From Chrysophaeum taylorii (lineage: Eukaryota > Sar > Pelagophyceae > Pelagomonadales > Pelagomonadaceae), in contig JAQMWT010000057.1 of NCBI GenBank assembly GCA_029834535.1, positions 1 to 64,000 of the forward strand: 64,000 bases of DNA, written 5' to 3'. Below the pieces are notes generated by a model, which saw only the letters and a list, made by a program, of their open reading frames with translations, was not told where the DNA came from and did not search any database. A program made the position numbers and the translations under genes. This document shows positions 1-64,000 of the stretch, one piece after another. Position 1 is the first letter of the stretch, and every line of letters begins with the position of its first letter.

Positions 1-44
1 TTTGCGGTTGATCGGAGTGTTCAGAACTCTCGAAATCTTTTCTG

Positions 45-2796
45 TTACTGCAGCCATGGGGAAGGCTTTCTAGAAGCGTGGTCGCTGTGGGACATAAGGG
101 TCGGCAGCCGAAAGGAGTGCGTCCTCTGTCTGAGAGTTGAAGAGCGGGCGATCATGTGCTGCGACTGATGCTCGTGCGATGACGTCCATCGGGTCGTGAA
201 ATGGTGATCGCAGATGGGTCCATACAACCTGCTGAGCAGTGTCATCCTGTGCATCCGGCCTAGATTGTGGATGGTGGGTGCATCAGCGAGCGCCGGCGAG
301 CGGCAGTGCGCGCCTGTCTTCGGGGAGAGAAGGCAGCGAGGTGGAACCAGCCAAGTGATCGGGAGCGGCTGATAGAGAGATATCGAACAAGGCGGTAGTG
401 CCTGGTGAATCTGAGCGGATACCTGCAGGTGCGGTGAGTTCCTGCGAGTATGTTGACCGTGGGACCTCGACAGCGTGTCTTGTCCTTGTGGATACGGCAT
501 TGCGGGGGCATTGTTGATGGTGCTTGGATCAGGCGGCTGATCTGGAATGGTCGGGGAGACCATATTCGAGGCTAGTGAAGTCGGTCTTGCTTCTTCGCGG
601 TATGCGCCATACCGAGGGGCTGAGTCCGAGGGGATGTTGTCAGTAGCCTGCGGCTTTGGTGCCTGGGGCATTGAATACGGTGGAGCCATGGGTCCTTGAG
701 TGTGGTTGCCATAGTCGATATAGGCGTAATACTCGGGAACATCTCGAAGTGTCTTGCTCCTTGACTTGTCAAAAGTAGGAACGAGGTGGCTTGGCGTTCC
801 GTTGGCAAGGCTGCTTCCTGGGCCGTTGTGCCCGAAGAGAGTCTCCCTTGTGTGTGTCTTGGCAGCATGATGGTGATCATGACCATCAGGGAGAGAGCTG
901 GCTGTTGACAATTCGGAATTTGTCGACTCTCGATCTACGTTGCTGTGCTTCTTGGTTTCGCTTTGCACGTCGACAGGACTGCTGTATAGACCGTTGTGAA
1001 CAGAGAGAGAGGAAGTCTTGATGCATGCTGTGGCAGCTTGATGGTCGTAGATAGAGTTGTCTGTTGCTGATTCCGAAGTTGTCGAATCTTGATGTTGGTG
1101 GTCTTGTTTCTTGATGTGACTTTGCACGTAGAGAACGTCGCCGGTGGTAGGGGTACGGTCGCCGGTGTTGGATGTACGCCCTCGCAACTCGGACGCGGGG
1201 ATGTGGTCGAATTGGAATGAACCAGGTGGCTGAGAAGGCGAACGGGTGCAAAGGGGTTCAGGGGGTGCCAGAGAGGCCAAGAGTGATTTGGCAGAGGAGG
1301 AGGGGCCAGAGATGGCGGGGGGTTCAGAACGGATAGGCGAAGCGGGTGGTGAACCAGGAGAACCGGGTCCGGGGCATGTGTGGAGGTGGTGATGATACTC
1401 GGGGAGAATCGGGAGAGAGGCATTGGAGGTTTGTTCGGAAGGGGATGAAGGTAGGTGGTGAATGGGGAAAGAAGGTGGAAGATGCGATGCAGCATCTTGG
1501 GTGGGGTGGGTGTCATCCAAGGAGGTAAGAATGGTGTGGAGGACGGCGTTAGTTTCGAAGTGGGAGTCGCGAATGTCAGCGCGGGCAGTTTCGAGTGCCT
1601 TGAACTGGGTGTGTGTGAGATGGAGTTCCGCGTGGGTGGAGACCAATTCGTCAGCTTGGATGGCGAGCTGGGCAGTGGCGAAGGCTAAGGCAGCGTCGGT
1701 TATGGCGAGTTTGGCGGCTGTGGAGGACAAAGCGTCGTCATTGAGATTGAGCGTGGCCTTGGTTGCGGCCAAGTCACCGGTTTGGGAGTGGAATGCAGCC
1801 TGAGTGGTGGCCAACTCGCGTTGGAGCGCAGACGGAGGTGCATTGGAACTTTGAGAAAGAAGGTGGAGTGTTGCTAGGGTGGAGACGGGGGAAGGGTCGT
1901 AGCCGTGGAGTGCGCAATCACGCGGGTGGAGATGAAAATCGGGGGGACAGCGACTTTCGAAAGGTGATGAAGGTCGGTCAGGAGGGTCCGATGGTTGGGC
2001 GGCAGTAGCTTTAGCCGCGGTGGGGGCTTGGTCAGGGATGGCGGTGCCGGGGCCGTCATGGCCGTTGGTGGCATGATCGTCGGGAAGGGGAATGAGTGTT
2101 GCGGCGAGAGGGTTGGCGAGGATGAGGATGGTGGGGAACTTGTATAGATGGTAAAGGGGGGGTCGCCGATAGTGGGGAGTTAGGCTCCAGTGTAGGAGGT
2201 GGAGGCTTCGGTGGAGTTGGTGGAGTGAAGCGAGTAATGTTTAGTGGTGGTGGTGGTGGAGTGTTCAACATCGCTGGTGCGATATTCGAACAAGGTGGAG
2301 TGTCCTCGTGAATATGGGGTGTGCCAGGTTGTGGAGTAACCTTGGCTATGCCAGGGTCCGGAGGGAAGGCAGTGGGGTCCGAGACTTTGCCGTGGGGTGT
2401 TTGACATCCGGCGGGGTGGACGGCAGGAGGCGGGTTTTGTCCGTGTTCGAGAGCGTGTTGAACAGCATGAGGGGGGGTGACCATCAAGATGATCAGTTCT
2501 TGGGTCGTGACTTCGAGAGAAGTTTGCTCAAGGGGGGTTGCAGTATGAACAGCTGGTGGGGAAGCCTGTTCAAGTTGCTCGTCCTGGTCGAGTTGCTCGT
2601 CTTGAGCTTGGATTCTTGCGGCGGCAGCGATTTTTGCGGCGAGCGCAGCATTTTCGGCCGCGTGTTTGGCTCCGAGATTAGCGAAGTCAGCTTCGAGCTG
2701 TTGCCAATCAGCTTGGAGCTGGTGCCAGAGAGCTTGTTGTGTAGCGAATTGCGTCGCTAATTCCAGACTCGGGACTTGTGGGTCGTGAGTCGCCAT
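45..2796 (-). pseudogene. Broken low-complexity coiled-coil ORF, possibly Gag-like (unassigned)
   Basis: Three consecutive minus-strand reading frames (2796-2056, 2074-1874, 1814-45) read like one protein of roughly 900 residues broken by two frame changes. The first part starts at an ATG at 2796 and has an Ala/Gln/Leu/Glu-rich segment that looks like a coiled coil (about residues 10-80). The middle is very rich in Pro, Thr and His. The third part begins with another heptad-like Ala/Leu/Thr segment, followed by a long Ser/Pro/His-rich tail. I recognise no catalytic motif. It sits just downstream of an LTR-like sequence on the same strand, so a retroelement Gag is possible but unproven. Both frame changes have the sign of one missing base. 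Confidence 0.35.
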
Positions 2797-2921
2797 CGTT
2801 TTTGGGGTTGCTTTTTGCGCGTTGTTGGTTGCCTTTCACACTTTTACACACTTTTCACCGGTAGCAAGCGATGAGACTTGACTACGGTCTTAGAAACTTC
2901 AGGAATTTCAGGAGATTGCTA

Positions 2922-3241
2922 TGGCGGCACAGAAAAACCACTCCCGGCCCCCGGGTGACAAAGGGGGTACTCACCGACTCGCCCTAGACCTCACTGGACG
3001 AGGAAAACACGGACTCGGGGTCGGATATGCTCGCCACACACCTTGCTCACGCTCACCAAGCCTCTCAACAAGATGGAGAGATGGTATATGATAGCAAGAA
3101 TGCTACAAGAATACTGCAAGAATGCTTCTCACAAGGGAGAGGTATGATGTCACTAGGAAAGTAGGGAAAGGCGTCCCGTTGAACGGGTATCAAGCCTCGA
3201 GAAGGGAGGGTAAGCCTTAGCGGTCAGGAGTTGCCGCCACA
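2922..3241 (-). repeat. LTR of the truncated Ty3/gypsy copy
   Basis: On the plus strand this begins TGGCGGCA and ends TTGCCGCCACA, giving TG...CA ends with a short inverted repeat. The last bases and the following GGACTCCC match the equivalent junction of the complete element's LTR at 8717/8718, and both share a TCCTCGTCCAGTGA-like internal stretch. Most of the rest differs, so it belongs to a related but distinct subfamily. The left boundary is uncertain by a few bases because the partner LTR is missing. Confidence 0.65.
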
Positions 3242-5633
3242 GGACTCCCTGGTGAGAATACGAGCTGCCCTCAGCGAGTCCGGCGATAATCTCGAGCCTT
3301 GGCTGAATGAGCATCTCGGGAACGAATCTTCTTGTAGACACGTTCAACGACAGGTTCGGGAACGCGTCCACTACGCAAAGTGAACTTGGAATCAACACAT
3401 CGATCTCATGCGGGGCGAAGTCGGTGACACAAGGAGTGGTACTGTTGTTGACCTTGGTCTTGTCGGTGAAACTGCGACCGTCCACGTCCTTGTATTCCGG
3501 CTTAAGCTTGCGAGTAGAGAGATGTGAGGTAGGCTTGTAATAAGAAACCTTGTCATGGGGACCGAGATCAGCATAAAAATGCAGAGCGACTCGATCATTC
3601 ACAAAATCATAGGGTTCATAAACTTCAGCGACGTAAATCTTCTTTCGCCAATCGGACCGTTTGTTATCTGGAATCCGAAAGACAACGAACTTACCGTGCT
3701 TGTAATCATCCCGGAAGGTCTCCTTGGGCTTGGGCACAGCTCGATCGACCACTGGAGAAACCATCACAGGGGTGATCTGACTGACATGAACACAACGGCG
3801 TTCAGGAGGAGAATCAAGAGACTCAATCCTGTAAGTGACCGGAGACAAGCGTTCCAAAATAACGAATGGACCGCGCCATTCCGGTCGAAGCTTGTTCTGA
3901 AGAAAAGGGATGTAGAGCAGAACATGTGAACCTTCTTCATACTCCACATCAACATGGTCCGCATTATAAGCGAGACGTTGTTTACGAAGAGCCTTCTCGC
4001 GAGCTTCGTTCACCGTAGCGGTATAGAATTTCAACCTCTCGCGAGTCTCTGCCACAACATCGGAGCGAGTTTTCGGCAGGCGGCGGACATCAAGATCCAT
4101 GATCGTATAATCGGTTGGCAATAGAGGCTGCCGGTTGAGACGAAGCATGAAAGGTGAGATCTGAGTTCCCGGAATAAACTTACGATTGTAGCAAAAAGCA
4201 ATGTACTCCGCGAATTCGGGCCAGTCCGTGATCTTGCGGTTTTGAAGACACGCACGGAGGAAAGCCTTGATAAAGCGGTTGACCCTTTCCGCAGGATTAG
4301 CCTGAGCATGATGCGGAATCGTGGTACTATACCGAACATTGAAGAGATGACAAAACTCTTCCATCAATTTGTTGACGAACTCTTTCCCATTGTCGGTACG
4401 AATCCTCTGAGGTAGATAACCTTTGAGTAATATATTCGCGACAAAAGACTCGAGGATTGACTCAGCAGTCTTATGGTGTAGTACGTCAAGAATCAAGAAA
4501 TGAGAAAATGGATCAAAAAAGATGATCAGATATGTCTCGGGACCAGCACTGGGCAAAGGTCCGAACAAATCCACACAAAGGACGGCGCAATCACCATCAT
4601 ACACAGGTTGCTGAAGAAGACCTGCTCTCTTTGGTTCAGGCGTGCGAGCTTTCTTGCACACTATGCAACCAGCAATATAAGCACCCACCTCATTAGACAT
4701 GTGGGGCCACCAAAAACGTTCAAACATCGACTGCACCGTACTTTGACGACCCATGTGACCACCATCAAGAGGTGTGTCGTGGTACAATCGGATGATGCGC
4801 GTCCGTAAAGTTCGGGGTGCGACTATCATCGGGTGCAAGTCAGGTGCGGCACGGTAGAGAACTCCTTTCACCACTTGATAGCGATAATTGGCTCCGTACC
4901 GACGAAGAGAATGGCCCTGAGCCATGCGATAGCGAATGTCCTCGCAAGTAGCATCAGTGATCTGCTCTTTGGCTATCTCTTCCAAAGTCAAATTATCCGG
5001 GATCTTGTCGATGTACTCTTGGTAATCATCGGCTTCACGGAAAATACTAGGCTGGGTCTGCAAACGTTGCTTCTGACGTTGTCTCGTAGCATGAGACGTC
5101 ACCAATTGCATCGGATCGTCGAGACCCTCTTCTTCTTCCTCCACAGGTAACTCAGTCGTAACAAACGACAGAATGACATGGCACCCAGGTAAAGGTACTC
5201 CTTCATCATCGACAGGGCGAGGAAGTTCTTGGCACACTAGATACGCGTGGTTCAAGGGTTCACCAAACTCATCCGTCTCGATGACATGATCTATAGGATT
5301 GCGAGAGAGACAGTCAGGGATACTCATTCCCGGCGACTTTCCTGGTTTGTAACCCAATTCAGGATCGAAATTGGCGAGCCGCATCGCCCATCGAGACAAC
5401 TGCCCAGACGAGTGCTTCGCCTTTCGTAAAAGCGTCAAGTTGCGATGATCCGTTTCAAGGATCGTCTTGTGACCTTCGATATAAGAGCGGAAATGCTCAA
5501 GAAAAAGAATAACTGCCAGTAGCTCTTGCCGGCAAGGCTCATAGTTCCGCATCTCTTTCGGCACAGCTCGGCTCCAATACTCAACCACTCGTTCCTCCCG
5601 TGCCACCTTGCCGGTTTCGTCCTTGACTGCCAC
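3153..5633 (-). CDS. Ty3/gypsy Pol fragment: RNase H and integrase
   Basis: An 826-residue open frame; the RNase H coding actually begins a little upstream, with a SDASKEGLGAYLF core in the same frame. RNase H is recognised from YWSRAVPKEMRNYEP and LETDHRNLTLL. Integrase follows: an HHCC zinc finger (YHDTPLDGGHMG with two His, then CIVCKKA) and a DDE core with Asp in VDLFGP, Asp in RTDNGKEF and Glu in NPAERVNRF. A GPF-type module (RPEWRGPFVI, then VTYRI) comes next. A further 90-residue C-terminal extension (WRKKIYVAEVYEPYDF onward) is shared with the other copy. The frame reads past the normal end into the LTR, stopping at 3153. With no RT or Gag it cannot be autonomous. Confidence 0.9.
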   Translation of the reverse strand: MAVKDETGKVAREERVVEYWSRAVPKEMRNYEPCRQELLAVILFLEHFRSYIEGHKTILETDHRNLTLLRKAKHSSGQLSRWAMRLANFDPELGYKPGKSPGMSIPDCLSRNPIDHVIETDEFGEPLNHAYLVCQELPRPVDDEGVPLPGCHVILSFVTTELPVEEEEEGLDDPMQLVTSHATRQRQKQRLQTQPSIFREADDYQEYIDKIPDNLTLEEIAKEQITDATCEDIRYRMAQGHSLRRYGANYRYQVVKGVLYRAAPDLHPMIVAPRTLRTRIIRLYHDTPLDGGHMGRQSTVQSMFERFWWPHMSNEVGAYIAGCIVCKKARTPEPKRAGLLQQPVYDGDCAVLCVDLFGPLPSAGPETYLIIFFDPFSHFLILDVLHHKTAESILESFVANILLKGYLPQRIRTDNGKEFVNKLMEEFCHLFNVRYSTTIPHHAQANPAERVNRFIKAFLRACLQNRKITDWPEFAEYIAFCYNRKFIPGTQISPFMLRLNRQPLLPTDYTIMDLDVRRLPKTRSDVVAETRERLKFYTATVNEAREKALRKQRLAYNADHVDVEYEEGSHVLLYIPFLQNKLRPEWRGPFVILERLSPVTYRIESLDSPPERRCVHVSQITPVMVSPVVDRAVPKPKETFRDDYKHGKFVVFRIPDNKRSDWRKKIYVAEVYEPYDFVNDRVALHFYADLGPHDKVSYYKPTSHLSTRKLKPEYKDVDGRSFTDKTKVNNSTTPCVTDFAPHEIDVLIPSSLCVVDAFPNLSLNVSTRRFVPEMLIQPRLEIIAGLAEGSSYSHQGVLWRQLLTAKAYPPFSRLDTRSTGRLSLLS

Positions 5634-5687
5634 GAGCTGAAAAAGATACGCGCCCAGACCTTCCTTGGAAGCATCCGAGCGGATCTG

Positions 5688-5737
5688 CCGAATCCCAAGA
5701 CGTTAGAAGCGCTGCAGCAGATGCCGATTGAGTTCGA
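5688..5737 (+). repeat. Inverted fragment of gypsy reverse transcriptase
   Basis: Plus-strand translation gives PNPKTLEALQQMPI, matching PNPKTLEALQKMPI in the RT connection region of the complete element, which is encoded there on the minus strand (about 11380-11430). It abuts the minus-strand RNase H start, so two parts of the same pol gene meet head to head here. Confidence 0.8.
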
Positions 5738-5814
5738 AAGGCAAGCAATTGTTCAACAAACACGTGTGCATGCCAGTTATCATTAAGCGACATACGATTA
5801 AATTGAGACTTAAG

Positions 5815-6554
5815 TTAAGACACGTCCGCACAGGACACAGTTTCATAATAATAAAAGGACAACAACATGATCGCTCTGGTTTTATTAGGATGTGCGCTTA
5901 GCGCATAGATCTGTTTAAGTTGTGCCCAAATGGCAATAGCCGGCTTACCAGCCGATTCTAGATTAAAGAACGTGTAGAGGAAACTTGCGCAAGTCTCCGC
6001 ATACTTCCGCCAATCGGCTTTAGAAAGACCTGAGAAAGTTATATTGGTTAGAGACGAGTCATACACAATAGATTTAGGGAGTTGGGTATCTAAACGGCTT
6101 AGGACTCGTTTCACGTCCGCAATTAATTCGGGACGAACAACATTAAAGGATTCTTGAAAACATAGGCGCTAAAGTTCGTTGCGCACATCTACAGTTAAAT
6201 GATGAGTGCTATTGCAGTACCAAGTCATGAGATGCTCGGGCAGTGCAACTTCATCTGGTAGATGAAGAGCTTGAACTTGTTGAGCTTTCCAACGAATGAA
6301 GATAGCTTCGGCCTCTTCATCGAGGATAGTGCTATATTCTGGTGCATTTCTTGTGAACGCCTCGTACGAGTCGTAGAGGAACAGAGGAACAACGCGTCCG
6401 CGAAAGCAAATGTCATGTGCCTACGAAGCATTTCCAGTTGAAGACTTACCTTGGTCGAGTTATCTTGGAAGCGTAAGCCATCATTTAATTTGTCAACTAG
6501 AACTTGTTCTTGCTTCAAAATATCCGTCGTAGAGACGGGCTTGGACTTAGACAT
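5815..6554 (-). pseudogene. Broken ORF of unknown function, AT-richer than surroundings
   Basis: Starts at an ATG at 6554 (MSKSKPVSTTDILKQEQ). After about 55 residues the sensible reading moves to the next frame (NAPEYSTILDEEAEAIFIRW), then meets one in-frame TAG near 6170 before continuing as KRVLSRLDTQLPKSIVYD to a stop at 5815. Joined in order it would be about 245 residues, largely alpha-helical in composition. I recognise no family. Base composition is less GC-rich than the host genes, which suggests a mobile-element origin. Confidence 0.45.
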
Positions 6555-6656
6555 ACTTGTGAACTTGTTGAGGAATTTGTCTTGGGAATGTATGGGTGTG
6601 GCCTATGTAGATAGGCTAGAGGACTGATAAACAAAAGATGGCACATAGGAAAGACA

Positions 6657-6800
6657 AGTGCAGGCCAGTAAGTTCACCTAGTCCCAATCTCTAACCCCAG
6701 CAAGTTCACCTGTTCCCGTTAAGTTCGCCTAGTCCCAATCTCTAACCCCAGCAAATTCGGCGTAAAACCAATCTCTAACCCCAGTAAGTTCGGCGTAAAC
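6657..6800 (+). repeat. AAGTTCACC-type interspersed array (partial copy)
   Basis: Begins CAAGTGCAGGCCAGTAAG, the same end seen at about 58977 and 62612. It then repeats AGTAAGTTCACCTAGTCCC and CAATCTCTAACCCC units with variation. This copy is truncated and runs into the next, oppositely oriented copy near 6890. Confidence 0.8.
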
Positions 6801-6889
6801 CCACACCCACTCACCACACTCTCCTTCGAGCTCGTCGCTCTCACCCCCGCCAATCTAAGCTGCTTTGATCCACACGCCGCTAAGCTTCG

Positions 6890-6995
6890 AGTCTTAACTA
6901 CTAATCGACAGATGTTTGTTTGTCTGTCTGTCTGTTTGTCTGTCTGTCTTTAAATGTCGACTGCTAAGTTTCTCTGTCTGTCCTTCGATTTAGCG
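6890..6995 (-). repeat. GACA/AACA microsatellite containing a very short non-LTR 3' end
   Basis: Read on the minus strand: CTAAATCGAAGGACAGACAGAG, then a stub ending GTCGACATTTAAA, then GACA/AACA repeats and CTGTCGATTAG. Microsatellite lies on both sides of the stub, which identifies the microsatellite as the insertion target. Confidence 0.75.
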
Positions 6996-7039
6996 TAAGG
7001 ATCAGGTAGGCGCGAGAGTAAGGATCAGGTAGGCGCGAG

Positions 7040-7640
7040 AGCCAGACAGTGATCCTCCAAGCCGTCTACGGCGACCTCGCAGACTATTTCCACGACCCGC
7101 GGCGGCTCTTTCAGCGCGCCATTCTCACGCCCCGTCGAAACGATGTTGTCGATGCTGACAACGCGCGCATGACCGCGGCCTTTTTTCCCCGGAGACGAGG
7201 CGTCGGAGTTCTTTTCGGCTGACTAGGCTGGGTCGGAAGACGACGCCTCGCTCTTTACAGTCGAGTTTTCAACTCCCTGACAACCAACGGCATGGTGACT
7301 TTGGTCGCGAGCTTAATGTCTTCGCAACCTCGACCCGTCGCACGGCCACTGCAACGGTACCAGATACATGATCTATCGTGTCGTTGTCACCGAGGCTCCT
7401 CCAACCTGTATCGCTTAAGGCCCGCCTACGCCAAACGATCAACAAGAGCCAGGGCCAGACGCCCCGCGAGGTCGGCGTCCTCTTTTCCAAGCCCGTCTTC
7501 TGCCACGTCCAGCTCTACGTGGCTCTCTGTCGATCGGCATCTCCGAGGATATACTCATCTGGGTCGACGACTCCACCCTACCCCACACGTGCTGCGCAAT
7601 ACCGATAAGCCCCCTCCCGGCGTCTACACGCGCACTATAG
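7040..7640 (+). pseudogene. PIF1-type helicase C-terminal fragment (composite copy A)
   Basis: Plus-strand frames give ILQAVYGDLADYFHDP and RAILTPRRNDVVDADNA, matching the RAIL-TP-N-V-IN segment of PIF1/Helitron helicases. Then come FNSLTTNGM, RNLDPSHGHCNGTRYMI (the LDP...CNGTR motif) and, in another frame, TINKSQGQTPREVGV with VFCHVQLYVALCRS (helicase motifs V and VI). Several frame breaks and stops make it non-coding. PIF1 helicases unwind DNA; in Helitrons this domain is fused to Rep, but no Rep sequence is present here. Confidence 0.75.
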
Positions 7641-7966
7641 GTGAACTTACTGGGGCCACGTGAACTTACTGGGGTTTGAGATTGGGACTAGGTGAACTGA
7701 GTGACCAGGTTAAACTGGGACCAGGTGAACATACTGGGATTTTTAGAGTAAAGGGTTTTTAGAGTAAACTCAAAGGTTGGCGGCGCGTGCGGATCAAAGC
7801 AGCTTAGATTGGCGGAGGCGAGAGCGACGAGCTCAAAGGAGTTGGTGTGAGCTAGGTGAACTTACTGACCAGGTGAACTTATATGAAAGTTACTGGGACC
7901 AGGTGAACTTACTGGGGTTAGAGATTGGGACTAGGTGAACTTACTGGCCTGCACTTGTTTACTCTA
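7640..7966 (-). repeat. AAGTTCACC-type array of composite copy A
   Basis: Many copies of GTGAACTTACTGG and GGACCAGGTGAAC (reverse complement of the forward unit), with a unique 90-bp spacer at about 7750-7845 that recurs in every composite copy. Ends at GGCCTGCACTTG (about 7966), the same terminus as the other copies. Confidence 0.8.
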
Positions 7967-8095
7967 AAAGCCCCAGTAAGTTCACACTTGGTCTCAGTAA
8001 GTTCACCTGGTCACTAAGTTCACCTAGTCCCAATCTCCAACCCCAGTAAGTTCACCTGGTTCCAGTAAGTTCACCAGGTCTTAGTAAGTTAACCT
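7967..8095 (+). repeat. AAGTTCACC-type array of composite copy B
   Basis: A shortened forward array meeting copy A head to head. Units AGTAAGTTCACCTGG and CCCAGTAAGTTCACC are visible. It leads into the conserved GCGCGTGTAGACGCC segment and then the PIF1 fragment. Confidence 0.75.
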
Positions 8096-8378
8096 ATAGT
8101 GCGCGTGTAGACGCCGGGAGGGGTCTTATTGGTATTGTGCAGCACGTGATCCCAAATGTAGGTTTCTCGGACAATTATTAGGGTGGAGTCGTCGACCCAG
8201 AAGAGGATATCCTCGGGGTTGCCGATCGACAGAGAGCCACGTAGAGCTGGACGTGACAGAAGACGGGCTTGTGGGCAAGAGGACGCCGACCTCGCGGGGC
8301 GTCTGGCCCTGGCTCTTGTTGATCGTTTGGCGTAGGCGGGCCTTAAGGGATACAGGTTGGAGGAGCCTCGGCGACAAC
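8096..8378 (-). pseudogene. PIF1-type helicase fragment, 3' part, interrupted by the gypsy element
   Basis: The minus strand encodes the NKSQGQTPREVGV and VTSSSTWLSVDR-type frames of the same PIF1 C-terminal region. It stops at ACAAC (8374-8378), where the retrotransposon begins. The sequence resumes at 18869 after the second ACAAC, so the two pieces were contiguous before insertion. Confidence 0.75.
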
Positions 8379-8717
8379 TGTGGCGTAAGGAGAATTATAG
8401 GGGCTACCTGGCGTGCCTTCGAATCCTGGCTCGCCGATCGCGTCCGTGCCCTTGGTGGGATCACTGGACGAGGATGGCCGTTCTCCCGTCACGCGACCAC
8501 AAACAACTCCCGTGCCTGGTCCTCTAAACTTGAGGACCGGTTGTTGCTTTATGATCAAGGATATATCGAAAATCGGGAAATCAGGGTGACGCATGTCACG
8601 GAAACGGGAGATGATGTCATAGAGAACACTGACATCATCAGAACGGAGTAGGGTGCCCCTGATAAGGGAGGGCCCTAGAAGAGGGGTAAGCCTGAGGAGG
8701 CGGGAGTTGCCGCCACA
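8379..8717 (-). repeat. 3' LTR of the methyltransferase-bearing element
   Basis: 339 bp, TGTGGCG...CGCCACA, homologous along its length to 18532-18868. The minus strand contains the 3' end of the element, preceded by the integrase stop at 8758. Confidence 0.93.
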
Positions 8718-8730
8718 GGACTCCCCTGGT
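8718..8730 (-). promoter_or_regulatory. Candidate polypurine tract
   Basis: Read on the minus strand, ACCAGGGGAGTCC directly precedes the 3' LTR. It is short and only partly purine. The same GGACTCCC lies next to the LTR of the truncated copy (3242 on), so it is conserved at the place where plus-strand priming is expected. Confidence 0.5.
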
Positions 8731-8757
8731 AAGAATTCGAGCTGCCCCAGCGAGGTG

Positions 8758-11175
8758 CTAGCGCGAGGAGCGCGGCTTCGCCTTACGAGCATCTCGTGAA
8801 CGAATCTTCTGGTAAACGCGGGTGATGATCGGTTCAGGAACTCGACCACTGCGTAAAGTAAACTTGGGTATCAACACATCAATCTCGTGTGGAGCGAAAT
8901 CCGTGACACAAGGAGTTGTGTTGGAGGAAATTCGGGACTTGTCGGTGAAACTTCGACCTTCAACGTCCTTGAACTCGGGCTTGAGCTTGCGGTGCGAAAG
9001 GTGAGAGGTCGGCTTGAAATAAGCGACATCATCGTTCGGACCCAAATCGGAATAGAAATGTAGAGCAACACGATCATTTTGGTAATCGTAAGGCTCGTAA
9101 ACTTCGGCAACATAAATCTTCTTGCGCCAATCAGAGCGCTTCCGGTCAGGAATCCGGAAAACAACAAACTTACCGTGCTGATAATCATCACGGAAGGTTT
9201 CTTCGGGTTTGCGGATGGTTTGATCAACGATCGGAGGTACCATCACCGGCGTGATCTGACTGACATGAACACGTCGTGTTTCGGGCGGAGAGTCGAGAGA
9301 CTCAATCCTATAGGTGACCGGGGAAAGGCGTTCCTTGATAATAAACGGCCCTCGCCATTCCGGTCGAAGTTTGTTCTGAAGGAAAGGAATGTAGAGCAAA
9401 ACGTGCGATCCTTCCTTGTATTCAACATCAACATGATCAGCATTGTAAGCCAATCGTTGTTTCTTCAAAGCTTTATCACGAGCCTCGCGGACGATCTTCG
9501 TATAATATTTCAATCGTTCACGAGTTTCGGCGACTGCATCAGAGCGAGTCTTCGGCAATAATCGTGTATCAAAATCCATGAGCGTGTAGTCAGTCGGTAG
9601 CATCGGCTGACGGTTCAGGCGCAGCATAAAGGGAGAAATCTGCGTGCCTGGAATAAACTTGCGGTTGTAGCAAAACGCAATATAATGAGCAAAGTCAGGC
9701 CAATCCGTGATGTTCCGGCCTTGAAGGCAAGCACGGAGGAAGGCCTTGATAAATCGGTTGACACGCTCAGCCGGGTTCGACTGGGCATGATAAGGAATCG
9801 TAGTTTGGTATCGTGTGTTGAAGAGATGGCAAAACTCGCGCATCAACTTGTTCACGAACTCTTTACCGTTGTCGGTACGAATCATCTGGGGCAAGTAGCC
9901 CTTGAGGAGGATGTTAATGACAAAAGACTCGAGGACAGACTCAGCAGTCTTATCGTTCAAAACATCCAGAATCAAGAAATGCGAGAACGGATCAAAAAAT
10001 ACTAGAAGATACGTCTCGGGACCAGCGCTGGGCAAGGGTCCAAATAAATCCATGCACAGAACAGCACCATCACCATCGTAGACGGGCTGCTGCAAGAGTC
10101 CAGCTCGTTTCGGCTCAGGCGTACGAGCTTTCTGGCAAACTAAGCATTCAGCAATGAAGACTCCAACTTCGTTCGACATGTGAGGCCACCAAAATCGTTC
10201 TTGGATAGCCTGGACGGTACTGTGACGTCCCATATGACCACCGTTAACCGGAGTGTCATGGTAGAGTCGAATAATGCGCTTGCGCAACGTAGCAGGTGCA
10301 ACAATCATCGGGTGCAAATCAGCAGAAATGCGGTAAAGAACGTCTTTAACGACTTCGAATCGTTCGTTCGCTCGGGAACGTCGCGGCGTCTGACCTTGGG
10401 CCATTCGGTAGCGAATATCCTCGCAAGTAGCATCAGATTCTTGCTCACGTGCGATCTCAGCGAGCGTCATATTATCGGGTATCTTATCGATATAATCTTT
10501 GTAAGCGGCTGCGTCCTTGAAGATCTGTGGCTCATCGCGCGCACGGTTCTTCCGACGTTGTCTCGTAGCGTGAGACGTAGCCAATTTCATCGGATCCTTT
10601 TCAGGGTCTTCGTCTTCGTCTTCCGGCAGTTCGGTCGTAATAAACGACATTATGAAGTGGCAGCCGGAGACGGGAGCTCCTCGGTCATAAACAGGTCGGG
10701 GAAGCCCTTGGAACACTAAATACGCGTGGTTCAAAGGTTCTCCAAACTCGTCAGTCTCGATGACATGATCTATCGGGTTGCGGGAGAGACAGTCAGGGAT
10801 ACTCATTCCCGGTGACTTTCCCGGCTTGTAACCAAGTTCAGGGTCAAAATTGGCGAGGCGCATCGCCCAACGAGCAAGCTGCCCAGACGAGTGCGTCGCC
10901 TTACGTAAAAACGTCAAATTTCGGTGATCGGTCTCCAAAACAGTACGGTGCCCTTCGATGTAGGCTCGAAAGTGCTCTAGAGAAAGTATAACTGCCAGCA
11001 GCTCTAGCCGACGGGGCTCATAATTCCGCATCTCCTTCGGCACAGCTCGGCTCCAGTATTCAATTACTCGTTCTTCTCGAGTCACTCTTCCGGTATCGTC
11101 CTTGACTTCGACAGTCTGGAAGAGATATGCTCCAAGTCCATCCTTGGAAGCATCTGATCGGATCTGAAAAGGCAG
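8758..11175 (-). CDS. Gypsy Pol, RNase H and integrase part
   Basis: Open frame ending at the stop at 8758. RNase H: SDASKDGLGAYLF, YWSRAVPKEM, ELLAVILSLEHF, LETDHRNLTFL. Integrase: HHCC finger (LYHDTPVNGGHMG, then CLVCQKA) and DDE residues in CMDLFGPLP, IRTDNGKEF and NPAERVNRF, all retained. A GPF module (RPEWRGPFII) follows. A distinctive extension with WRKKIYVAEVYEPYDYQNDRV and HLSHRKLKPEFKDVEG is conserved with the truncated copy and may be a chromatin- or protein-binding targeting module (inference). It joins the RT frame through a frame change at about 11180. Confidence 0.92.
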   Translation of the reverse strand: MPFQIRSDASKDGLGAYLFQTVEVKDDTGRVTREERVIEYWSRAVPKEMRNYEPRRLELLAVILSLEHFRAYIEGHRTVLETDHRNLTFLRKATHSSGQLARWAMRLANFDPELGYKPGKSPGMSIPDCLSRNPIDHVIETDEFGEPLNHAYLVFQGLPRPVYDRGAPVSGCHFIMSFITTELPEDEDEDPEKDPMKLATSHATRQRRKNRARDEPQIFKDAAAYKDYIDKIPDNMTLAEIAREQESDATCEDIRYRMAQGQTPRRSRANERFEVVKDVLYRISADLHPMIVAPATLRKRIIRLYHDTPVNGGHMGRHSTVQAIQERFWWPHMSNEVGVFIAECLVCQKARTPEPKRAGLLQQPVYDGDGAVLCMDLFGPLPSAGPETYLLVFFDPFSHFLILDVLNDKTAESVLESFVINILLKGYLPQMIRTDNGKEFVNKLMREFCHLFNTRYQTTIPYHAQSNPAERVNRFIKAFLRACLQGRNITDWPDFAHYIAFCYNRKFIPGTQISPFMLRLNRQPMLPTDYTLMDFDTRLLPKTRSDAVAETRERLKYYTKIVREARDKALKKQRLAYNADHVDVEYKEGSHVLLYIPFLQNKLRPEWRGPFIIKERLSPVTYRIESLDSPPETRRVHVSQITPVMVPPIVDQTIRKPEETFRDDYQHGKFVVFRIPDRKRSDWRKKIYVAEVYEPYDYQNDRVALHFYSDLGPNDDVAYFKPTSHLSHRKLKPEFKDVEGRSFTDKSRISSNTTPCVTDFAPHEIDVLIPKFTLRSGRVPEPIITRVYQKIRSRDARKAKPRSSR

Positions 11176-12479
11176 ATCATAATCAAAGCTTCAATAATCG
11201 TATCCCAAGCTTTCTGACACTCGGGCGTCCACTCGAACTTTACACCTTCGAGGCATAATCGTCTCAACGGTTCCACAATCTTCGAGTAGCCCTTCACATA
11301 TCGCCGGCAGTAATTACTCATGCCGATGAAAGAGTGTATCTGGGTCTTCGGGGAAGTATTCGGTAAAGTACCTGGAATCGGCATCTTCTGCAGTGCTTCC
11401 AGCGTCTTCGGATTCGGCTTCAAGCCTTCTGGGGTTGAAATGTGTCCCAGAAATTCTATATCATCCTTGAGAAGGTGGAACTTTGCGGTTCGACCGCTGT
11501 ACCCTATCTGTGCCAAATGACACATCACTTCGATCAAAACTTGTAAATGTCGATGAAGATCGTCGGATCCCATCATAATATCGTCAACAAACGCAACCAA
11601 GTCTTGATACATCCATTTCGAAAGGTCGCTCGCCATTTGCTTGCAGAAAAGAGCTCCGGCCGTCTTCACCCCTAGAGGTAATCGCAAGAAACTGTGAGCG
11701 CCAAGTGGGCTAACCATCGTGACAGCGTCCTGCGCTGCCGGATCCAGACGAAGGTTGTGGTATCCCCATCTAATATCAATGCATGTCCGCCATCGTCTCA
11801 TCGCGAGAAAGGCTAAAGCATAATCTTGTCGAATGTTTGGCCAACTGTCATTGACCAATTGATCGTTGAGCTGACGTAAGTCAACTGCAGCACGGAACGC
11901 GTTTGACGTTCCAATCTCAGCTCCTTTCTTCGGAAGCATCAACACAGGAAAGCCCCAAGGTGAGTTGGCCGGACGAATGACTCCATCCCGGCACCACTCG
12001 CTGATCTGCTTGCGGAGACAATCGAGTTTCGCAGGCGTCAATCGGTAGGGCGTCATCTTAATCGGTCGCGGATTCGCGTCTTTGAATCGTAGAGACACAG
12101 GAGGCGAGTCCACAGGTCTCATAATCGGGTCGAAAAAGGCCCAAGAATATTGCACACAGTGACGGAGCATCAGTTTCGCCTCGTCATCTAAGTGCGGATT
12201 GTCAGGAATTCCCAGCTCCTGCACAACCTTGTCAACTTCTTCCTTCGTAGGAATTTTAACTTTCATTGCTTCGTTGTCCTTGACATGCTCCGGAGTCTGC
12301 GGTAGCGGTGCACCCTCAGCATCGCGCGGCGCATCTTTCCATGGCACATCGAACTTTTTCTCGTATTTTCGTTTCACTTCCGGGTGGCTTTTGTTGATCC
12401 TCTCGCCTTTGACACGAACGCTCGGCTCGCTCTTAATCTTCGGTTCCCGATCTCGCTCAGGATCTGGCGGAACGTCCAA
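11082..12479 (-). CDS. Gypsy Pol, reverse transcriptase part
   Basis: The RT domain is recognised from FKDANPRPIKMTPYRLTPAK, GVIRPANSPWGFPVLMLPKK, the first catalytic Asp in CIDIRWGYHN, LPLGVKTAGALFCKQM, and FVDD in VAFVDDIMMGS carrying the two other catalytic Asp. FLGHISTPEGLKPNPKTLEALQKMPI is the connection to RNase H. The aspartates required for polymerase activity are present. The frame departs from the RNase H frame at about 11180; a single missing T in ATTATG would explain it. The upstream frame change near 12490 lies beside a run of eight G (plus strand). Confidence 0.93.
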   Translation of the reverse strand: MDVPPDPERDREPKIKSEPSVRVKGERINKSHPEVKRKYEKKFDVPWKDAPRDAEGAPLPQTPEHVKDNEAMKVKIPTKEEVDKVVQELGIPDNPHLDDEAKLMLRHCVQYSWAFFDPIMRPVDSPPVSLRFKDANPRPIKMTPYRLTPAKLDCLRKQISEWCRDGVIRPANSPWGFPVLMLPKKGAEIGTSNAFRAAVDLRQLNDQLVNDSWPNIRQDYALAFLAMRRWRTCIDIRWGYHNLRLDPAAQDAVTMVSPLGAHSFLRLPLGVKTAGALFCKQMASDLSKWMYQDLVAFVDDIMMGSDDLHRHLQVLIEVMCHLAQIGYSGRTAKFHLLKDDIEFLGHISTPEGLKPNPKTLEALQKMPIPGTLPNTSPKTQIHSFIGMSNYCRRYVKGYSKIVEPLRRLCLEGVKFEWTPECQKAWDTIIEALIMICLFRSDQMLPRMDLEHISSRLSKSRTIPEE

Positions 12480-12853
12480 ATTTGGTTGTCGGGGGGGGCA
12501 GCAGAAGAAGCATGAGACGTCCCCGGCTCATCTGTTGCAGGCGGAATCAACGGTACCTCTGGAGGTTCCCATTTGGTGCGATCTTGGAGATCATCAGTCG
12601 ACACCCATCTTACGACACGTGTGCGCGTGTTTAACAGCGGAACTTGTACGTGACGAAGGGTGGTTTCATCAATTTGCAAATAATAATCAAACGGTCGGTC
12701 TGCAGGACTCAACGCTGACGGCAAAGCTTCGCCGCTCAGGTGAAATTCCTTGGTCACAGAGTTGTGCAGATCGAGCACTAATAAGTCATCGTGTCTGGTG
12801 GCACGACGGACGCTAAGTGTTTCAACGAGGTCGTCCTGGAGAAGCCTGCCCAA
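12374..12853 (-). CDS. Pol linker between methyltransferase and reverse transcriptase
   Basis: A third frame covers the stretch between the methyltransferase end and the RT. It includes LVLDLHNSVTKEFHLSGEALPS and DRPFDYYLQIDETTLRHVQVPLLNTRTRVVRWVS. The useful part is probably about 12780-12490; the remainder overlaps neighbouring frames. I recognise no domain. It may be part of the gypsy-specific region upstream of RT. Confidence 0.5.
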   Translation of the reverse strand: MGRLLQDDLVETLSVRRATRHDDLLVLDLHNSVTKEFHLSGEALPSALSPADRPFDYYLQIDETTLRHVQVPLLNTRTRVVRWVSTDDLQDRTKWEPPEVPLIPPATDEPGTSHASSAAPPDNQIWTFRQILSEIGNRRLRASRAFVSKARGSTKATRK

Positions 12854-14631
12854 TCAAAATCGAGGGGCATCGTCAGCAACTCCGAAGTCATTTTCAGATT
12901 CAGAGATCTGTAATCGGAACGGTGCGGTCCTACGCGAAGCGGGACACGCGTAACGGTGTAAGCTGCGTCTGTCGCGGCTCGTGATGATCCTAAATTGTTC
13001 ATCTGAAGTAAATGTCGTTCGTCGGCGTAGCCAAGTGCTGCGGCGAACTCTTGCTGCATATTCTTGCAAGTCTTTGGAACTGCGCGCAAATGGAGCGGAT
13101 GGCTGGAAACCAACAATCGCACGCGACAGCTCATCAAACTGGGCGTTATGTCGTAAAAATTGACGACGTACACGTAAGGGTGCAAACGTGCAACGTAAGA
13201 AATAATCGAAGCCTCCTGCTCTATCAACCACATGAAGAAACCAGCCATCTTGCATAATTTCATCGTCCAGTGGGTAGCGGTGACTCCTTTCCCAACATCT
13301 CTGGAGGTCAAGTTGCACAGAGCGGAGTGTACGCAGGGTGGCGACGCGACACACATCGACGACGACCATTCCGCGTAGGGTAAATAAGATTCGATCAACC
13401 GTAAGGTTGTAACATAGCGACCACACAGTGTGTGCTGCACCACAGGAATATTCGGAAAGTTCTTGTGGTGGATCTGGTTGGCGGTGTCCGAAGCATCGAG
13501 TGCTAGCACGACTCGAAACGACGTCCCACACGTTTCGTTGGCTCGTTGGAGACCTAAAGTACTGCCTCCGGCTCCACTGAACAGCATCACCACCTTGCGA
13601 TAAGTGATTGGAAGCCATTGAACCTTTTCATATCGGCGGCGGATCTCCGCTTCGGTGATCTCGCGGCATTTCTTTTCATCTTCTTCCGACCTTCGAGCGA
13701 AATCGTCGCTGCCTTCAGGTCGTTTGAGGGTGGACTTGTCCGCCATAGCGGTCGTAGCGTCCTTCTGCACCGTGCTCAGCAGCATCGGCGGGGGAGATTC
13801 GTCGCATCGCGTCAAGTGACTAGCGACAGAAACGGTGAAAGAAAGGTTCCCCTTGTCGTATCCTTCTTCACATTCTTTCGTAAGTTCGTTGATCGTAGAG
13901 ACGTTCAACTCATCTTCGTACCTAACGATATCGCCAATCGCAAGGACTTCGCCTTGAGTGACGACCGTCGGCACTTCTTCCGTGGCAGTAACCGCCACCC
14001 GAGCAGCGGACCGGTCGCGCTCTTCGCAAGAAGAACACATTCCTTCGACAACTCCCAGCTGCTCGTTCTCAGCAAACGTAGCGACGAAAACCTGTCCCTT
14101 TTCCATAGGTTTCGACAAAATAACCGGCAGATTGTAAGTTCGACCGGGCTCGATTTGAAGCGTGCGCGCAGCATAAGCTACTACTTCTCGCGCGTCTTCT
14201 CCCGGAGCTGGGGAGAATTTGGTCGTAGCATGTCCCCGCGTAGCCAAGGCTACCGTACGTTCCGGCGGCGGGCTTCGGAGATCTTTAATCGTGCTCAAAC
14301 GAGCGTAAACTCGAGTCTTGACCAGGTCGAGACTCTGCCGAAAGGCATCGTGTTGATGATTGTAAATCGGTACGGTTATCGGATTTCGATCGTAAATAGA
14401 TCGAAAGGTCACGATTGGTGCATCGACTCGTTCATCCTTAACTTTAATCTTTTTGCGCCCGTAGACGACTTGGGTTCGACAAAAACAGATCCGATCATGG
14501 GGGAATGCACGATGGCTCCTAAAACTCGTATATCGCGCCCTCCCAACAGGAACAGATAATTCGTATCGGCTACAATAGCGACAATGGGGGCAGCGAAGTC
14601 GTCGGCGAAAGCGACCCGAAGGGCGATCCAA
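12778..14631 (-). CDS. C5-cytosine DNA methyltransferase within gypsy Pol, with upstream linker
   Basis: A continuous 617-codon frame. Its first part overlaps protease-region sequence, and the coherent reading starts near 14470. About residues 30-340 are a linker (GRTYNLPVILSKPMEKGQVFVATF, a glutamate-rich coil near EDEKKCREITEAEIRRRYEKV). About 345-617 are a DNA methyltransferase: motif I VVMLFSGAGGSTLGL (AdoMet binding, about 13555-13600); motif II VVLALDASDTANQIHHKNFP; motif IV MCVASPPCVHSA with the catalytic Cys of PPC (about 13333-13341); a probable motif VI IEQEAS; motif VIII MSCRVRLLV; a short target-recognition segment; motif IX-like MTSELLTMPLDFDW; and a possible motif X VVPPDT. This enzyme class adds methyl to cytosine C5 in DNA. 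Lying between protease and RT, it would be made as part of Pol. Motif VI differs from canonical ENV, but its Glu is kept. Confidence 0.88.
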   Translation of the reverse strand: MDRPSGRFRRRLRCPHCRYCSRYELSVPVGRARYTSFRSHRAFPHDRICFCRTQVVYGRKKIKVKDERVDAPIVTFRSIYDRNPITVPIYNHQHDAFRQSLDLVKTRVYARLSTIKDLRSPPPERTVALATRGHATTKFSPAPGEDAREVVAYAARTLQIEPGRTYNLPVILSKPMEKGQVFVATFAENEQLGVVEGMCSSCEERDRSAARVAVTATEEVPTVVTQGEVLAIGDIVRYEDELNVSTINELTKECEEGYDKGNLSFTVSVASHLTRCDESPPPMLLSTVQKDATTAMADKSTLKRPEGSDDFARRSEEDEKKCREITEAEIRRRYEKVQWLPITYRKVVMLFSGAGGSTLGLQRANETCGTSFRVVLALDASDTANQIHHKNFPNIPVVQHTLCGRYVTTLRLIESYLPYAEWSSSMCVASPPCVHSALCNLTSRDVGKGVTATHWTMKLCKMAGFFMWLIEQEASIISYVARLHPYVYVVNFYDITPSLMSCRVRLLVSSHPLHLRAVPKTCKNMQQEFAAALGYADERHLLQMNNLGSSRAATDAAYTVTRVPLRVGPHRSDYRSLNLKMTSELLTMPLDFDWAGFSRTTSLKHLASVVPPDTMTY

Positions 14632-15133
14632 CGATGGATCGTCGTCGTATTCAACCCTGATCCGTACAGCTTGCGCTTAATCGGAAGTTCGCCTTCATCG
14701 AAAATCAACTGATCTTTGGTCAACTTTTGACCATTTCTCGGCAAATATAAGAAACATCTGCCATTCCATCGACACCGATGGTCGTCGAGAATTTCGGTCC
14801 GTCACGATTCCTGTAGATGTGACAGGCTATAAACGTTAGAGTACCCGTATCTAAACAACTGAGGGTAATCAAATCATCTTCGATCGTCTTGCCGTCTCGC
14901 GGCGTCAACGAAGTGTGAGCACATCGGGCTCTGACTCGCTCATCTCCGGGGTTGGGCATCGATACCGCGGCTTGAGCTTTCGTATTATCTGTTGTTGGCG
15001 TCTTCGCCATAACGCTCGCGGCAGCCTCTTTATCTGGCGGCTTCCGCTCTTCCTCCAAGACAATCTCCGAGGGAATAAACGCTGGTAGGGGATCCTGGTC
15101 TTCGTAATCCTTGGAAGCAAACAACCCTCCCAT
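14409..15133 (-). CDS. Retropepsin-like region of Pol, split by a frame change
   Basis: Frame 15133-14720 ends with STTIGVDGMADVSYI, which sits where a retropepsin has its D-T/S-G-A active site followed by a hydrophobic residue. The next frame (14744-14409) gives LPRNGQKLT, then PIVAIVADTNYLFLLGGRDIRVLGAIVHS, resembling the second half of a retropepsin (hydrophobic LLG-D segment). The frame change at about 14747 lies in a T run. The expected DSGA/DTGA is replaced by DGMA, so activity is doubtful unless the element uses a variant site. Confidence 0.55.
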
Positions 15134-15867
15134 AAATCATTCATTTCGTCGTTCCAGAATGCATCTGTGAATTCATTCGTCGCCTGCTGATCCTCATCAG
15201 CATCGGCGATCGGTTCCGTGTCAGCTGCGGCTTTGAGTCTGCAGCTGCGCGGTTGTTCTGGTGGCTTCTTTAGCAAGAAATTCCGAGCTTTCGTCCACCA
15301 ATCCTGCAGGTTCCACGTCGGCTCGTCTTCGTCCCACTTGAGAACGCTGCTAATCTTCTTCATAAATCTATCCTTTTCTTCCGGCGGCGTATCCGTGACT
15401 CGATCCGTAGTAACCGAAACCGTTTCGGGGGGGTCCGCAGGAAAAGATGGCGTCGTCCCCGACGTCAACTCTATCGTAAAATCGTCGTCTGCATTACTCG
15501 CGCTGGTCATCGTCTCGTCAGTCGAATGCGCGCACGAGCTATCACTGCAGAAATCCATGTCTGGCTCACAGCCAGTTCGGTCGCCAGCGGTCGTCTCCGG
15601 AGGGTCCAAAGATAAGCCGATGGCATCGAGGGCTTCCTCATCAAAAATAAACGGTGGGTCGTCCGTGGACGACTCGTCAAATAACGTTATCGCGGACACT
15701 GGTTCACAAAGTGTAGCTTCTTCATCTTCCGAATCTGAATCGCCTTCCCAGTATCGTGGAGCTTCAAGTTCCTCGCTCGAATCTTCGAGCTCATCGCTCG
15801 ACATCTGCTCATAAATCTGTGCCAAGGACCGACGATTGGTCAGCACGTCGTTGGGTGGCTCGTCCAT
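14905..15867 (-). CDS. Acidic N-terminal region of Pol or extra ORF
   Basis: Starts at an ATG at 15867, 81 bases after the Gag stop and in the same frame as Gag. The coherent part runs to about 15120. It is very acidic and Ser/Thr-rich (SSDELEDSSEELEAPRYW, DFTIELTSGTT) with a short WNLQDWWTKARNFLL segment. Reading then moves to another frame at a GGG run near 15120 (WEG / GLFASKDYEDQDP). I recognise no domain. Lying between Gag and protease, it may be a spacer or the start of Pol reached by reinitiation or readthrough. Confidence 0.6.
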   Translation of the reverse strand: MDEPPNDVLTNRRSLAQIYEQMSSDELEDSSEELEAPRYWEGDSDSEDEEATLCEPVSAITLFDESSTDDPPFIFDEEALDAIGLSLDPPETTAGDRTGCEPDMDFCSDSSCAHSTDETMTSASNADDDFTIELTSGTTPSFPADPPETVSVTTDRVTDTPPEEKDRFMKKISSVLKWDEDEPTWNLQDWWTKARNFLLKKPPEQPRSCRLKAAADTEPIADADEDQQATNEFTDAFWNDEMNDLWEGCLLPRITKTRIPYQRLFPRRLSWRKSGSRQIKRLPRALWRRRQQQIIRKLKPRYRCPTPEMSESEPDVLTLR

Positions 15868-15948
15868 CGGTGGGCGAGCAAGATCTTCGAATGCGGCCGC
15901 GGCAAGGGCGTCGGCTGCGTAATCAGCGACAACGTAGACGTAAACGTC

Positions 15949-18066
15949 TTATACGTCGGTGCGGGTGTCCGTGTTCGGGTACACCGTCACTCCTAATGGT
16001 AACTGTTGACCGCAAGGGGTCGTAAATGCGAACGTTGTAGACGACTGTCCCGAGTCTTCTCGGTAACGACCATCGTCCGAATCGCGATCGCGAGATCTTC
16101 GTCGCCGGCGGCGGCGTGAATGTCTGCTAGAGCTCCTGCTATCTTTCCGTCGGCGCTGGCACGAGCTGCTACGGCTCTTGTCGTGGCGTCGGGGGCTCCG
16201 GCTATCTCGACGGCCCGTTCGTGTCGAAGACGATCGGCCGTGTCCATCTGTTAAGTGCTGCACGGTATCCATAACCGTGGTTAGCTGCGTGCCCATATCA
16301 TTGAGTCTGCTCTGAATATCGTGAGCAGCGCTCGAACCGAGGGTGGCATTAGAACTGCCGTCGTCACGCGAGTGATTATCTTTCCTTTGTCGGCTCTCCC
16401 ATCGTCCTCGCGAAATGGGCTTTCTGCCGTCTTTGATGTATTTGCACATCGCTACATAATAGTCGTCGGGCTCGCGGTTGCAAATGACGCGGTTCCCGTG
16501 TTCATCCTTGTCGTGGGTCGCTAAGAAAAGCCCACAGTCCTTGCACGTCCTCTCGAACCACTTTTTCGGATTCTCTTCGAGGCGTAAGGCTTCATATTTC
16601 GTCGTTTTATCTTTCGTTCCCGAGACGAGAGCTCGTCCTCCGCGTCCAGGCGGCGGCTTCTGCGGCTTCCCGCTCGAGGGGTTCATCGAGTTTCGGCTGT
16701 TCTTCTCCGCCATGGCTGTTGCGAAGTCGTTTTCGAGCCGCGTAATCAGCGACAACGTAGACGTAAACGTCTTATACGTCGTCGGGTGTCCGCTGCGCAT
16801 CGTTCGCACGCGGGATTTCAATTCGCTGGACTCCAGTCCACGTATCAAGTAAGAGATGATCTCCACGTCGTTGAGATCTCGGTTGGCCACGGAACAGTAT
16901 GCCATGGCTTCTTGCTGAAATTTAATGCAATACGTATGCACGTGACGTTCTCCAGAGCGTTTCGGAACGGTCGCTTGGGTCGTGCATTGTAACTTTCGTA
17001 ATGATTCCTCTGCCGTCACCGGCAGCGGACAACTCTCTCGGAAATATTTCAAAATCTTGAGGCAATACTTCTCGTTCAATCGTCGTATCCGTCGTACCAC
17101 GGAACCGTACTCCTCATCGTCGATATCCCGACGTAAATAGAAAGACGCTGGGTGATCGAGGTCTTTACACAGGTCTTCATACTTCTTTAAGTGTTCTCGA
17201 AAAATCGGTGCGACTGTGTCGCGCAGGGTCGCGGGAAGCAGATATCGGAGTTTCTCCAAGCTGAAATGGTCTTCGGCTAACGTACTCATCACCGCGCCCG
17301 CATCTAAATCGAACTGGTCCTGATCGCGTCCATCGAGAACCAGTTTAAAAGTTTCGGTTTTTAATCCAGAGGTTGATCGCCGCTCCTTGTTGCGATCGTG
17401 TTTAGCTAACGCGCTCGCGAGTCGATCCGTAAAACCCAGCAAGAACTCTTTGGTGTCGATCCTTCCGGCGCCACGCGTCTCCTCCTTTTCTTCTTCATCA
17501 TCGTTTTCATTGCGCGGCTTCCTAGCTTTCGCGCGTGATCGTGTAGTCGGCGGCTCTTCCTCAGCTCGGGACTCCGGGCTGCTCGCTCGCCTTGATCGAC
17601 TCGGCGTACGCAACTCGTCTCTTTCACGGGTCAACGAGCTTACTTGCTCTTGGAAGGCGCCTGCTCGAGCTTTGGCCCGACGCAGTTGCTCTATTATGTC
17701 TTCTTTCTCCTTCCGTTGTAGCCGTTCTTTTCGTTCGTCGTCTTCCCCTAATTGTTTTAAAAGTTGTTCTTGCACGCGTTCGTTCTCTACGCGTAATTCC
17801 TGCAAGAGAGCCTCATAGAACTCTTTCATTATCGTTGGGTCCAGGGGTACTGCACGCGTTGACGGAGCTGTCGATCGTCCTCCCGTCGGTCTCTCCGTGG
17901 GCTTGCCGTCGTTGTAGTCTAGCTCTTCTTCCTCGTCAACTTCTGTATCGTGCTCTTCTTCCTCGTCATCATTATCATCATCGTCATTCCGCTCGTCCGT
18001 CTCATCCTGACGGCTTGGCGGTTCTTCATATCGTAGCTGCTCGACGGCAGCATCATCGTCTTCCAT
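15949..18066 (-). CDS. Gag polyprotein of the gypsy element
   Basis: A 705-residue frame with an ATG at 18066 and no breaks. The N-terminus is extremely acidic (DDDDNDDEEEEHD region), followed by a long Glu/Arg coiled coil (about residues 75-160). A capsid-like helical domain lies at about 200-470 (ETFKLVLDGRDQDQFDLDAG, YCIKFQQEAMAYCSVANRDLNDVEIISYLIRGLES). Next comes a Cys-containing segment (CKDCGLFLATHDKDEHGNRVIC) that could be a small zinc site rather than a CCHC knuckle. The C-terminus is Arg/Ser-rich (SRHSRRRRRRRSRDRD), suited to RNA binding. Gag packages element RNA in the cytoplasm; the SR-like tail is unusual. Confidence 0.85.
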   Translation of the reverse strand: MEDDDAAVEQLRYEEPPSRQDETDERNDDDDNDDEEEEHDTEVDEEEELDYNDGKPTERPTGGRSTAPSTRAVPLDPTIMKEFYEALLQELRVENERVQEQLLKQLGEDDERKERLQRKEKEDIIEQLRRAKARAGAFQEQVSSLTRERDELRTPSRSRRASSPESRAEEEPPTTRSRAKARKPRNENDDEEEKEETRGAGRIDTKEFLLGFTDRLASALAKHDRNKERRSTSGLKTETFKLVLDGRDQDQFDLDAGAVMSTLAEDHFSLEKLRYLLPATLRDTVAPIFREHLKKYEDLCKDLDHPASFYLRRDIDDEEYGSVVRRIRRLNEKYCLKILKYFRESCPLPVTAEESLRKLQCTTQATVPKRSGERHVHTYCIKFQQEAMAYCSVANRDLNDVEIISYLIRGLESSELKSRVRTMRSGHPTTYKTFTSTLSLITRLENDFATAMAEKNSRNSMNPSSGKPQKPPPGRGGRALVSGTKDKTTKYEALRLEENPKKWFERTCKDCGLFLATHDKDEHGNRVICNREPDDYYVAMCKYIKDGRKPISRGRWESRQRKDNHSRDDGSSNATLGSSAAHDIQSRLNDMGTQLTTVMDTVQHLTDGHGRSSSTRTGRRDSRSPRRHDKSRSSSCQRRRKDSRSSSRHSRRRRRRRSRDRDSDDGRYREDSGQSSTTFAFTTPCGQQLPLGVTVYPNTDTRTDV

Positions 18067-18512
18067 ATCGGCTCTGGCTCGTTCTAGTCGGCCGAGATCA
18101 AAGCGGGTCCAAAATGGTTGAGTCGTCGTCGTTCTCGTGCTCCTTCGGCTCTGGAACTTCTAATCGTCCACGACACGCGTAATATCGTCGTTGCGTGCGT
18201 CTTCCACCGACAAATCTATCCGTACGGTGGGCGGCAGAACTCGTCTCTGCCCGGCAAACAATGCCTTATCCGTGAGTTGCGATCTCACTCCGCTCGCCTG
18301 TGGCAGCGGTACCCGGGTTGCGCGTCGGTTAGCACCAAATCGCGCGTCGTCACTTCCGACGACTAACGTATCCGGCCGGGGAACTTTCCCACGGCAATGG
18401 TCCTTCTGGAATTCCTTGTCGGCGCGCTTGATCAGGGCGCGCACGGCTTGTCCGGACCGTGTAGAGAATGCAAGATGCACTAGTTCGCTGCGACCGATAT
18501 AGTCGCTCGAAT

Positions 18513-18529
18513 CTCGTATTCCTCCACCA
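18513..18529 (-). promoter_or_regulatory. Candidate primer-binding site
   Basis: Read on the minus strand, two bases after the 5' LTR, the sequence is TGGTGGAGGAATACGAG. The leading TGG is complementary to a tRNA CCA end. I could not assign the tRNA with confidence. Confidence 0.5.
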
Positions 18530-18531
18530 CC

Positions 18532-18868
18532 TGTGGCGTAAGGAGAATTTTAGGGGCTACCTGGCGTGCCTTCGAATCCTGGCTCGCCGATCGCGTCCGT
18601 GCCCTTGGTGGGATCACTGGACGAGGATGGCCGTTCTCCCGCCACGCGACCACAAACAACTCCCGTGCCTGGTCCTCTAAACTTGAGGACCGGCTGTTGC
18701 TTTATGATCAAGGATATATCGAAAATCGGAAATCAGGGTGACGCATGTCACGGAAAAGGGAGATGATGTCATAGAGAACACTGACATCATCAGAACGGAG
18801 TAGGGTGCCCCTGATAAGGGGGGCCCTAGAAGAGGGGTAAACCTTAGGAGGCGGGAGTTGCCGCCACA
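18532..18868 (-). repeat. 5' LTR of the methyltransferase-bearing element
   Basis: 337 bp, TG...CA, partner of 8379-8717. It should hold the element's promoter on the minus strand; I did not pick out a convincing TATA box. Confidence 0.93.
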
Positions 18869-19254
18869 ACAACGACACGATCAATGATGTATCTGGTACC
18901 GTTGCAGTGGCCGTGCGACGGGTCGAGGTTGCGAAGACTTTAAGCTCGCGATCAAAGTCAGCATCCCGTTGGTTGTCAGGGAGTTGAAAACTCGACTGTA
19001 AAGAGCGAGGCGTCGGCTTCCGACCCAACCTAGTCGGCCGAAAAGAACTCCGACGCCTCGTCTCGGGAAAAAAAGGCCGCGGTCACGCGCGCGTTGTCAG
19101 CATCGACAACATCGTTTCGACGGGGCGTGAGAATGGCGCGCTGAAAGAGCCGCCGCGGGTCGTGGAAATAGTCTGAGAGGTCGCCGTAGACGGCTTGGAG
19201 GATCAATGCCTGGCTCGCGGGCCTACCTGATCCTTACCCTAAATCGAGGGACAA
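18869..19254 (-). pseudogene. PIF1-type helicase fragment, 5' part (composite copy B continued)
   Basis: Begins with ACAAC, the duplicated target, and continues the PIF1 frames (minus strand: CNGTRYMI region, then FNSLTTNG and RAILTPRRNDVVDA). Ends at CTAAATCGAGGGACA, where the non-LTR fragment starts. Confidence 0.75.
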
Positions 19255-20085
19255 CTCGCCGCATCTACCGTGAGTGGGGGATCGCCAACGCATTAGGCCG
19301 GGCTCGCTGTGCCCTCACAGCCCTCACCCATGTCGCCGCCTCGGGGAACCCCACCCAGGCCGCCCGATCCCAGCAGGACGTCACCCTTCGTCGCACATAC
19401 GTCCGGCGGCAGCATGCGTACGACCTACGGGCGGGGCCCGCCCTCTCTTCGCCTGCCCCACGCCTCGGCGATGACCCCGACTAGGTCCCGCGTACTTGTC
19501 TCCGCCCGTCAGGCACATCCCTCATACCCCACAAACCCACCCACATCCTTCATGCTCCCCACACACACCCCCCTCTTAGCAGTCGACATTTAAAGACAAC
19601 CCACCCACATCATTCATGCTCCCCACACACACCCCCCTCTTAGCAGTCGACATTTAAAGACAAACAGACCTTCATGCTCCCCACACACACCCCCCTCTTA
19701 GCAGTCGACTTTTTTAAAGACAAACAGACCCACGCTGTGCCCTCACCGCCCCCACCCATGTCGCCGCCTCGGGGAACCCCACCCAGGCCGCCCGATCCCA
19801 GCAAGACGTCGCCCTTCGTCGCACATACGTCCGGCGGCAGCATGCGTACGACCTACGGGCGGGGCCCGCCCTCTCTTCGCCTGCCCCACGCCTCGGCGAT
19901 GACCCCGACTAGGTCCCGCGTACTTATCTCCGCCCGTCAGGCACATCCCTCATACCCCACAAACCCACCCACATCCTTCATGCTCCCCACACACACCCCC
20001 CTCTTAGCAGTCGACATTTAAAGACAAACAGACAAACAAACAGACAAACAGACAGACAGACAAACATCTGTCGATTAGTAGTAAG
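19255..20085 (+). mobile_element. 5'-truncated non-LTR element, with nested 3'-end insertions
   Basis: Plus-strand coding remnant ANFTEAK-type C-terminus: RRIYREWGIANALGRARCALTALTHVAASGN to a TAG near 19484, then a 3' UTR ending GTCGACATTTAAA and a GACA/AACA microsatellite. The 3' end occurs repeatedly (about 19570, 19650, 19710, 20010), and the coding part is duplicated at 19735-19910. This indicates several insertions of the same family, or tandem copying, within its own tail. Ends CATCTGTCGATTAGTAGT. Confidence 0.7.
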
Positions 20086-20960
20086 GAAAGGGTTATAACG
20101 TTCGCGATATGTACAATACACTATAGTTACAGCGTGGATTTATTAACAGGACCAAACAAATCAACATGCCAATTAAGCATGGTAACATGAGACTGATCGG
20201 GAATATATTAATTCCCTGGCAGACAGTCCTTGGTTGGGGAATGTAGGGGAAAACCCGCGCATGTTTCCGCAGCATGCGATGGAAAAGATTAGTTTTATTG
20301 CATTATGCAAGTGTACGTGTCCAATGACCGACCCAGCTCGGTCACGAATCAAATTAACAGGTGGGCACTACCGTCACATAAATATATACAGTAGACCAAC
20401 GCCAAACACAATTGTCGTATTGTACTTGTAATCAGGCGTGAACTGATCACTTCATTAGACGCACAACACAATTGGACTAACACGCCTACGCGCCTGGGCC
20501 CATAGCCTAGAGAGATTTGACCCTCTCCGGGTACATGGTAGAGACCGCGTGCGGTCTTAGGCGTGTACATACCATTCCGCTTGTCACATGCTACAACACA
20601 AGGCAGGGATTTAGGCTCCTAACTTCTCAGGGATATTATATCCCATGGAAGCTTTCACACTGACAACGAGGGACAGAGCTTCTGCTAATTAAGCAAAAGA
20701 CTCTGTGCCTGACGGCACGCACCTGGAAGGTTTCTACTTGTCAGAAGAAGAGCTCTAGATAATTCTCATACGTAGATAAGAGAACAATGTGGAAGGGGCG
20801 GGATAAGCATAAGGGAAAGCCGTATTAGTTTGGAGAGAAAACCCTCATGAAGATGGTGTGTGGGAAAAGGTGCGGAGTGCTCCAGAGTGTCGTTTACATT
20901 ATGAGTTAACTCTCTCGACTCCCTATGCGCACCGAGCTTTTGTCTCGTTAACCACTGCTC
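20086..20960. other. No supported gene
   Basis: An AT-richer stretch with only short frames. It probably belongs to the degenerate copia element that follows, but I see no diagnostic motif here. Confidence 0.5.
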
Positions 20961-21775
20961 GATGGTGTGTTCTCGCAAACCAAGAGTGCAGCCAGCCTAC
21001 CAGTATCTACCCACCTTACGACGGATGGGACTCCCATTCGCCCCCTTCCATCGTCACTTACTGCAATGTTTGTTGAACATGCTGCTGCATTCGGTGTCTC
21101 TCCGTTGCAATACTCTTATGCCACCTGTTTTATCGATCATAACCCGAACACTCCATGGTCATCATCTGAATATGGTTCAGCATCATCTTCCTTAACTGAC
21201 ATGGAGGAATATCTCCTCTTTTCGTCCGAGTACATCACGCAGGTTCTCCATGAGGAACCACTCCTCTTGATTCAACTAGAACCGGACTCATCTACCCCTT
21301 CCGCTTGTTCCACGCACGCTTATCCTGAAATGCAGTACACTGCTTCGACCGAATAGTCGTTAAACTACGACTCCCCAGCCACTGTAGGCCCGGACGAGAA
21401 CAAAGTCCAAGAATCGGAGATTGCGATCGAGCAGTGCAAGCTCTAGTGCTTACAGGGGTTTACACCTGAAGATCGGCAAGCCTACGTCAAGGAGATAACA
21501 AGAAAACTACACGGCATCGTCCGCTTCGGTTGTTTTAAGCTTGTTTTACCAGATGCCGCGACTCGTCCAATCGACAGTCGACTAGTTCTCAAGATCAAGG
21601 CCTACTCGTCCGGCGAGTACACCAGGCACAAGATTCGGTTGGTCTTGCGTGGCTTCTTAGCCTCGCTTGCGCCGACTTTTTTGGAACCTTTAGTCCCATG
21701 GCAACGATTGCTGCTATACGCGTCATCTTAGCCATTGCTGTTTACAAGATTCTACATGGTAAGTCAGGCCTAGAT
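20961..21775 (+). pseudogene. Degenerate Ty1/copia Pol fragment
   Basis: The reverse-transcriptase N-terminal region is recognisable: HGIVRFGCFKLVLPDA, DSRLVLKIKAYSSGEYTRHKIRLVLRGF, and, one frame over, DFFGTFSPMATIAAIRVILAIAV. These match the copia pattern of a KLVPKP-like stretch, K-K, RLVLRG and FSPVA. The catalytic core (YVDD) is missing. Upstream, 20967-21356 is an open frame (AMFVEHAAAFGVSPLQYSY) probably from the integrase-RT spacer. In-frame stops and a frame change near 21665 make it a relic. Confidence 0.7.
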
Positions 21776-22160
21776 CTACGCGTCGTCGTCTGTCGTGTGC
21801 CGATGCTAGGGGAACTATCCTGTTCCCTGAACTCTAAACCTGCCAGACTCACACTCAACGAGGCGGGATGGTTCTTCAGTTCTTTTACCACTGCACCCCA
21901 GAGTCCTCAGGACGTTGTTTGATACCCGACGATCACTCGAGGCAGGAGGCCCATTTGAAGCCCGCCAGATAGACAGAATGCGCTTTGCGACGTGGCAGCC
22001 GTGGATCGACGCTGTACAAGTGTAAGTATTGAATTAGAATTTTCTCGAACAGAGTTCGCTCGGAGGCGGCGGCAGCGGCGGACGGAGTATCCAGCGCGAG
22101 GCGCGAAGAGGGTCGCGTTGCCGTGCAAAACCTCCTTCCTGGCACAGAAGTAGCGGTGAC

Positions 22161-23750
22161 TCATACGAATACGGGAAAGCCCGGAGGAAAGTGGGGAAGG
22201 TCGCAGGGCTCGTCGTTGGAGCCGAGGGACATGCGGCCGGACGAGGGGTGGGAGCCGATCGAGGAGGCCATGGAGGAGCTCGAGGCATCGTAACACAAGC
22301 CGACATCATCCGACGAGGGCACATCCGGGATCTTGGAGCGCATCGCTCTGAGCTCGTCGACGCGCGGCGTTATCCAGCGGTTGACGAGGGAGTCTGCGTC
22401 GTCACTGTGCAACGGTTTTCGGATGACATCGTCGAAGACGAGGGCGAGGGTGTCGTCGTCTTCGTCGTTGTCCGAGGCGGGTACGACAGAGGAGGTGACA
22501 GCAACGAGGCCGGCCGTCGCACCTCTCGAGCGAAGAGCGCGGGCGGTCTCGGTGCCGCCGATGGCGGGCATCTTGAGGTCGACGAGGCAGAGGACAAAGC
22601 AGTGGGCGGGATGGACAATGGCGTCGCACGCCTCGAAGCCGTCGGCCGCGGCGACGACGTCGACATCATCGCCGCAGTCGCCGATTTTCGCGCGGCCCAG
22701 GGCGGCGTGGACGCCCGAGACGTGTCGCTCCCTGATCACGGCCGAGTCGTCCACAACGAGCACGGCGATTCGTCGGTTCTCGGCAGGAAAGTTGGCCGCG
22801 GGGCCGCGCGAGGCGAGCATCGTCTCTCCGCGTCGTCTTTCAACGAGCTCGTCGAGGTGTCTTCCGGCGGCGAGGCGCGGTTTGTGGAGGAGTGCGAGGA
22901 GGCCGCGGAGGCCACCATCTCGAAGCGGAGCGGCGACCGCCGCCCCCAGATCGCGCAGCAGCGAAGATACGGGCTTCTGGGCAGAGATTTTAACACAAAC
23001 GACGGGCGCAACGTAGTGCCAGAGCAACTCGTTCGCCTTGGTCATCGAGAGCGGGGCGGCGGCGACCTCGTCGAAGCCGTCGTCGAGGAAGGCGCGATTG
23101 AGGTCTAGCGGGACGCTCGGCCGTCGCGTGCGCCTCCCGAGGGCGTCGTCGCCGCGATAGTCGTCGTCCGTAGACGCGTCGACGAGCGCGACGACGGCGG
23201 GCAGGCCGTTCTCGCGCCACAAGTTGAGGGTGGAATGAGGGGACGACGCGCTCCCGTCGTCGCGCCGGATGAGGACGAGGCGCGGTCGCGGCTCGGTGGC
23301 GACCATCCGCGTCGCCTCGGCGACCGACGCCGCCGTCTGGAACGACACCGAAACCAACGACGCCGCGGCGCTGCGCTGCACGCAAGACACGGTCGCTGCG
23401 CGGCTCCCTTCGCACGCGTCGACAACCAACACGGTCGGGGCCAGGAGCGACTTGGACGACCGACACCGTCGGAGCCCGCCGCCCGCGCCGGACGACGACG
23501 ACGAACCCTGGGTCACCTGTGTCGCGAGCAAGCACAACGACTCCTCGTCGCCATGACAAGAGGTCCGAAGCCTTCGGCTCGCGCTGCACTGGGACGATTC
23601 CCCCGGCCGCTTCCGACTGTCCACGCGATGGCACAACGGTTGTTCATCGATTGGGGCAGGCGCCGAGTCCTCCTCCTCGCCTAAATGCCGTCCGGCAGCC
23701 AGCGCCAGCGCCGATTCGATACCACTCCTGGGCTCAAGTGGACCCACCAT
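22161..23750 (-). CDS. Response-regulator protein with a receiver and an N-terminal pseudo-receiver
   Basis: 529 residues from an ATG at 23750. The C-terminal half is a receiver domain: acidic pair in VLVVDDSAVI (D334, D335), phospho-acceptor D391 in CLVDLKMP, Ser/Thr in AVTSS (about 419-421) and conserved Lys in IRKPL (K445). The N-terminal region (about 105-235) has the same strand pattern (PTVLVVDA, PRLVLIRRDDG, AVVALVDAS, DEVAAAPL) but lacks the Lys and a clear acceptor, so it looks like a degenerate receiver. A Ser-rich tail follows residue 470. Receivers take phosphate from histidine kinases in two-component phosphorelays; no output domain is visible. It is divergent from the CenH3 gene, 193 bp away. 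Confidence 0.85.
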   Translation of the reverse strand: MVGPLEPRSGIESALALAAGRHLGEEEDSAPAPIDEQPLCHRVDSRKRPGESSQCSASRRLRTSCHGDEESLCLLATQVTQGSSSSSGAGGGLRRCRSSKSLLAPTVLVVDACEGSRAATVSCVQRSAAASLVSVSFQTAASVAEATRMVATEPRPRLVLIRRDDGSASSPHSTLNLWRENGLPAVVALVDASTDDDYRGDDALGRRTRRPSVPLDLNRAFLDDGFDEVAAAPLSMTKANELLWHYVAPVVCVKISAQKPVSSLLRDLGAAVAAPLRDGGLRGLLALLHKPRLAAGRHLDELVERRRGETMLASRGPAANFPAENRRIAVLVVDDSAVIRERHVSGVHAALGRAKIGDCGDDVDVVAAADGFEACDAIVHPAHCFVLCLVDLKMPAIGGTETARALRSRGATAGLVAVTSSVVPASDNDEDDDTLALVFDDVIRKPLHSDDADSLVNRWITPRVDELRAMRSKIPDVPSSDDVGLCYDASSSSMASSIGSHPSSGRMSLGSNDEPCDLPHFPPGFPVFV

Positions 23751-23943
23751 GACGAAATCAGCTCATCACCACGGAGACGACCGCGACGACGACTCTGCGA
23801 GCGACTCCTCCGTGTTGTAGGTGCCTTGAAGGAACACTATCAATGCTGACGTTGAGGGTTAAGACCCTTGTCATGGAACTTCAATCAAGGGTAAGAGATC
23901 GTTTTCAAGGCGGGAGAGCCTTTTTTAAACCGGCCGGCCGACG
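23751..23943. promoter_or_regulatory. Divergent intergenic region between response regulator and CenH3
   Basis: 193 bp lie between two ATGs in opposite directions, so both promoters must lie here or overlap the genes. I see GGTTAAGACC and TTTTTTAAACCGG-like sequences but no recognised element. Confidence 0.5.
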
Positions 23944-24393
23944 ATGGCGCGCTCCAAACACACACCGCGCCGGGGCTCCACGCCCAAGGCGACGACCCCG
24001 CCGCGCCGGAAGCAACGCTTGCGTCCAAACGAGCGCGCACTCAAAGAGATTCGAAAGTACCAGCGCTCGACGGACCTCCTGCTGCGAAAGCTCCCCTTCG
24101 CTCGACTCGTCAGAGAGGTCCAGCTCGGGTTTGTCAACAGAGAGTACCGCTGGCAAGCGGCAGCCATCATCGCGCTCCAGGAGGCGGCCGAAGCCCACCT
24201 CGTTCATCTCTTTGAGGACGCCAATTTGTGCGCGATCCACGCGAAGGTGAGAGAGAGCCTGTTTACTGCCGTCATCACCCTGCTGTTGTCGTTGTGCTTC
24301 TTTTTACACGCCACTTTCTGTGTTCAGCGCGTTACGATCATGGTCCGGGACATGCAGCTCGCGCGACGCATCCGCGGCGTCCTACGAGAATGA
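23944..24393 (+). CDS. Centromeric histone H3 variant (CENP-A/CenH3), one intron
   Basis: Exons 23944-24246 and 24328-24393 give 122 residues. The histone fold is clear: [61 protein letters not shown], then [17 protein letters not shown] after splicing. CENP-A traits: Trp70 in place of the H3 Phe (RWQ), AAEA and VHLFEDA instead of CEAYLVGLFEDT, a loop 1 one residue longer than H3, and a short Arg/Pro-rich tail ([12 protein letters not shown]) lacking the canonical H3 tail. The protein replaces H3 in centromeric nucleosomes and seeds the kinetochore. The 81-bp intron is a multiple of three with no stop, so unspliced RNA remains open and would insert 27 hydrophobic residues before helix 3. Confidence 0.9.
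24247..24327 (+). other. Spliceosomal intron of the CenH3 gene
   Basis: GTGAGAGAG at the donor and TTTCTGTGTTCAG at the acceptor. Removal joins CAIHAK to RVTIM exactly as in histone H3 proteins. Confidence 0.93.
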
Positions 24394-25549
24394 GGAGGAG
24401 GAGGAGAAGAAGACTGGTCGAGTTCCGATTTTTTAAATGAATTATTTCTATGATGCCGTGGTTGTTCACCATGCGCCCTCAACCTGGTTCTTCCACTGGA
24501 TGTCGCACGCGTTGGCGCCTGTGTGCTGCGCGGAGCGCGCCCCGTACGGTAATAACTCTAGGGGCGAGGCTATATCTCTCAGGCTAGGATCCCAACGTGG
24601 ATGGTGGCGTGCAGCAGCGGCGCGTCTTCTCGGGCGTGTGCTGAGAACACCGAGCTTCCAGTTGGTGCCCCTAGTCAGCGCACCGGAAATTGTGCCATTG
24701 CGGCGCATACCCCAAAGCTGAAAGATTGTGGGCACGGAGGAAGATCGGTATTTCTTTGTATAACGGGCGTGGGCCTGAGACGCGGCCAGTCCATTTTCCC
24801 ATTACGGGCGGGCTTCACGGCGGATGCTTCCATTGGGGTGACCGACCATCAAAGTTTCCGGGCAGGTCTGTACCCTTTCTCCTAAATTTAACTCTCCCCA
24901 ATAGGTATAGTGTGATTCGGCGCCAGCCCGTGTCCAACGACGGTCGAGATTCGTCCATTGACATCCCGCCAAGGCCCGGGTCCGTCTGCGAGGCGGTCCA
25001 CGGCGACCAAGAATGCGCTAATGATTCATCGATCCGACCGTTCTCCGCAAGTACCAGGGTCTTGCGACTCTTACTGCGATGGTGCGTTGCCTTCTTACCA
25101 TCCCGCCACGCGCATCATCGAAGTCGAGGAGACAAGAACTTCCAAAGTTGCCCCTCGATCACGCTGTGCGCTCGACCGAATTGCACGACGCCCAAACAGT
25201 GCCCATCGTGCATCGTTGCCATGTACGCTCGGAAGCGGCCGCCGGTGTCTCGCAATGCGCGATGCATCGAGACGCGCCTTCGCACCGTTATGCCGTGGAG
25301 ATGCCCCGGCCAAGAGAAAATCAAGGAGCAACAGGCCAGTCTATTCAATCGCAGGAGAGTCGGATAGCGTGCGCCAAGCGACTATTGTCGCAGTAAAAAC
25401 TTAGGTGGTATTGCCCATATCATTTTCGCTACTTGAAAGGATTTGGCTGTCACAACCAGCGTAAGGGAGGACACATTTTCGGAAAAAAAGCAAGTGGAAG
25501 GAAGCCACAGCGTGGTCGGTGTACACGCGCTCGTCCTGGCGAAAAGAGA
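24394..25549. other. No supported gene
   Basis: Several short frames, none with a recognisable domain. No repeat shared with the rest of the window was noticed. Confidence 0.5.
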
Positions 25550-26212
25550 TCACACGAGCGGAATCGCAATACTCATCGCGCGGACTCGATACGACTCGCT
25601 CGCAAGTGTACACCTGCGCGACCCCCAGTTTTCGAGACTAGCAGCACTTGACGACTGTCGTCGCCCTTGCTCGCGGCGATCTGCAGGGGCTTCCGCTGTC
25701 GACATGCGCGAGAACTCGAGCAGATACGAGCGTCGTAGCACCGGCCAGAGGCTCCAGAGGCCGGTGGTCGTCGCGTACCCAAAGTCAATTACGCAGACGC
25801 GCCTATGTGCGTCAAGCACCAACAAGTCACTTCTCGGGCCCAATGTCTGCATGGACGATGTCGATGAGCTGGCTGCTAGGCCGCGAAGAGCACCTACCCA
25901 TTTTATTCGGTGGGAGCGGCGATGGTTGGTGAAACGTTGAGTTCGATCGGCAACACCGTGACAATTAATGTGAGCCCAAGCGTGGTCGTTGTAGTGAGAT
26001 CCGATTGCCTCTGAGCAGCGACGTGCGCCGAGACGCACGATGAGTGTCTTGGAGGCTTCGTGCTCTCCCCCCAAAATCACGTTGACACAAAGTTCCATTG
26101 AGCCATATCTAGAGCCGGCTTCGGGTTCGATTCGGACGGCTTTCAGACGCCGTCGCTCGGCGGGTTGATAGCGCCTGAAAGTGCGAAATTCTGCAAAGAA
26201 CTCCATGAACAT
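25550..26212 (-). CDS. Unassigned ORF, possibly degenerate
   Basis: A 220-codon frame from an ATG at 26212 (MFMEFFAEFRTFRRYQPAERRR). It includes DLLVLDAHRRVCVIDFGYATTTG, which looks like real protein. Downstream the composition becomes Arg/Ser-rich, and another frame gives KPLQIAASKGD, reminiscent of an ankyrin repeat, so a frame change near 25760 is plausible. I cannot assign a family. Confidence 0.3.
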   Translation of the reverse strand: MFMEFFAEFRTFRRYQPAERRRLKAVRIEPEAGSRYGSMELCVNVILGGEHEASKTLIVRLGARRCSEAIGSHYNDHAWAHINCHGVADRTQRFTNHRRSHRIKWVGALRGLAASSSTSSMQTLGPRSDLLVLDAHRRVCVIDFGYATTTGLWSLWPVLRRSYLLEFSRMSTAEAPADRREQGRRQSSSAASLENWGSRRCTLASESYRVRAMSIAIPLV

Positions 26213-26719
26213 TTCAGATTCCCATTTTATTCATATTCCCCTTTGATCACGAGAACGGAGCCATTGTTTACAGCGGCTCTAAAGAAGTCAAAGATAGCCA
26301 CGTAGGTGCTCGACGATATGCTAGGGGCCATCCCGGACTCTTCGCCGCTGCTTGCTCGCCGGCACCCGCCGCCTTCTCAAGCGGTGCCTCTGCTACCTCG
26401 TGCGCCGCCGCCTGCTCGCCCTCGAACCACCGCGTGTACGATAACGGAAAGTCGAAGTGTCGGTCATTGATCCTCTCCACTTACAATCGCTCGCTGCGGG
26501 CATATGGTGCATACAGCTCCTGCTTCGCATATGTCTTCCCTGAGGGATAATTCGTCAAGGAAACGACGGCCGCCCACATGTCAATGTTCTAGGACCGCTT
26601 CCCCACCTTCTCGTCTGGGCAATCCGTCGATCGTCGCTCACGGGACAGTGTCGCGCGTGAACGGCGCCACATCATGCTCCGCAAAAACGAATAATCAAGC
26701 TCACCAGCTAGTGTTCCTG

Positions 26720-27245
26720 GCGGTTTAAAACCGACAAAAGTTTAATCCGGATTTTAAGGTTTTAAACCGGTTTAAAACTGTCCAATACTCAGGGCGGTTT
26801 TCGGTTTTGGTTTTCCGTGTCACCACATACGTAGGCTTACCCCACTCTCCTGCTTCAGTCGTCGTCGTCGTCGTCGTCAAAGGATGGGGTAGCGGGTGAG
26901 AGGGGATCAATGATGACGGGCTCATCGTCGTCGTCATCACCACGAGGAGTGTCGTTGGTGGTGTCTTCTTGTTCATACTCGCTGATGCACTGAAGGAGGA
27001 AATCGTTCTGGTGAAGCTCGATCACGTGAGCGTGAACCCCACTCTTCGGACGCCCGCCTGACATCGTCGCCTCCAGACGGGCTGCGCCTCAGCAGTATCA
27101 ACACCGTTGCACCTTTTTGAAATTTGCGGGCGCGACTCCTTCAAACACCCACGCCGTTTTCGAGTTTTTTGGCAGAGTTTAATCCGGAATAAAACCGGTC
27201 CAAAACCGAGTTTAATCCGGCGCGGTGTTTAGGCTCGGTCTAAAA
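26720..27245 (-). mobile_element. Probable hAT-like DNA transposon remnant
   Basis: Ends rich in TTTAATCCGG and TTTAAACCGG motifs occur on both sides (26730-26800 and 27175-27235), including the palindrome TTTAAACCGGTTTAAA. Between them a minus-strand frame from an ATG at 27064 reads MSGGRPKSGVHAHVIEL followed by an Asp-rich tail. GRPKS-V is reminiscent of the start of BED-finger hAT transposases. The Cys/His of a complete BED finger are not visible. A non-autonomous or decayed element is the best reading. Confidence 0.45.
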
Positions 27246-29847
27246 GGAACACTATCACCAGCACTGCCCTGGCTGGGCATTAGACGGAGCATCCAACATC
27301 GGGGTTCAAACTCGCAATGCTAATGGACCACCCCAGGCTCTCTGGTCTCATCATGCACCACTCGGTTCGTCAGGACTAGACCGACTGTAGCTTAGATCAA
27401 GAAGCCGCAGCCGGCCTGGATAAAACAGTTCGTACGCTTTCCTGAGTTTGATCGACTGGAGCTAGGGGGCACCAACCCTTTCCGTGATCGGAAAAGGCGC
27501 AGGTCGTAGGCTTGGAAAAAATAATATGTAGCCAGCTAATAGAAGATGGCCGAGAAATTAGCGAAGGACCCGTCGTGCTGTAAAGGTGCTCGGCGGCCAA
27601 GCCGGTGGCGCGGTGGTGTATTGTAGCCCAACGTGGATGTGACTAAAGGTTCGTTCATCGCGCCAAAATCTTGGGCGGTCATTGCGCTTGACAGTCACCC
27701 GAATTGAGTCGCGTTATCAATTATTTATCGTCGCAGTTCTCTGGAACTCGCAATTGCATGACAAAATGCGTCGAGGAGGTTGCTTCATCGGCGTTGGGGG
27801 TGATACACGTCGAGATGGCGGGTGAAGTTTAGATCATGAATGCAATCAGAAGAAGTCGCACGATGCGATTTCGAGGTGTAGACATCGTAAGTGTGTGCGA
27901 GGCTGGCACCAGCGCGTGCGGAGTCTTAAGCTCTCGTTTTATCACCGAGGCCTGTTGGATAATCGAGAATCTTGAACAGCACTTCACGCTCGAGCATCTA
28001 ATATACGCGACAGTTTCATCATTTTAGAGGTCCGTCGATCTCATTGAAGGCGGTGGCAATATCGACGTCAAAATCAGTACAAGGCCGCTACATCCGCTCT
28101 CCGTGGACAGCTGCTTGGCCGCATGAGTAAATTACGGGAGGCGATCGAAGGAGGACCGCATACCCGTCGGGGTGGTGACGACGGCTAGGTGTTGAGCGTC
28201 TGCTTTTGGACGAGGCCGATGTCGCCAATTGCCTCGACATAGCATCTGACCTCTCTCCAGACTGGTCTGGCGGCACCGGTGTCGTCATCGGCGCCATCGG
28301 CGCCTGCTCGCGGTTTGACGAGAAGCAGTGCTCTTTCCTCGCTGTGGAGTCTGAAGTTCAAAGTATTGCGCTCAACTGGCTGGGCTTCGAAGGGCAGTAG
28401 GACATGCTTCGCTACGCGACATGGTGTCATGAGCGATGCGAAATACCAGCAGCTCAAAGTTGATCCGACGTAGTCGCCACGTCTAGCGGCATATCAGGTT
28501 GACGCAGTAGAGTTGTTGTTACCTCGAGCTTGGTGCCACTGAATACTTATATTCGCATTTTGGCAACGATAAAGTTGCTTATGCGATACGGTCCTTGTGG
28601 TTTGAGGCCCCGCTCGGCCTGGCAACCCGATTAAACACGGGAAAACAATGCGCGGCGGTCGTGATCGCTCCTCACGATCCCGGCTAAAGAAAACCGCGGA
28701 ATAGACGACGTCAGTGCGCGACCTGCCGATTGTGTCTGGGTCAGAGGGTGGATTTGATTTGTAGGTGCTCTTTCCGAATGGCTGGAGAAAATGGATTTTG
28801 ATGATGAAACAGCTTAGATGCATGACGCGTGCATGGCTTCTCCCATGTGCCTGAAAACACGCGACTCCTGTCTCGGCTTCACCGCACGGCTGGTCCTGGT
28901 GGTGTCTGGGTCTGAACTTTACGATATGATGCGCAGACAGAGACGGCTGCGGACACACACCAACTCAGCCGCAGAAGACCTGCGTTCTTGCTGCGGTACT
29001 ACACAGAAACTTATTCAACAATGATGCACGTACGATTCGGCTATCCCAAAGGTCATATCTCAGGAATATCTTCTGCGCCAGGGACCGAAACCTTCACCTT
29101 AGATCATGCGGGGGGTGTGGGGGGAGTCGTTCGCTCAATACTACACTTGGAGCATTGAGCGACGGACAATGCTATACGTACGGTTCGCGGCAATTCGGCT
29201 TATCCCAAAACTCATTTATCAGGAATATCTTCTGCGTCAGGGACCGAAACCTTCAGCTTGAAAAGAAGGCGTGGGGCGGCGCCTGGTCCCCTCTCGTTCA
29301 CTGGCAAATTGCCGTCAGGCGCCGCCAAGCGCTAGACGGCGTCGCAACAAATCGTAAACAAGCGACATTAATTTCGCGCCGTTCTTAGTAAAGCCCTGGT
29401 TCCAACGTACGATTTCGACGTTGGCTCGTGACATCAAGTACCCTAGCGGAGATCGAGCTGGCCGTGGTTATCAAGCGCAGCTAATGGAAAGCGACCTGTA
29501 ACTGTGTCGGCCATCGCCGTCGTCGTCGTCTTTGTCAAGCAGACCCATGGGAATGCGACATTCGAAGAGACAGTCGACTCCCCCGTCGACAATCTTCCCA
29601 ATTTTATACTTTCAACTCCTTCGTTGACGTCAACGATGCCAATTTTTAGTTCTGTCTTTGTAAATAAATGGTTGGTTTGTGGTTGAGGAACTTAATTGGA
29701 AGTGGGGAATCTACCAGGCGGAAGCCTTAAATCAGGAAACCTTGGTTGACGTGCGTTAACTCGGAATTGGTTCATGGGAGCTCTTTTAAAAAAGCATATT
29801 ATCGGCCCCCTTTTTTAACCCAATTACGAGCCCCCTCTGGGAGGCAG
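27246..29847. other. Gene-poor stretch with weak ORF fragments
   Basis: The minus strand 28457-28185 contains HVLLPFEAQPVERNTLNFRLHSEERALLLVKP, plausibly a protein fragment of unknown family. A near-duplicate phrase (GGAATATCTTCTGCG plus the following GGGACCGAAACCTTCA) occurs at about 29060 and 29220, so there is a local duplication. I support no complete gene. Confidence 0.45.
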
Positions 29848-32451
29848 ATGGCCTCGGAGGTGGCCGACGGTGCGGCGCGAGTCCCGCGGAGGCCCGATCG
29901 CCGCGGCGTTTTTGTCTCGGTCGTTGTCCTGTTGCTCGTCGTGATTCTGCGGCCTTCAGGAATCGTTTTGGTCTCGCTGTTGCTTGTTTGGCTCGGGGCA
30001 CAGTTCATCGACCAGCGGGTCGAGGAGACTGACAAGAGGGTCGTGCTCGCTGCCGTACAACATTGTGGTGGGGCGCTTCAGGGCGCCTCTGACGAGCTAA
30101 GAGCAGACAAAGAGCTCGTCCTCGCCGCCGTGCGGCAAGACGGTCGAGCCCTCGAGTATGCCGACGCGACGCTGAGGAACGATAAGGACGTCGTCCTCGC
30201 CGCGTTGCATCAAGATGGCCGGGCATTTGAGTTTGTGGGCGCCGAGCTCAAAGAAGACAAGGAGATCGTTCTTGCCGCGGGCGTGACCCGGCGAAACAAT
30301 AGCCGGATTTTCAAAGTGGGCGACCGGGTGGAGGTGGTAGGGTTGGACGAGCGACGTGAAGTCAACGGCCGACTCGGCGTGGTAAAGAAGGTAGACGATC
30401 GCATGGTCGACGTGTTGTTTGCGGACGGCTTGTCGACGCTCGACAAAGCGTACCTTCGATACCAGGATCCGACCTCCGAGTTCCCTCGACGGATTTCGGA
30501 CATGGACGAAGCGACATTTTTTGAGTTTGTTCGTATGGTCGTCGAAGAGGCCGACCACGACTTTCCCGGATGGAGCGACCGAAGTGCGCGGCGGCCGATC
30601 GTGGCGTGCATTGGCAAGACGGGGGCTGGAAAAAGTACGGCGATAAACTTCCTTGCCGGGTGCAAGACGCGCTTCAGTGGTCGTTCGTTTCGAAGATCAG
30701 TGGAGCAGGATCGGCCTCTGGCCGACACGGGGTCGACTCGGTCGTCGTGTACGATCAAGCCCAAGCTGTACCCGATTCTAGATGGGACTGCGATTGCGAT
30801 CGACACGCCCGGAAGCTTTGACACTGGTGGCCAGCGACTCGCGGTGTACCAGATGTTCTGGGTCGTCAGAATGTTGCGGCGACTGGGAAGGCTCGACGCG
30901 ATTTTGATCGTGTCGAGCGCCGACGAGCTCATCGACGAGCGGCAAGTTATTTGGCGACTTCAGCAGCCGCAGGTTGAGGCGATACGGCGCATGTTTCCTG
31001 GAGTGCCGACGGTCGTTGCAGTGACAAAGGCCGACAAGCTGACCGAACTCGACGACGATTCAAGATCTGATATGAAGGAATCGTTCAAACGTCGCTTCGC
31101 GGACGACGACATCCACGTCGTCGTCTTCGATTATTCCGACGCTGCGCGCGTGATCAGGGAGACGAAGCTGCTCTTGTTCCGAACCATCAAGGCGAGTACG
31201 ACGCTCGGTTTTTTTAAAGCCGTGCCTCTGACCGAAGACATCGCGGGCGCTCTCGAGATTCAAGTCAAGAGTGCGATCGCGTCCCTCGGGCGCCGCGGCG
31301 ACGCCGTCCTCAAGAACTGCCAGCGGGCCGTTTCGCTCGCACGGGACATCGCAGCCACTCGCAAGCAGATCCAAGTACTCGCAGATCTCGTCGACAAGAG
31401 CCAAAAAAGGCAACGGCAACAAGAAGTTCAGCAACTCGACTCGGACGTCCAAGCTCTCGAAGCGCGCCAGGAAAATCTCGAGGCCGAAATGGGTCGCATC
31501 TCTTCGAGAACAGAAACCGTCGAGATAGACGGCCAGCGAGCTACGTTCTTCAAGCGGTCTTTCACGTGCCACATCTCTTACACGCATCCCTACGAGAAGG
31601 AGGTCTGGGTCGAGGGTTTTGGTTCGTTCGCGCGCTTCGACTATAACGGCACCGAGAACGCGCGCCGAGGCATCGTCAACCGCACCGTCGTGCGCAAGTG
31701 GGCGCTTCGCGAAGGAGGAGCCAAGGTCGTGTGTCGCTACTGCGATCGCCCCGACAACGTCAGGTATCTCAAGTGGGCCCACACGGAATGCGAAAAGCTC
31801 CGTGCTCTAGTTCAGGCGAAAAAGGACCTCGGAAAGGAACTCCGACGCTCGGCCGAGGACGAGCTCACGCTCGAACACATCCGCGACGACAAACGCTCGC
31901 ATATCCTCCCGATCCTCGACCAAGTCCGCCCGCTCCTCGATCTCTGCAACCCCGACGCCGCCTTCAAGCAGATTCTCGATCTCCAACAAGACCTCGAGGC
32001 GCTGGGACTCTTCGTCCAGACGATCGTCAACGTGGACCAGAGTGTTCTCGACGGCCTCGACGCGTCGAGGTTTGATGAGCCCATCGCCCAGCTCAAGCAG
32101 CTCATGGAACATACCGTGCTCGAGTTCGAAGCTACCGAAAAAGACGACGACGCCAAACAAAAAAAGAAGATGAATTCCCTCTTTCTCGAATCGCTCGGGC
32201 TCGCGCCCGACGCACGCCTCGACGACATCTTCCGCGCCTACCGCGACCGCCGCTCGAGACCGTGGATAGGTCGGCAGCTTCCCAACGTCGTCGACTGCCG
32301 TGGCGGTGAATCGCTCTCGACAAGGACGGGCGAGTCGCAGATGCCGGCGGCCAAGTACCTCAGAGAAGGGGACTCCATCATCAGTGTCGATGATATCGTC
32401 ATTCGTGAGTCTTCGCTAGTCAACACCAACGAACTTATCTACCCAGAGTAA
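29848..32451 (+). CDS. Membrane-anchored DUF4116 protein with P-loop GTPase domain
   Basis: 867 residues from the ATG at 29848, the first ATG of the frame followed by a coherent N-terminus. Residues 20-54 are strongly hydrophobic (one or two membrane segments). Three DUF4116-like repeats follow (about 62-145; DKELVLAAVRQDGRALEYA pattern), then an SH3/KOW-like segment (KVGDRVEVVGL, VNGRLGVVKKVDDRMVDVLF). The GTPase has G1 GKTGAGKS (256-263), G3 DTPG in IAIDTPGSFDTGG and G4 TKAD, and resembles AIG1/Toc34-type septin-like GTPases. The C-terminal half has long coiled coils and a small Cys cluster (VVCRYCDRP...HTEC). The ligand is GTP by family; the cellular role is unknown. No frame breaks. Confidence 0.85.
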   Translation: MASEVADGAARVPRRPDRRGVFVSVVVLLLVVILRPSGIVLVSLLLVWLGAQFIDQRVEETDKRVVLAAVQHCGGALQGASDELRADKELVLAAVRQDGRALEYADATLRNDKDVVLAALHQDGRAFEFVGAELKEDKEIVLAAGVTRRNNSRIFKVGDRVEVVGLDERREVNGRLGVVKKVDDRMVDVLFADGLSTLDKAYLRYQDPTSEFPRRISDMDEATFFEFVRMVVEEADHDFPGWSDRSARRPIVACIGKTGAGKSTAINFLAGCKTRFSGRSFRRSVEQDRPLADTGSTRSSCTIKPKLYPILDGTAIAIDTPGSFDTGGQRLAVYQMFWVVRMLRRLGRLDAILIVSSADELIDERQVIWRLQQPQVEAIRRMFPGVPTVVAVTKADKLTELDDDSRSDMKESFKRRFADDDIHVVVFDYSDAARVIRETKLLLFRTIKASTTLGFFKAVPLTEDIAGALEIQVKSAIASLGRRGDAVLKNCQRAVSLARDIAATRKQIQVLADLVDKSQKRQRQQEVQQLDSDVQALEARQENLEAEMGRISSRTETVEIDGQRATFFKRSFTCHISYTHPYEKEVWVEGFGSFARFDYNGTENARRGIVNRTVVRKWALREGGAKVVCRYCDRPDNVRYLKWAHTECEKLRALVQAKKDLGKELRRSAEDELTLEHIRDDKRSHILPILDQVRPLLDLCNPDAAFKQILDLQQDLEALGLFVQTIVNVDQSVLDGLDASRFDEPIAQLKQLMEHTVLEFEATEKDDDAKQKKKMNSLFLESLGLAPDARLDDIFRAYRDRRSRPWIGRQLPNVVDCRGGESLSTRTGESQMPAAKYLREGDSIISVDDIVIRESSLVNTNELIYPE

Positions 32452-32888
32452 CGCTCGATCGACCCCGAGTTCAAGGGCATCGGCCTTGAGCCCACGCGAG
32501 GAAGGAACGAACGAACGAACGGCCGGCCGAACGGCCCGGAGGGAGGTTCGTCGTCGCGCCCCGGACTCACTAGACAAGCTGCTGCTCGTCTCTCTCGACG
32601 GTGTGGTAACCGGTGCAGCCGCTAGTTTCAAGCCAGAACAACAATTCGTCGTATATCAATCAATGTTTAAAGGTGCAGTCTCGGACATGCGAAATTATAT
32701 TCGGGGCGCGACAGAAGGATGCCGCGCGGGAGGTCTGTTGGGTGCAGTAGTGCCGGGAAATGCCATGCCCCATAGTAAATTGGTGCAATAGTGGCTTCCT
32801 CCCTAACCAAGGAGGAGGAGTTTCCAGTCCGTCCGCCTGTCCATACTACTACTACGCGCAGAGGCCCGCAGGGCGAGAGGCCACACTA
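32452..32888. other. Intergenic, no gene seen
   Basis: Contains a short AACG/GGCC-type low-complexity patch (32500-32530). It separates convergent genes, so transcription terminators are expected; none is recognisable. Confidence 0.5.
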
Positions 32889-33518
32889 TCACGAAGTGAA
32901 GTGCTGCGCGTCTCGAGTGGCGTCAACGAGGACGGTCCAGTCGTCGACTCCGAGCATCTCGAGGGTCGATTCGTCTGGACCCGCCAGGACGTTTCGGCGT
33001 GCGGCGAGCGAGTCGACGTACCCAGCAGTCCCCGGGCCTCCGGCAGCGTAGACGCAGTCGCCTTTGAACGTGGCGAGGACTCGCAAGCACGCCGCTCGGA
33101 GCTGAGTGTCTTTCTCGCGGGCGGCGAGGACGGCGAAGAGAGTCGCGCAGCAGCGGAGCTTGAAGGCGTCGACGGGCCCGGCGATCCATTTGCCGTCGGC
33201 AGCGCGGCCAAAGCCGGCGTCGAGGACGCGCCACGGCGCTTGCGTCGCGTGGCGCTCGAACGCTGTCGCGGCCGCTTCTAATGCCTCGAGTAGGCCCGCG
33301 CGCAGACGAGGATGCGCCACGTAGGCCGCCGCTTCCTCAACGGACGCGAGGTCGGCATTCTGTCTTGCGCTGTTGGCGTCGCCACCCCTCTCGCCGAGTG
33401 TCGGAAAGATCCACCAGACCCAGTGTCCTTGCTTGGACCCCGCGCGCAGTTCCTCAATTGCCTGTGGGCGAACGCGCGCAGCCGCGGCCTCGATCGCGTC
33501 CAGACGACGGGCAGCCAT
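32889..33518 (-). CDS. DUF1810-family protein
   Basis: 209 residues from an ATG at 33518. The family signature is clear in AIEELRAGSKQGHWVWWIFPTLGERGG and VEEAAAYVAHPRLRAGLLEAL (family pattern: A-EI-GRK-HWMWYIFPQ, then EA-AYL-HP-L). DUF1810 proteins are small, mostly bacterial and fungal, of unsettled function. The C-terminal extension, FKGDCVYAAGGPGTAGYVDSL, is less typical. GC content matches the neighbours, so recent transfer is not evident. Confidence 0.85.
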   Translation of the reverse strand: MAARRLDAIEAAAARVRPQAIEELRAGSKQGHWVWWIFPTLGERGGDANSARQNADLASVEEAAAYVAHPRLRAGLLEALEAAATAFERHATQAPWRVLDAGFGRAADGKWIAGPVDAFKLRCCATLFAVLAAREKDTQLRAACLRVLATFKGDCVYAAGGPGTAGYVDSLAARRNVLAGPDESTLEMLGVDDWTVLVDATRDAQHFTS

Positions 33519-34325
33519 GCAGCGTCTTATTTTTTACATCCGGTCTTGAGCGAGGGAGTACCATGGGAGTACCATGTCTTAAAAGGTCGACTTCGTGAGA
33601 CCCCGCAGACCCCCCAGTACGTGAACTATCTTCGCCTCGATTTTGAGACCGCGGACATTCGGACTCACTATCTCTTCGTCGTCAAACTTCCTTCTGCGCC
33701 CCCCGGCCATACCCCGTCCCGCTACGAAAGTTCTGGCTGCTAACCGGCCCTTTTTGGAGGCGAACACGTGCCTACCTACGCCACAAGGGCCGATGCCCTC
33801 GCAAGGCGCGGCTTCAGAAGGCACCATCCTCCATCGCGACTACCGCAGTAAAAATATGGGTGGCTTCTCCGGATCTGCCTGATTGCCTAAATCAATTTCG
33901 CTACTTAGGGATTGGGCTGTCACAGCGACCATAACGGTGCGCGATCAGGGTGAGAAGTGCGCGTGCAATTTTCATTTCCTTATATAAAAAAGCACCATTT
34001 TCCTGGAGACTATCGAAACCGAGATCCCTCCCCGATAGCCCCGCTGGACGAGCCATGTCGCCCGCATGTCCTGGAGCCGCCTCCCTCGGAAGATGCTCCC
34101 CCCCCTGGTGCAATGCCCCCGCGGGTCCCCGTGGTTTTCATGCTGCGGTTGTCTCAACGAGGCACTCCGCAAATTCCACATACCAACGAAGACCTGGTAC
34201 TCCCAGGCTCAAGACCGTGACAATTGGCGACAGACTATCATAAACTCCCCCTCAATCCTCCTTTACACCCCCTCGTCTGATCGCCAGACGACTCTGATCC
34301 CACGCGACAGTCGCTGGGATTTCAA
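33519..34325. other. No supported gene
   Basis: Short frames only, in all six readings, with no motif or shared repeat recognised. Confidence 0.5.
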
Positions 34326-34420
34326 GTAAACTCAAAGGTTAAAGAGCAGAGCGGGCGCTGGTAAAAGCAGCTCAGATTGGCGGGGGTCCGAGCGTCGAGC
34401 GGAAAGGAGAGCTGGGGTGA
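34326..34420 (-). repeat. Degenerate solo fragment of the composite-repeat spacer
   Basis: AAACTCAAAGGTT...AAAGCAGCT.AGATTGGCGG matches the unique spacer found inside the AAGTTCACC arrays (for example 7765-7845). Neither the array nor the PIF1 part is present. Confidence 0.65.
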
Positions 34421-34474
34421 GTGGAAGGAAGGTCGTCGGCGCAAGTCGATTGTAGGGGACGGCCAAGCGCGAGC

Positions 34475-35294
34475 CTAACCGTCTGGACGCTGCCAGGGAC
34501 CCGGCGGCCGGGAGACGCAGGGGCCATTGGCGTTTCTGTTAGCGTCTTGGCACTCCCTGAAGCGCGTCCGCGCATGATGCCGTTGCTGGAGGTGGGCGGT
34601 GGCTTCGCCGACTTCGACATACTGTAGGCCCGCTAGGAGGAGACAGGCACGATTTCGGTGCACCGTGATGAGAGACGCCGGTAGAGGTGCGTTTTCTGAG
34701 CCGACGTGGCTGTCGCGATGGATGGAGCCCCTTCTTTGAGGCCAGAGTTGACGCCAGCGTCGACCCGTCGAAGTCCACCTTGGTGGCCAAACTGCAGGCA
34801 TCGCCTGTCCTCCAGGTTCTCGTTCCAAAGCACGAGCGGAAAGAATCCGCTCGGCTTACTGAAAACCCGTTAAGCCATAGATCAGCATCTCCACGACGAA
34901 TGTGCGGTTGGTAGCGTCATACTTGAGCTGCAATTCGTCGTTCATAAGGAGGACATCGTCGATGTGGCAGTGCGAACCACGGAGCGACAATAGAGCGGTC
35001 CGTCGCCGGCACGAGCACAACAGCATTCCTTGCGTCATTCAAGCTCACATGCTTCCCAGGGTTCGACTCGAGAAGCATGGGCTTCGTTCCCGCGTCGACC
35101 GGGACGTGGACGGCGGCCATATCCTGGGGGGTATCGTGCACGTCGAGCGAGTACGCCTCCACTAGCCGCCCGCGCGGCTTCGTCTCGAGGCAAGACGTCA
35201 AGCCACCGCAGGCGCCAAAACGAGCGCCAACACGCCTCGGAGCACATCTTTCTGTCGCATCCAGCTGTGCACTCACTCTGAGCCTCTGGAACAT
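34475..35294 (-). pseudogene. Broken ORF of unknown function
   Basis: Minus-strand frames give EAYSLDVHDTPQDMAAVHVP and MLLESNPGKHVSLNDARNAVVLVPATDRS, then, in a different frame, RGSHCHIDDVLLMNDELQL and KYDATNRTFVVEMLIYGL to a stop at 34856. The phrases look like genuine protein but do not join in one frame; this break has the opposite sign to most others in the window. A decayed gene or an unrecognised intron are both possible. Confidence 0.35.
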
Positions 35295-35687
35295 GTTGAC
35301 ATTGTCTCGACTTTCTGAAGTAATAATGACTCAGTAATTTCAAAACTTCCAATGATCGATACCGCGTACCTTATGTAGGTACCACGTGGTCGTCGAAGGG
35401 AACAATACAAAAAAACAACGGAACCTCAATCACAGTTGACAATGGCCATCTTCACAAGTGACAAACTTTTTCACAGCGATCAACCGCGATAAACCAACCG
35501 GGATCAACCGGGACCAACTCTACGATGGCTGTTGGCTCCCACAAAACGACCGTGTATCATTCAAATTCGAGTCGTGCACCCGCAGTGGGCTGTTGGGGGC
35601 CGCAGTGCTGCTTTGACGCCGTGTCGATCGCCGTGCACGGACTTGGAGCATCCAGGAACGTCATGAACAAGGACGGGAGCCCTCAGA

Positions 35688-36136
35688 GTGGGTACACGCC
35701 CACGTGGGCAAGCCCGATGCATCACCATTGTCGACTTGGAGATCTGGGAGCATAATAAGAAGATCTTCTCGCTCGCCGAATGCGCGTCACTTTCCGCAAC
35801 CAGCTTCCCAAGATCGCCCCCATCGCCGAGCGCCTCGACATGCTCGCCGTTCAGTATGCCGACGTCAAGCGCACCTGCAGGGCCCACAAGGCCGTCCACG
35901 CGAAGGCCCGCGCCTGCCTCCATACCTATGCGGCCCACATGCTTTTCTTCATCTACATCAACCTTCGCCTCATCAATGAGTGCACCGCAGAGATCGGCGA
36001 CTTCCTCCTGCAGTGTGTTGCCGGCGAGGACGACCTCACCACCGCGAAAATAGAAGACAACGACGTCGAGATCGTCTCGATGACCTCGCCGCCACCCCCG
36101 CCCCTCTTGCCGACGAAGTCGACTCCGACGGCTTGA
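35688..36136 (+). CDS. Small hypothetical protein, possibly with one frame break
   Basis: The frame from 35780 gives MRVTFRNQLPKIAPIAERLDM, then VHAKARACLHTYAAHMLFFIYINLRLINECTAEIGDFLLQCVAGEDD, ending with a Pro-rich tail at 36136. The preceding frame reads ITIVDLEIWEHNKKIFSLAE directly upstream, so the gene may start earlier with a break at about 35778. Mostly helical; family unknown. Confidence 0.4.
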
Positions 36137-37863
36137 AAGTCTCAATAAAACAAGAAGAAGCAAGTAAGATCGGCAAGCTCAACACCACCAGCCCCGCTCT
36201 GTGCAGCCCCTGCGACCCTCTCGCCCGTTTGCCCCCTCTCCCACGTTTCCTTCTTCTGGCTCTATGAGCCTGGCAGATGCGCTTTTTCTTCTTCTGCGAC
36301 CGTCCATTCTGGCTCTTTGAGCCTCGGACTAAAATATTATCAGTAATAATAATGATCCGTGCGATATGACGAAACGCGAGGATCGAGGTGCTCGGTGAGA
36401 GGCTGCGGCGGTTACGGCGCCGGGTGAGCACCTGGAGCCAAGCGTGTGTAGTCCGGGGGGGACGAACGAGCGGCCCGCACGAGCGAGCGATAGGCGAAGG
36501 GCGGTGGGCGGCAGCTGCGCCGACAGTGTCCAGGGGCGTCGTGGAAATCGAGGGGCAAGCTGACGTGGCGGTGAAAAACCAAGAGTGTGTCTAAATGTCG
36601 ACTGTCAATCTCTAATCTAAGCTAAGCTATGCTAAGCAAAGCTAACTAACTTAGGCCAGCCCCGCGCATGGGGCGTAGGCTAATCGCAGCGCCGTGCGAT
36701 TGCTAAGAGGGGGGTAATATAGGCAAATGGCGACGCAGCGCGTGGCGACCTTGCGCATGATCGCAGCCATTTTCCGACAAGCGACGTGCTCGTCGTCGGC
36801 TCACGTGTGGCTAGCAGGCCGCAATCGACCACAATAAGCTTAAACCAGGGTAAAGATTGGTGCGCGTACACGAACACGTGCTGGCGCACCTCGCAAGGCG
36901 GGCGAGCTGCCCGACGCCGTCGCCCGCGGTATTTTCATGTGGCTGCTCCAGCTCGCCCACACCTGCGATACGGGCGGGTGGCGTCACACGCGAGAGTCTG
37001 AGAAGATCCCCGACTACCGGCTGCTGCGACTGGGATGGGGCGAGGCCTGGGAGGCGTCGGCCGAGATGGGCATGATGGCCGCGTGGTCGCGGGGCTGACG
37101 TTGCCGCGTCGGCAAGGTGCTCGCGACCTTCTTCCGGGATCTTCGCGCGACCGACGACTACGTCGCCGCGCTCTGTTGTTCTGTTTGTGCTTTGAGAAGT
37201 GCCGAGCTTGAGCCGAGGAGTCGCGCGCTCCTCCTCAGCGAGGTCGTCGCCTGCCGCCTTCGCGCAAGGGACAGGAGTAAGCTCCGCGAACCGGCGCGTG
37301 CTTCGCGACGCGGTCTGCGCCGTCGCCCTCGTCCCCTGCGCCCAGGCCCTCGGCGCCCAAGGTCCTCAAGGATGCCATGAGACCAGCCAACAGAGCCAAC
37401 AAGTATGGTTAATTATATTACACGGCGGGTAGGTGTATACTCATTTCTCTGTGTTGCGGGCGACGTTGTCGACCTCGGTGTCGGTCATCGGGGCGATAAC
37501 GGATGCGACAGGGGACCTCGCGACGATGGGTTCGTCGCCCGGAGGCGGTCCAAGGCGCGTGAGGTACAGTCCGTTTATTGCACTCTGTGCGCATCCGTGC
37601 GCAGGCTTCAGCAGCTCGAGCAGCGACGGGACATCCGCGCGCTTTGTTGACCGCTTTCGAAGGGGCGCACTCTTGTCGTTCGACACGTTGCAGGCGTCGA
37701 GCTCGGCCCGGAATTTGGCGGCGTTGCTAAAGCACGTGAATGGGAACTCGTTTGTGAGATTCATCGGTCGGCCTCGGGAGATGTTCAAACTTCTCGCGAC
37801 GGCGCCCCCTTTGGCGATCGGACCAAGCTTGGCGAAACTCGGTGACTCTCTCTACGCGACGCT
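36137..37863. other. Low-information stretch
   Basis: GCTAAGCTATGCTAAGC-like local repeats occur at about 36610-36650, and a degenerate copy of the non-LTR 3' end at about 36590. A 149-codon plus-strand frame at 37433-37882 (NGNSFVRFIGRPREMFKLLATAPPL) could be real but has no recognised domain. Confidence 0.4.
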
Positions 37864-37877
37864 CCTCGTTTGCTGTC

Positions 37878-37908
37878 TTTAAATGTCGACTGCTAAGAGG
37901 GGGGTGTG
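37878..37908 (-). mobile_element. 31-bp insertion of a non-LTR 3' end with 14-bp target duplication
   Basis: CCTCGTTTGCTGTC occurs at 37864-37877 and again at 37909-37922, directly flanking the insert. Read on the minus strand, the insert is the conserved 3' end (CCCCCTCTTAGCAGTCGACATTTAAA). The following genomic base is the G of GACAGC, so the insertion landed beside a GACA. Confidence 0.85.
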
Positions 37909-37978
37909 CCTCGTTTGCTGTCACCTCGGGCACGGTTGTGGCATCAGGTCCGGTAGTGACTATCGACCAGTCTAACAG

Positions 37979-38560
37979 TCATTGGCGCCGTGCAGCTGGA
38001 TTTGACCGTTTCGACGAGTAAGCCGGTGGCCGTCCAGACTCCGCCGCGGGCTCATCCGGGGTCTGTTTCTTGCGCTGCCGCTTGGCCGGCGCAGGCAAGC
38101 ATTGTGGTCCGCGGTCAGCAGTCAAGCAGGATGGGGCGTTCGGCTTGAAACCGGCGCCATCCGGCGAGAAGGCGACGTGCGTGATCGTCCGCAACCCAGC
38201 CAATGCGAACTCGCACATAAAGCAGTGCTCCGGGTCGCAAGAGACCGCTTGGAACAAGATTTCGCGTCTCATTCCACAGCGCTGTGATAGCACCTCGATA
38301 CGCACTCGCTCGCCGGTGCATATTCTCGGGTAAATCAGCCGAAAACTCGAAAAGAGAAGTGTCCGTCATTTCCGTTCCAATTCGATGGCGCCGGGCACGA
38401 CAAATTCCTTGAGCTCCTCAAGATTTCCCGTCGCATCTGGTCCAACACCACTTGGCAACTGGACTTTGTCGTCGATCTTGGCGTCGTAGCCATTTTCCGC
38501 TGAGGGCACCATCATCTTCAGGAGCTCGCGCACGTGTCGCTTCTGGTCAAAAGCTCGTCG
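37979..38560 (-). pseudogene. Broken hypothetical gene
   Basis: On the minus strand, RHVRELLKMMVPSAENGYDAK and NLEELKEFVVPGAIELERK end at a TGA. The same frame resumes immediately as RTLLFSSFRLIYPRICTGERV, then RIEVLSQRCGMRREILFQAV and CDPEHCFMCEFALAGL, stopping at 37979 after a Lys/Arg-rich tail. One in-frame stop therefore separates two coherent halves. Family unknown. The CxxxxCxxC pattern might bind metal. Confidence 0.4.
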
Positions 38561-38774
38561 CCGGCGAAACTAGAACCGATACGCTGCCCTCTGGGCGACG
38601 CACTGCGGCGACGAAAGCTCCGCTCCAACGCAAATTTGGCAGGGTTTCAGGATTGCAACGGGAAAGGATTAGGGTTAAAGTTAGTGCGGCCCACAACAGT
38701 TTTGTACTGTAAAAAAACGAAGGAAAGATGGTTGGATCAGACGGAGGTGAAAGAAGTCAGAGATTCTTCCCGGC

Positions 38775-39995
38775 ATGAAGTGGATGGCAATGTTTGCCAC
38801 GAGTGCGGCCGGCGAGATATGCGGGCTGCCGCCGGTATGCGCGGAAGGACGGTGCGCCGGGCTTGCGAGGATGGACGTTGTTATTCCGACGTATCACGTT
38901 GATCTGTGCCGCGTGGAGATCCAACTGCGGTCTATCGAGAGGTTCAACGCGTGCGGAGTCCTAGGGGACATCCACCTGTTTTGGGTCGACGCCAGCGAGC
39001 CGGTCCCGCGAGCACCAAAGAACACCGTTATGCACGAGGTCCAGCTCCCCTCGTACAACTGGAAGGGCCAGCAAATAGCCAAGCTTGAAGCGTTCAAGTT
39101 TGTCAAAACAGAATGGTACCTTGTCTTGGACTCGAAGAACGTCTTCGTGGGACCCATCACACTCTCCGGCCTCTTCGCGTACCATAAATGGGCGCAGAAC
39201 CCGTTGGGTCAAGGCCGCCACGGCGGCTGGAGCCTGGCGGCTGCCAAGATCTTGGGACTTAACGACACACACGGCTTTATCGAACCTTCGGTTACGCCCC
39301 ACATGATGCATCGGGCCCGCGTCAGTGCGCTCTTGGAGTTCTTGACGAGGCGCGGTGGGATCGTCGAAGCGCTTCATGCGGGGGCGACGGAGTTCACACT
39401 TTACGAAATTTTTGGCTTAGTCTCGAAGGACGGCGTCTTCGAGCCCTGGCGCGCCGTCGAAAATGTCGACCAATTGATGCCAGAGAATGTCCCACACAAG
39501 AGCGTTGTCTCCTGGACTCGCGTCGCGACCGACGCACGCGCTGCTCTCGAATTCGAGAAACGGCTGATGTCGATCGTCCGCGAGTTGGAGCTTGGCAACA
39601 CAACGTCCAAAACACTCGTGCTCAGCTGGCACCACACGGGTGACCAAGGCCGCTTTCGCCACCTCTTCCAGGCGGCCTATCAAAATGCCGGAGTCATTGT
39701 CGGCGACACTCAGGTTGAAACTACCATCGCTGCTTCAACGCCACGTGCCGCTGCCTCGAGTACGGCGAGCTTCAACAGAGGCGGTAATATGCTTGAACCA
39801 AGGCCGAACATCTCCTGTTGGCTTCCTTTTCTCCCACATTTTTGCGCATGGGCGCTGTTTGCGAGGGACAAGCCTAGCTCGATTACAAGTGTCCAGCCCT
39901 GGGCTCTCGTCGAGTACCATGTACGGCCTTTTTCCTGGTACTCAGACTTGAGAAGACATCTTAATCGAGCCTCGTTGGTATTCGTTGTATATTGA
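38775..39995 (+). CDS. DUF6492-like glycosyltransferase, copy 1 (C-terminus frame-shifted)
   Basis: A short hydrophobic N-terminus (MAMFATSAAGEICGL), then a GT-A-like fold: MDVVIPTYHVDLCRVEIQLRSIERF, LGDIHLFWVD, YNWKGQQIAKLEAFKFV and WYLVLDSKNVFVGP. The family pattern is an initial VIPTY-D, Y-QQ-KL and LDSD; here the last is LDSKN, so the usual metal-binding DxD is altered. It corresponds to 346-347-residue copies at 44790 and 47672. Near 39718 this copy has GAAAC where copy 3 has GAAAAC. That one missing A throws the last 30 residues out of frame and extends the ORF to 39995. Substrate unknown; secretory-pathway location is inferred from the N-terminus. Confidence 0.75.
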   Translation: MKWMAMFATSAAGEICGLPPVCAEGRCAGLARMDVVIPTYHVDLCRVEIQLRSIERFNACGVLGDIHLFWVDASEPVPRAPKNTVMHEVQLPSYNWKGQQIAKLEAFKFVKTEWYLVLDSKNVFVGPITLSGLFAYHKWAQNPLGQGRHGGWSLAAAKILGLNDTHGFIEPSVTPHMMHRARVSALLEFLTRRGGIVEALHAGATEFTLYEIFGLVSKDGVFEPWRAVENVDQLMPENVPHKSVVSWTRVATDARAALEFEKRLMSIVRELELGNTTSKTLVLSWHHTGDQGRFRHLFQAAYQNAGVIVGDTQVETTIAASTPRAAASSTASFNRGGNMLEPRPNISCWLPFLPHFCAWALFARDKPSSITSVQPWALVEYHVRPFSWYSDLRRHLNRASLVFVVY

Positions 39996-41200
39996 TGTCC
40001 AGTAATGTGGCGATGGGAAGGAGAGAAGGGCCTGCACAGACAAAGGAGAACCTGCGTGGCCAGCAGGGAAGTCGACGTCGGCGAAGACGCAGGCAAGAAT
40101 GGAAGATAGGCACTAAGAGGCGGGCAAGAGCGAGAGAAGGGAAGGAAGAGAGGAAGATGGAAAGAGGTGGGGTTGATGAAGCGGGGCCGAAAGGGTGAGG
40201 GGAGCGCGGGTTCCAAGAGCCCATCGAAAGAGGGTTGACCATCGAGCAGGTCCAAGGAGAACCGGCTCTCAGCGCGTGCGCGGCGCGTACTTCCCATCGA
40301 GGACAGCTCGAGGGTACGTCGGTGAGGACTAGCGATGGGACACATGGCGGGGGGTGCGCGAGCATGGCCGCGATGAATGGTGTTGCTAAGTGTGCGGAAA
40401 AGGCATGACTCAGTTGCAGAGTATGAATCGGCGGCGTTTCGAGCACCCATGTGTCACCAATCGTGATCAGCTAAGCGGTGAGCAATGAGGGAGATAAGGT
40501 CGCGAAGAACGGTGCTTTTGCGCCGAAGTTGCGAACGACGAAGCCTTAACAGCCGGGGTAGCCTTGGAGGCGCAGTTGGACAGATCCAGGGGCATCATTG
40601 TTGCCAGGTAGGCCAGCATGCGCGCCAAGGTCGCGAGCACGGCGGGCGTATTGGGGCGCAACGAGGAACGCGTGGTAGTCGACAGCGCCGGGTTGGCACG
40701 CGGCTGCTGGGTAGTTGTTCTGAGATCAAGCGATTGTCTTGACATCTGCAATTCGGTGTTCATTGCGAGTCGGGTGCGTCTAAAGGAAGTTGGGGACCAT
40801 GCATTTCCGACCGACTGGGGTTGTGACCGCGGTGGCCAATCGACGCCGCCGATTAGCAGCAACCGGGAGGGCAGAGGTCAACACAAGAAACGGCTCGAGA
40901 TGGTACGGGATGCGCTCCTCCGTGAAGAGGTCGGCCAGCTTGAGGTCGGCCATCTTGCAGAGGACCGGGTCGTCCCACTGTCGAGTGGGAGTTGTGGCTG
41001 ACAAGCAGGGTGGAGTTGTACAACAGGATGTGTCCATGGGGGTCAATCGCGTTTGGCGGCGGCAGGTCTTTGATCAGTACACGAACAAGACCAGCGAGAG
41101 TTGGTTGAGGTGCCCCAAAGTAGTTGCAAACGGCGCTCCTCCACTCCTCAGGTGCCGACGCAAGGGAGTGGGTGGGGACACAGGAGATCAGGTTTAGGCT
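39996..41200. repeat. Conserved 3' flank of DUF6492 copy 1
   Basis: About 1.2 kb highly similar to 45890-47230 and 48770-50040. The minus strand contains a phrase, KLADLFTEERIPYHLEPFLVLTSALP, that also appears in the other copies and could be the remnant of a convergent gene. I recognise no family. Confidence 0.6.
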
Positions 41201-41485
41201 CCAGCGGTCTAGGCGACGAGGATCCGAGACTGCTCTTTACTTTTACACTTTTACTTTATTCAAAAAAGTATGTAATAAACAAACTTTTGCTGGTCGTTAT
41301 GACGGATGTAAAAACTAAAGAGTGGTCTAGGGTAATTGTTTGCATCATGCTTCCTTTCGAGGCGCCTGTTATGACTTGTAGTCGATCTGTGTGATCCCAC
41401 GTCTGAAATTAGGCGCTAGTCTGAGTCACGCTGAGTCATCGGCTTGGCATGCTAACTTTTCATGGTTGTGCATTTACTTGAAACA
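41200..41485. other. No gene seen
   Basis: An AT-richer spacer between the DUF6492 flank and the next composite repeat. Confidence 0.5.
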
Positions 41486-41850
41486 AGTACAGGACAGTAA
41501 GTTCACCTAGTCCCAAGCTCTAACCCTAGTAAGTTCAGGTCTGGTCCCAGTAAGTTCACCTGGTCAGTTAGTTCACTTAATCCCAATCTCTATCCCTGCG
41601 TAAACCCACTCGTGCTCACGCCCACTCACCCCACTCTCCTTTGAGCTCGTCGCTCTCACCTCCGCTAATCTAAGCTGCTTTGATCCGCACGCGCCGCCAA
41701 CCTTTGAGTTTGAGTTGTCAAAAAACTCCAGTAAGCTCACCTGGTCTCAGTAAGTTCACCTGGTCACTCAGTTCACCTAGTCCCAATGTCTAGACCCAGT
41801 AAATTCACCTGGTCCCAGTAAGCTCACCTACAGTGCGCGTGTAGACGCCC
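41486..41850 (+). repeat. AAGTTCACC-type array of composite copy C
   Basis: Starts CAAGTACAGGACAGTAAG (variant of CAAGTGCAGGCCAGTAAG), with units AGTAAGTTCACCTGG, CAGTTCACCTAGTCCCAA and the unique spacer at about 41620-41710. Confidence 0.8.
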
Positions 41851-42892
41851 GGAGGGGGCTTATCGGTATCGCGCAGCACGTGTGGGGTAGGGTGGAGTCG
41901 TCGACTCAGAAGAGCATATCCTCGGGGTTGCCGATCGACAGAGAGCCACTTAGAGCTGGACGTGACAGAAGACGGGCTTGGGCGAGAGGACGCCGACCTC
42001 GCGGGGCGTCTGGCCCTGGCTCTTGTTGATCGTTTGGCGTCGGCGGGCCTTAAGGGATACAGGTTGGAGGAGCCTCGGTGACCCTAACCCCTGCGATCGC
42101 TAACCGTTGGTTGCGATGGAGGACGGCGCCTTACACGCTTGCTCCCTGCGGCGGCCCCGGCCGTCCCGGAGTGAGACGGTGCCTGCTCGCCTCCCGGGCT
42201 GGCCGGTTAGCACCCGGAAAGTCCGCGCTGGGATGGGGTTCGCTCGGTTGGGCAGAACGCGACGGACAGGTCGATTGTTCGTGGACCAACACGTCCGCGG
42301 CCTGCGACGCTTTTGCACGACCTCGCATAAGACCGCGCGCAGTGGCGGTACACCATCAACAAGTCCGTCCTCGTCCCTCGCATCTGCCCCAACTGCGTGA
42401 TTTTCCTCTGTGATTCCGTACCGGCTCCTGCCGGTCCGGCCTGGCTCCCATGCTCGGGAGAGGTTTGAAGTTAGTTAGTTAGTTAGTTAGGAGCCTCGGT
42501 GACACAACACGATCGATCATGTATCTGGTACCGTTGCAGTGGCCGTGCGACGGGTCGAGGTTGCGAAGACTTTAAGCTCGCGATCAAAGTCAGCATGCCG
42601 TTGGTTGTCAGGGAGTTGAAAACTCGACTGTTAAGAGCGAGGCGTCGGCTTCCGACCCAGCCTAGTCGGCCGAAAAGAACTCCGACGCCTCGTCTCCGGG
42701 AAAAAAAGGCCGCGGTCACGCGCGCGTTGTCAGCATCGACAACATCGTTTCGACGGGGCGTGAGAATGGCGCGCTGAAAGAGCCGCCGCGGGTCGTGGAA
42801 ACAGTCTGCGAGGTCGCCGCAGGCGGCTTGGAGGATCAATGTCTGGCTGGCGGGCCTACATGATCCTTACCCTAAATCGGGGGACAAACAAA
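41851..42892 (-). pseudogene. PIF1-type helicase fragment of composite copy C, split by a non-LTR insertion
   Basis: Minus strand: RAILTPRRNDVVDADNARVT, FNSLTTNGMLTLIASLK and RNLDPSHGHCNGTRYMI in 42892-42490, then NKSQGQTPREVGV in 42082-41851. The intervening 42083-42489 is a separate insertion. Ends at CTAAATCGGGGGACA. Confidence 0.75.
42083..42489 (+). mobile_element. Short non-LTR element with AGTT tail and 14-bp target duplication
   Basis: The duplicated target GGAGCCTCGGTGAC occurs at 42069-42082 and 42490-42503. The insert begins CCTAACCCCTGCGATCGC and ends with an AGTT repeat. One frame reads a DRSIVRGPTR-type phrase and DRAQWR, resembling the extreme C-terminus of a LINE reverse transcriptase, so this is a 5'-truncated LINE or a SINE derived from it. 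A second copy is at 43746-44144 and a decayed third at about 57140-57280. Confidence 0.85.
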
Positions 42893-42982
42893 CAACAGAC
42901 ATCCCCCTCTTAGCAGTCGACATTTAAAGACAAACAAACAGACAAACAGACAGACAAACATCTGTCGATTAGTTTACTTAAA
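42893..42982 (+). repeat. GACA microsatellite with non-LTR 3' end (composite copy C)
   Basis: AACAAACAACAGACATC, then CCCCTCTTAGCAGTCGACATTTAAA, GACA/AACA repeats and CATCTGTCGATTAG. Here the non-LTR element is reduced to its last 30 or so bases. Confidence 0.8.
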
Positions 42983-43238
42983 AGTTAATAATAAAACTTT
43001 TGAGTCAAGTAACAACATTACTTTTGAGTCAAGTAACAACATTACCTTACACACTTTTTGAGTAAAGTAATTCGGAAAGTAAAGATCGGGCATTACAGTC
43101 GGCGTCGCGTAAAGTAATGTAAAGGCTGCTCGGGCTGAAAATTTAGTTTTGTCGCATCGCTACGATTCCAGTGCCAGCCTCGTGCCAACACAACTATGTG
43201 TTGGGCAACTGGGATTAGTTTTTATGGTTATTTTATGG

Positions 43239-44358
43239 TTAGTCCTTGTCTTCTTCAAGGTTTTCATCGAGGGGGATGATCTTAGACTTGAACTCGAACT
43301 TCTTGAGGATGTGGCCGTACTTTTTTCGAGCCCACTTAATTAATACCCTGATCCTGCGCAGCGTCACAAGCATGTCCACCTCCACGTCACTCAGGAGGGT
43401 GTTGCTCTCGGTCATAACGATGTTGGCAGCTGAGATGATGCGCACGCAGAAGCTCTCAGCAGGCACCGCGCCAATATTGCCCTTCGAGCCTCGTGCCATG
43501 TCCGGAAGGTAGCCGTGCTCCTGGTTGCATTCGATTCGCGTGTAGAGTTTGCCGACGTTGAGCATCATCAGGTCCAGGAGCTTGGGGATCCTGAAGGTTT
43601 TGGAGAAATCCGAGAGGTCGCCAGGAAACTCCTTGGGCCAATCAATGCTGCGAGCGTACTGGACCCAGTTCACGAAGACGCGTTCGAACTTCACATTGAA
43701 GTCCGGCATCGCCCCCTCTGAATCCCCAGTTTGCTGCTGCTGCTCCCTAACCCTGCGAGCGCTAACCGTTGGTTGCGATGGAGGACGGCGCCTAACACGC
43801 TTGCTCCCTGCGGCGGCCCCGGCCGTCCCGGAGTGAGACGGTGCCTGCTCGCCTCCCGGGCTGGCCGGTTAGCACCCGGAAAGTCCGCGCTGGGATGGGG
43901 TTCGCTCGGTTGGGCAGAACGCGACGGACAGGTCGATTGTTCGTGGACCAACACGTTTGCGGCCTGCGACGCTCTTGCACGACTTCGCACAAGACCGCGC
44001 GCAGTGGCGGTCCGTCATCAACGAGTCCTCGTCCTTCGCCTCTGCCCCAACTGCGTGATTTTCCTCTGTGATTCCGGATCGGCTCCTGCCTGTCCGGCCT
44101 AGCTCCCATGCTCGGGAGAGGTCTGAAGTTAGTTAGTTAGTTAGCTCCTCCTCGGGCTGAGGAATTGACGTTGCCCTCCTTTCTTGGCTTGATGTCGCCG
44201 TACCGGTCCCTGGGCACGAAGGCATTGCCGTCCTCCTCCTCACCGTCGTCACCAGCACCACCCTCGCTCTCATCCTCCACGTTGTGGCACGCCACCGGTG
44301 GCGACTGCTCCGCGTCGGCCGGCCTGGCCGTCGCATCCGGGGTCCGTAACGCAGACAT
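43239..44358 (-). pseudogene. hAT transposase C-terminal region, interrupted
   Basis: The 43709-43239 frame has GYLPDMARGSKGNIGAVPAE and SFCVRIISAANIVMTESNTLLSDVEVDMLVTLRRI. It fits the hAT dimerisation domain (P-L-IA, I-A-SA-ERVFS-A, R-L, L-LR), although the ERVFS core has become VRIIS. Upstream, 44358-44150 reads GNAFVPRDRYGDIKPRKEGN in a plausible continuing exon. The AGTT-tailed element at 43746-44144 separates the two. It may be a domesticated or decayed hAT gene. Confidence 0.6.
43746..44144 (+). mobile_element. Second copy of the AGTT-tailed non-LTR element
   Basis: Begins CCTAACCCTGCGAGCGC and ends with AGTT repeats. It is very similar to 42083-42489. A short direct repeat GCTCC is visible at both ends; the full target duplication is unclear because of the neighbouring CTG repeats. 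Confidence 0.8.
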
Positions 44359-44369
44359 CGTCTACAGGC

Positions 44370-47250
44370 TTGGCCCAGCCATCGATTGGTCGACCCGGGT
44401 GACGTACCGGACGGACTTAGCAGTGTAAAAGTTCTACTTTACCATCGCTTTGGTCCCTGGCTGGTCCGCGAGTTCTTTTCTTTCGACGTGGGCATGACTC
44501 TTTCTTCGGCTTTCTTTCCATCGTTCTCGGAATTCTTGGAAGTCGTTATTCGCAACGGCTCGCACAACAAAATTCAAATTGTCAACGGCTATCTTCGAAA
44601 AAAAAATAAAATCGCGAAAAAGCGATTAGCGCGTCCGTTTTGGCGTCCGTTTCGAGTACTTTTCAGTATATGACGACACCGAACACTAATCAATGGTCTC
44701 AAATGGTCTCTTTGCATCATGATTACTTGTGTGTATCCAGCCGCCCGTAAAAAAGAAGGAAAGAATTTTCAGATGTTCAGAGGTGAAAAATGTCAGACAT
44801 TCTTCACGGCATGAAGTGGATGGCTATGTTTGCCGTGAGTGTGGCCGGCGAGATATGCGGGCTGCCGCCGGTATGCACTGAAGGACGGTGCGCCGGGTTT
44901 GCGAGGATGGACGTTGTTATTCCGACGTATCACGTTGATCTGTGCCGCGTGGAGATCCAAGTGCGGTCGATCGAGAGGTTCAACGTGTGCGGAGTCCTCG
45001 GGGACATCCACCTGTTTTGGGTCGACGGCAGCGAGCCGGCCCCGCGAGCACCAAATAACACCGTTATGCACGAGGTCCAGCTCCCCACGTACAACTGGAA
45101 GGGCCAGCAAATTGCCAAGCTTGAAGCGTTTAAGTTTGTCAAAACAGAATGGTACCTTGTCTTGGACTCGAAGAACGTCTTCGTGGGACCCATCACACTC
45201 TCCGGCCTCTTCGCGTACCAAAAATGGGCTCAGAACCCGTTGGGCCAAGGCCACCACGGGGGCTGGAGCCTGGCGGCTGCCAAGATCTTGGGACTTAACG
45301 ACACACACGGCTTTATAGAGTCCTCGGTTACGCCCCACATGATGCACCGGGCCCGCGTCAGTGCGCTCTTGGAGTTCTTGACGAGTCGCGGTGGGATCGT
45401 CGAAGCGCTTCATGCGGGGGCGACGGAGTTCACACTTTACGAAATTTTTGGCTTAGTCTCGAAGGACGGCGTCTTCGAGCCCTGGCGCGCCGTCGAAAAT
45501 GTCGACCAATTGATGCCGGAGAATGTCCCACACAAGAGCATTGTCTCCTGGACTCGCGTCGCGACCGACGCACGCGCTGCTCTCGAATTCGAGGACCTGC
45601 TGATGTCGATCGTCCGCGAGTTGGAGCATGGCAACACGTCCCAAACACTCGTGCTCAGCTGGCACCGCACGGGTGACCAAGGCCGCTTTCGCCATCTCTT
45701 CCAGGCGGCCTATCAAAATGCTGGCGTCATTGTCGGCGACACTCAGCTTGAAAGCTACCATCGCTGCTTCAACGCCACGTGCCGCTGCCTCGAGTACGAC
45801 GAGCTTCAACAGAAGCGGCAATATGCTTGAACCAAGGCCGAACATCTCCTGTTGGGTTCCTTTTCTCCCACATTTTTGCGCGTGGGTGGTGTTTGCGAGG
45901 GACAAGCCTAGCTCGATTGCAAGTGTCTAGCCCTGGGCTCTCGTCGAATACCATATGCGGCATTTTTCGTTGGTGCTCAGACTTGAGAAGACATCTTAAT
46001 CGAGCGCTCGTTGGTATTCGTTGTATATCGATGTCCAGTAATGTGGCGATGGGGAGGGCCAGGGGAGGAGAGAAGGGCCTGCACGACAAAGGAGAACTTG
46101 CATGGCCAGCAGGGAAGTCGACGTCGGCGGAGACGGGGGCAAGAATCGAAGATAGGCATTTGGAGGCTGGCAAGAGAGAGAGAGGGGAAGGGAAGAGAAG
46201 ATTATGGAAGGGGAGATGTGTGTGTGTGTGTGATGAAGAGGGGTCGAAAGGGCGAGGGGAGCGCGGGTTCCAAGAGCCCATCGAAAGAGGGTTGACCATC
46301 GAGCAGGTCCAAGGAGAACCGGCTCTCAGCGCGTGCGCGGCGCGTACTTCCCATCGAGGACAGCTCGAGGGTACGTCGGTGAGGACTAGCGATGGGACAC
46401 ATGGCGGGTGGTGCGCGAGCATGGCCGCGATGAATGGTGTTGCTGAGTGTGCGGAAAAGGCATGACTCAGTTGCAGAGTATGAATCGGCGGCGTTTCGAG
46501 CACCCATGTGTCACCAATCGTGATCAGCTAAGCGGTGAGCAATGAGGGAGATAAGGTCACGAAGAACGGTGCTTTTGCGCCGAAGTTGCGAACGACGAAG
46601 CCTTAACAGCCGGGGTAGCCTTGGAGGCGCAGTTGGACAGATCCAGGGGCATCATTGTTGCCAGGTAGGCCAGCATGCGCGCCAAGGTCGCGAGCACGGC
46701 GGGCGTATTGGGGCGCAACGAGGAACGCGTGGTAGTCGACAGCGCCGGGTTGGCACGCGACTGCTGGGTAGTTGTTCTGAGATCAAGCGATTGTCTTGAC
46801 ATCTGCGATTCCGTGTTCATTGCGAGTCGGGTGCGTCTAAAGGAAGTTGGGGACCGTGCATTTCCGACCGACTGGGGTTGTGACCGCGGTGGCCAAGCGA
46901 TGCCGCCGATTAGCAGCAACCGGGAGGGCAGAGGTCAACACAAGAAACGGCTCGAGTTGGTGCGGGATGCGCGCCTCCGTGAAGAGGTCGGCCAGCTTGA
47001 GTTCGGCCATCTTGCAGAGGACCGGGTCGTCCCACTGTCGAGCGCGATGGGAGTCGTGGCTGACAAGCAGGGTGGAGTTGCACAACAGGATATGTCCATG
47101 GGGGTCAATCGCGTTTGGCGGTAGCAGGTCTTTGATCAGTACACGAACAAGACCACCGAGAGTTGGTTGAGGTGCCCCAAAGTAGTTGCAGACGGCGCTC
47201 CTCCAATCCTCAGGTGCCAACGCAAGGGAGTGGGTGGGGATACAGGAGAT
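44370..47250 (+). repeat. Tandem segmental duplication, unit 1 (with DUF6492 copy 2)
   Basis: The unit opens with CAGCCATCGATTGGTCGAC, runs through the gene and its 3' flank, and is followed directly by a second unit opening with the same sequence at about 47252. It includes about 400 bp upstream of the gene and 1.4 kb downstream. Confidence 0.8.
44790..45830 (+). CDS. DUF6492-like glycosyltransferase, copy 2
   Basis: 346 residues, ATG at 44790 (MSDILHGMKWMAMFAVSVAG). Same architecture as copy 1: IPTYHVDLCRVEIQVRSIERF, Y-NWKGQQIAKLEAFKF, LVLDSKNVFVGP, then HRARVSALLEFL, AGATEFTLYEIFGL and a C-terminus of NATCRCLEYDELQQKRQYA. The full C-terminus is kept. A weak hydrophobic N-terminus with paired Cys suggests entry to the secretory pathway. 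Family function: glycosyl transfer, acceptor unknown. Differences from copy 3 are scattered and mostly conservative, so both may be functional. Confidence 0.8.
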   Translation: MSDILHGMKWMAMFAVSVAGEICGLPPVCTEGRCAGFARMDVVIPTYHVDLCRVEIQVRSIERFNVCGVLGDIHLFWVDGSEPAPRAPNNTVMHEVQLPTYNWKGQQIAKLEAFKFVKTEWYLVLDSKNVFVGPITLSGLFAYQKWAQNPLGQGHHGGWSLAAAKILGLNDTHGFIESSVTPHMMHRARVSALLEFLTSRGGIVEALHAGATEFTLYEIFGLVSKDGVFEPWRAVENVDQLMPENVPHKSIVSWTRVATDARAALEFEDLLMSIVRELEHGNTSQTLVLSWHRTGDQGRFRHLFQAAYQNAGVIVGDTQLESYHRCFNATCRCLEYDELQQKRQYA

Positions 47251-47251
47251 C

Positions 47252-50045
47252 AGCCATCGATTGGTCGACTTGGGTGACGTACCGGAAGGACTTCGTAGTG
47301 TAAAAGTTCTACTAGTCTTGTACGTTCTACATTACTCTCAGGCTGGCTTTCCATCGTTCTCGGAATTCTTGGAAGTCGTCATTAGCAACGGCTCGCACGA
47401 CAAAATTCAAAATTGTCAACGGCTAGCATCGGAAAAAAAAAAAAAAAACATCGCGAAAGCGATTAGCGTGCACAAACATACCGAAGTATTGTATTTGTAC
47501 TAACAATTTCGTACGATTTGGCGTCTGTTTAGAGTTCGTTTCAGTATGACGACACCGCACACTAATCTATGGTCTCAAATGGTCTCTTTGCCTCCTGATT
47601 ATTAAATTTTATGTATGGGTATCCAGCCAAATCTAAAAAAGAAGAGAAGAATTATCAGTTAGAGGTGAAAAATGTCCGAGATTCTTCCCGACATGAAATG
47701 GATGGCTATGTTTGCCGTGAGTGTGGCCGGCGAGATATGCGGGCTGCCGCCGGTATGCACGGAAGGACGGTGTGCCGGGCTTGCGAGGATGGACGTTGTT
47801 ATTCCGACGTACCACGTTGATCTGTGCCGCGTGGAGATCCAACTGCGGTCGATCGAGAGGTTCAACGTGTGCGGAGTCCTAGGGGACATCCACCTGTTTT
47901 GGGTCGACGGCCGCGAGCCGGCCCCGCGAGCACCAAACAACACCGTTATCCATGAGGTCCAGCTCCACTGGTACAACTGGAAGGGCCAGCAAATTGCCAA
48001 GCTTGAAGCGTTCAAGTTTGTGAAAACAGAATGGTACCTTGTCTTGGACTCGAAGAACGTCTTCGTGGGACCCATCACACTCTCCGGCCTCTTCGCGTAC
48101 CAAAAATGGGCTCAGTACCCGTTGGGCGGAGGCACCCACGGGGGCTGGGACCTGGCGGCTGCCAAGGTGTTGGGACTTAGCGACACAAACTGTGTTATCG
48201 AGCCCTCGATTACGCCCCACATGATGCACCGGGCCCGCGTCAGTGCGCTCTTGGAGTTCTTGACGATGCGCGGTGGGATCGCCCAAGCGCTCCATGCGGG
48301 GGCAACGGAGTTCACACTTTACGAAGTTTTTGGCTTAGTCTCGAAGGACGGCGTCTTCGAGCCCTGGCGCGCCGTCGAAAATGTCGACCAATTGATGCCA
48401 GAGAATGTCCCACACAAGAGTGTTGTCTCCTGGACTCGCGTCGCGACCGACGCACGCGCTGCTCTCGAATTCGAGAAACGGCTGATGTCGATCGTCCGCG
48501 AGTTGGAGCTTGGCAACACAACGTCCAAAACACTCGTGCTCAGCTGGCACCACACGGGTGACCAAGGCCGCTTTCGCCACCTCTTCCAGGCGGCCTATCA
48601 AAATGCCGGAGTCATTGTCGGCGACACTCAGGTTGAAAACTACCATCGCTGCTTCAACGCCACGTGCCGCTGCCTCGAGTACGGCGAGCTTCAACAGAAG
48701 CGGCAATATGCTTGAACCAAGGCCGAACATCACCTGTTGGCTTCCTTTTCTCCCACATTTTTGCGCATGGGCGCTGTTTGCGAGGGACAAGCCTAGCTCG
48801 ATTACAAGTGTCCAGCCCTGGGCTCTCGTCGAGTACCATATACGGCCTTTTTTCTGGTACTCAGACTTGAGAAGACATCTTAATCGAGCCTCGTTGGTAT
48901 TCGTTGTATACTGATGTCCAGTAATGTGGCGATGGGGAGGAGAGAAGGGCCTGCACAGACAAAGGAGAACCTGCGTGGCCAGCAGGGAAGTCGACGTCGG
49001 CGAAGACGCAGGCAAGAATGGAAGATAGGCACTAAGAGGCGGGCAAGAGCGAGAGAAGGGAAGGAAGAGAGGAAGATGGAAAGAGGTGGGGTTGATGAAG
49101 AGGGGTTGGAAGGGTGAGGGGAGCGCGGGTTCCAAGAGCCCATCGAAAGAGGGTTGACCATCGAGCAGGCCCAAGGAGAACCGGCTCTCAGCGCGTGCGC
49201 GGCGCGTACTTCCCATCGTGGACAGCTCGAGGGTACGTCGGTAAGGATTAGCGATGGGACACATGGCGGGTGGTGCGCGAGCATGACCACGATGAATGGT
49301 GTTGCTGAGTGTGCGGAAAAGGCATGACTCAGTTGCGGAGTATGAATCGGCGGCGTTTCGAGCACCCACGTGTCACCAATCGCGATCAGCTAAGCGGTGA
49401 GCAACGAGGGAGATAAGGTCACGAAGAACGGTGCTTTTTCGCCGAAGTTGCGAACGACGAAGCCTTAACAGCCGGGGTAGCCTTGGAGGCGCAGTTGGAC
49501 AGATCCAGGGGCATCATTGTTGCCAGGTAGGCCAGCATGCGCGCAAAGGTCGCGAGCACGGCGGGCGTATTGGGGCGCAACGAGGAACGCGTGGTAGTCG
49601 ACAGCGCCGGGTTGGCACGCGACTGCTGGGTAGTTGTTCTGAGATCAAGCGATTGTCTTGACATCTGCGATTCGGTGTTCTTTGCGAGTCGGGTGCGTCT
49701 AAAGGAAGTCGGGGACCATGCGTTTCCGACCGACTGGGGTCGTGACCGCGGTGGCCAAGCGACGCCGCCGATTAGCAGCAACCGGGAGGGCAGAGGTCAA
49801 CACAAGAAACGGCTCGAGATGGTACGGGATGCGCGCCTCCGTGAAGAGGTCGGCCAGCTTGAGGTCGGCCATCTTTCAGAGGACCGGGTCGTCCGACTGT
49901 CGAGTGGGAGTTGTGGCTGACAAGCAGGGTGGAGTTGTACAACAGGATGTGTCCATGGGGATCAATCGCGTTTGGCGGCGGCAGGTCCTTGATCAGTACA
50001 CGAACAAGACCAGCGAGAGTTGGTTGTGGTGCATGAAGGATGACA
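47252..50045 (+). repeat. Tandem segmental duplication, unit 2 (with DUF6492 copy 3)
   Basis: Homologous to 44370-47250 over most of its length, including the upstream flank (a TTTCCATCGTTCTCGGAATT stretch), gene and 3' flank. It contains a run of 16 A at about 47433. Ends near TTGGTTGTGGTGC. Confidence 0.8.
47672..48715 (+). CDS. DUF6492-like glycosyltransferase, copy 3
   Basis: 347 residues, ATG at 47672 (MSEILPDMKWMAMFAVSVAG). It matches copy 2 throughout, and its 3' half is closer to copy 1 (KRLMSIVRELELGNTTSKTLVLSWHHTGDQG). Unique changes cluster at about residues 145-200 (YPLGGGTHGGWDLAAAKVLGL), so recombination or conversion between copies is likely. It has the intact GAAAAC at the site where copy 1 is frame-shifted. 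Confidence 0.8.
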   Translation: MSEILPDMKWMAMFAVSVAGEICGLPPVCTEGRCAGLARMDVVIPTYHVDLCRVEIQLRSIERFNVCGVLGDIHLFWVDGREPAPRAPNNTVIHEVQLHWYNWKGQQIAKLEAFKFVKTEWYLVLDSKNVFVGPITLSGLFAYQKWAQYPLGGGTHGGWDLAAAKVLGLSDTNCVIEPSITPHMMHRARVSALLEFLTMRGGIAQALHAGATEFTLYEVFGLVSKDGVFEPWRAVENVDQLMPENVPHKSVVSWTRVATDARAALEFEKRLMSIVRELELGNTTSKTLVLSWHHTGDQGRFRHLFQAAYQNAGVIVGDTQVENYHRCFNATCRCLEYGELQQKRQYA

Positions 50046-50164
50046 TTGTGTGTTGTTTTGTGGGATGTGCATGACGTGCGTAGGTAGTAGGTATGCGGGT
50101 TGGGTTGAGTGTGCCCCAAAGTTTCGTAATACCAGTTGCAAAACGGCGCTCCTCCACACCCCCC

Positions 50165-50194
50165 CCCCCTCTTAGCAGTCGACATTTAAAGACA
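50165..50194 (+). mobile_element. Minimal non-LTR 3'-end insertion
   Basis: A C run, CTCTTAGCAGTCGACATTTAAA, then GACACACC. It matches the conserved 3' end and sits just upstream of the next gene. A short CACACC/ACACACC repeat flanks it. Confidence 0.7.
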
Positions 50195-50209
50195 CACCTC
50201 AGCGCATCT

Positions 50210-51309
50210 ATGCCGCGGAGACGTCCGAATCGCAGACCGCAGTGGTTGATCGCGTTGGGGTGCCTCGCCGTGTTGAGCGGTGTGACGCGATGGGTCCTGC
50301 ACCACGAGGTGGCGGTGGCGGTGGAGTTGAGCGGGGAGGTGCGGACGTTGGAGGCGGTGCTGCCGTCGTGGGACGAGCATCTGCTACCGTCGCTGCGACG
50401 AATCGGCGCCGTGGACGTGTTCGCGGCGTGCGTGGACTCAGCCGAGGCGGCCCGCGCCAAGGAGCTCCTCGTCGGCCGGTTCCGGCGCGTCCGCGTCGGC
50501 ATTCGGCGAGCGCTGCCCGAGCGGGCGTCGAACGGCGTCGTGCCGTTGTTCGACGAACGGCCGCGGGACTGGCGAGTGCGAGCCGCGCCCGGCGTCGTCC
50601 CGCTCCGGCCCGCCATCGGGTGGCTCTGGCAGTGTCGCGGGATCGAGGCTGCATCGGCGCTGCGGCGATTGACGCGGAACTACGCGCTCGTAGTGCGGTC
50701 GCGCTTCGACCTCGAGCGAGTGAATTATTTGACGACGGAATTCTACGCCCGGGTTTAGGTTCGAGAGCTCGATCCCGACGCCCGATCTTCCCGGGACTAT
50801 ATTCGTTCCCGCGGCTCAGAGTCACGGCGGTGTCAACGACAAGTGCGTCGTCGTCGTCCTCCTCCGTACGGCGTCCTAGCGATCGCCGCTGCCGCGTATT
50901 ATAAAGGTTCGCCGTCGGCGACCCGGACTCCCTCTCGCGGTACGCTCGGCTCTTCGACGTGCTTTGTGCGTGGTTCCCTCCTGCGACTCGATGATGACGA
51001 CGACGGCGACTCTTTTTTTTCCGCAGCGCGCGCCGACCCCGCGTCGTCGGAGGCTGCTCGGGCCGCGCGGTGCCCGGTCGAAGGCTACGTCGTTCAAGTT
51101 GGCCGTGTTTCCGCTCCCCTTCCTCACCGCCCCCGCAGGCCGAATTGTGCCTCGCCTGGCACCTCGAGCGCGAGCAGGTTCTCGTCCAAAGGCGGAGAGA
51201 CGTTCGGGTCCGCCCGCTGCGCCCCGACGGCTCTCTCTCGCCGACGCGCCGACGACGGCTCTCCCTAGGACCGTTGACGTTCCCGAGCCTCGCTAACTCA
51301 TCCTCCTAA
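50210..51309 (+). CDS. Type II membrane glycosyltransferase-like protein (DUF7796-like), multi-exon
   Basis: Exon 1 starts at an ATG at 50210 and has a signal anchor (WLIALGCLAVLSGVTRWVL), then VAVELSGEVRTLEAVLPSW and VVRSRFDLERV. Together these fit the SG-R-TF start and the IR-R-D motif of a eukaryotic glycosyltransferase-like family. Later pieces: IPTPDLPGTIFVPA and HGGVNDK, then, after a 64-bp GT-AG intron (50843-50906), FAVGDPDSLSRYARLFDVL, and finally, after an acceptor at 51138, AELCLAWHLEREQVL to a TAA at 51309. The joins near 50750 and in 50960-51138 are uncertain; a further intron with acceptor CTCTTTTTTTTCCGCAG is likely. Golgi location is inferred. Confidence 0.65.
50843..50906 (+). 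other. Spliceosomal intron of the glycosyltransferase-like gene
   Basis: Donor GTGCGTCG, acceptor TATTATAAAG. Removal joins GGVNDK to FAVGDPDS in one frame, fitting the family's ND-FA-G motif; without removal the frame stops. Confidence 0.8.
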
Positions 51310-51348
51310 AGCAGGTGACGTCGGCTCCTTCGTAGCAGAAGAAGGGCT

Positions 51349-51380
<32 letters not shown>

Positions 51381-51385
51381 TGTCT
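51310..51385. repeat. CGT trinucleotide microsatellite
   Basis: A run of about ten CGT units near 51352-51382 between convergent genes. Confidence 0.8.
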
Positions 51386-52522
51386 TCAGAAGGCGGTCGC
51401 GTCTCTGTAATCGACGGCGAAATCGAGGACTCTTCGGAGGATGATGCCGCCGAGGTGGTCGCCGAGGCCGACCGTAAGGACCCAAGCCAGGAAACGGGCG
51501 TGGGGCGGGGCCGCGGGGGCGACGAGGGCGCGGTCGCGGTTCAAGAGCCAGAGGAGTTTGACGTAGGCGAGGCGGGCCTCGCGGAGCCAGTGGCGGCGCC
51601 AGGCCTCAAAGTCGCCGTGGCGCTCGACGGCGTCGAGGAAGCGGACCATGGCCTCCTTGTCCTCGGAAGGGTTGTCGCGGGCGAAGAGGGCGAGTCGCGA
51701 AACGAGGGTCGATAGGTCGTGGCGCCAGAACGAAAGGGTGCGGCGCCGGAGCGTCGGGGATTGCCACGGCAATGCCGGAACGCCCCGGCGGAAGGAGGAG
51801 CGTCGTCGCAGCCAGGCGCGGCACAAGACGGAAGCGGCCGCGTTCGATCGAGTCTTGGCCGCGAGCAAAAGCATGACGACGTCGACGCGTCCGGTCGCGA
51901 CCGCGTTGACGATGGCGCTCTGGGGACCGTTAGGAAGGGTCGCGAGAATCGAGGCCTCGATGATATCGGCGGAAATATCGCCGCGGCCGCGAGCCGCGGC
52001 GATGGCTAGGGCTTCCCGAAGCCTCTCGATAGACGCGGCGCGCGCGTCGAGGATCGCGCGGCAAGCGTCCCGGTTCCCCCGCTCGGTCGCGGCCAGGAGC
52101 GCGAGCCCCGCCGAGTCGAGGGTCGCGGGCTCGGCGAGCAACCGCCGGACCACGGCGCCGGAGCCCTGCGCGGCGGCGAACTCTAGCGCCGTCTCGCCTC
52201 GCGCGTCGGCGCGGGTCGGGTCGGCGCCCGCGAGGATTGCGCGGTCGACCCCGCCGCACTCGCCTCTGCGGACCGCCTCCTCGAGCTCGAGGGGCGGGCA
52301 GTAGTGCGCCCAGCGGTGCTTTTCGCACAAGACCGCCGTGCACACGCGGCACCACCGCGACCCGAGCCGGTGCAATAGCAAGGTCCGCGACTGGGCCTCC
52401 TCGCGCATGCGCTTGTCGAACGCGCGCCGATTGCAGCAGCTGCACGTCAGCTGGCGTAGGTTCCCCTGCAGCACCACGACGGCGAGGCTACTCTCGGACC
52501 ACTTCCTGGATCCGGGGACCAT
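51386..52522 (-). CDS. Ankyrin-repeat protein with N-terminal Cys-rich region
   Basis: 378 residues, ATG at 52522. The N-terminus has a Cys/His cluster (CSCCNRR, WCRVC, CEKHRWAHYC) likely to bind zinc. Ankyrin-type repeats follow at about 85-230: AILAGADPTRADARGETALEFAAAQGSGAVVRRLL and IVNAVATGRVDVVMLLLAA. The C-terminal 130 residues (RRTLSFWRHDLSTLVSRLALFA and later) are unassigned. Ankyrin repeats mediate protein binding; partner unknown. It converges with the glycosyltransferase-like gene and lies about 100 bp beyond the kinesin stop on the same strand. Confidence 0.75.
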   Translation of the reverse strand: MVPGSRKWSESSLAVVVLQGNLRQLTCSCCNRRAFDKRMREEAQSRTLLLHRLGSRWCRVCTAVLCEKHRWAHYCPPLELEEAVRRGECGGVDRAILAGADPTRADARGETALEFAAAQGSGAVVRRLLAEPATLDSAGLALLAATERGNRDACRAILDARAASIERLREALAIAAARGRGDISADIIEASILATLPNGPQSAIVNAVATGRVDVVMLLLAAKTRSNAAASVLCRAWLRRRSSFRRGVPALPWQSPTLRRRTLSFWRHDLSTLVSRLALFARDNPSEDKEAMVRFLDAVERHGDFEAWRRHWLREARLAYVKLLWLLNRDRALVAPAAPPHARFLAWVLTVGLGDHLGGIILRRVLDFAVDYRDATAF

Positions 52523-52619
52523 TCTTCTGATTAAAACTTCTTCTCCAAGAAGATAGCTCTAGCGAGGGGGTCGGTCGGTCAAAGGGGTCGTTTTCGTTTT
52601 TGTTTCCTTTCTTTCTTCT

Positions 52620-55600
52620 TCAGCAGTTGGATAATTCGCGGAGGGGCACCCCGAAGGAAGAGGAGGAAGAGGGCGAGGGCGTCTTGCGTGATGTAGTGGG
52701 TGTGGGGACGAGATGATGATTCGCGCGCGCGTCGGTGGCTGCTTTCTGCGCGAACCAGGCCGCGACAAGGCCGTCCTTCGGGTCGGTGGGAACGAAGTCC
52801 AGATCGATGTGCGGGGGCAAGTCGGGGGCGCGCGTGTCGGGGTCGACGGCACGGGTCGCCATGGCGGCGGCGTGCGCGTTCGCTTGGGCGTCGACGGCGG
52901 ACAGGTCCGAAGCGACGAGGTCCGCAGCGGCGCGGGCCTCCTTTAAAAGGTTAGTCGAGCACGAGGCCGCGACGGCTCGGCGAACGTCGAGGTCCTCGGC
53001 GACGCGGCTTCGGAGGTCGTCGCGGGCGTCGATCGCCGCGCGTTCGTGTTGGTCGGCCGCCGCGACGCGGGTCTCCTCGAATGTCGTCGCGCGCGTCGCG
53101 AGGTTCGTCCTCACGTCGTCCGCGCGCGCGACGACTTCTCGCGCGGCGTCGGACGCGTCGCGGGCCAGGCAGTCAGAACCATCGAGAAGCGATTCTCGCG
53201 CTGCGTCGAAGTCGGAAGACGCGGGGAACGAGACGCGCGCGAGAGCCGTCGCCGAAGTTTTCGCGAACTCGTCGATGGAGGCGCGCGAGGCCGCGGCCAT
53301 TTCTGCCGTCGACTCGGCGAGGCGCGAGAGCTTGGCCGCGCGCTCGGTCTCGTCGCTCTCGCATTCGAGCGCCGCGCTCGCGAATCTCGCGACGTCTTCG
53401 GCGCGCGCGCGGTCGGCCTCTTCGCGCGAACGCGCGAGTTCGGCGTCGATGAGCCGGGTAACGGCCTCCCGCAGGCGCGCGGCCGACGCCTCGAGCCGCC
53501 GCTCCCGAGCCTCGTGGGCCTCGGCGCGCCGCTTTTCCTCGCGCGCGAAGAGCTGTCGCCGCGCCTCGGCCGTCCGCGCGTCCTCGGCGACCGCGGGCTC
53601 GAGCGCGTTCTCGGTCAGCGTATTCGCGAGCGCCGCGACGCGGTCCGTCGAGGCCGCCGCCCGAGCGGGAATTTCTGTCGACGCTTCTCTGGCGACGGCG
53701 TTCCGCGCGGATTCGGACGCCTCGGAAAGCGCCAAAGTCGCCGCCGCCGCTTTTGAGGCCTTGATGGCGAGCGCTTGGACCCCCCGGTCCACGCGGCCCG
53801 CGCAGTCCGACGCGAGCGCGGCGACGCGCGCGCCGTCGGCCCGCAGCAGCGCGGCCTCGGCCGCGGCGTCGGCTCGCGCGCGGTCCGCGAGACGCGCGCT
53901 CCGGTCGGCTACGTCGCTCATCGCCGCGTCGACGCCGGCGCCGAGGTTATGGAGGAGCCCGTCGACTTTCGCGGCCGCGTCCTCGAGGGTTGTCGCGTGG
54001 GCCTCGATCGACCTCGCGAGCCGCGCGCCAACCCCGCGCGCCGCGGCGGTCGCGCCGTCGGCGACCTCGGCCGCGGTCGACGCGTCGGTCGCGAGGTCTC
54101 GAGCCCGGCTCTCGAGCTCGGAGAGCGCCCTCCCGAGGACCTCGCGGCACCCGACAAAGGCGGTCGCGAGCTCGCGCCCCGTCGCCACCAGCTTGGCCTC
54201 GGCCCCCCGGAGCTCGGTTTCGACGTGGGCCGTGGCCTCGTGCATCGCGCGCTCGTCGCGCAAAGCTCGCGCCGTCGCCGCGATATCCGTCCGCGCCTCC
54301 CCGAGCTCGCGGTCGCGCGCCTCGAGCTGCCTCAGGAGCCCCTTGTTCTCGAGGACCCGCTCGCGGTTTTCGTCGCGCGCCGCCGCGAGCGCCGCCTGGA
54401 GCTCGTCGGCCTCGTGGCGCCGGCTCGACAACTCGTCCTGCAGCTCGTCCCACTTGTCGCTCGGCACGAGCATCCCGCCGTTCTTCTCGCGCTGCAGCCG
54501 AAGGAGCTTGTGGAGCTCGTCCACCTCGTGCGAAATCGACTTGAGGACCGCCTTCCCGTGGTATCGAGCGCGCTGCTCGGGGGTGTTCTTGATGCTCCGA
54601 GCCCGCTGCGCGTACTGCAACGTCGACACCGTCTCGTCCGCGCCGTCCTTGCACGGCGACACGGTAGCGATGAGCGTCGTCTTCGCCTTGCCCCCCAGCG
54701 AATCTTGAAGCAGCCGCGTGAGCTTGGAGTCGCGGTACGGCACGTACGCCGATTCGCTCTTCGGAGACGTCAACGTCGTGATCACCCGCCCGAGCGTCAG
54801 CAGCGACTGGTTGATCGCGCCCGCCTCGGCGCGACGCGTTCCCGTGCTCGCGCCCGACCTCCCGGCGCACTCCGACCCCGCGAGGTCCACCAAGTTCAGC
54901 TGCCCGTTCACGACGAGCTCCCTTCCGTCGTCGGCGATCGACCGCGTGCACGCCTTGAGGCAAAATATCACGTGGGACCTCGACGACTTGTCGTTGCACA
55001 TGGTCGCCGCGACCTTGCGCGCCCTCGACCCGCGACGCAACGCGCCGATGCACTCCTCCACCGTCTCGCACATCACCTCCTCGAGGTTCGCGCACTGCAC
55101 CACGCCCTCGCTAGTCTCAAACAGCCGGAGCTCCTTGCTGTTGTTACTACCGTTGATCCCCGCGGCCGCCGCGCTCGTCGGCGTCGACCGCGCCGCGCTC
55201 CCGAACGCCGGCGACCGCTTCTTTCCTCCTCCTCCTCCTCCTCCTCCTTTGTCCTCCACATCCGCGAGCAAGTCGGCGAGCTCCTCGTTGTAAACCTCGA
55301 GCGCCGACACGCGCACGCTGCAGTCCTTGCCGTCGAGCCGTTCGTAGATTTCGCGCGCCGCGCGCGGCACGATCCCCGCGTGCTCGTCGTCCGCGAGCGA
55401 CCCCTCGATCGTGTACGTCTTCCCCGTGCCCGTCTGGCCGTACGCGAAGATGGTCGCGTTATAGCCCTGCAGCATCTCCTCGACCACCGGCCGCACGACT
55501 TGATCGAAGATGTCCCGCTGCCCGGCGTAGGGCCCAAACGCCTTATCCACGTGAAACGCCTTCTCGGGCCCGCGCCCGTGGACGACCACCCGGTTCTGCC

Positions 55601-55709
55601 CCGCCGACACCACCTTGGGCGTTCTCCGCCGCTGTTCCTCGCTCGTCAACGGCCGCACCCGCACGGCCACGCTCAGGTTCACCGTCGTCGTCGCCGTCTC
55701 CTCGGGCAT
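52620..55709 (-). CDS. Kinesin-5 (BimC/Eg5-type) motor protein
   Basis: 1029 residues, ATG at 55709, intronless. N-terminal motor (about 8-375): VAVRVRPL, P-loop GQTGTGKT (91-98) within YNATIFAYGQTGTGKTYTIEG, switch I NDKSSRSH, switch II LVDLAGSE, then INQSLLTLGRVI and YVPYRDSKLTRLLQDSLGG. The neck (RARSIKNTPEQ) matches kinesin-5. A very Ala/Arg/Glu-rich stalk follows (about 385-950), then a short tail with TP sites (VPTPTTSRKTP) in the place of the BimC box. Kinesin-5 is a plus-end tetrameric motor that slides spindle microtubules apart in mitosis. An internal Gly run (about 155-165) lies in the motor's loop region. Confidence 0.9.
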   Translation of the reverse strand: MPEETATTTVNLSVAVRVRPLTSEEQRRRTPKVVSAGQNRVVVHGRGPEKAFHVDKAFGPYAGQRDIFDQVVRPVVEEMLQGYNATIFAYGQTGTGKTYTIEGSLADDEHAGIVPRAAREIYERLDGKDCSVRVSALEVYNEELADLLADVEDKGGGGGGGGKKRSPAFGSAARSTPTSAAAAGINGSNNSKELRLFETSEGVVQCANLEEVMCETVEECIGALRRGSRARKVAATMCNDKSSRSHVIFCLKACTRSIADDGRELVVNGQLNLVDLAGSECAGRSGASTGTRRAEAGAINQSLLTLGRVITTLTSPKSESAYVPYRDSKLTRLLQDSLGGKAKTTLIATVSPCKDGADETVSTLQYAQRARSIKNTPEQRARYHGKAVLKSISHEVDELHKLLRLQREKNGGMLVPSDKWDELQDELSSRRHEADELQAALAAARDENRERVLENKGLLRQLEARDRELGEARTDIAATARALRDERAMHEATAHVETELRGAEAKLVATGRELATAFVGCREVLGRALSELESRARDLATDASTAAEVADGATAAARGVGARLARSIEAHATTLEDAAAKVDGLLHNLGAGVDAAMSDVADRSARLADRARADAAAEAALLRADGARVAALASDCAGRVDRGVQALAIKASKAAAATLALSEASESARNAVAREASTEIPARAAASTDRVAALANTLTENALEPAVAEDARTAEARRQLFAREEKRRAEAHEARERRLEASAARLREAVTRLIDAELARSREEADRARAEDVARFASAALECESDETERAAKLSRLAESTAEMAAASRASIDEFAKTSATALARVSFPASSDFDAARESLLDGSDCLARDASDAAREVVARADDVRTNLATRATTFEETRVAAADQHERAAIDARDDLRSRVAEDLDVRRAVAASCSTNLLKEARAAADLVASDLSAVDAQANAHAAAMATRAVDPDTRAPDLPPHIDLDFVPTDPKDGLVAAWFAQKAATDARANHHLVPTPTTSRKTPSPSSSSSFGVPLRELSNC

Positions 55710-55825
55710 TGACTTTGAGATTATTGTCTTTTTCGACTTTCCGGCCCAAAACCAAAAACAACAACAACAACAACAACAACAACGGTTTTTTTTGGGCTAT
55801 GGGACCGTTGGAGGTGGTGGATTTG
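55710..55825. other. Kinesin upstream region with CAA repeat
   Basis: Contains CAA/AAC repeats at about 55755-55782 and a T run. The kinesin promoter and 5' UTR should lie here or reach into the M23 gene. Confidence 0.6.
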
Positions 55826-56946
55826 TCAGGGGGGGAGGCGCGGCCCACCACTCGCCGGCCCTGGGGACGGCCGAGGTGCCGTCGAGCCGGCGCAACGCGA
55901 ACGGCACCTACCGGTGCGGCGGTAATAACTCCTCGGGATTACATGCATCGAAACATGAACGAACACACGCACCGAGGGGGCGGCCTCGGCCCGGTCGAGG
56001 TGGAGCTCGAGGTGGAGGTGGGGCTCCGGGCAGAAACCGACGTCCCCCGAGCCACAGATCGGCTGGCCTTCCGCGACGCGGTCCCCCACACGGACAACCT
56101 CCGAGTTGGGCGCGACGTGGACGTACTCGGCGATCGCACCGTCGTCGAGCGCAACGACGACGCGGTTCCACTTGAAGAGTGCGGAGACGTGGATCGACGA
56201 GTCGACGTTGGCCGTTTCGACAGTCTCGACCGTTCCGGCGCCGACGGCGACGACCGTCGTGCCGACGTCGCACCGGAAGTCGACCGCGTGGTACACGGAC
56301 GCGTGGACGAAGTGCGACAGCATGCCGCCGGCGGCCTGCGTGCACAGAAACCGGGCGGGGCCGGCGAGCGGGAAGTAGTACGACGACGACGGCGCGCGAA
56401 GGGGGGGCTCCGGCGGCTCGACGAGATCGACCACGTCCGACGCGATCGTCTCCCGCCTGAGCGGCGTCGCGGCGCGCGACCAATCATCATCATCCGCACC
56501 CGACCGAGCCCTCGAGTTCGCACGCGTCGAGCTGCGTCCGCGCCGGGAGCGCGAGGGCGAGCGTCGTGCACCCACTCGCGCTCCGGGGGAGTGGTCCCGC
56601 GCGACCGAAAGCTTGGATGCCCGTCAACGAGATGTGATATGCTGCGGCGCTTCGCATGAGCCACACTGCCAAGACACAAACACGCCTCGGGGCCTCGTGC
56701 TAGCGTTGATCACGGTCAACACCCCGTCCTCAGGATCCACGGACAGGTCAGGCACGCTGTCGCCGGCCTCGAGCCTATGCACCACGCGAGGCACATCATC
56801 GAAGCCAACCGCGCCGCGCACCCGAAGTTTTTCTCGTCGAAGGCCTCGACGCTCAGAGCCCAGCCGCCGCACTCATCGGTGTCCCGGCGCGCGTCGAGGA
56901 CCACGCACCCGGGCGCGGCCTCGGCCACGAGGCCCGTTGTGCACAT
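55826..56946 (-). CDS. M23-family metallopeptidase-like protein
   Basis: The C-terminal peptidase domain reads YHAVDFRCDVGTTVVAVGAG (first His/Asp zinc ligands), VVVALDDGAIAEYVHVAP, VRVGDRVAEGQPICGSGDVG and PEPHLHLEL (the HxH motif). All core features of the LytM/M23 fold are visible. In bacteria these cut peptidoglycan peptides; a role in an alga is unknown. An upstream piece (56946-56624: CGGWALSVEAFDEK, then GFDDVPRVVHRLEAGDSVP) is probably the N-terminal domain. It shows one frame change in an A run at about 56830, and the link to the peptidase part at 56575-56640 is unclear. The peptidase frame alone lacks a convincing ATG. Confidence 0.7.
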
Positions 56947-57556
56947 CTTGTCGAGATCAACGGACGCACAGAATCATGGGGTGCAATAATCAGAGGAGCT
57001 GGTGTGTTTTCCGAGGCAAAAGATTATTATATTGAAGCGACCGACCGACACTTACTTTATTGCCGTCGTCGCCGGCGCAAACATCAAAATTTCGACCTAG
57101 ACAGATAGATCAATAAGGGGCATATAGATGATGGCTTCCAACGGTGATCGAGGCGTCGCTTGATTCCCTGCTGCTCGTACTCGTCCCTCGCACCCTCTAC
57201 CCCAATTGTGTGATTGACTCCTCCGTGATTCTGGACCGGCTCATGTCGGCCCGGGCTGGTAGTTAGCTCGTGAGTTAGTTCCAAAGTCGGCAGCGAGCCG
57301 CGGGATCGGTCGGTGCGCGGCGCTGGTGAAGAAGGAAAAGGTGGTGCCAGCGCCGGTGCTGGCGGCTCAAGAACTGGCAGAAGCGCAGGCGCGAGTGGAG
57401 GTGCAGTGCCATCGGCGATCGATTTGCGAGAGACTAAAAAATAATGAAAAGGATGATGTCACAAAAACCCCGCGACGCGTGACGACGTCAAGGTGGTGTC
57501 TCCGTCAGTCCCGTCCCCTTCAACGGAAACCTCGAGGAAAAAAAAAAGGGAAAATA
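56947..57556. other. Intergenic, with decayed AGTT-element copy
   Basis: At about 57160-57275, CTCGTCCCTCGCACCCTCTACCCC and TTGTGTGATTGA match the 3' part of the element at 42083-42489, ending in GGTAGTTAG. The transporter frame is open from 57326, but the first ATG is at 57557. Confidence 0.6.
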
Positions 57557-58915
57557 ATGGCTGTCTCAACCTGGCCCGCGTGGGCGATGCGGCTGTTCGG
57601 CGGGCTGCTCGCGGGGTGCGGCGGGATCCGATGTGCGCGGCGCATGGTGACGATGCAGCACGCCGGGACGAATAAAACGTCGTCCAAGGTTGAGGGGTCA
57701 AAGGTGCGCGAGTTCCGCGCGTTCCAGCTCGAGTACCTCCTCGTGTACCTGACTGTGATGCTCGCCGACTGGCTCCAAGGCACGAACATGTACACGTTGT
57801 ACTCGGGGTACGGTTTCCCCGTGTCGCAGCTGTTTTTGACGGGATTCTCGAGCTCGTTAGTGTTTGGGACGTTCGTGGGGTTGCTCGTCGACCGGTACGG
57901 TCGCCGCCTCGCGTGCATCGCTTTTTGCGTGCTCGAGATTATCATCAACCTCCTCGAGCACGTGCCGCACATGCCGACGTTGCTGTTCGGACGTTGCCTG
58001 GGCGGGGTGTCGACTTCTCTGTTGTTCTCGGCGTTCGAGAGCTGGATGGTGAGCGAGCACCGGAGGCGCGGGTTTGACGAGGAATGGCTCGCGTCGACGT
58101 TCTCGCTCGCCGCCGCGGGCAACGGCATCGTCGCGGTGATCGCGGGGTTTTTGGCGCAGGTCGCCGCTGACCTGCAGGGCGACATCGGCCCGTTCCGGCT
58201 CGCGATCCTGCTGACCGTGCTCTCGTTGTGCCTCGTCGCCTTTTGGCCCGAAAATTACGGCCAGCAAGCCAAAACAACCTCCTCGTTGGGCCCCGCAAGG
58301 CAGTCGTTCGTCGACGCGCGGCGCGCGATCTCTGCCGACACGCGGGTCGCGCTGCTCGCGTGCGTCGCGGCGTTGTTCGAGGGCGCGACCTTCACGTTCG
58401 TGTTTATGTGGGTTCCGACGCTCCTCGGAAAGTACGACGGCGCGCTCCCGATGGGCCTCGTCTTCGCGTGCTTCATGATCTCCATCGCCGCCGGGGGCGA
58501 ACTCTTCGGCCTCCTCGTCGCCGATGCGAATGCCCTCGTCTTCAAGGGCCGCGTAGAGCGTTTCGCGTTTTTCGTGCTCGCGGCCGCCTCCGCCGCCATG
58601 ATCGTCCCCAGCCCACCCGGAGCCTCCTTCGCCGCCACCCTTGCCTCCTTTTTGGTCCTCGAGGTCTGCGTCGGCACATTCAACGGCTGCGCCGCAACCA
58701 TGAGGTCCAAGTACATCCCTGACGCTCTCCAGGGCTCCATCATGAACGTCAGCCGCATTCCTCTCAACCTCCTCGTCGTCGCCGGGACCACCATGGCCGA
58801 CATCGCTCCTCCGACCGTCACCTTTTCCGTCGTTTCGGCGACCTTTGCCCTCGGCGCGCTCCTCCAGCTCCTCCTGATCCAGGCGCAGCGCCGCCAAGCC
58901 GTCAAAGCAGACTAG
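57557..58915 (+). CDS. MFSD5-type molybdate-anion transporter (MFS)
   Basis: 452 residues using the ATG at 57557; upstream codons in frame lack an ATG. Family hallmarks: VYLTVMLADWLQGTNMYTLYSGYGFPVSQL, FLTGFSSSLVFGTFVGLLVDRYGRRLACI (MFS motif A, DRYGRR), LFGRCLGGVSTSLLFSAFESWM and WLASTFSLAAAGNGIVAVIAGFLA. About 12 hydrophobic segments fit an MFS fold. The family (MOT2 in Chlamydomonas, MFSD5 in animals) carries molybdate and would supply molybdenum cofactor enzymes such as nitrate reductase. Membrane location is not decided by the sequence. No breaks. It is oriented away from the kinesin/M23 pair. Confidence 0.9.
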   Translation: MAVSTWPAWAMRLFGGLLAGCGGIRCARRMVTMQHAGTNKTSSKVEGSKVREFRAFQLEYLLVYLTVMLADWLQGTNMYTLYSGYGFPVSQLFLTGFSSSLVFGTFVGLLVDRYGRRLACIAFCVLEIIINLLEHVPHMPTLLFGRCLGGVSTSLLFSAFESWMVSEHRRRGFDEEWLASTFSLAAAGNGIVAVIAGFLAQVAADLQGDIGPFRLAILLTVLSLCLVAFWPENYGQQAKTTSSLGPARQSFVDARRAISADTRVALLACVAALFEGATFTFVFMWVPTLLGKYDGALPMGLVFACFMISIAAGGELFGLLVADANALVFKGRVERFAFFVLAAASAAMIVPSPPGASFAATLASFLVLEVCVGTFNGCAATMRSKYIPDALQGSIMNVSRIPLNLLVVAGTTMADIAPPTVTFSVVSATFALGALLQLLLIQAQRRQAVKAD

Positions 58916-58976
58916 TAGTAGTAGAGAGTAGGCAACCACCTTTATTACTACTAGTACAAGTATTAAAGTAAGTTTT

Positions 58977-59310
58977 GACAAGTGCAGGCCAGTAAGTTCA
59001 CCTAGTCCCAATCTCTAACCCCAGTAAGTTCACCTAATCCCAGTAAGTTTCATATAAGTTCACCTGGTCAGTAAGTTCACCTAGCTCACACCAACTCCTT
59101 TGAGCTCGTCGCTCTCGCCTCCGCCAATCTAAGCTGCTTTGATCCGTACGCACCGCCAACCTTTGAGTTTACTCTAAAAACTTTACTCTAAAAACCCCAG
59201 TATGTTCACCTGGTACCAGGTGAACAGTTTCACCTGGTCACTCAGTTCACCTAGTCCCAATCTCAAACCCCAGTAAGTTCACCTGGCCCCAGTAAGTTCA
59301 CCTACAGTGC
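58977..59310 (+). repeat. AAGTTCACC-type array of composite copy D
   Basis: Starts CAAGTGCAGGCCAGTAAG; includes the unique spacer (59095-59180) and about ten AAGTTCACC units. Confidence 0.85.
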
Positions 59311-59955
59311 GCGTGTAGACGCCGGGAGGGGGCTTATCGGTATTGCGTAGCACGTGTGGGGTAGGGTGGAGTCGTCGACTCAGAAGAGCATATCCTCGGG
59401 GTTGCCGATCGACAGAGAGCCACGTAGAGCTGGACGTGGCAGAAGACGGGCTTGGGAAAGAGGACGCCGACCTCGCGGGGCGTCTGGCTCTTGTTGATCG
59501 TTTGGCGTCGGCGGGCCTTAAGCGATACAGGTTGGAGGAGCCTCGGTGACAACGACACGATCCATCATGTATCTGGTACCGTTGCAGTGGCCGTGCGACG
59601 GGTCGAGGTTGCGAAGACTTTAAGCTCGCGATCAAAGTCAGCGTGCCGTTGGTTGTCAGGGAGTTGAAAACTCTACTGCAAAGAGCGAGGCGTCGTCTTC
59701 CGACCCAGCCTAGTCAGCCGAAAAGAACTCCGACGCCTCGTCTCCGGGAAAAAAAGGCCGCGGTCATGCGCGCGTTGTCAGCATCGACAACATCGTTTCG
59801 ACGGGGCGTGAGAATGGCGCGCTGAAAGAGCCGCCGCGGGTCGTGGAAATAGTCTGCGAGGTCGCCGTAGACGGCTTGGAGGATCACCGTCTGGCTCTCG
59901 CGCCTACCTGATCCTTACTCTCGGGACTACCTGATCCTTACCCTAAATCGAGGGA
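59311..59955 (-). pseudogene. PIF1-type helicase fragment of composite copy D
   Basis: Minus-strand frames as in the other copies (RNLDPSHGHCNGTRYMM-like, NKSQTPREVGVLFPKPVF, HVQLYVALCRSA). It lacks a GQ pair seen in some copies. Followed at 59880-59950 by a duplicated TACCTGATCCTTAC phrase and CTAAATCGAGGGACA. Confidence 0.75.
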
Positions 59956-60425
59956 CATGCACAGAGCGCATCGCTGCGCGAACCTGGGTGACAAGCGGCT
60001 GCGCCAACTTCACAGAGGCAAAGGCGGCCCAAACTCGCCGCATCTACCGTGAGTGGGGGATCGCCAACGCATTAGGCCGGGCTCGCTGTGCACTCACCGC
60101 CCTCACCCATGTCGCCGCCTCGGGGAACCCCGCCCAGGCCGCCCGATCCCAGCAGGACGTCACCCTTCGTCGCACATACGTCCGGCGGCAGCATGCGTAC
60201 GACCTACGGGCGGGGCCCGTCCTCTCTTCGCCCGCCCCACGCCTCGGCGATGACCCCGACTAGGTCCCGCGTACTTATCTCCGCCCGTCAGGCACATCCC
60301 TCATACCCCACAAACCCACCCACATCCTTCATGCTCCCCACACACACCCCCCCCCTCTTAGGAGTCGACATTTAAAGACAGACAAACAAACAGACAGACA
60401 GACAGACAAACATCTGTCGATTAGT
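59956..60425 (+). mobile_element. 5'-truncated non-LTR element in composite copy D
   Basis: Coding remnant AERIAARTWVTSGCANFTEAKAAQT, RRIYREWGIANALGRARC to a TAG at 60263, 3' UTR, GTCGACATTTAAA, GACA repeats and CATCTGTCGATTAGTAGTTA. Its 5' junction is different from copies B, C and E but abuts the same GGGACA. Confidence 0.75.
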
Positions 60426-60529
60426 AGTTAGGAAAAGCCATCACTGTTATTAAGTTGTACGCAGCAGCAACAACAGTCGATATATCTTTGAACCCCAGGA
60501 AAGAAGAAAGACTTTGCGAAACATTGATT

Positions 60530-62106
60530 ATGTGGTCGTCGTTGCTTCTTGTCGCCGTGGCAGCGGCGCACCGCATGCTGACCACCAGCACCTACTTGCG
60601 GCCCACCGCGATGTTCGCCCACAAGGGCCGCGACATCGAGATCCTCGAGCTGCGCGCGGAGATGCTGCGACTCGAAGCGGCTCGTGACGAACTCGAACTC
60701 GAACGCACAAGTACAAGTATTGAAGAGAAAAAGGAGACGAAAGAGGTCGAGCGCCCCCGTATTGAAAGGAGGCCCGTGGAAGACGTCCCCGCGTCGTGGT
60801 CTGAGACGGGCGACGAGACGATGACGCGGTTGTTTCCGGGGCCGAACTTCCCGAGGCGTTCTCGCGAGATTCGGCACTCGCCCTCAAGGAAAACCTCCAG
60901 AGTGCGGGCGTGTTTGCGGCCGAAGACTTTACCTGGTGCCGGCGCGGCGTCGTGCTGCGCGGCAACCTCACCGCGGTCCCCCAATCGTTCGGCGCGTATC
61001 GACTTTTCGCGGTCGCGGACGCTACCTGGGACGAGGCTATCGAAGAGGCGTTCGGGTGGCGCCGGGCCCGCGGCACGGTGATTGCCGTCGCCAGCACAGC
61101 CTGCCCACTCCAAATCCGAGTAACCAACCTGATGCGCACCTTTGCGGCGACTGCGGCGACGAGCGGTCTCTCGGCCATGGCGTTCCGAGCGATGCAGAGT
61201 TTGGATGTGCCTTCGCTCGAGGAGGGCGTGGTCTGCTTCCTTGCATTGGTGGGCCTTCACGCGGCCCACGAGGCCGGTCATCGCCTCGTCTCGAGACCAA
61301 CCTTGTTCCGGTCGCTCGCGTTTCCCGTACCGGCAATCGACAACGCGCGCTCGGGATGGCTCGACGATGTCGTCGACTTCCCCGAATCCCGCGCCGCGCT
61401 CTTTGACGTCGTTGCGGGCGGCGGCCCTTTAGTCGGCATGCTGCTTTCGCTCGCGGCGATTGCCGCCGGCGCGGTGCTCTCTGACGACGCGGCACCTCTC
61501 GTCGTCCCGATTTCTAAGCTCAGATCATCAGCCCTCGCCTCCGCCGTCGCTCGTCTCGCGGCCCCCGGACACTTCTTCGGCTCTACGGTCCTCGCCTCCT
61601 CGCAACACTGGGAGTCCTTCGTCCACGTCCACCCCGTTTTCCTCGCCGGCCTATCCGCCCTCAAAGCAAACGCCGTACAACTCATTCCAGTCTGCGGCGG
61701 CACCGACGGCGGTCGCCTCCTCCGTGCCCTCCTTCCACCTTCCATCGCCTCGGGACTCATCGAAGCCACCCTCCTTCTTTTTATCTACGTCGCCCTTTTG
61801 TACGCGATAGTAGGCGGCTTGGATTTGGCCACCTACGTCGCTTACGCCTGCGCCTTTGCCAACCAGCCCGAAGTCCTCTGCCAAGACCACGTTTCACCCC
61901 TTGGCCCACACCGCACAGCCCTCTATGCGCTCCTCCTTCTCATGGCATTCGCCGCGATCATCCCCTACGACTCCGTCCGACTTCTTTTCGAGCACGAAAA
62001 CAACGCCCTCCTCCGCTTGCCACCCGCCGGCTTCCCGCCTTTCCCCTCCCCGCCGCCCGACACTCCCTTTGATCTCATCATGACCCTCTTCGCCTCGCGC
62101 GAGTGA
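60530..62106 (+). CDS. EGY-like site-2 (M50) metalloprotease, with one apparent frame break
   Basis: The ATG at 60530 gives a signal-like leader (MWSSLLLVAVAAAHRML), then a basic/Thr-rich stretch and a coiled coil (EILELRAEMLRLEAARDELELER). The frame changes at a GGGG run (60837-60841), where one more G would join RLFPG to AELPEAFSRDS and then VVLRGNLTA, as expected for EGY proteins. The membrane domain has HEAGH (zinc site), GGGPLVGMLLSLAA, QLIPVCGGTDGGR (the N/D-P-DGG motif) and VSPLGPHRTALYALLLLMAF near the end. In plants EGY proteases act in the thylakoid membrane and support chloroplast development. The leader suits import into a secondary plastid. About 525 residues if joined. Confidence 0.8.
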
Positions 62107-62610
62107 CCGATTGACTGACCGAATGAGCGTTCGTCGTCTCTTCCCCCCAACCAACCAACCAACTCGCGGACCTCTCGAGTTGTCTTGCGTCGCACCATCC
62201 TTCAATTTGCGCGCGTGTGTGTGTGTGTATGTGCTTACGATCCTGCTTCTCATCATGTTGCTCTCGGGTGAAGAGCGGGGTTGGCGGGGTGAGCATGCAA
62301 GGCATCGGAGAGGCGTAGCCGCGGAAGGCAAGCCAACGGCTCGTGCTACATCCCGTTGTTGTGTGTCTGGCACTGACCGTAACAGATGCCCCGTTCTGGG
62401 TGGGTTCTCGATGTTTTAGACGGCCTGTTTCACGGGAGTTTCACCCTTCCTACTACAACGGCGTGTGTCATTCAAGTGGTGGCTCTCCGATCGTGCGCGG
62501 GAGCTCAGCCGAGGTATAGCACAACACTGCCGGCCGTCTGATGCCCGATGATTTTACGAACTGCCTCGAGAACTTTCGAAAAAACGACGACATCTTCAGA
62601 ATTGACAGAA
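62107..62610. other. Intergenic, no gene seen
   Basis: Contains a TG repeat (about 62215-62232), CCAACCAACCAA and nothing else recognisable. Confidence 0.6.
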
Positions 62611-62885
62611 ACAAGTGCAGGCCAGTAAGTTCACCTAGTCCAATCTCTAACCCCAGTAAGTTCACCTAATCCCAGTAAGTTTCATATAAGTTCACCTGGT
62701 CAGTAAGTTCACCTAGCTCACACCAACTCCTTTGAGCTCGTCGCTCACGCCTCCGCCAATCTAAGCTGCTTTGATCCGCACGCGGCGCCAACCTTTGAGT
62801 TTACTCTAAAAAAAAACTTTACTCTGAAAACCCCAGTATGTTCACCTGGTCCCAGTAAGTTCACCTGGTCCCAGTAAGTTCACCT
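62611..62885 (+). repeat. AAGTTCACC-type array of composite copy E
   Basis: Starts CAAGTGCAGGCCAGTAAG at about 62612. It is very similar to copy D, including the unique spacer, so D and E are sister copies flanking the EGY-like gene. Confidence 0.85.
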
Positions 62886-63538
62886 ACCGTGCGCGTGTAG
62901 ACGCCGGGAGGGTGCTTATCGGTATTGCGCAGCACGTGTGGGGTAGGGTGGAGTCGTCGACTCAGAAGAGGATATCCTCGGGGTTGCCGATCGACAGAGA
63001 GCCACGTAGAGCTGGACGTGGCAGAAGACGGGCTTGGGAAAGAGGACGCCGACCTCGCGGGGCGCCTGGCTCTTGTTGATCGTTTGGCGTAGGCGGGCCT
63101 TAAGCGATACAGGTTGGAGGAGCCTCGGTGACAACGACACGATCGATCATGTATCTGGTACCGTTGCAGTGGCCGTGCGACGGGTCGAGGTTGCGAAGAC
63201 ATTAAGCTCGCGATCAACGTCAGCATGCCGTTGGTTGTCAGGGAGTTGAAAACTCTACTGTAAAGAGCGAGGCGTCGTCTTCCGACCCAGCCTAGTCAGC
63301 CGAAAAGAACTCCGATGCCTCGTCTCCGGGAAAAAAAGGCCGCGGTCATGCGCGCGTTGTCAGCATCGACAACATCGTTTCGACGGGGCGTGAGAATGGC
63401 GCGCTGAAAGAGCCGCCGCGGGTCGTGGAAATAGTCTGCGAGGTCGCCGTAGACGGCTTGGAGGATCACTGCCTGGCTCTCGCGCCACCTGATCCTTACT
63501 CTCGCGCCTACCTGATCCTTACCCTAAATCGAGGGACA
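62886..63538 (-). pseudogene. PIF1-type helicase fragment of composite copy E
   Basis: Same motifs as copy D (RNLDPSHGHCNGTRYMI, NKSQAPREVGVLFPKPVF, RAILTPRRNDVVDADN). Followed by the doubled CTGATCCTTAC phrase and CTAAATCGAGGGACA. Confidence 0.75.
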
Positions 63539-64000
63539 GCGCAGTCCACTCCGAATACCTCGCTCACGCCCGCGGCATCGACGCCATCATCCCCCAGCCG
63601 GGTACAGCACCACCGCCTGGCTTCTTGGGCCCTGTCGAACAGCGGCTACGTAGCTACGGCACCGTCGCCGGCCTCGTCTTTGGTGCCTTCGGTGAGGCCA
63701 GCGCGGCGTGCCACGCTCTCGCCCAAACATGCGCAGAGCGCATCGCTGCGCGAACCTGGGTGACAAGCGGCTGCGCCAACTTCACAGAGGCAAAGGCGGC
63801 CCAAACTCGCCGCATCTACCGTGAGTGGGGGATCGCCAACGCATTAGGCCGGGCTCGCTGTGCCCTCACCGCCCTCACCCATGTCGCCGCCTCGGGGAAC
63901 CCCACCCAGGCCGCCCGATCCCAGCAGGACGTCACCCTTCGTCGCACATACGTCCGGCGGCAGCATGCGTACGACCTACGGGCGGGGCCCGTCCTCTCTT
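63539..64000 (+). mobile_element. Non-LTR element C-terminal coding fragment (runs off the window)
   Basis: The longest coding remnant of this family here, open to the window edge: HSEYLAHARGIDAIIPQPG, VEQRLRSYGTVAGLVFGAFGEASAACHALA, ANFTEAKAAQTRRIYREWGI and ANALGRARCALTALTHVA. The FGAFGE...REWGI pattern resembles a C-terminal domain I associate with algal retroelement proteins (recognition from memory, moderate confidence). The catalytic RT core is not present. Confidence 0.6.

Follow-up and report, generated by a model that had tools for sequence, protein, structure and literature searches.

A C5-cytosine methyltransferase domain as a regular part of the polyprotein in a Ty3/gypsy-type retrotransposon family of the pelagophyte Chrysophaeum taylorii

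The genome of Chrysophaeum taylorii harbors a large family of Ty3/gypsy-type LTR retrotransposons, here termed family A, whose polyprotein comprises Gag-like, protease-like, C5-cytosine methyltransferase (DCM), reverse transcriptase (RT), RNase H, and integrase parts. Comparison of the copies shows that the methyltransferase domain is a regular and selectively kept component of this polyprotein, and on balance we lean toward the view that the enzyme methylates the element's own cDNA or the donor element. Retrotransposons are often silenced through cytosine methylation, and elements that bring along a methylating enzyme of their own reverse this usual picture.

The window, by which we mean the whole analyzed stretch of 64,000 nucleotides (contig JAQMWT010000057.1, positions 1 to 64,000), contains at 8379-18868 on the minus strand a complete Ty3/gypsy-type LTR element, as judged by its LTRs, target duplication, and domain order (Table 1). 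The ACAAC duplication, the LTRs, the order of the domains, and the RT on the same strand also support the proposal of the initial annotation that a gypsy-type element carries its own C5-methyltransferase domain. This domain sits in pol between the protease-like region and RT, and the sequence of RT, RNase H, and finally integrase, which was found in the window element as well as in the copy L042, fits the Ty3/gypsy type. The two LTRs are 97.4% identical over their BLAST match. A tRNA-like stretch adjoining the 5' LTR, seen by eye, is a candidate primer-binding site with an inexact spacing to the tRNA 3' end.

Table 1. Features of the family A element and of a related fragment in the 64,000-nucleotide window.
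Feature	Position	Strand	Basis or detail
5'-truncated fragment, subfamily A2 of family A, RNase H to 3' part	3103..5687	-	
Target-site duplication, left copy, ACAAC	8374..8378	.	
3' LTR, 339 bp	8379..8717	-	TG..CA ends
ORF with RNase H, integrase H2C2, and rve core	8758..11190	-	Pfam
rve core	9787-10068	-	rve, E 3.2e-12
Integrase H2C2	10120-10296	-	Integrase_H2C2, E 2.2e-18
RNase H	10846-11184	-	RT_RNaseH, E 4.1e-26
ORF with reverse transcriptase	11082..12527	-	RVT_1 11439-11933, E 1.6e-12; FVDD
C5-cytosine methyltransferase (DCM) domain, 275 aa	12781..13605	-	PF00145 and profile comparison
DCM motif X-like, SLKHLASVVPPDTM	12787..12828	-	profile comparison
DCM motif IX-like, SLNLKMTSELLTMPLDFDWA	12847..12906	-	profile comparison of C-terminal part
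DCM motif VIII-like, MSCRVRLLV	13108..13134	-	by eye
DCM motif VI-like, WLIEQE	13213..13230	-	by eye; EQE for canonical ENV
DCM motif IV, CVASPPCVHS	13324..13353	-	with expected catalytic Cys
DCM motif II, VVLALDASD..NFP	13453..13512	-	
DCM motif I, VVMLFSGAGGSTLGL	13549..13593	-	
Retropepsin-like region, VDGMADVSYI ... FLLGGRD	14409..15136	-	by eye; DGMAD 14756-14770
Gag-like ORF, 736 aa	15949..18159	-	named from position
5' LTR, 337 bp	18532..18868	-	TG..CA ends
Target-site duplication, right copy, ACAAC	18869..18873	.	

The window copy is frame-broken, with frame shifts before and within the protease-like region, which is thereby spread over two frames, and with further ones immediately downstream of DCM motif X, in the linker between DCM and RT, and at the RT/RNase H boundary; the DCM domain by itself (12781-13605) is unbroken. 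Pfam searches gave no match for the Gag-like ORF or for the retropepsin-like region, the latter being named by eye from a site at which DGM replaces DTG in 29 of the 32 distinct copies that cover it (DGL in one, broken in two) and likewise in subfamily A2. The active sites of the neighboring enzymes are largely kept, as FVDD of RT was found in 31 of 32 distinct copies covering it (FVDG in the remaining one) and the D,D,E residues of integrase in 9/9, 8/9, and 8/9 of the copies covering them, respectively. The A2 fragment of the window is about 95% identical to the copy L046 and about 76% identical to the main element, and no DCM match was found in it.

The motifs on which the initial annotation had based the methyltransferase assignment (LFSGAGG, VVLALDASD, ASPPC, IEQ, CRVRLLV, and a IX-like segment) were all found in this order in the minus-strand ORF 12778-14676, whose stop lies at 12778. 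The Pfam search that had been suggested as a check gave a match of the 275-aa domain to PF00145 (E 3.7e-6; 27.0 bits versus a cut-off of 22) that covers motifs I-II only. PF00145 was matched by all nine aligned family A copies, and scored 18.4 bits, under the cut-off, in the 3005-aa frame of L042. In a profile comparison with 14 C5-methyltransferases (Mcat30 excluded), the N-terminal part of the domain scored 69.6 with a probability of 97, and the whole domain scored 69.8, a value reached by none of 200 full shuffles (maximum 21.1). When only the C-terminal part was shuffled, the mean score of the whole domain stayed at 69.6 and 51 of 200 shuffles reached the real 69.8; as the score is thus undiminished, its full-length value is due to motifs I-IV alone. 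The C-terminal part by itself scored 25.6 at motifs IX-X, which again none of 200 shuffles reached (maximum 21.1), and a purpose-built HMM gave a weaker signal for these motifs (E 0.02-0.13). The middle of the domain with motifs VI and VIII was not recognized by the profile (13.4 versus a shuffled mean of 13.3, reached by 42 of 100 shuffles). The profile comparison hence backs motifs I-IV strongly and motifs IX-X moderately, and at the level of sequence the homology of the DCM domain to C5-methyltransferases is shown at both ends. The VI-like and VIII-like segments, assigned by eye, appear to match by position and are not canonical, the CRVR of the latter being without the usual Q of QxRxR. 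The divergence of motif VI that had been noted at the outset is a property of the family, as IEQ was present in all 33 distinct copies picked by best DCM match; in the same set, ASPPC and RxR were likewise present in 33/33 and RVR in 32. A single-sequence structure model of the domain reached a pLDDT of 34, which is too low to show a fold.

Searches for relatives returned little. Region 300-632 of the 632-aa ORF had no homologue at E <= 0.001 among 2756 candidates, the nine-row family A alignment had none at E <= 0.01 among 5229 candidates, and the family A domain had no match in IMG/VR. A phage search with a single family A sequence gave three sub-threshold records at E 0.3 each; motifs I, II, and IV are collinear with the best of these matches, with 27-29% identity over 89 residues, and phage and prokaryotic C5-methyltransferases formed no close group with the domain in a 19-row tree. 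In this tree, which was built without a DNMT3 reference, 11 of 16 inner branches are open, the branches leading to families A and B (the latter being a second DCM-bearing family described below) are separate and very long (3.51 and 2.91), and no placement is drawn from it. Among solved structures, the top two matches were DNMT2 and a tRNA C38 methyltransferase at E 0.1-0.2 and over motifs I-II only, and there was no DNMT3 chain among the six distinct sequences found up to E 10. The CFT segment is diagnostic for DNMT2; it is missing from the family A domain, whereas the host DNMT2 (L001) has CFTKSYG.

The DCM domain of family A was found at no fewer than 178 distinct genomic places on many contigs among the matches listed, a count that may include some allelic duplicates (matches on contigs C10 and C297 occupy similar positions). 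No internal stop occurred in 118 of the 140 best-listed DCM matches, which as the top-scoring ones are a biased set, and some copies of the family are a single frame of about 3,000 aa. One of these, L042, has a 3005-aa frame (cut by the retrieved stretch) with the order DNA_methylase, RVT_1, RNase H, H2C2, and rve. Among 112 scored RT copies, 69 had a listed DCM domain upstream at a median spacing of 536 nt, and inspection of six of the 43 others revealed DCM sequence in all six, each time frame-broken, rearranged, or incomplete. The retrieved loci L065, L066, and L070 were left out of the analysis. Eight of the 112 RT matches tie with the top score of the query, and seven of 141 listed DCM matches are 100% identical to the A2 domain (the query being counted in both cases). 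Such groups of near-identical copies suggest that family A has been active recently.

The domain is also under purifying selection, with a constraint resembling that of integrase, as shown by sequence comparison of subfamilies A1 and A2. For four A1 copies against one A2 copy, dN/dS of the DCM domain was 0.056-0.076 (about 0.06), and for the two better-aligned A1 copies it was 0.03 in RT, 0.044-0.050 in integrase, 0.13-0.15 in the protease region with spacer, and about 0.19 in the linker; dS between the subfamilies is 0.7-3.0 and thus near saturation, so that all these ratios are rough. Not used as yardsticks were the RT-to-C-terminal comparisons of L045, whose high dN is probably due to a frame-broken alignment, and the L047 values for RT (0.051) and the C-terminal part (0.106); rows for RNase H and integrase were absent for L047. 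The initial annotation had named the chance insertion of a host gene as a competing possibility. An origin of this kind, by insertion of a methyltransferase gene from the host or from bacteria into a single copy, or an assembly artifact, is refuted by the many listed places, the constant DCM-RT spacing, the purifying selection, and the presence of DCM sequence in 6/6 unlisted RT copies.

CpG observed/expected was 1.33 in the window element and 1.25 in window positions 20100-64000, and polymorphism within family A had no C-to-T excess at CG (polymorphic columns CG 14.5%, CT 19.8%, CA 12.7%, and CC 9.5%, from 28 loci that are among the best DCM matches and hence skewed to young and intact copies). 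With neither CpG depletion nor such an excess, there is no sign of strong CG methylation in family A. The CT context was mildly raised in these data.

The DCM domain is probably an active methyltransferase, as motif I, the expected catalytic Cys, the Glu of motif VI, and the Arg pair of motif VIII are all conserved. Being part of Pol, it would travel in the particle together with RT and the cDNA, and there it could methylate cytosines in the freshly made double-stranded cDNA, or in the donor element, either ahead of integration or during it. Such a mark might disguise new copies as host DNA, or might protect the cDNA against nucleases or deaminases. Methylation of the element's own cDNA appears to us the most likely role.

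It is also conceivable, but in our estimation unlikely, that the domain is a DNMT2-like RNA methyltransferase acting in the particle on the tRNA primer or on the genomic RNA of the element. The best two solved-structure matches and the lack of a CpG-decay footprint in family A would fit this idea, and RNA methylation is raised for SymbioLINE-Dnmt, which had no de novo DNA methylation activity in yeast, in PMC5890265. However, the DNMT2 matches are weak and confined to motifs I-II, which are common to C5-methyltransferases, the CFTKSYG segment of the host enzyme is missing, and the alignment with phage DNA methyltransferases extends further, over motifs I-IV, albeit at E 0.3 in a search of the entire collection. 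About as improbable is a domain that is no longer catalytic and acts in the polyprotein as a structural part or by binding DNA or RNA. The divergent motifs VI and VIII and the profile-unrecognizable middle point in this direction, but the expected catalytic residues are invariant in the 33 distinct copies, PC and EN are invariant in all seven rows of family B, and the constraint on the domain is similar to that on integrase. Least probable of these three is self-restraint, in which the methyltransferase would help to silence the element's own copies and thus reduce transposition and host damage. A related option, slowing of retrotransposition by a DNMT, is discussed in PMC5890265, and a DNMT5-like host gene (L002, named by its motifs) makes a maintenance system plausible; against it stand the near-identical copy groups, which point to recent activity, and the absence of CpG decay in family A.

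The capture of DCM domains by retrotransposons is already known from a few C5 cases, a charophyte gypsy element and dinoflagellate LINE and DIRS elements (de Mendoza et al. 2018, PMC5890265). Of the precedents initially cited, the charophyte gypsy element thus stands, whereas the dinoflagellate cases are not gypsy elements. Among the closest known systems is KnitGypsy-Dnmt3 of Klebsormidium nitens, an LTR gypsy element with a C5-methyltransferase in the Pol ORF (PMC5890265). It resembles family A in this location, in its multiple copies (intronless in KnitGypsy), and in its purifying selection (Ka/Ks < 0.2, compared with about 0.06 between the family A subfamilies). By the same source, its enzyme is DNMT3-related, whereas the family A domain matched no DNMT3 chain up to E 10 in the solved-structure search, and its repeats are DIRS-like, whereas the window element has plain LTRs and a 5-bp duplication; its host is a charophyte and that of family A a stramenopile. 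In Symbiodinium, the enzyme of SymbioDIRS-Dnmt3 shares Pol with RT and is reported to methylate CGs, and that of SymbioLINE-Dnmt lies in ORF1 of a LINE (PMC5890265). Both are captured C5-methyltransferases in retrotransposons with large copy numbers, as is that of family A, but they belong to other classes (tyrosine-recombinase DIRS and LINE), and the family A enzyme is known from sequence alone. Dam-like adenine methyltransferases occur in DIRS elements (cited in PMC5890265 and PMC6338049). These are likewise retroelements with a methyltransferase, but the enzyme is structurally unrelated and the element class is another one.

The host lineage was suspected from the beginning to be new for such elements, and among the papers listed in literature searches there was no report of an ochrophyte element with a C5 enzyme, nor of a DCM-bearing Ty1/copia element. 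However, PMC6338049 names Stramenopiles for DAM and DCM elements taken together, and PMC12344493 speaks of DNMT3 in elements termed "LTR Copia and DIRS", with reference to the 2018 paper, where the element is called Gypsy. Markers in the assembly point to a photosynthetic stramenopile as host, namely a red-type (form ID) rbcL on contig C697, a Rubisco type whose closest entries are from diatoms, and a gene-rich mitochondrial contig, C696, whose genes, assigned by eye, stand in a stramenopile-like order. New are the host lineage, the orphan enzyme without a relative in the searches made, and the occurrence of two DCM-bearing LTR superfamilies in one genome.

The second of these, family B, consists of LTR elements of the Ty1/copia type whose DCM domain is a different one (127 candidates scored); this family is absent from the 64-kb window and had been missed in the initial annotation. 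Its DCM domain lies C-terminal to the protease-like site, as in family A. The profile comparison of both families gave no relation (probability 1%), which is a weak test as both alignments hold little diversity. The family B alignment had no homologue at E <= 0.01 among 2049 candidates, and IMG/VR contained no match. A second family with the domain at a matching place suggests that both families benefit in the same way while in the particle or as cDNA. We put forward, as a tentative and rather doubtful idea, that C5-methyltransferases of two different kinds were captured independently by two LTR superfamilies and came to lie at matching positions, C-terminal to the protease-like region and ahead of the enzyme that follows; the family A enzyme would then be an orphan lineage not seen before, its catalytic Glu standing in an EQE context. 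If so, some property of the host would reward the methylation of new cDNA or element RNA in the particle, such as a host surveillance that attacks unmethylated DNA, a eukaryotic analogue of restriction-modification that mobile elements evade. As families A and B have a common host and a common cDNA-in-particle life cycle, the benefit that a DCM domain brings to a retroelement can be tested on them directly. In eight stretches of family B, CpG was 0.98-1.14 and thus lower than in family A, with TpG/CpA raised to 1.08-1.19, which gives a mild hint of CpG decay in this family.

Because TG/CA-ended direct repeats (97.4% identical across the BLAST match) enclose the minus-strand element and ACAAC lies on both of its flanks, the 10,490 bp at 8379-18868 form a whole LTR insertion. 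Downstream of the C5-cytosine methyltransferase domain (DCM), the same strand matched the Pfam models RVT_1 (1.6e-12), RNase H (4.1e-26), integrase H2C2 (2.2e-18), and rve (3.2e-12). The LTRs, ACAAC, and the downstream RVT_1 agree with the initial annotation, which had proposed a complete LTR element with the methyltransferase upstream of RT on the same strand. As the frame changes before the protease-like region and again inside it, just past DCM motif X, within the linker, and at the RT/RNase H junction, the window copy itself is not a working element. In the copy L042, a single frame of 3,005 aa in the fetched stretch has the order DNA_methylase, RVT_1, RNase H, H2C2, and rve, with PF00145 at just 18.4 bits, under the cut-off. 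The stretch at 18510-18531, adjoining the 5' LTR, resembles a tRNA 3' end, as at a primer-binding site, with the exact tRNA spacing not matched.

Features of the window element, family B loci, and other frames in the window
Feature	Location	Strand or context	Details
LTR	8379-8717	minus-strand element	339 bp; TG start, CA end in element sense
LTR	18532-18868	minus-strand element	337 bp; TG start, CA end in element sense
Motif I	in ORF 12778-14676	minus	VVMLFSGAGGSTLGL; first in domain order
Motif II	in ORF 12778-14676	minus	VVLALDASD..NFP; after motif I
Motif IV	in ORF 12778-14676	minus	CVASPPCVHS; after motif II
Motif VI-like	in ORF 12778-14676	minus	WLIEQE; after motif IV
Motif VIII-like	in ORF 12778-14676	minus	MSCRVRLLV; after VI-like
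Motif IX-like	in ORF 12778-14676	minus	SLNLKMTSELLTMPLDFDWA; after VIII-like
Motif X-like	in ORF 12778-14676	minus	SLKHLASVVPPDTM; last in domain order
Family B loci L003-L008, L053, L054	contigs C4, C120, C64, C326, C683, C564, C96		DCM between protease-like site and integrase
Three similar frames in a row	38751-39995, 44787-45830, 47669-48715		347-414 aa; middle one DUF6492, E 4.7e-13
DUF4116 + GTPase	29731-32451		likely host gene
DUF1810	32889-33533		likely host gene
Kinesin	52620-55796		6.3e-98; likely host gene
Peptidase_M23	55826-56623		1.3e-12; likely host gene
MFS_5 transporter	57263-58915		1.5e-82; likely host gene
Peptidase_M50	60805-62106		match under cut-off; likely host gene

The DCM is the C-terminal 275-aa domain (12781-13605) of its ORF, and the ordered C5-methyltransferase motifs noticed at the outset are all present in the order described, with motif numbers and names assigned by the usage for the enzyme class. 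PF00145 was the sole Pfam-A family found (E 3.7e-6; 27.0 bits, cut-off 22), its match spanning motifs I-II, and all nine aligned copies of the Ty3/gypsy-type family of the window element (family A) matched it. We compared this 9-row alignment with a 14-row reference of phage and plasmid enzymes and the host DNMT2. Residues 1-91 (motifs I-IV) scored 69.6 at a probability of 97, and the whole domain 69.8, which none of 200 full shuffles reached (maximum 21.1). Shuffling only the C-terminal part left the whole-domain score unchanged (mean 69.6, the real score being reached in 51/200), and the score therefore comes from motifs I-IV. The C-terminal part alone scored 25.6 with motifs IX-X aligned (0/200 shuffles, maximum 21.1); a home-made HMM gave these motifs only E 0.02-0.13. 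The middle part with motifs VI and VIII was not significant against the reference in profile comparison, 42 of 100 shuffles attaining its score. Relaxed hhalign aligned residues 3-275 along the family over 249 columns, and the default local alignment ended at residue 93. Given these scores, shuffles, HMM results, and alignment lengths, sequence comparison argues for strong homology to a C5-METHYLTRANSFERASE in the N-terminal third and moderate homology at the C-terminal end, and the middle is assigned from the spacing of its motifs and their conservation; ASPPC, IEQ, and RxR were each found in 33/33 distinct family A copies.

Upstream of the DCM lies a stretch, VDGMADVSYI ... FLLGGRD, that we call protease-like by resemblance, as Pfam protease models gave no match to it. 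Its site reads DGM and not DTG in 29 of the 32 distinct copies covering it, and likewise in subfamily A2; DGMAD (14756-14770 in the window) replaces D(T/S)GA(D/S) and is kept in both subfamilies, A1 and A2, family B having DGGAS. From this site to the domain start, L042 has 389 residues.

Searching the genome for further copies of the same order yielded them in number. The window domain gave 140 scored matches of 980 first-look candidates (81-100% identity; 118 stop-free) and the A2 domain 141 of 981, together at least 178 distinct DCM places, some of them perhaps allelic duplicates. With RT as the query, 112 of 1255 candidates were scored, of which 69 had a listed DCM upstream, at a spacing of 192-629 nt (median 536). 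Six of the 43 RT copies without a listed DCM were fetched, and all six contained DCM sequence; in each of them it was broken in frame, rearranged, or incomplete, a possible reason for their absence from the list. The DCM-less piece observed was a truncated fragment at 3103-5687 of the window. The DCM is thus a family feature of the element and not an accident. In another copy, L047 (C477:1-10000), the RT-to-integrase stretch is missing and the protease-like region and DCM share one 2393-aa frame; it is possibly a non-autonomous derivative.

Comparing four A1 copies with one A2 copy (L046), we obtained a DCM dN/dS of 0.056-0.076. The two best-aligned A1 copies against A2 gave 0.03 for RT, 0.044-0.050 for INT, 0.083-0.093 for the C-terminal part, 0.12-0.13 for RNase H, 0.13-0.15 for protease plus spacer, and about 0.19 for the linker, all A1/A2 figures being rough because dS is close to saturation. 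The DCM clearly belongs to the constrained parts of the element. Within A1, the pooled pN/pS of the DCM was 0.15, a value biased by the choice of loci by best DCM match.

A genome search with PF00145 gave 57 matches. Two inspected loci are host genes, L001 a DNMT2, with 1g55 as its top solved-structure hit (E 3.9e-39), and L002 DNMT5-like going by its motifs. The other six inspected, L003-L008, belong to another element with a different DCM (motifs AGG, FTLPCQHLS, and ENV; PF00145 matched the four scanned frames holding the domain at E about 1e-9 to 6e-9), several with IDGGAS or similar at a protease-like site upstream. The copy on C96 has, on one strand, a gag-like ORF followed by the protease-like site, then the DCM, whose motif I comes 229 residues past that site, a weakly matching integrase core (E 0.0047), and finally RVT_2 (9.8e-39); direct repeats of ~200 bp that are 89% alike flank it. 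As the integrase core precedes RVT_2, the Ty1/copia order, we assign this family B to the Ty1/copia-type LTR elements. A genome search for it scored 127 of 501 candidates, in 135 pieces of 56-100% identity. Among 21 pairs compared, its DCM had a dN/dS of 0.27-0.39 in the two close pairs and 0.14-0.21 in the 19 that are more divergent, and its profile contacted M.HhaI over motifs IV-VIII (best E 0.009).

Profile comparison, a weak test here, found no relation between the two DCMs, and they stand on separate long branches of a tree that is itself unresolved. Independent capture by families A and B is the simplest reading, and very old common descent may instead connect them.

Retrotransposons carrying C5-methyltransferases have already been published (de Mendoza et al., 2018; PMC5890265). 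Closest in kind to family A is the charophyte gypsy element of that study, whose enzyme is DNMT3-related and whose repeats are DIRS-like; family A differs in repeat arrangement and probably in enzyme class and host. The rbcL and the mitochondrial contig of the genome indicate that the host of families A and B is probably a photosynthetic stramenopile. New compared with the published cases are two LTR superfamilies with a DCM in one genome. Our literature search returned no report of such a case, apart from partial mentions in PMC12344493 and PMC6338049.

As the DCM lies within Pol, upstream of RT, it would be delivered in the particle together with RT, RNA, and cDNA, and may there methylate the element's own nucleic acid, the cDNA being the most likely target. 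Methylation of the element's cDNA was proposed for SymbioDIRS-Dnmt3 (PMC5890265). Together, the position in Pol, the two captures, and the selection favour a methyltransferase that acts on the nucleic acid of its own element. The window element showed no CpG depletion (observed/expected 1.33), and there was no CG-specific C-to-T excess across 28 A1 loci, evidence against a strong, lasting CG mark on family A. This missing footprint would be compatible with methylation in another sequence context, with a mark that is only transient, with an RNA substrate, or with slow deamination. At the 28 loci, C/T polymorphism was 19.8% in CT context (ACT 19/71) and 14.5% in CG, a mild rise that could be noise. 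The family B loci had CpG observed/expected of 0.98-1.14 and TpG/CpA of 1.08-1.19 (window flank 1.25 and 0.93), values that hint mildly at CpG decay there but not in the window element.

Another repeat family occurs in several copies and both orientations at 6650-8370, 41480-42970, 58980-59970, and 62600-63540; the first adjoins the element, and parts also match 18869-19240. The three similar frames around the DUF6492 match represent a small local gene duplication. Elsewhere in the genome, contig C697 carries a red-type rbcL, and contig C696 is gene-rich mitochondrial.
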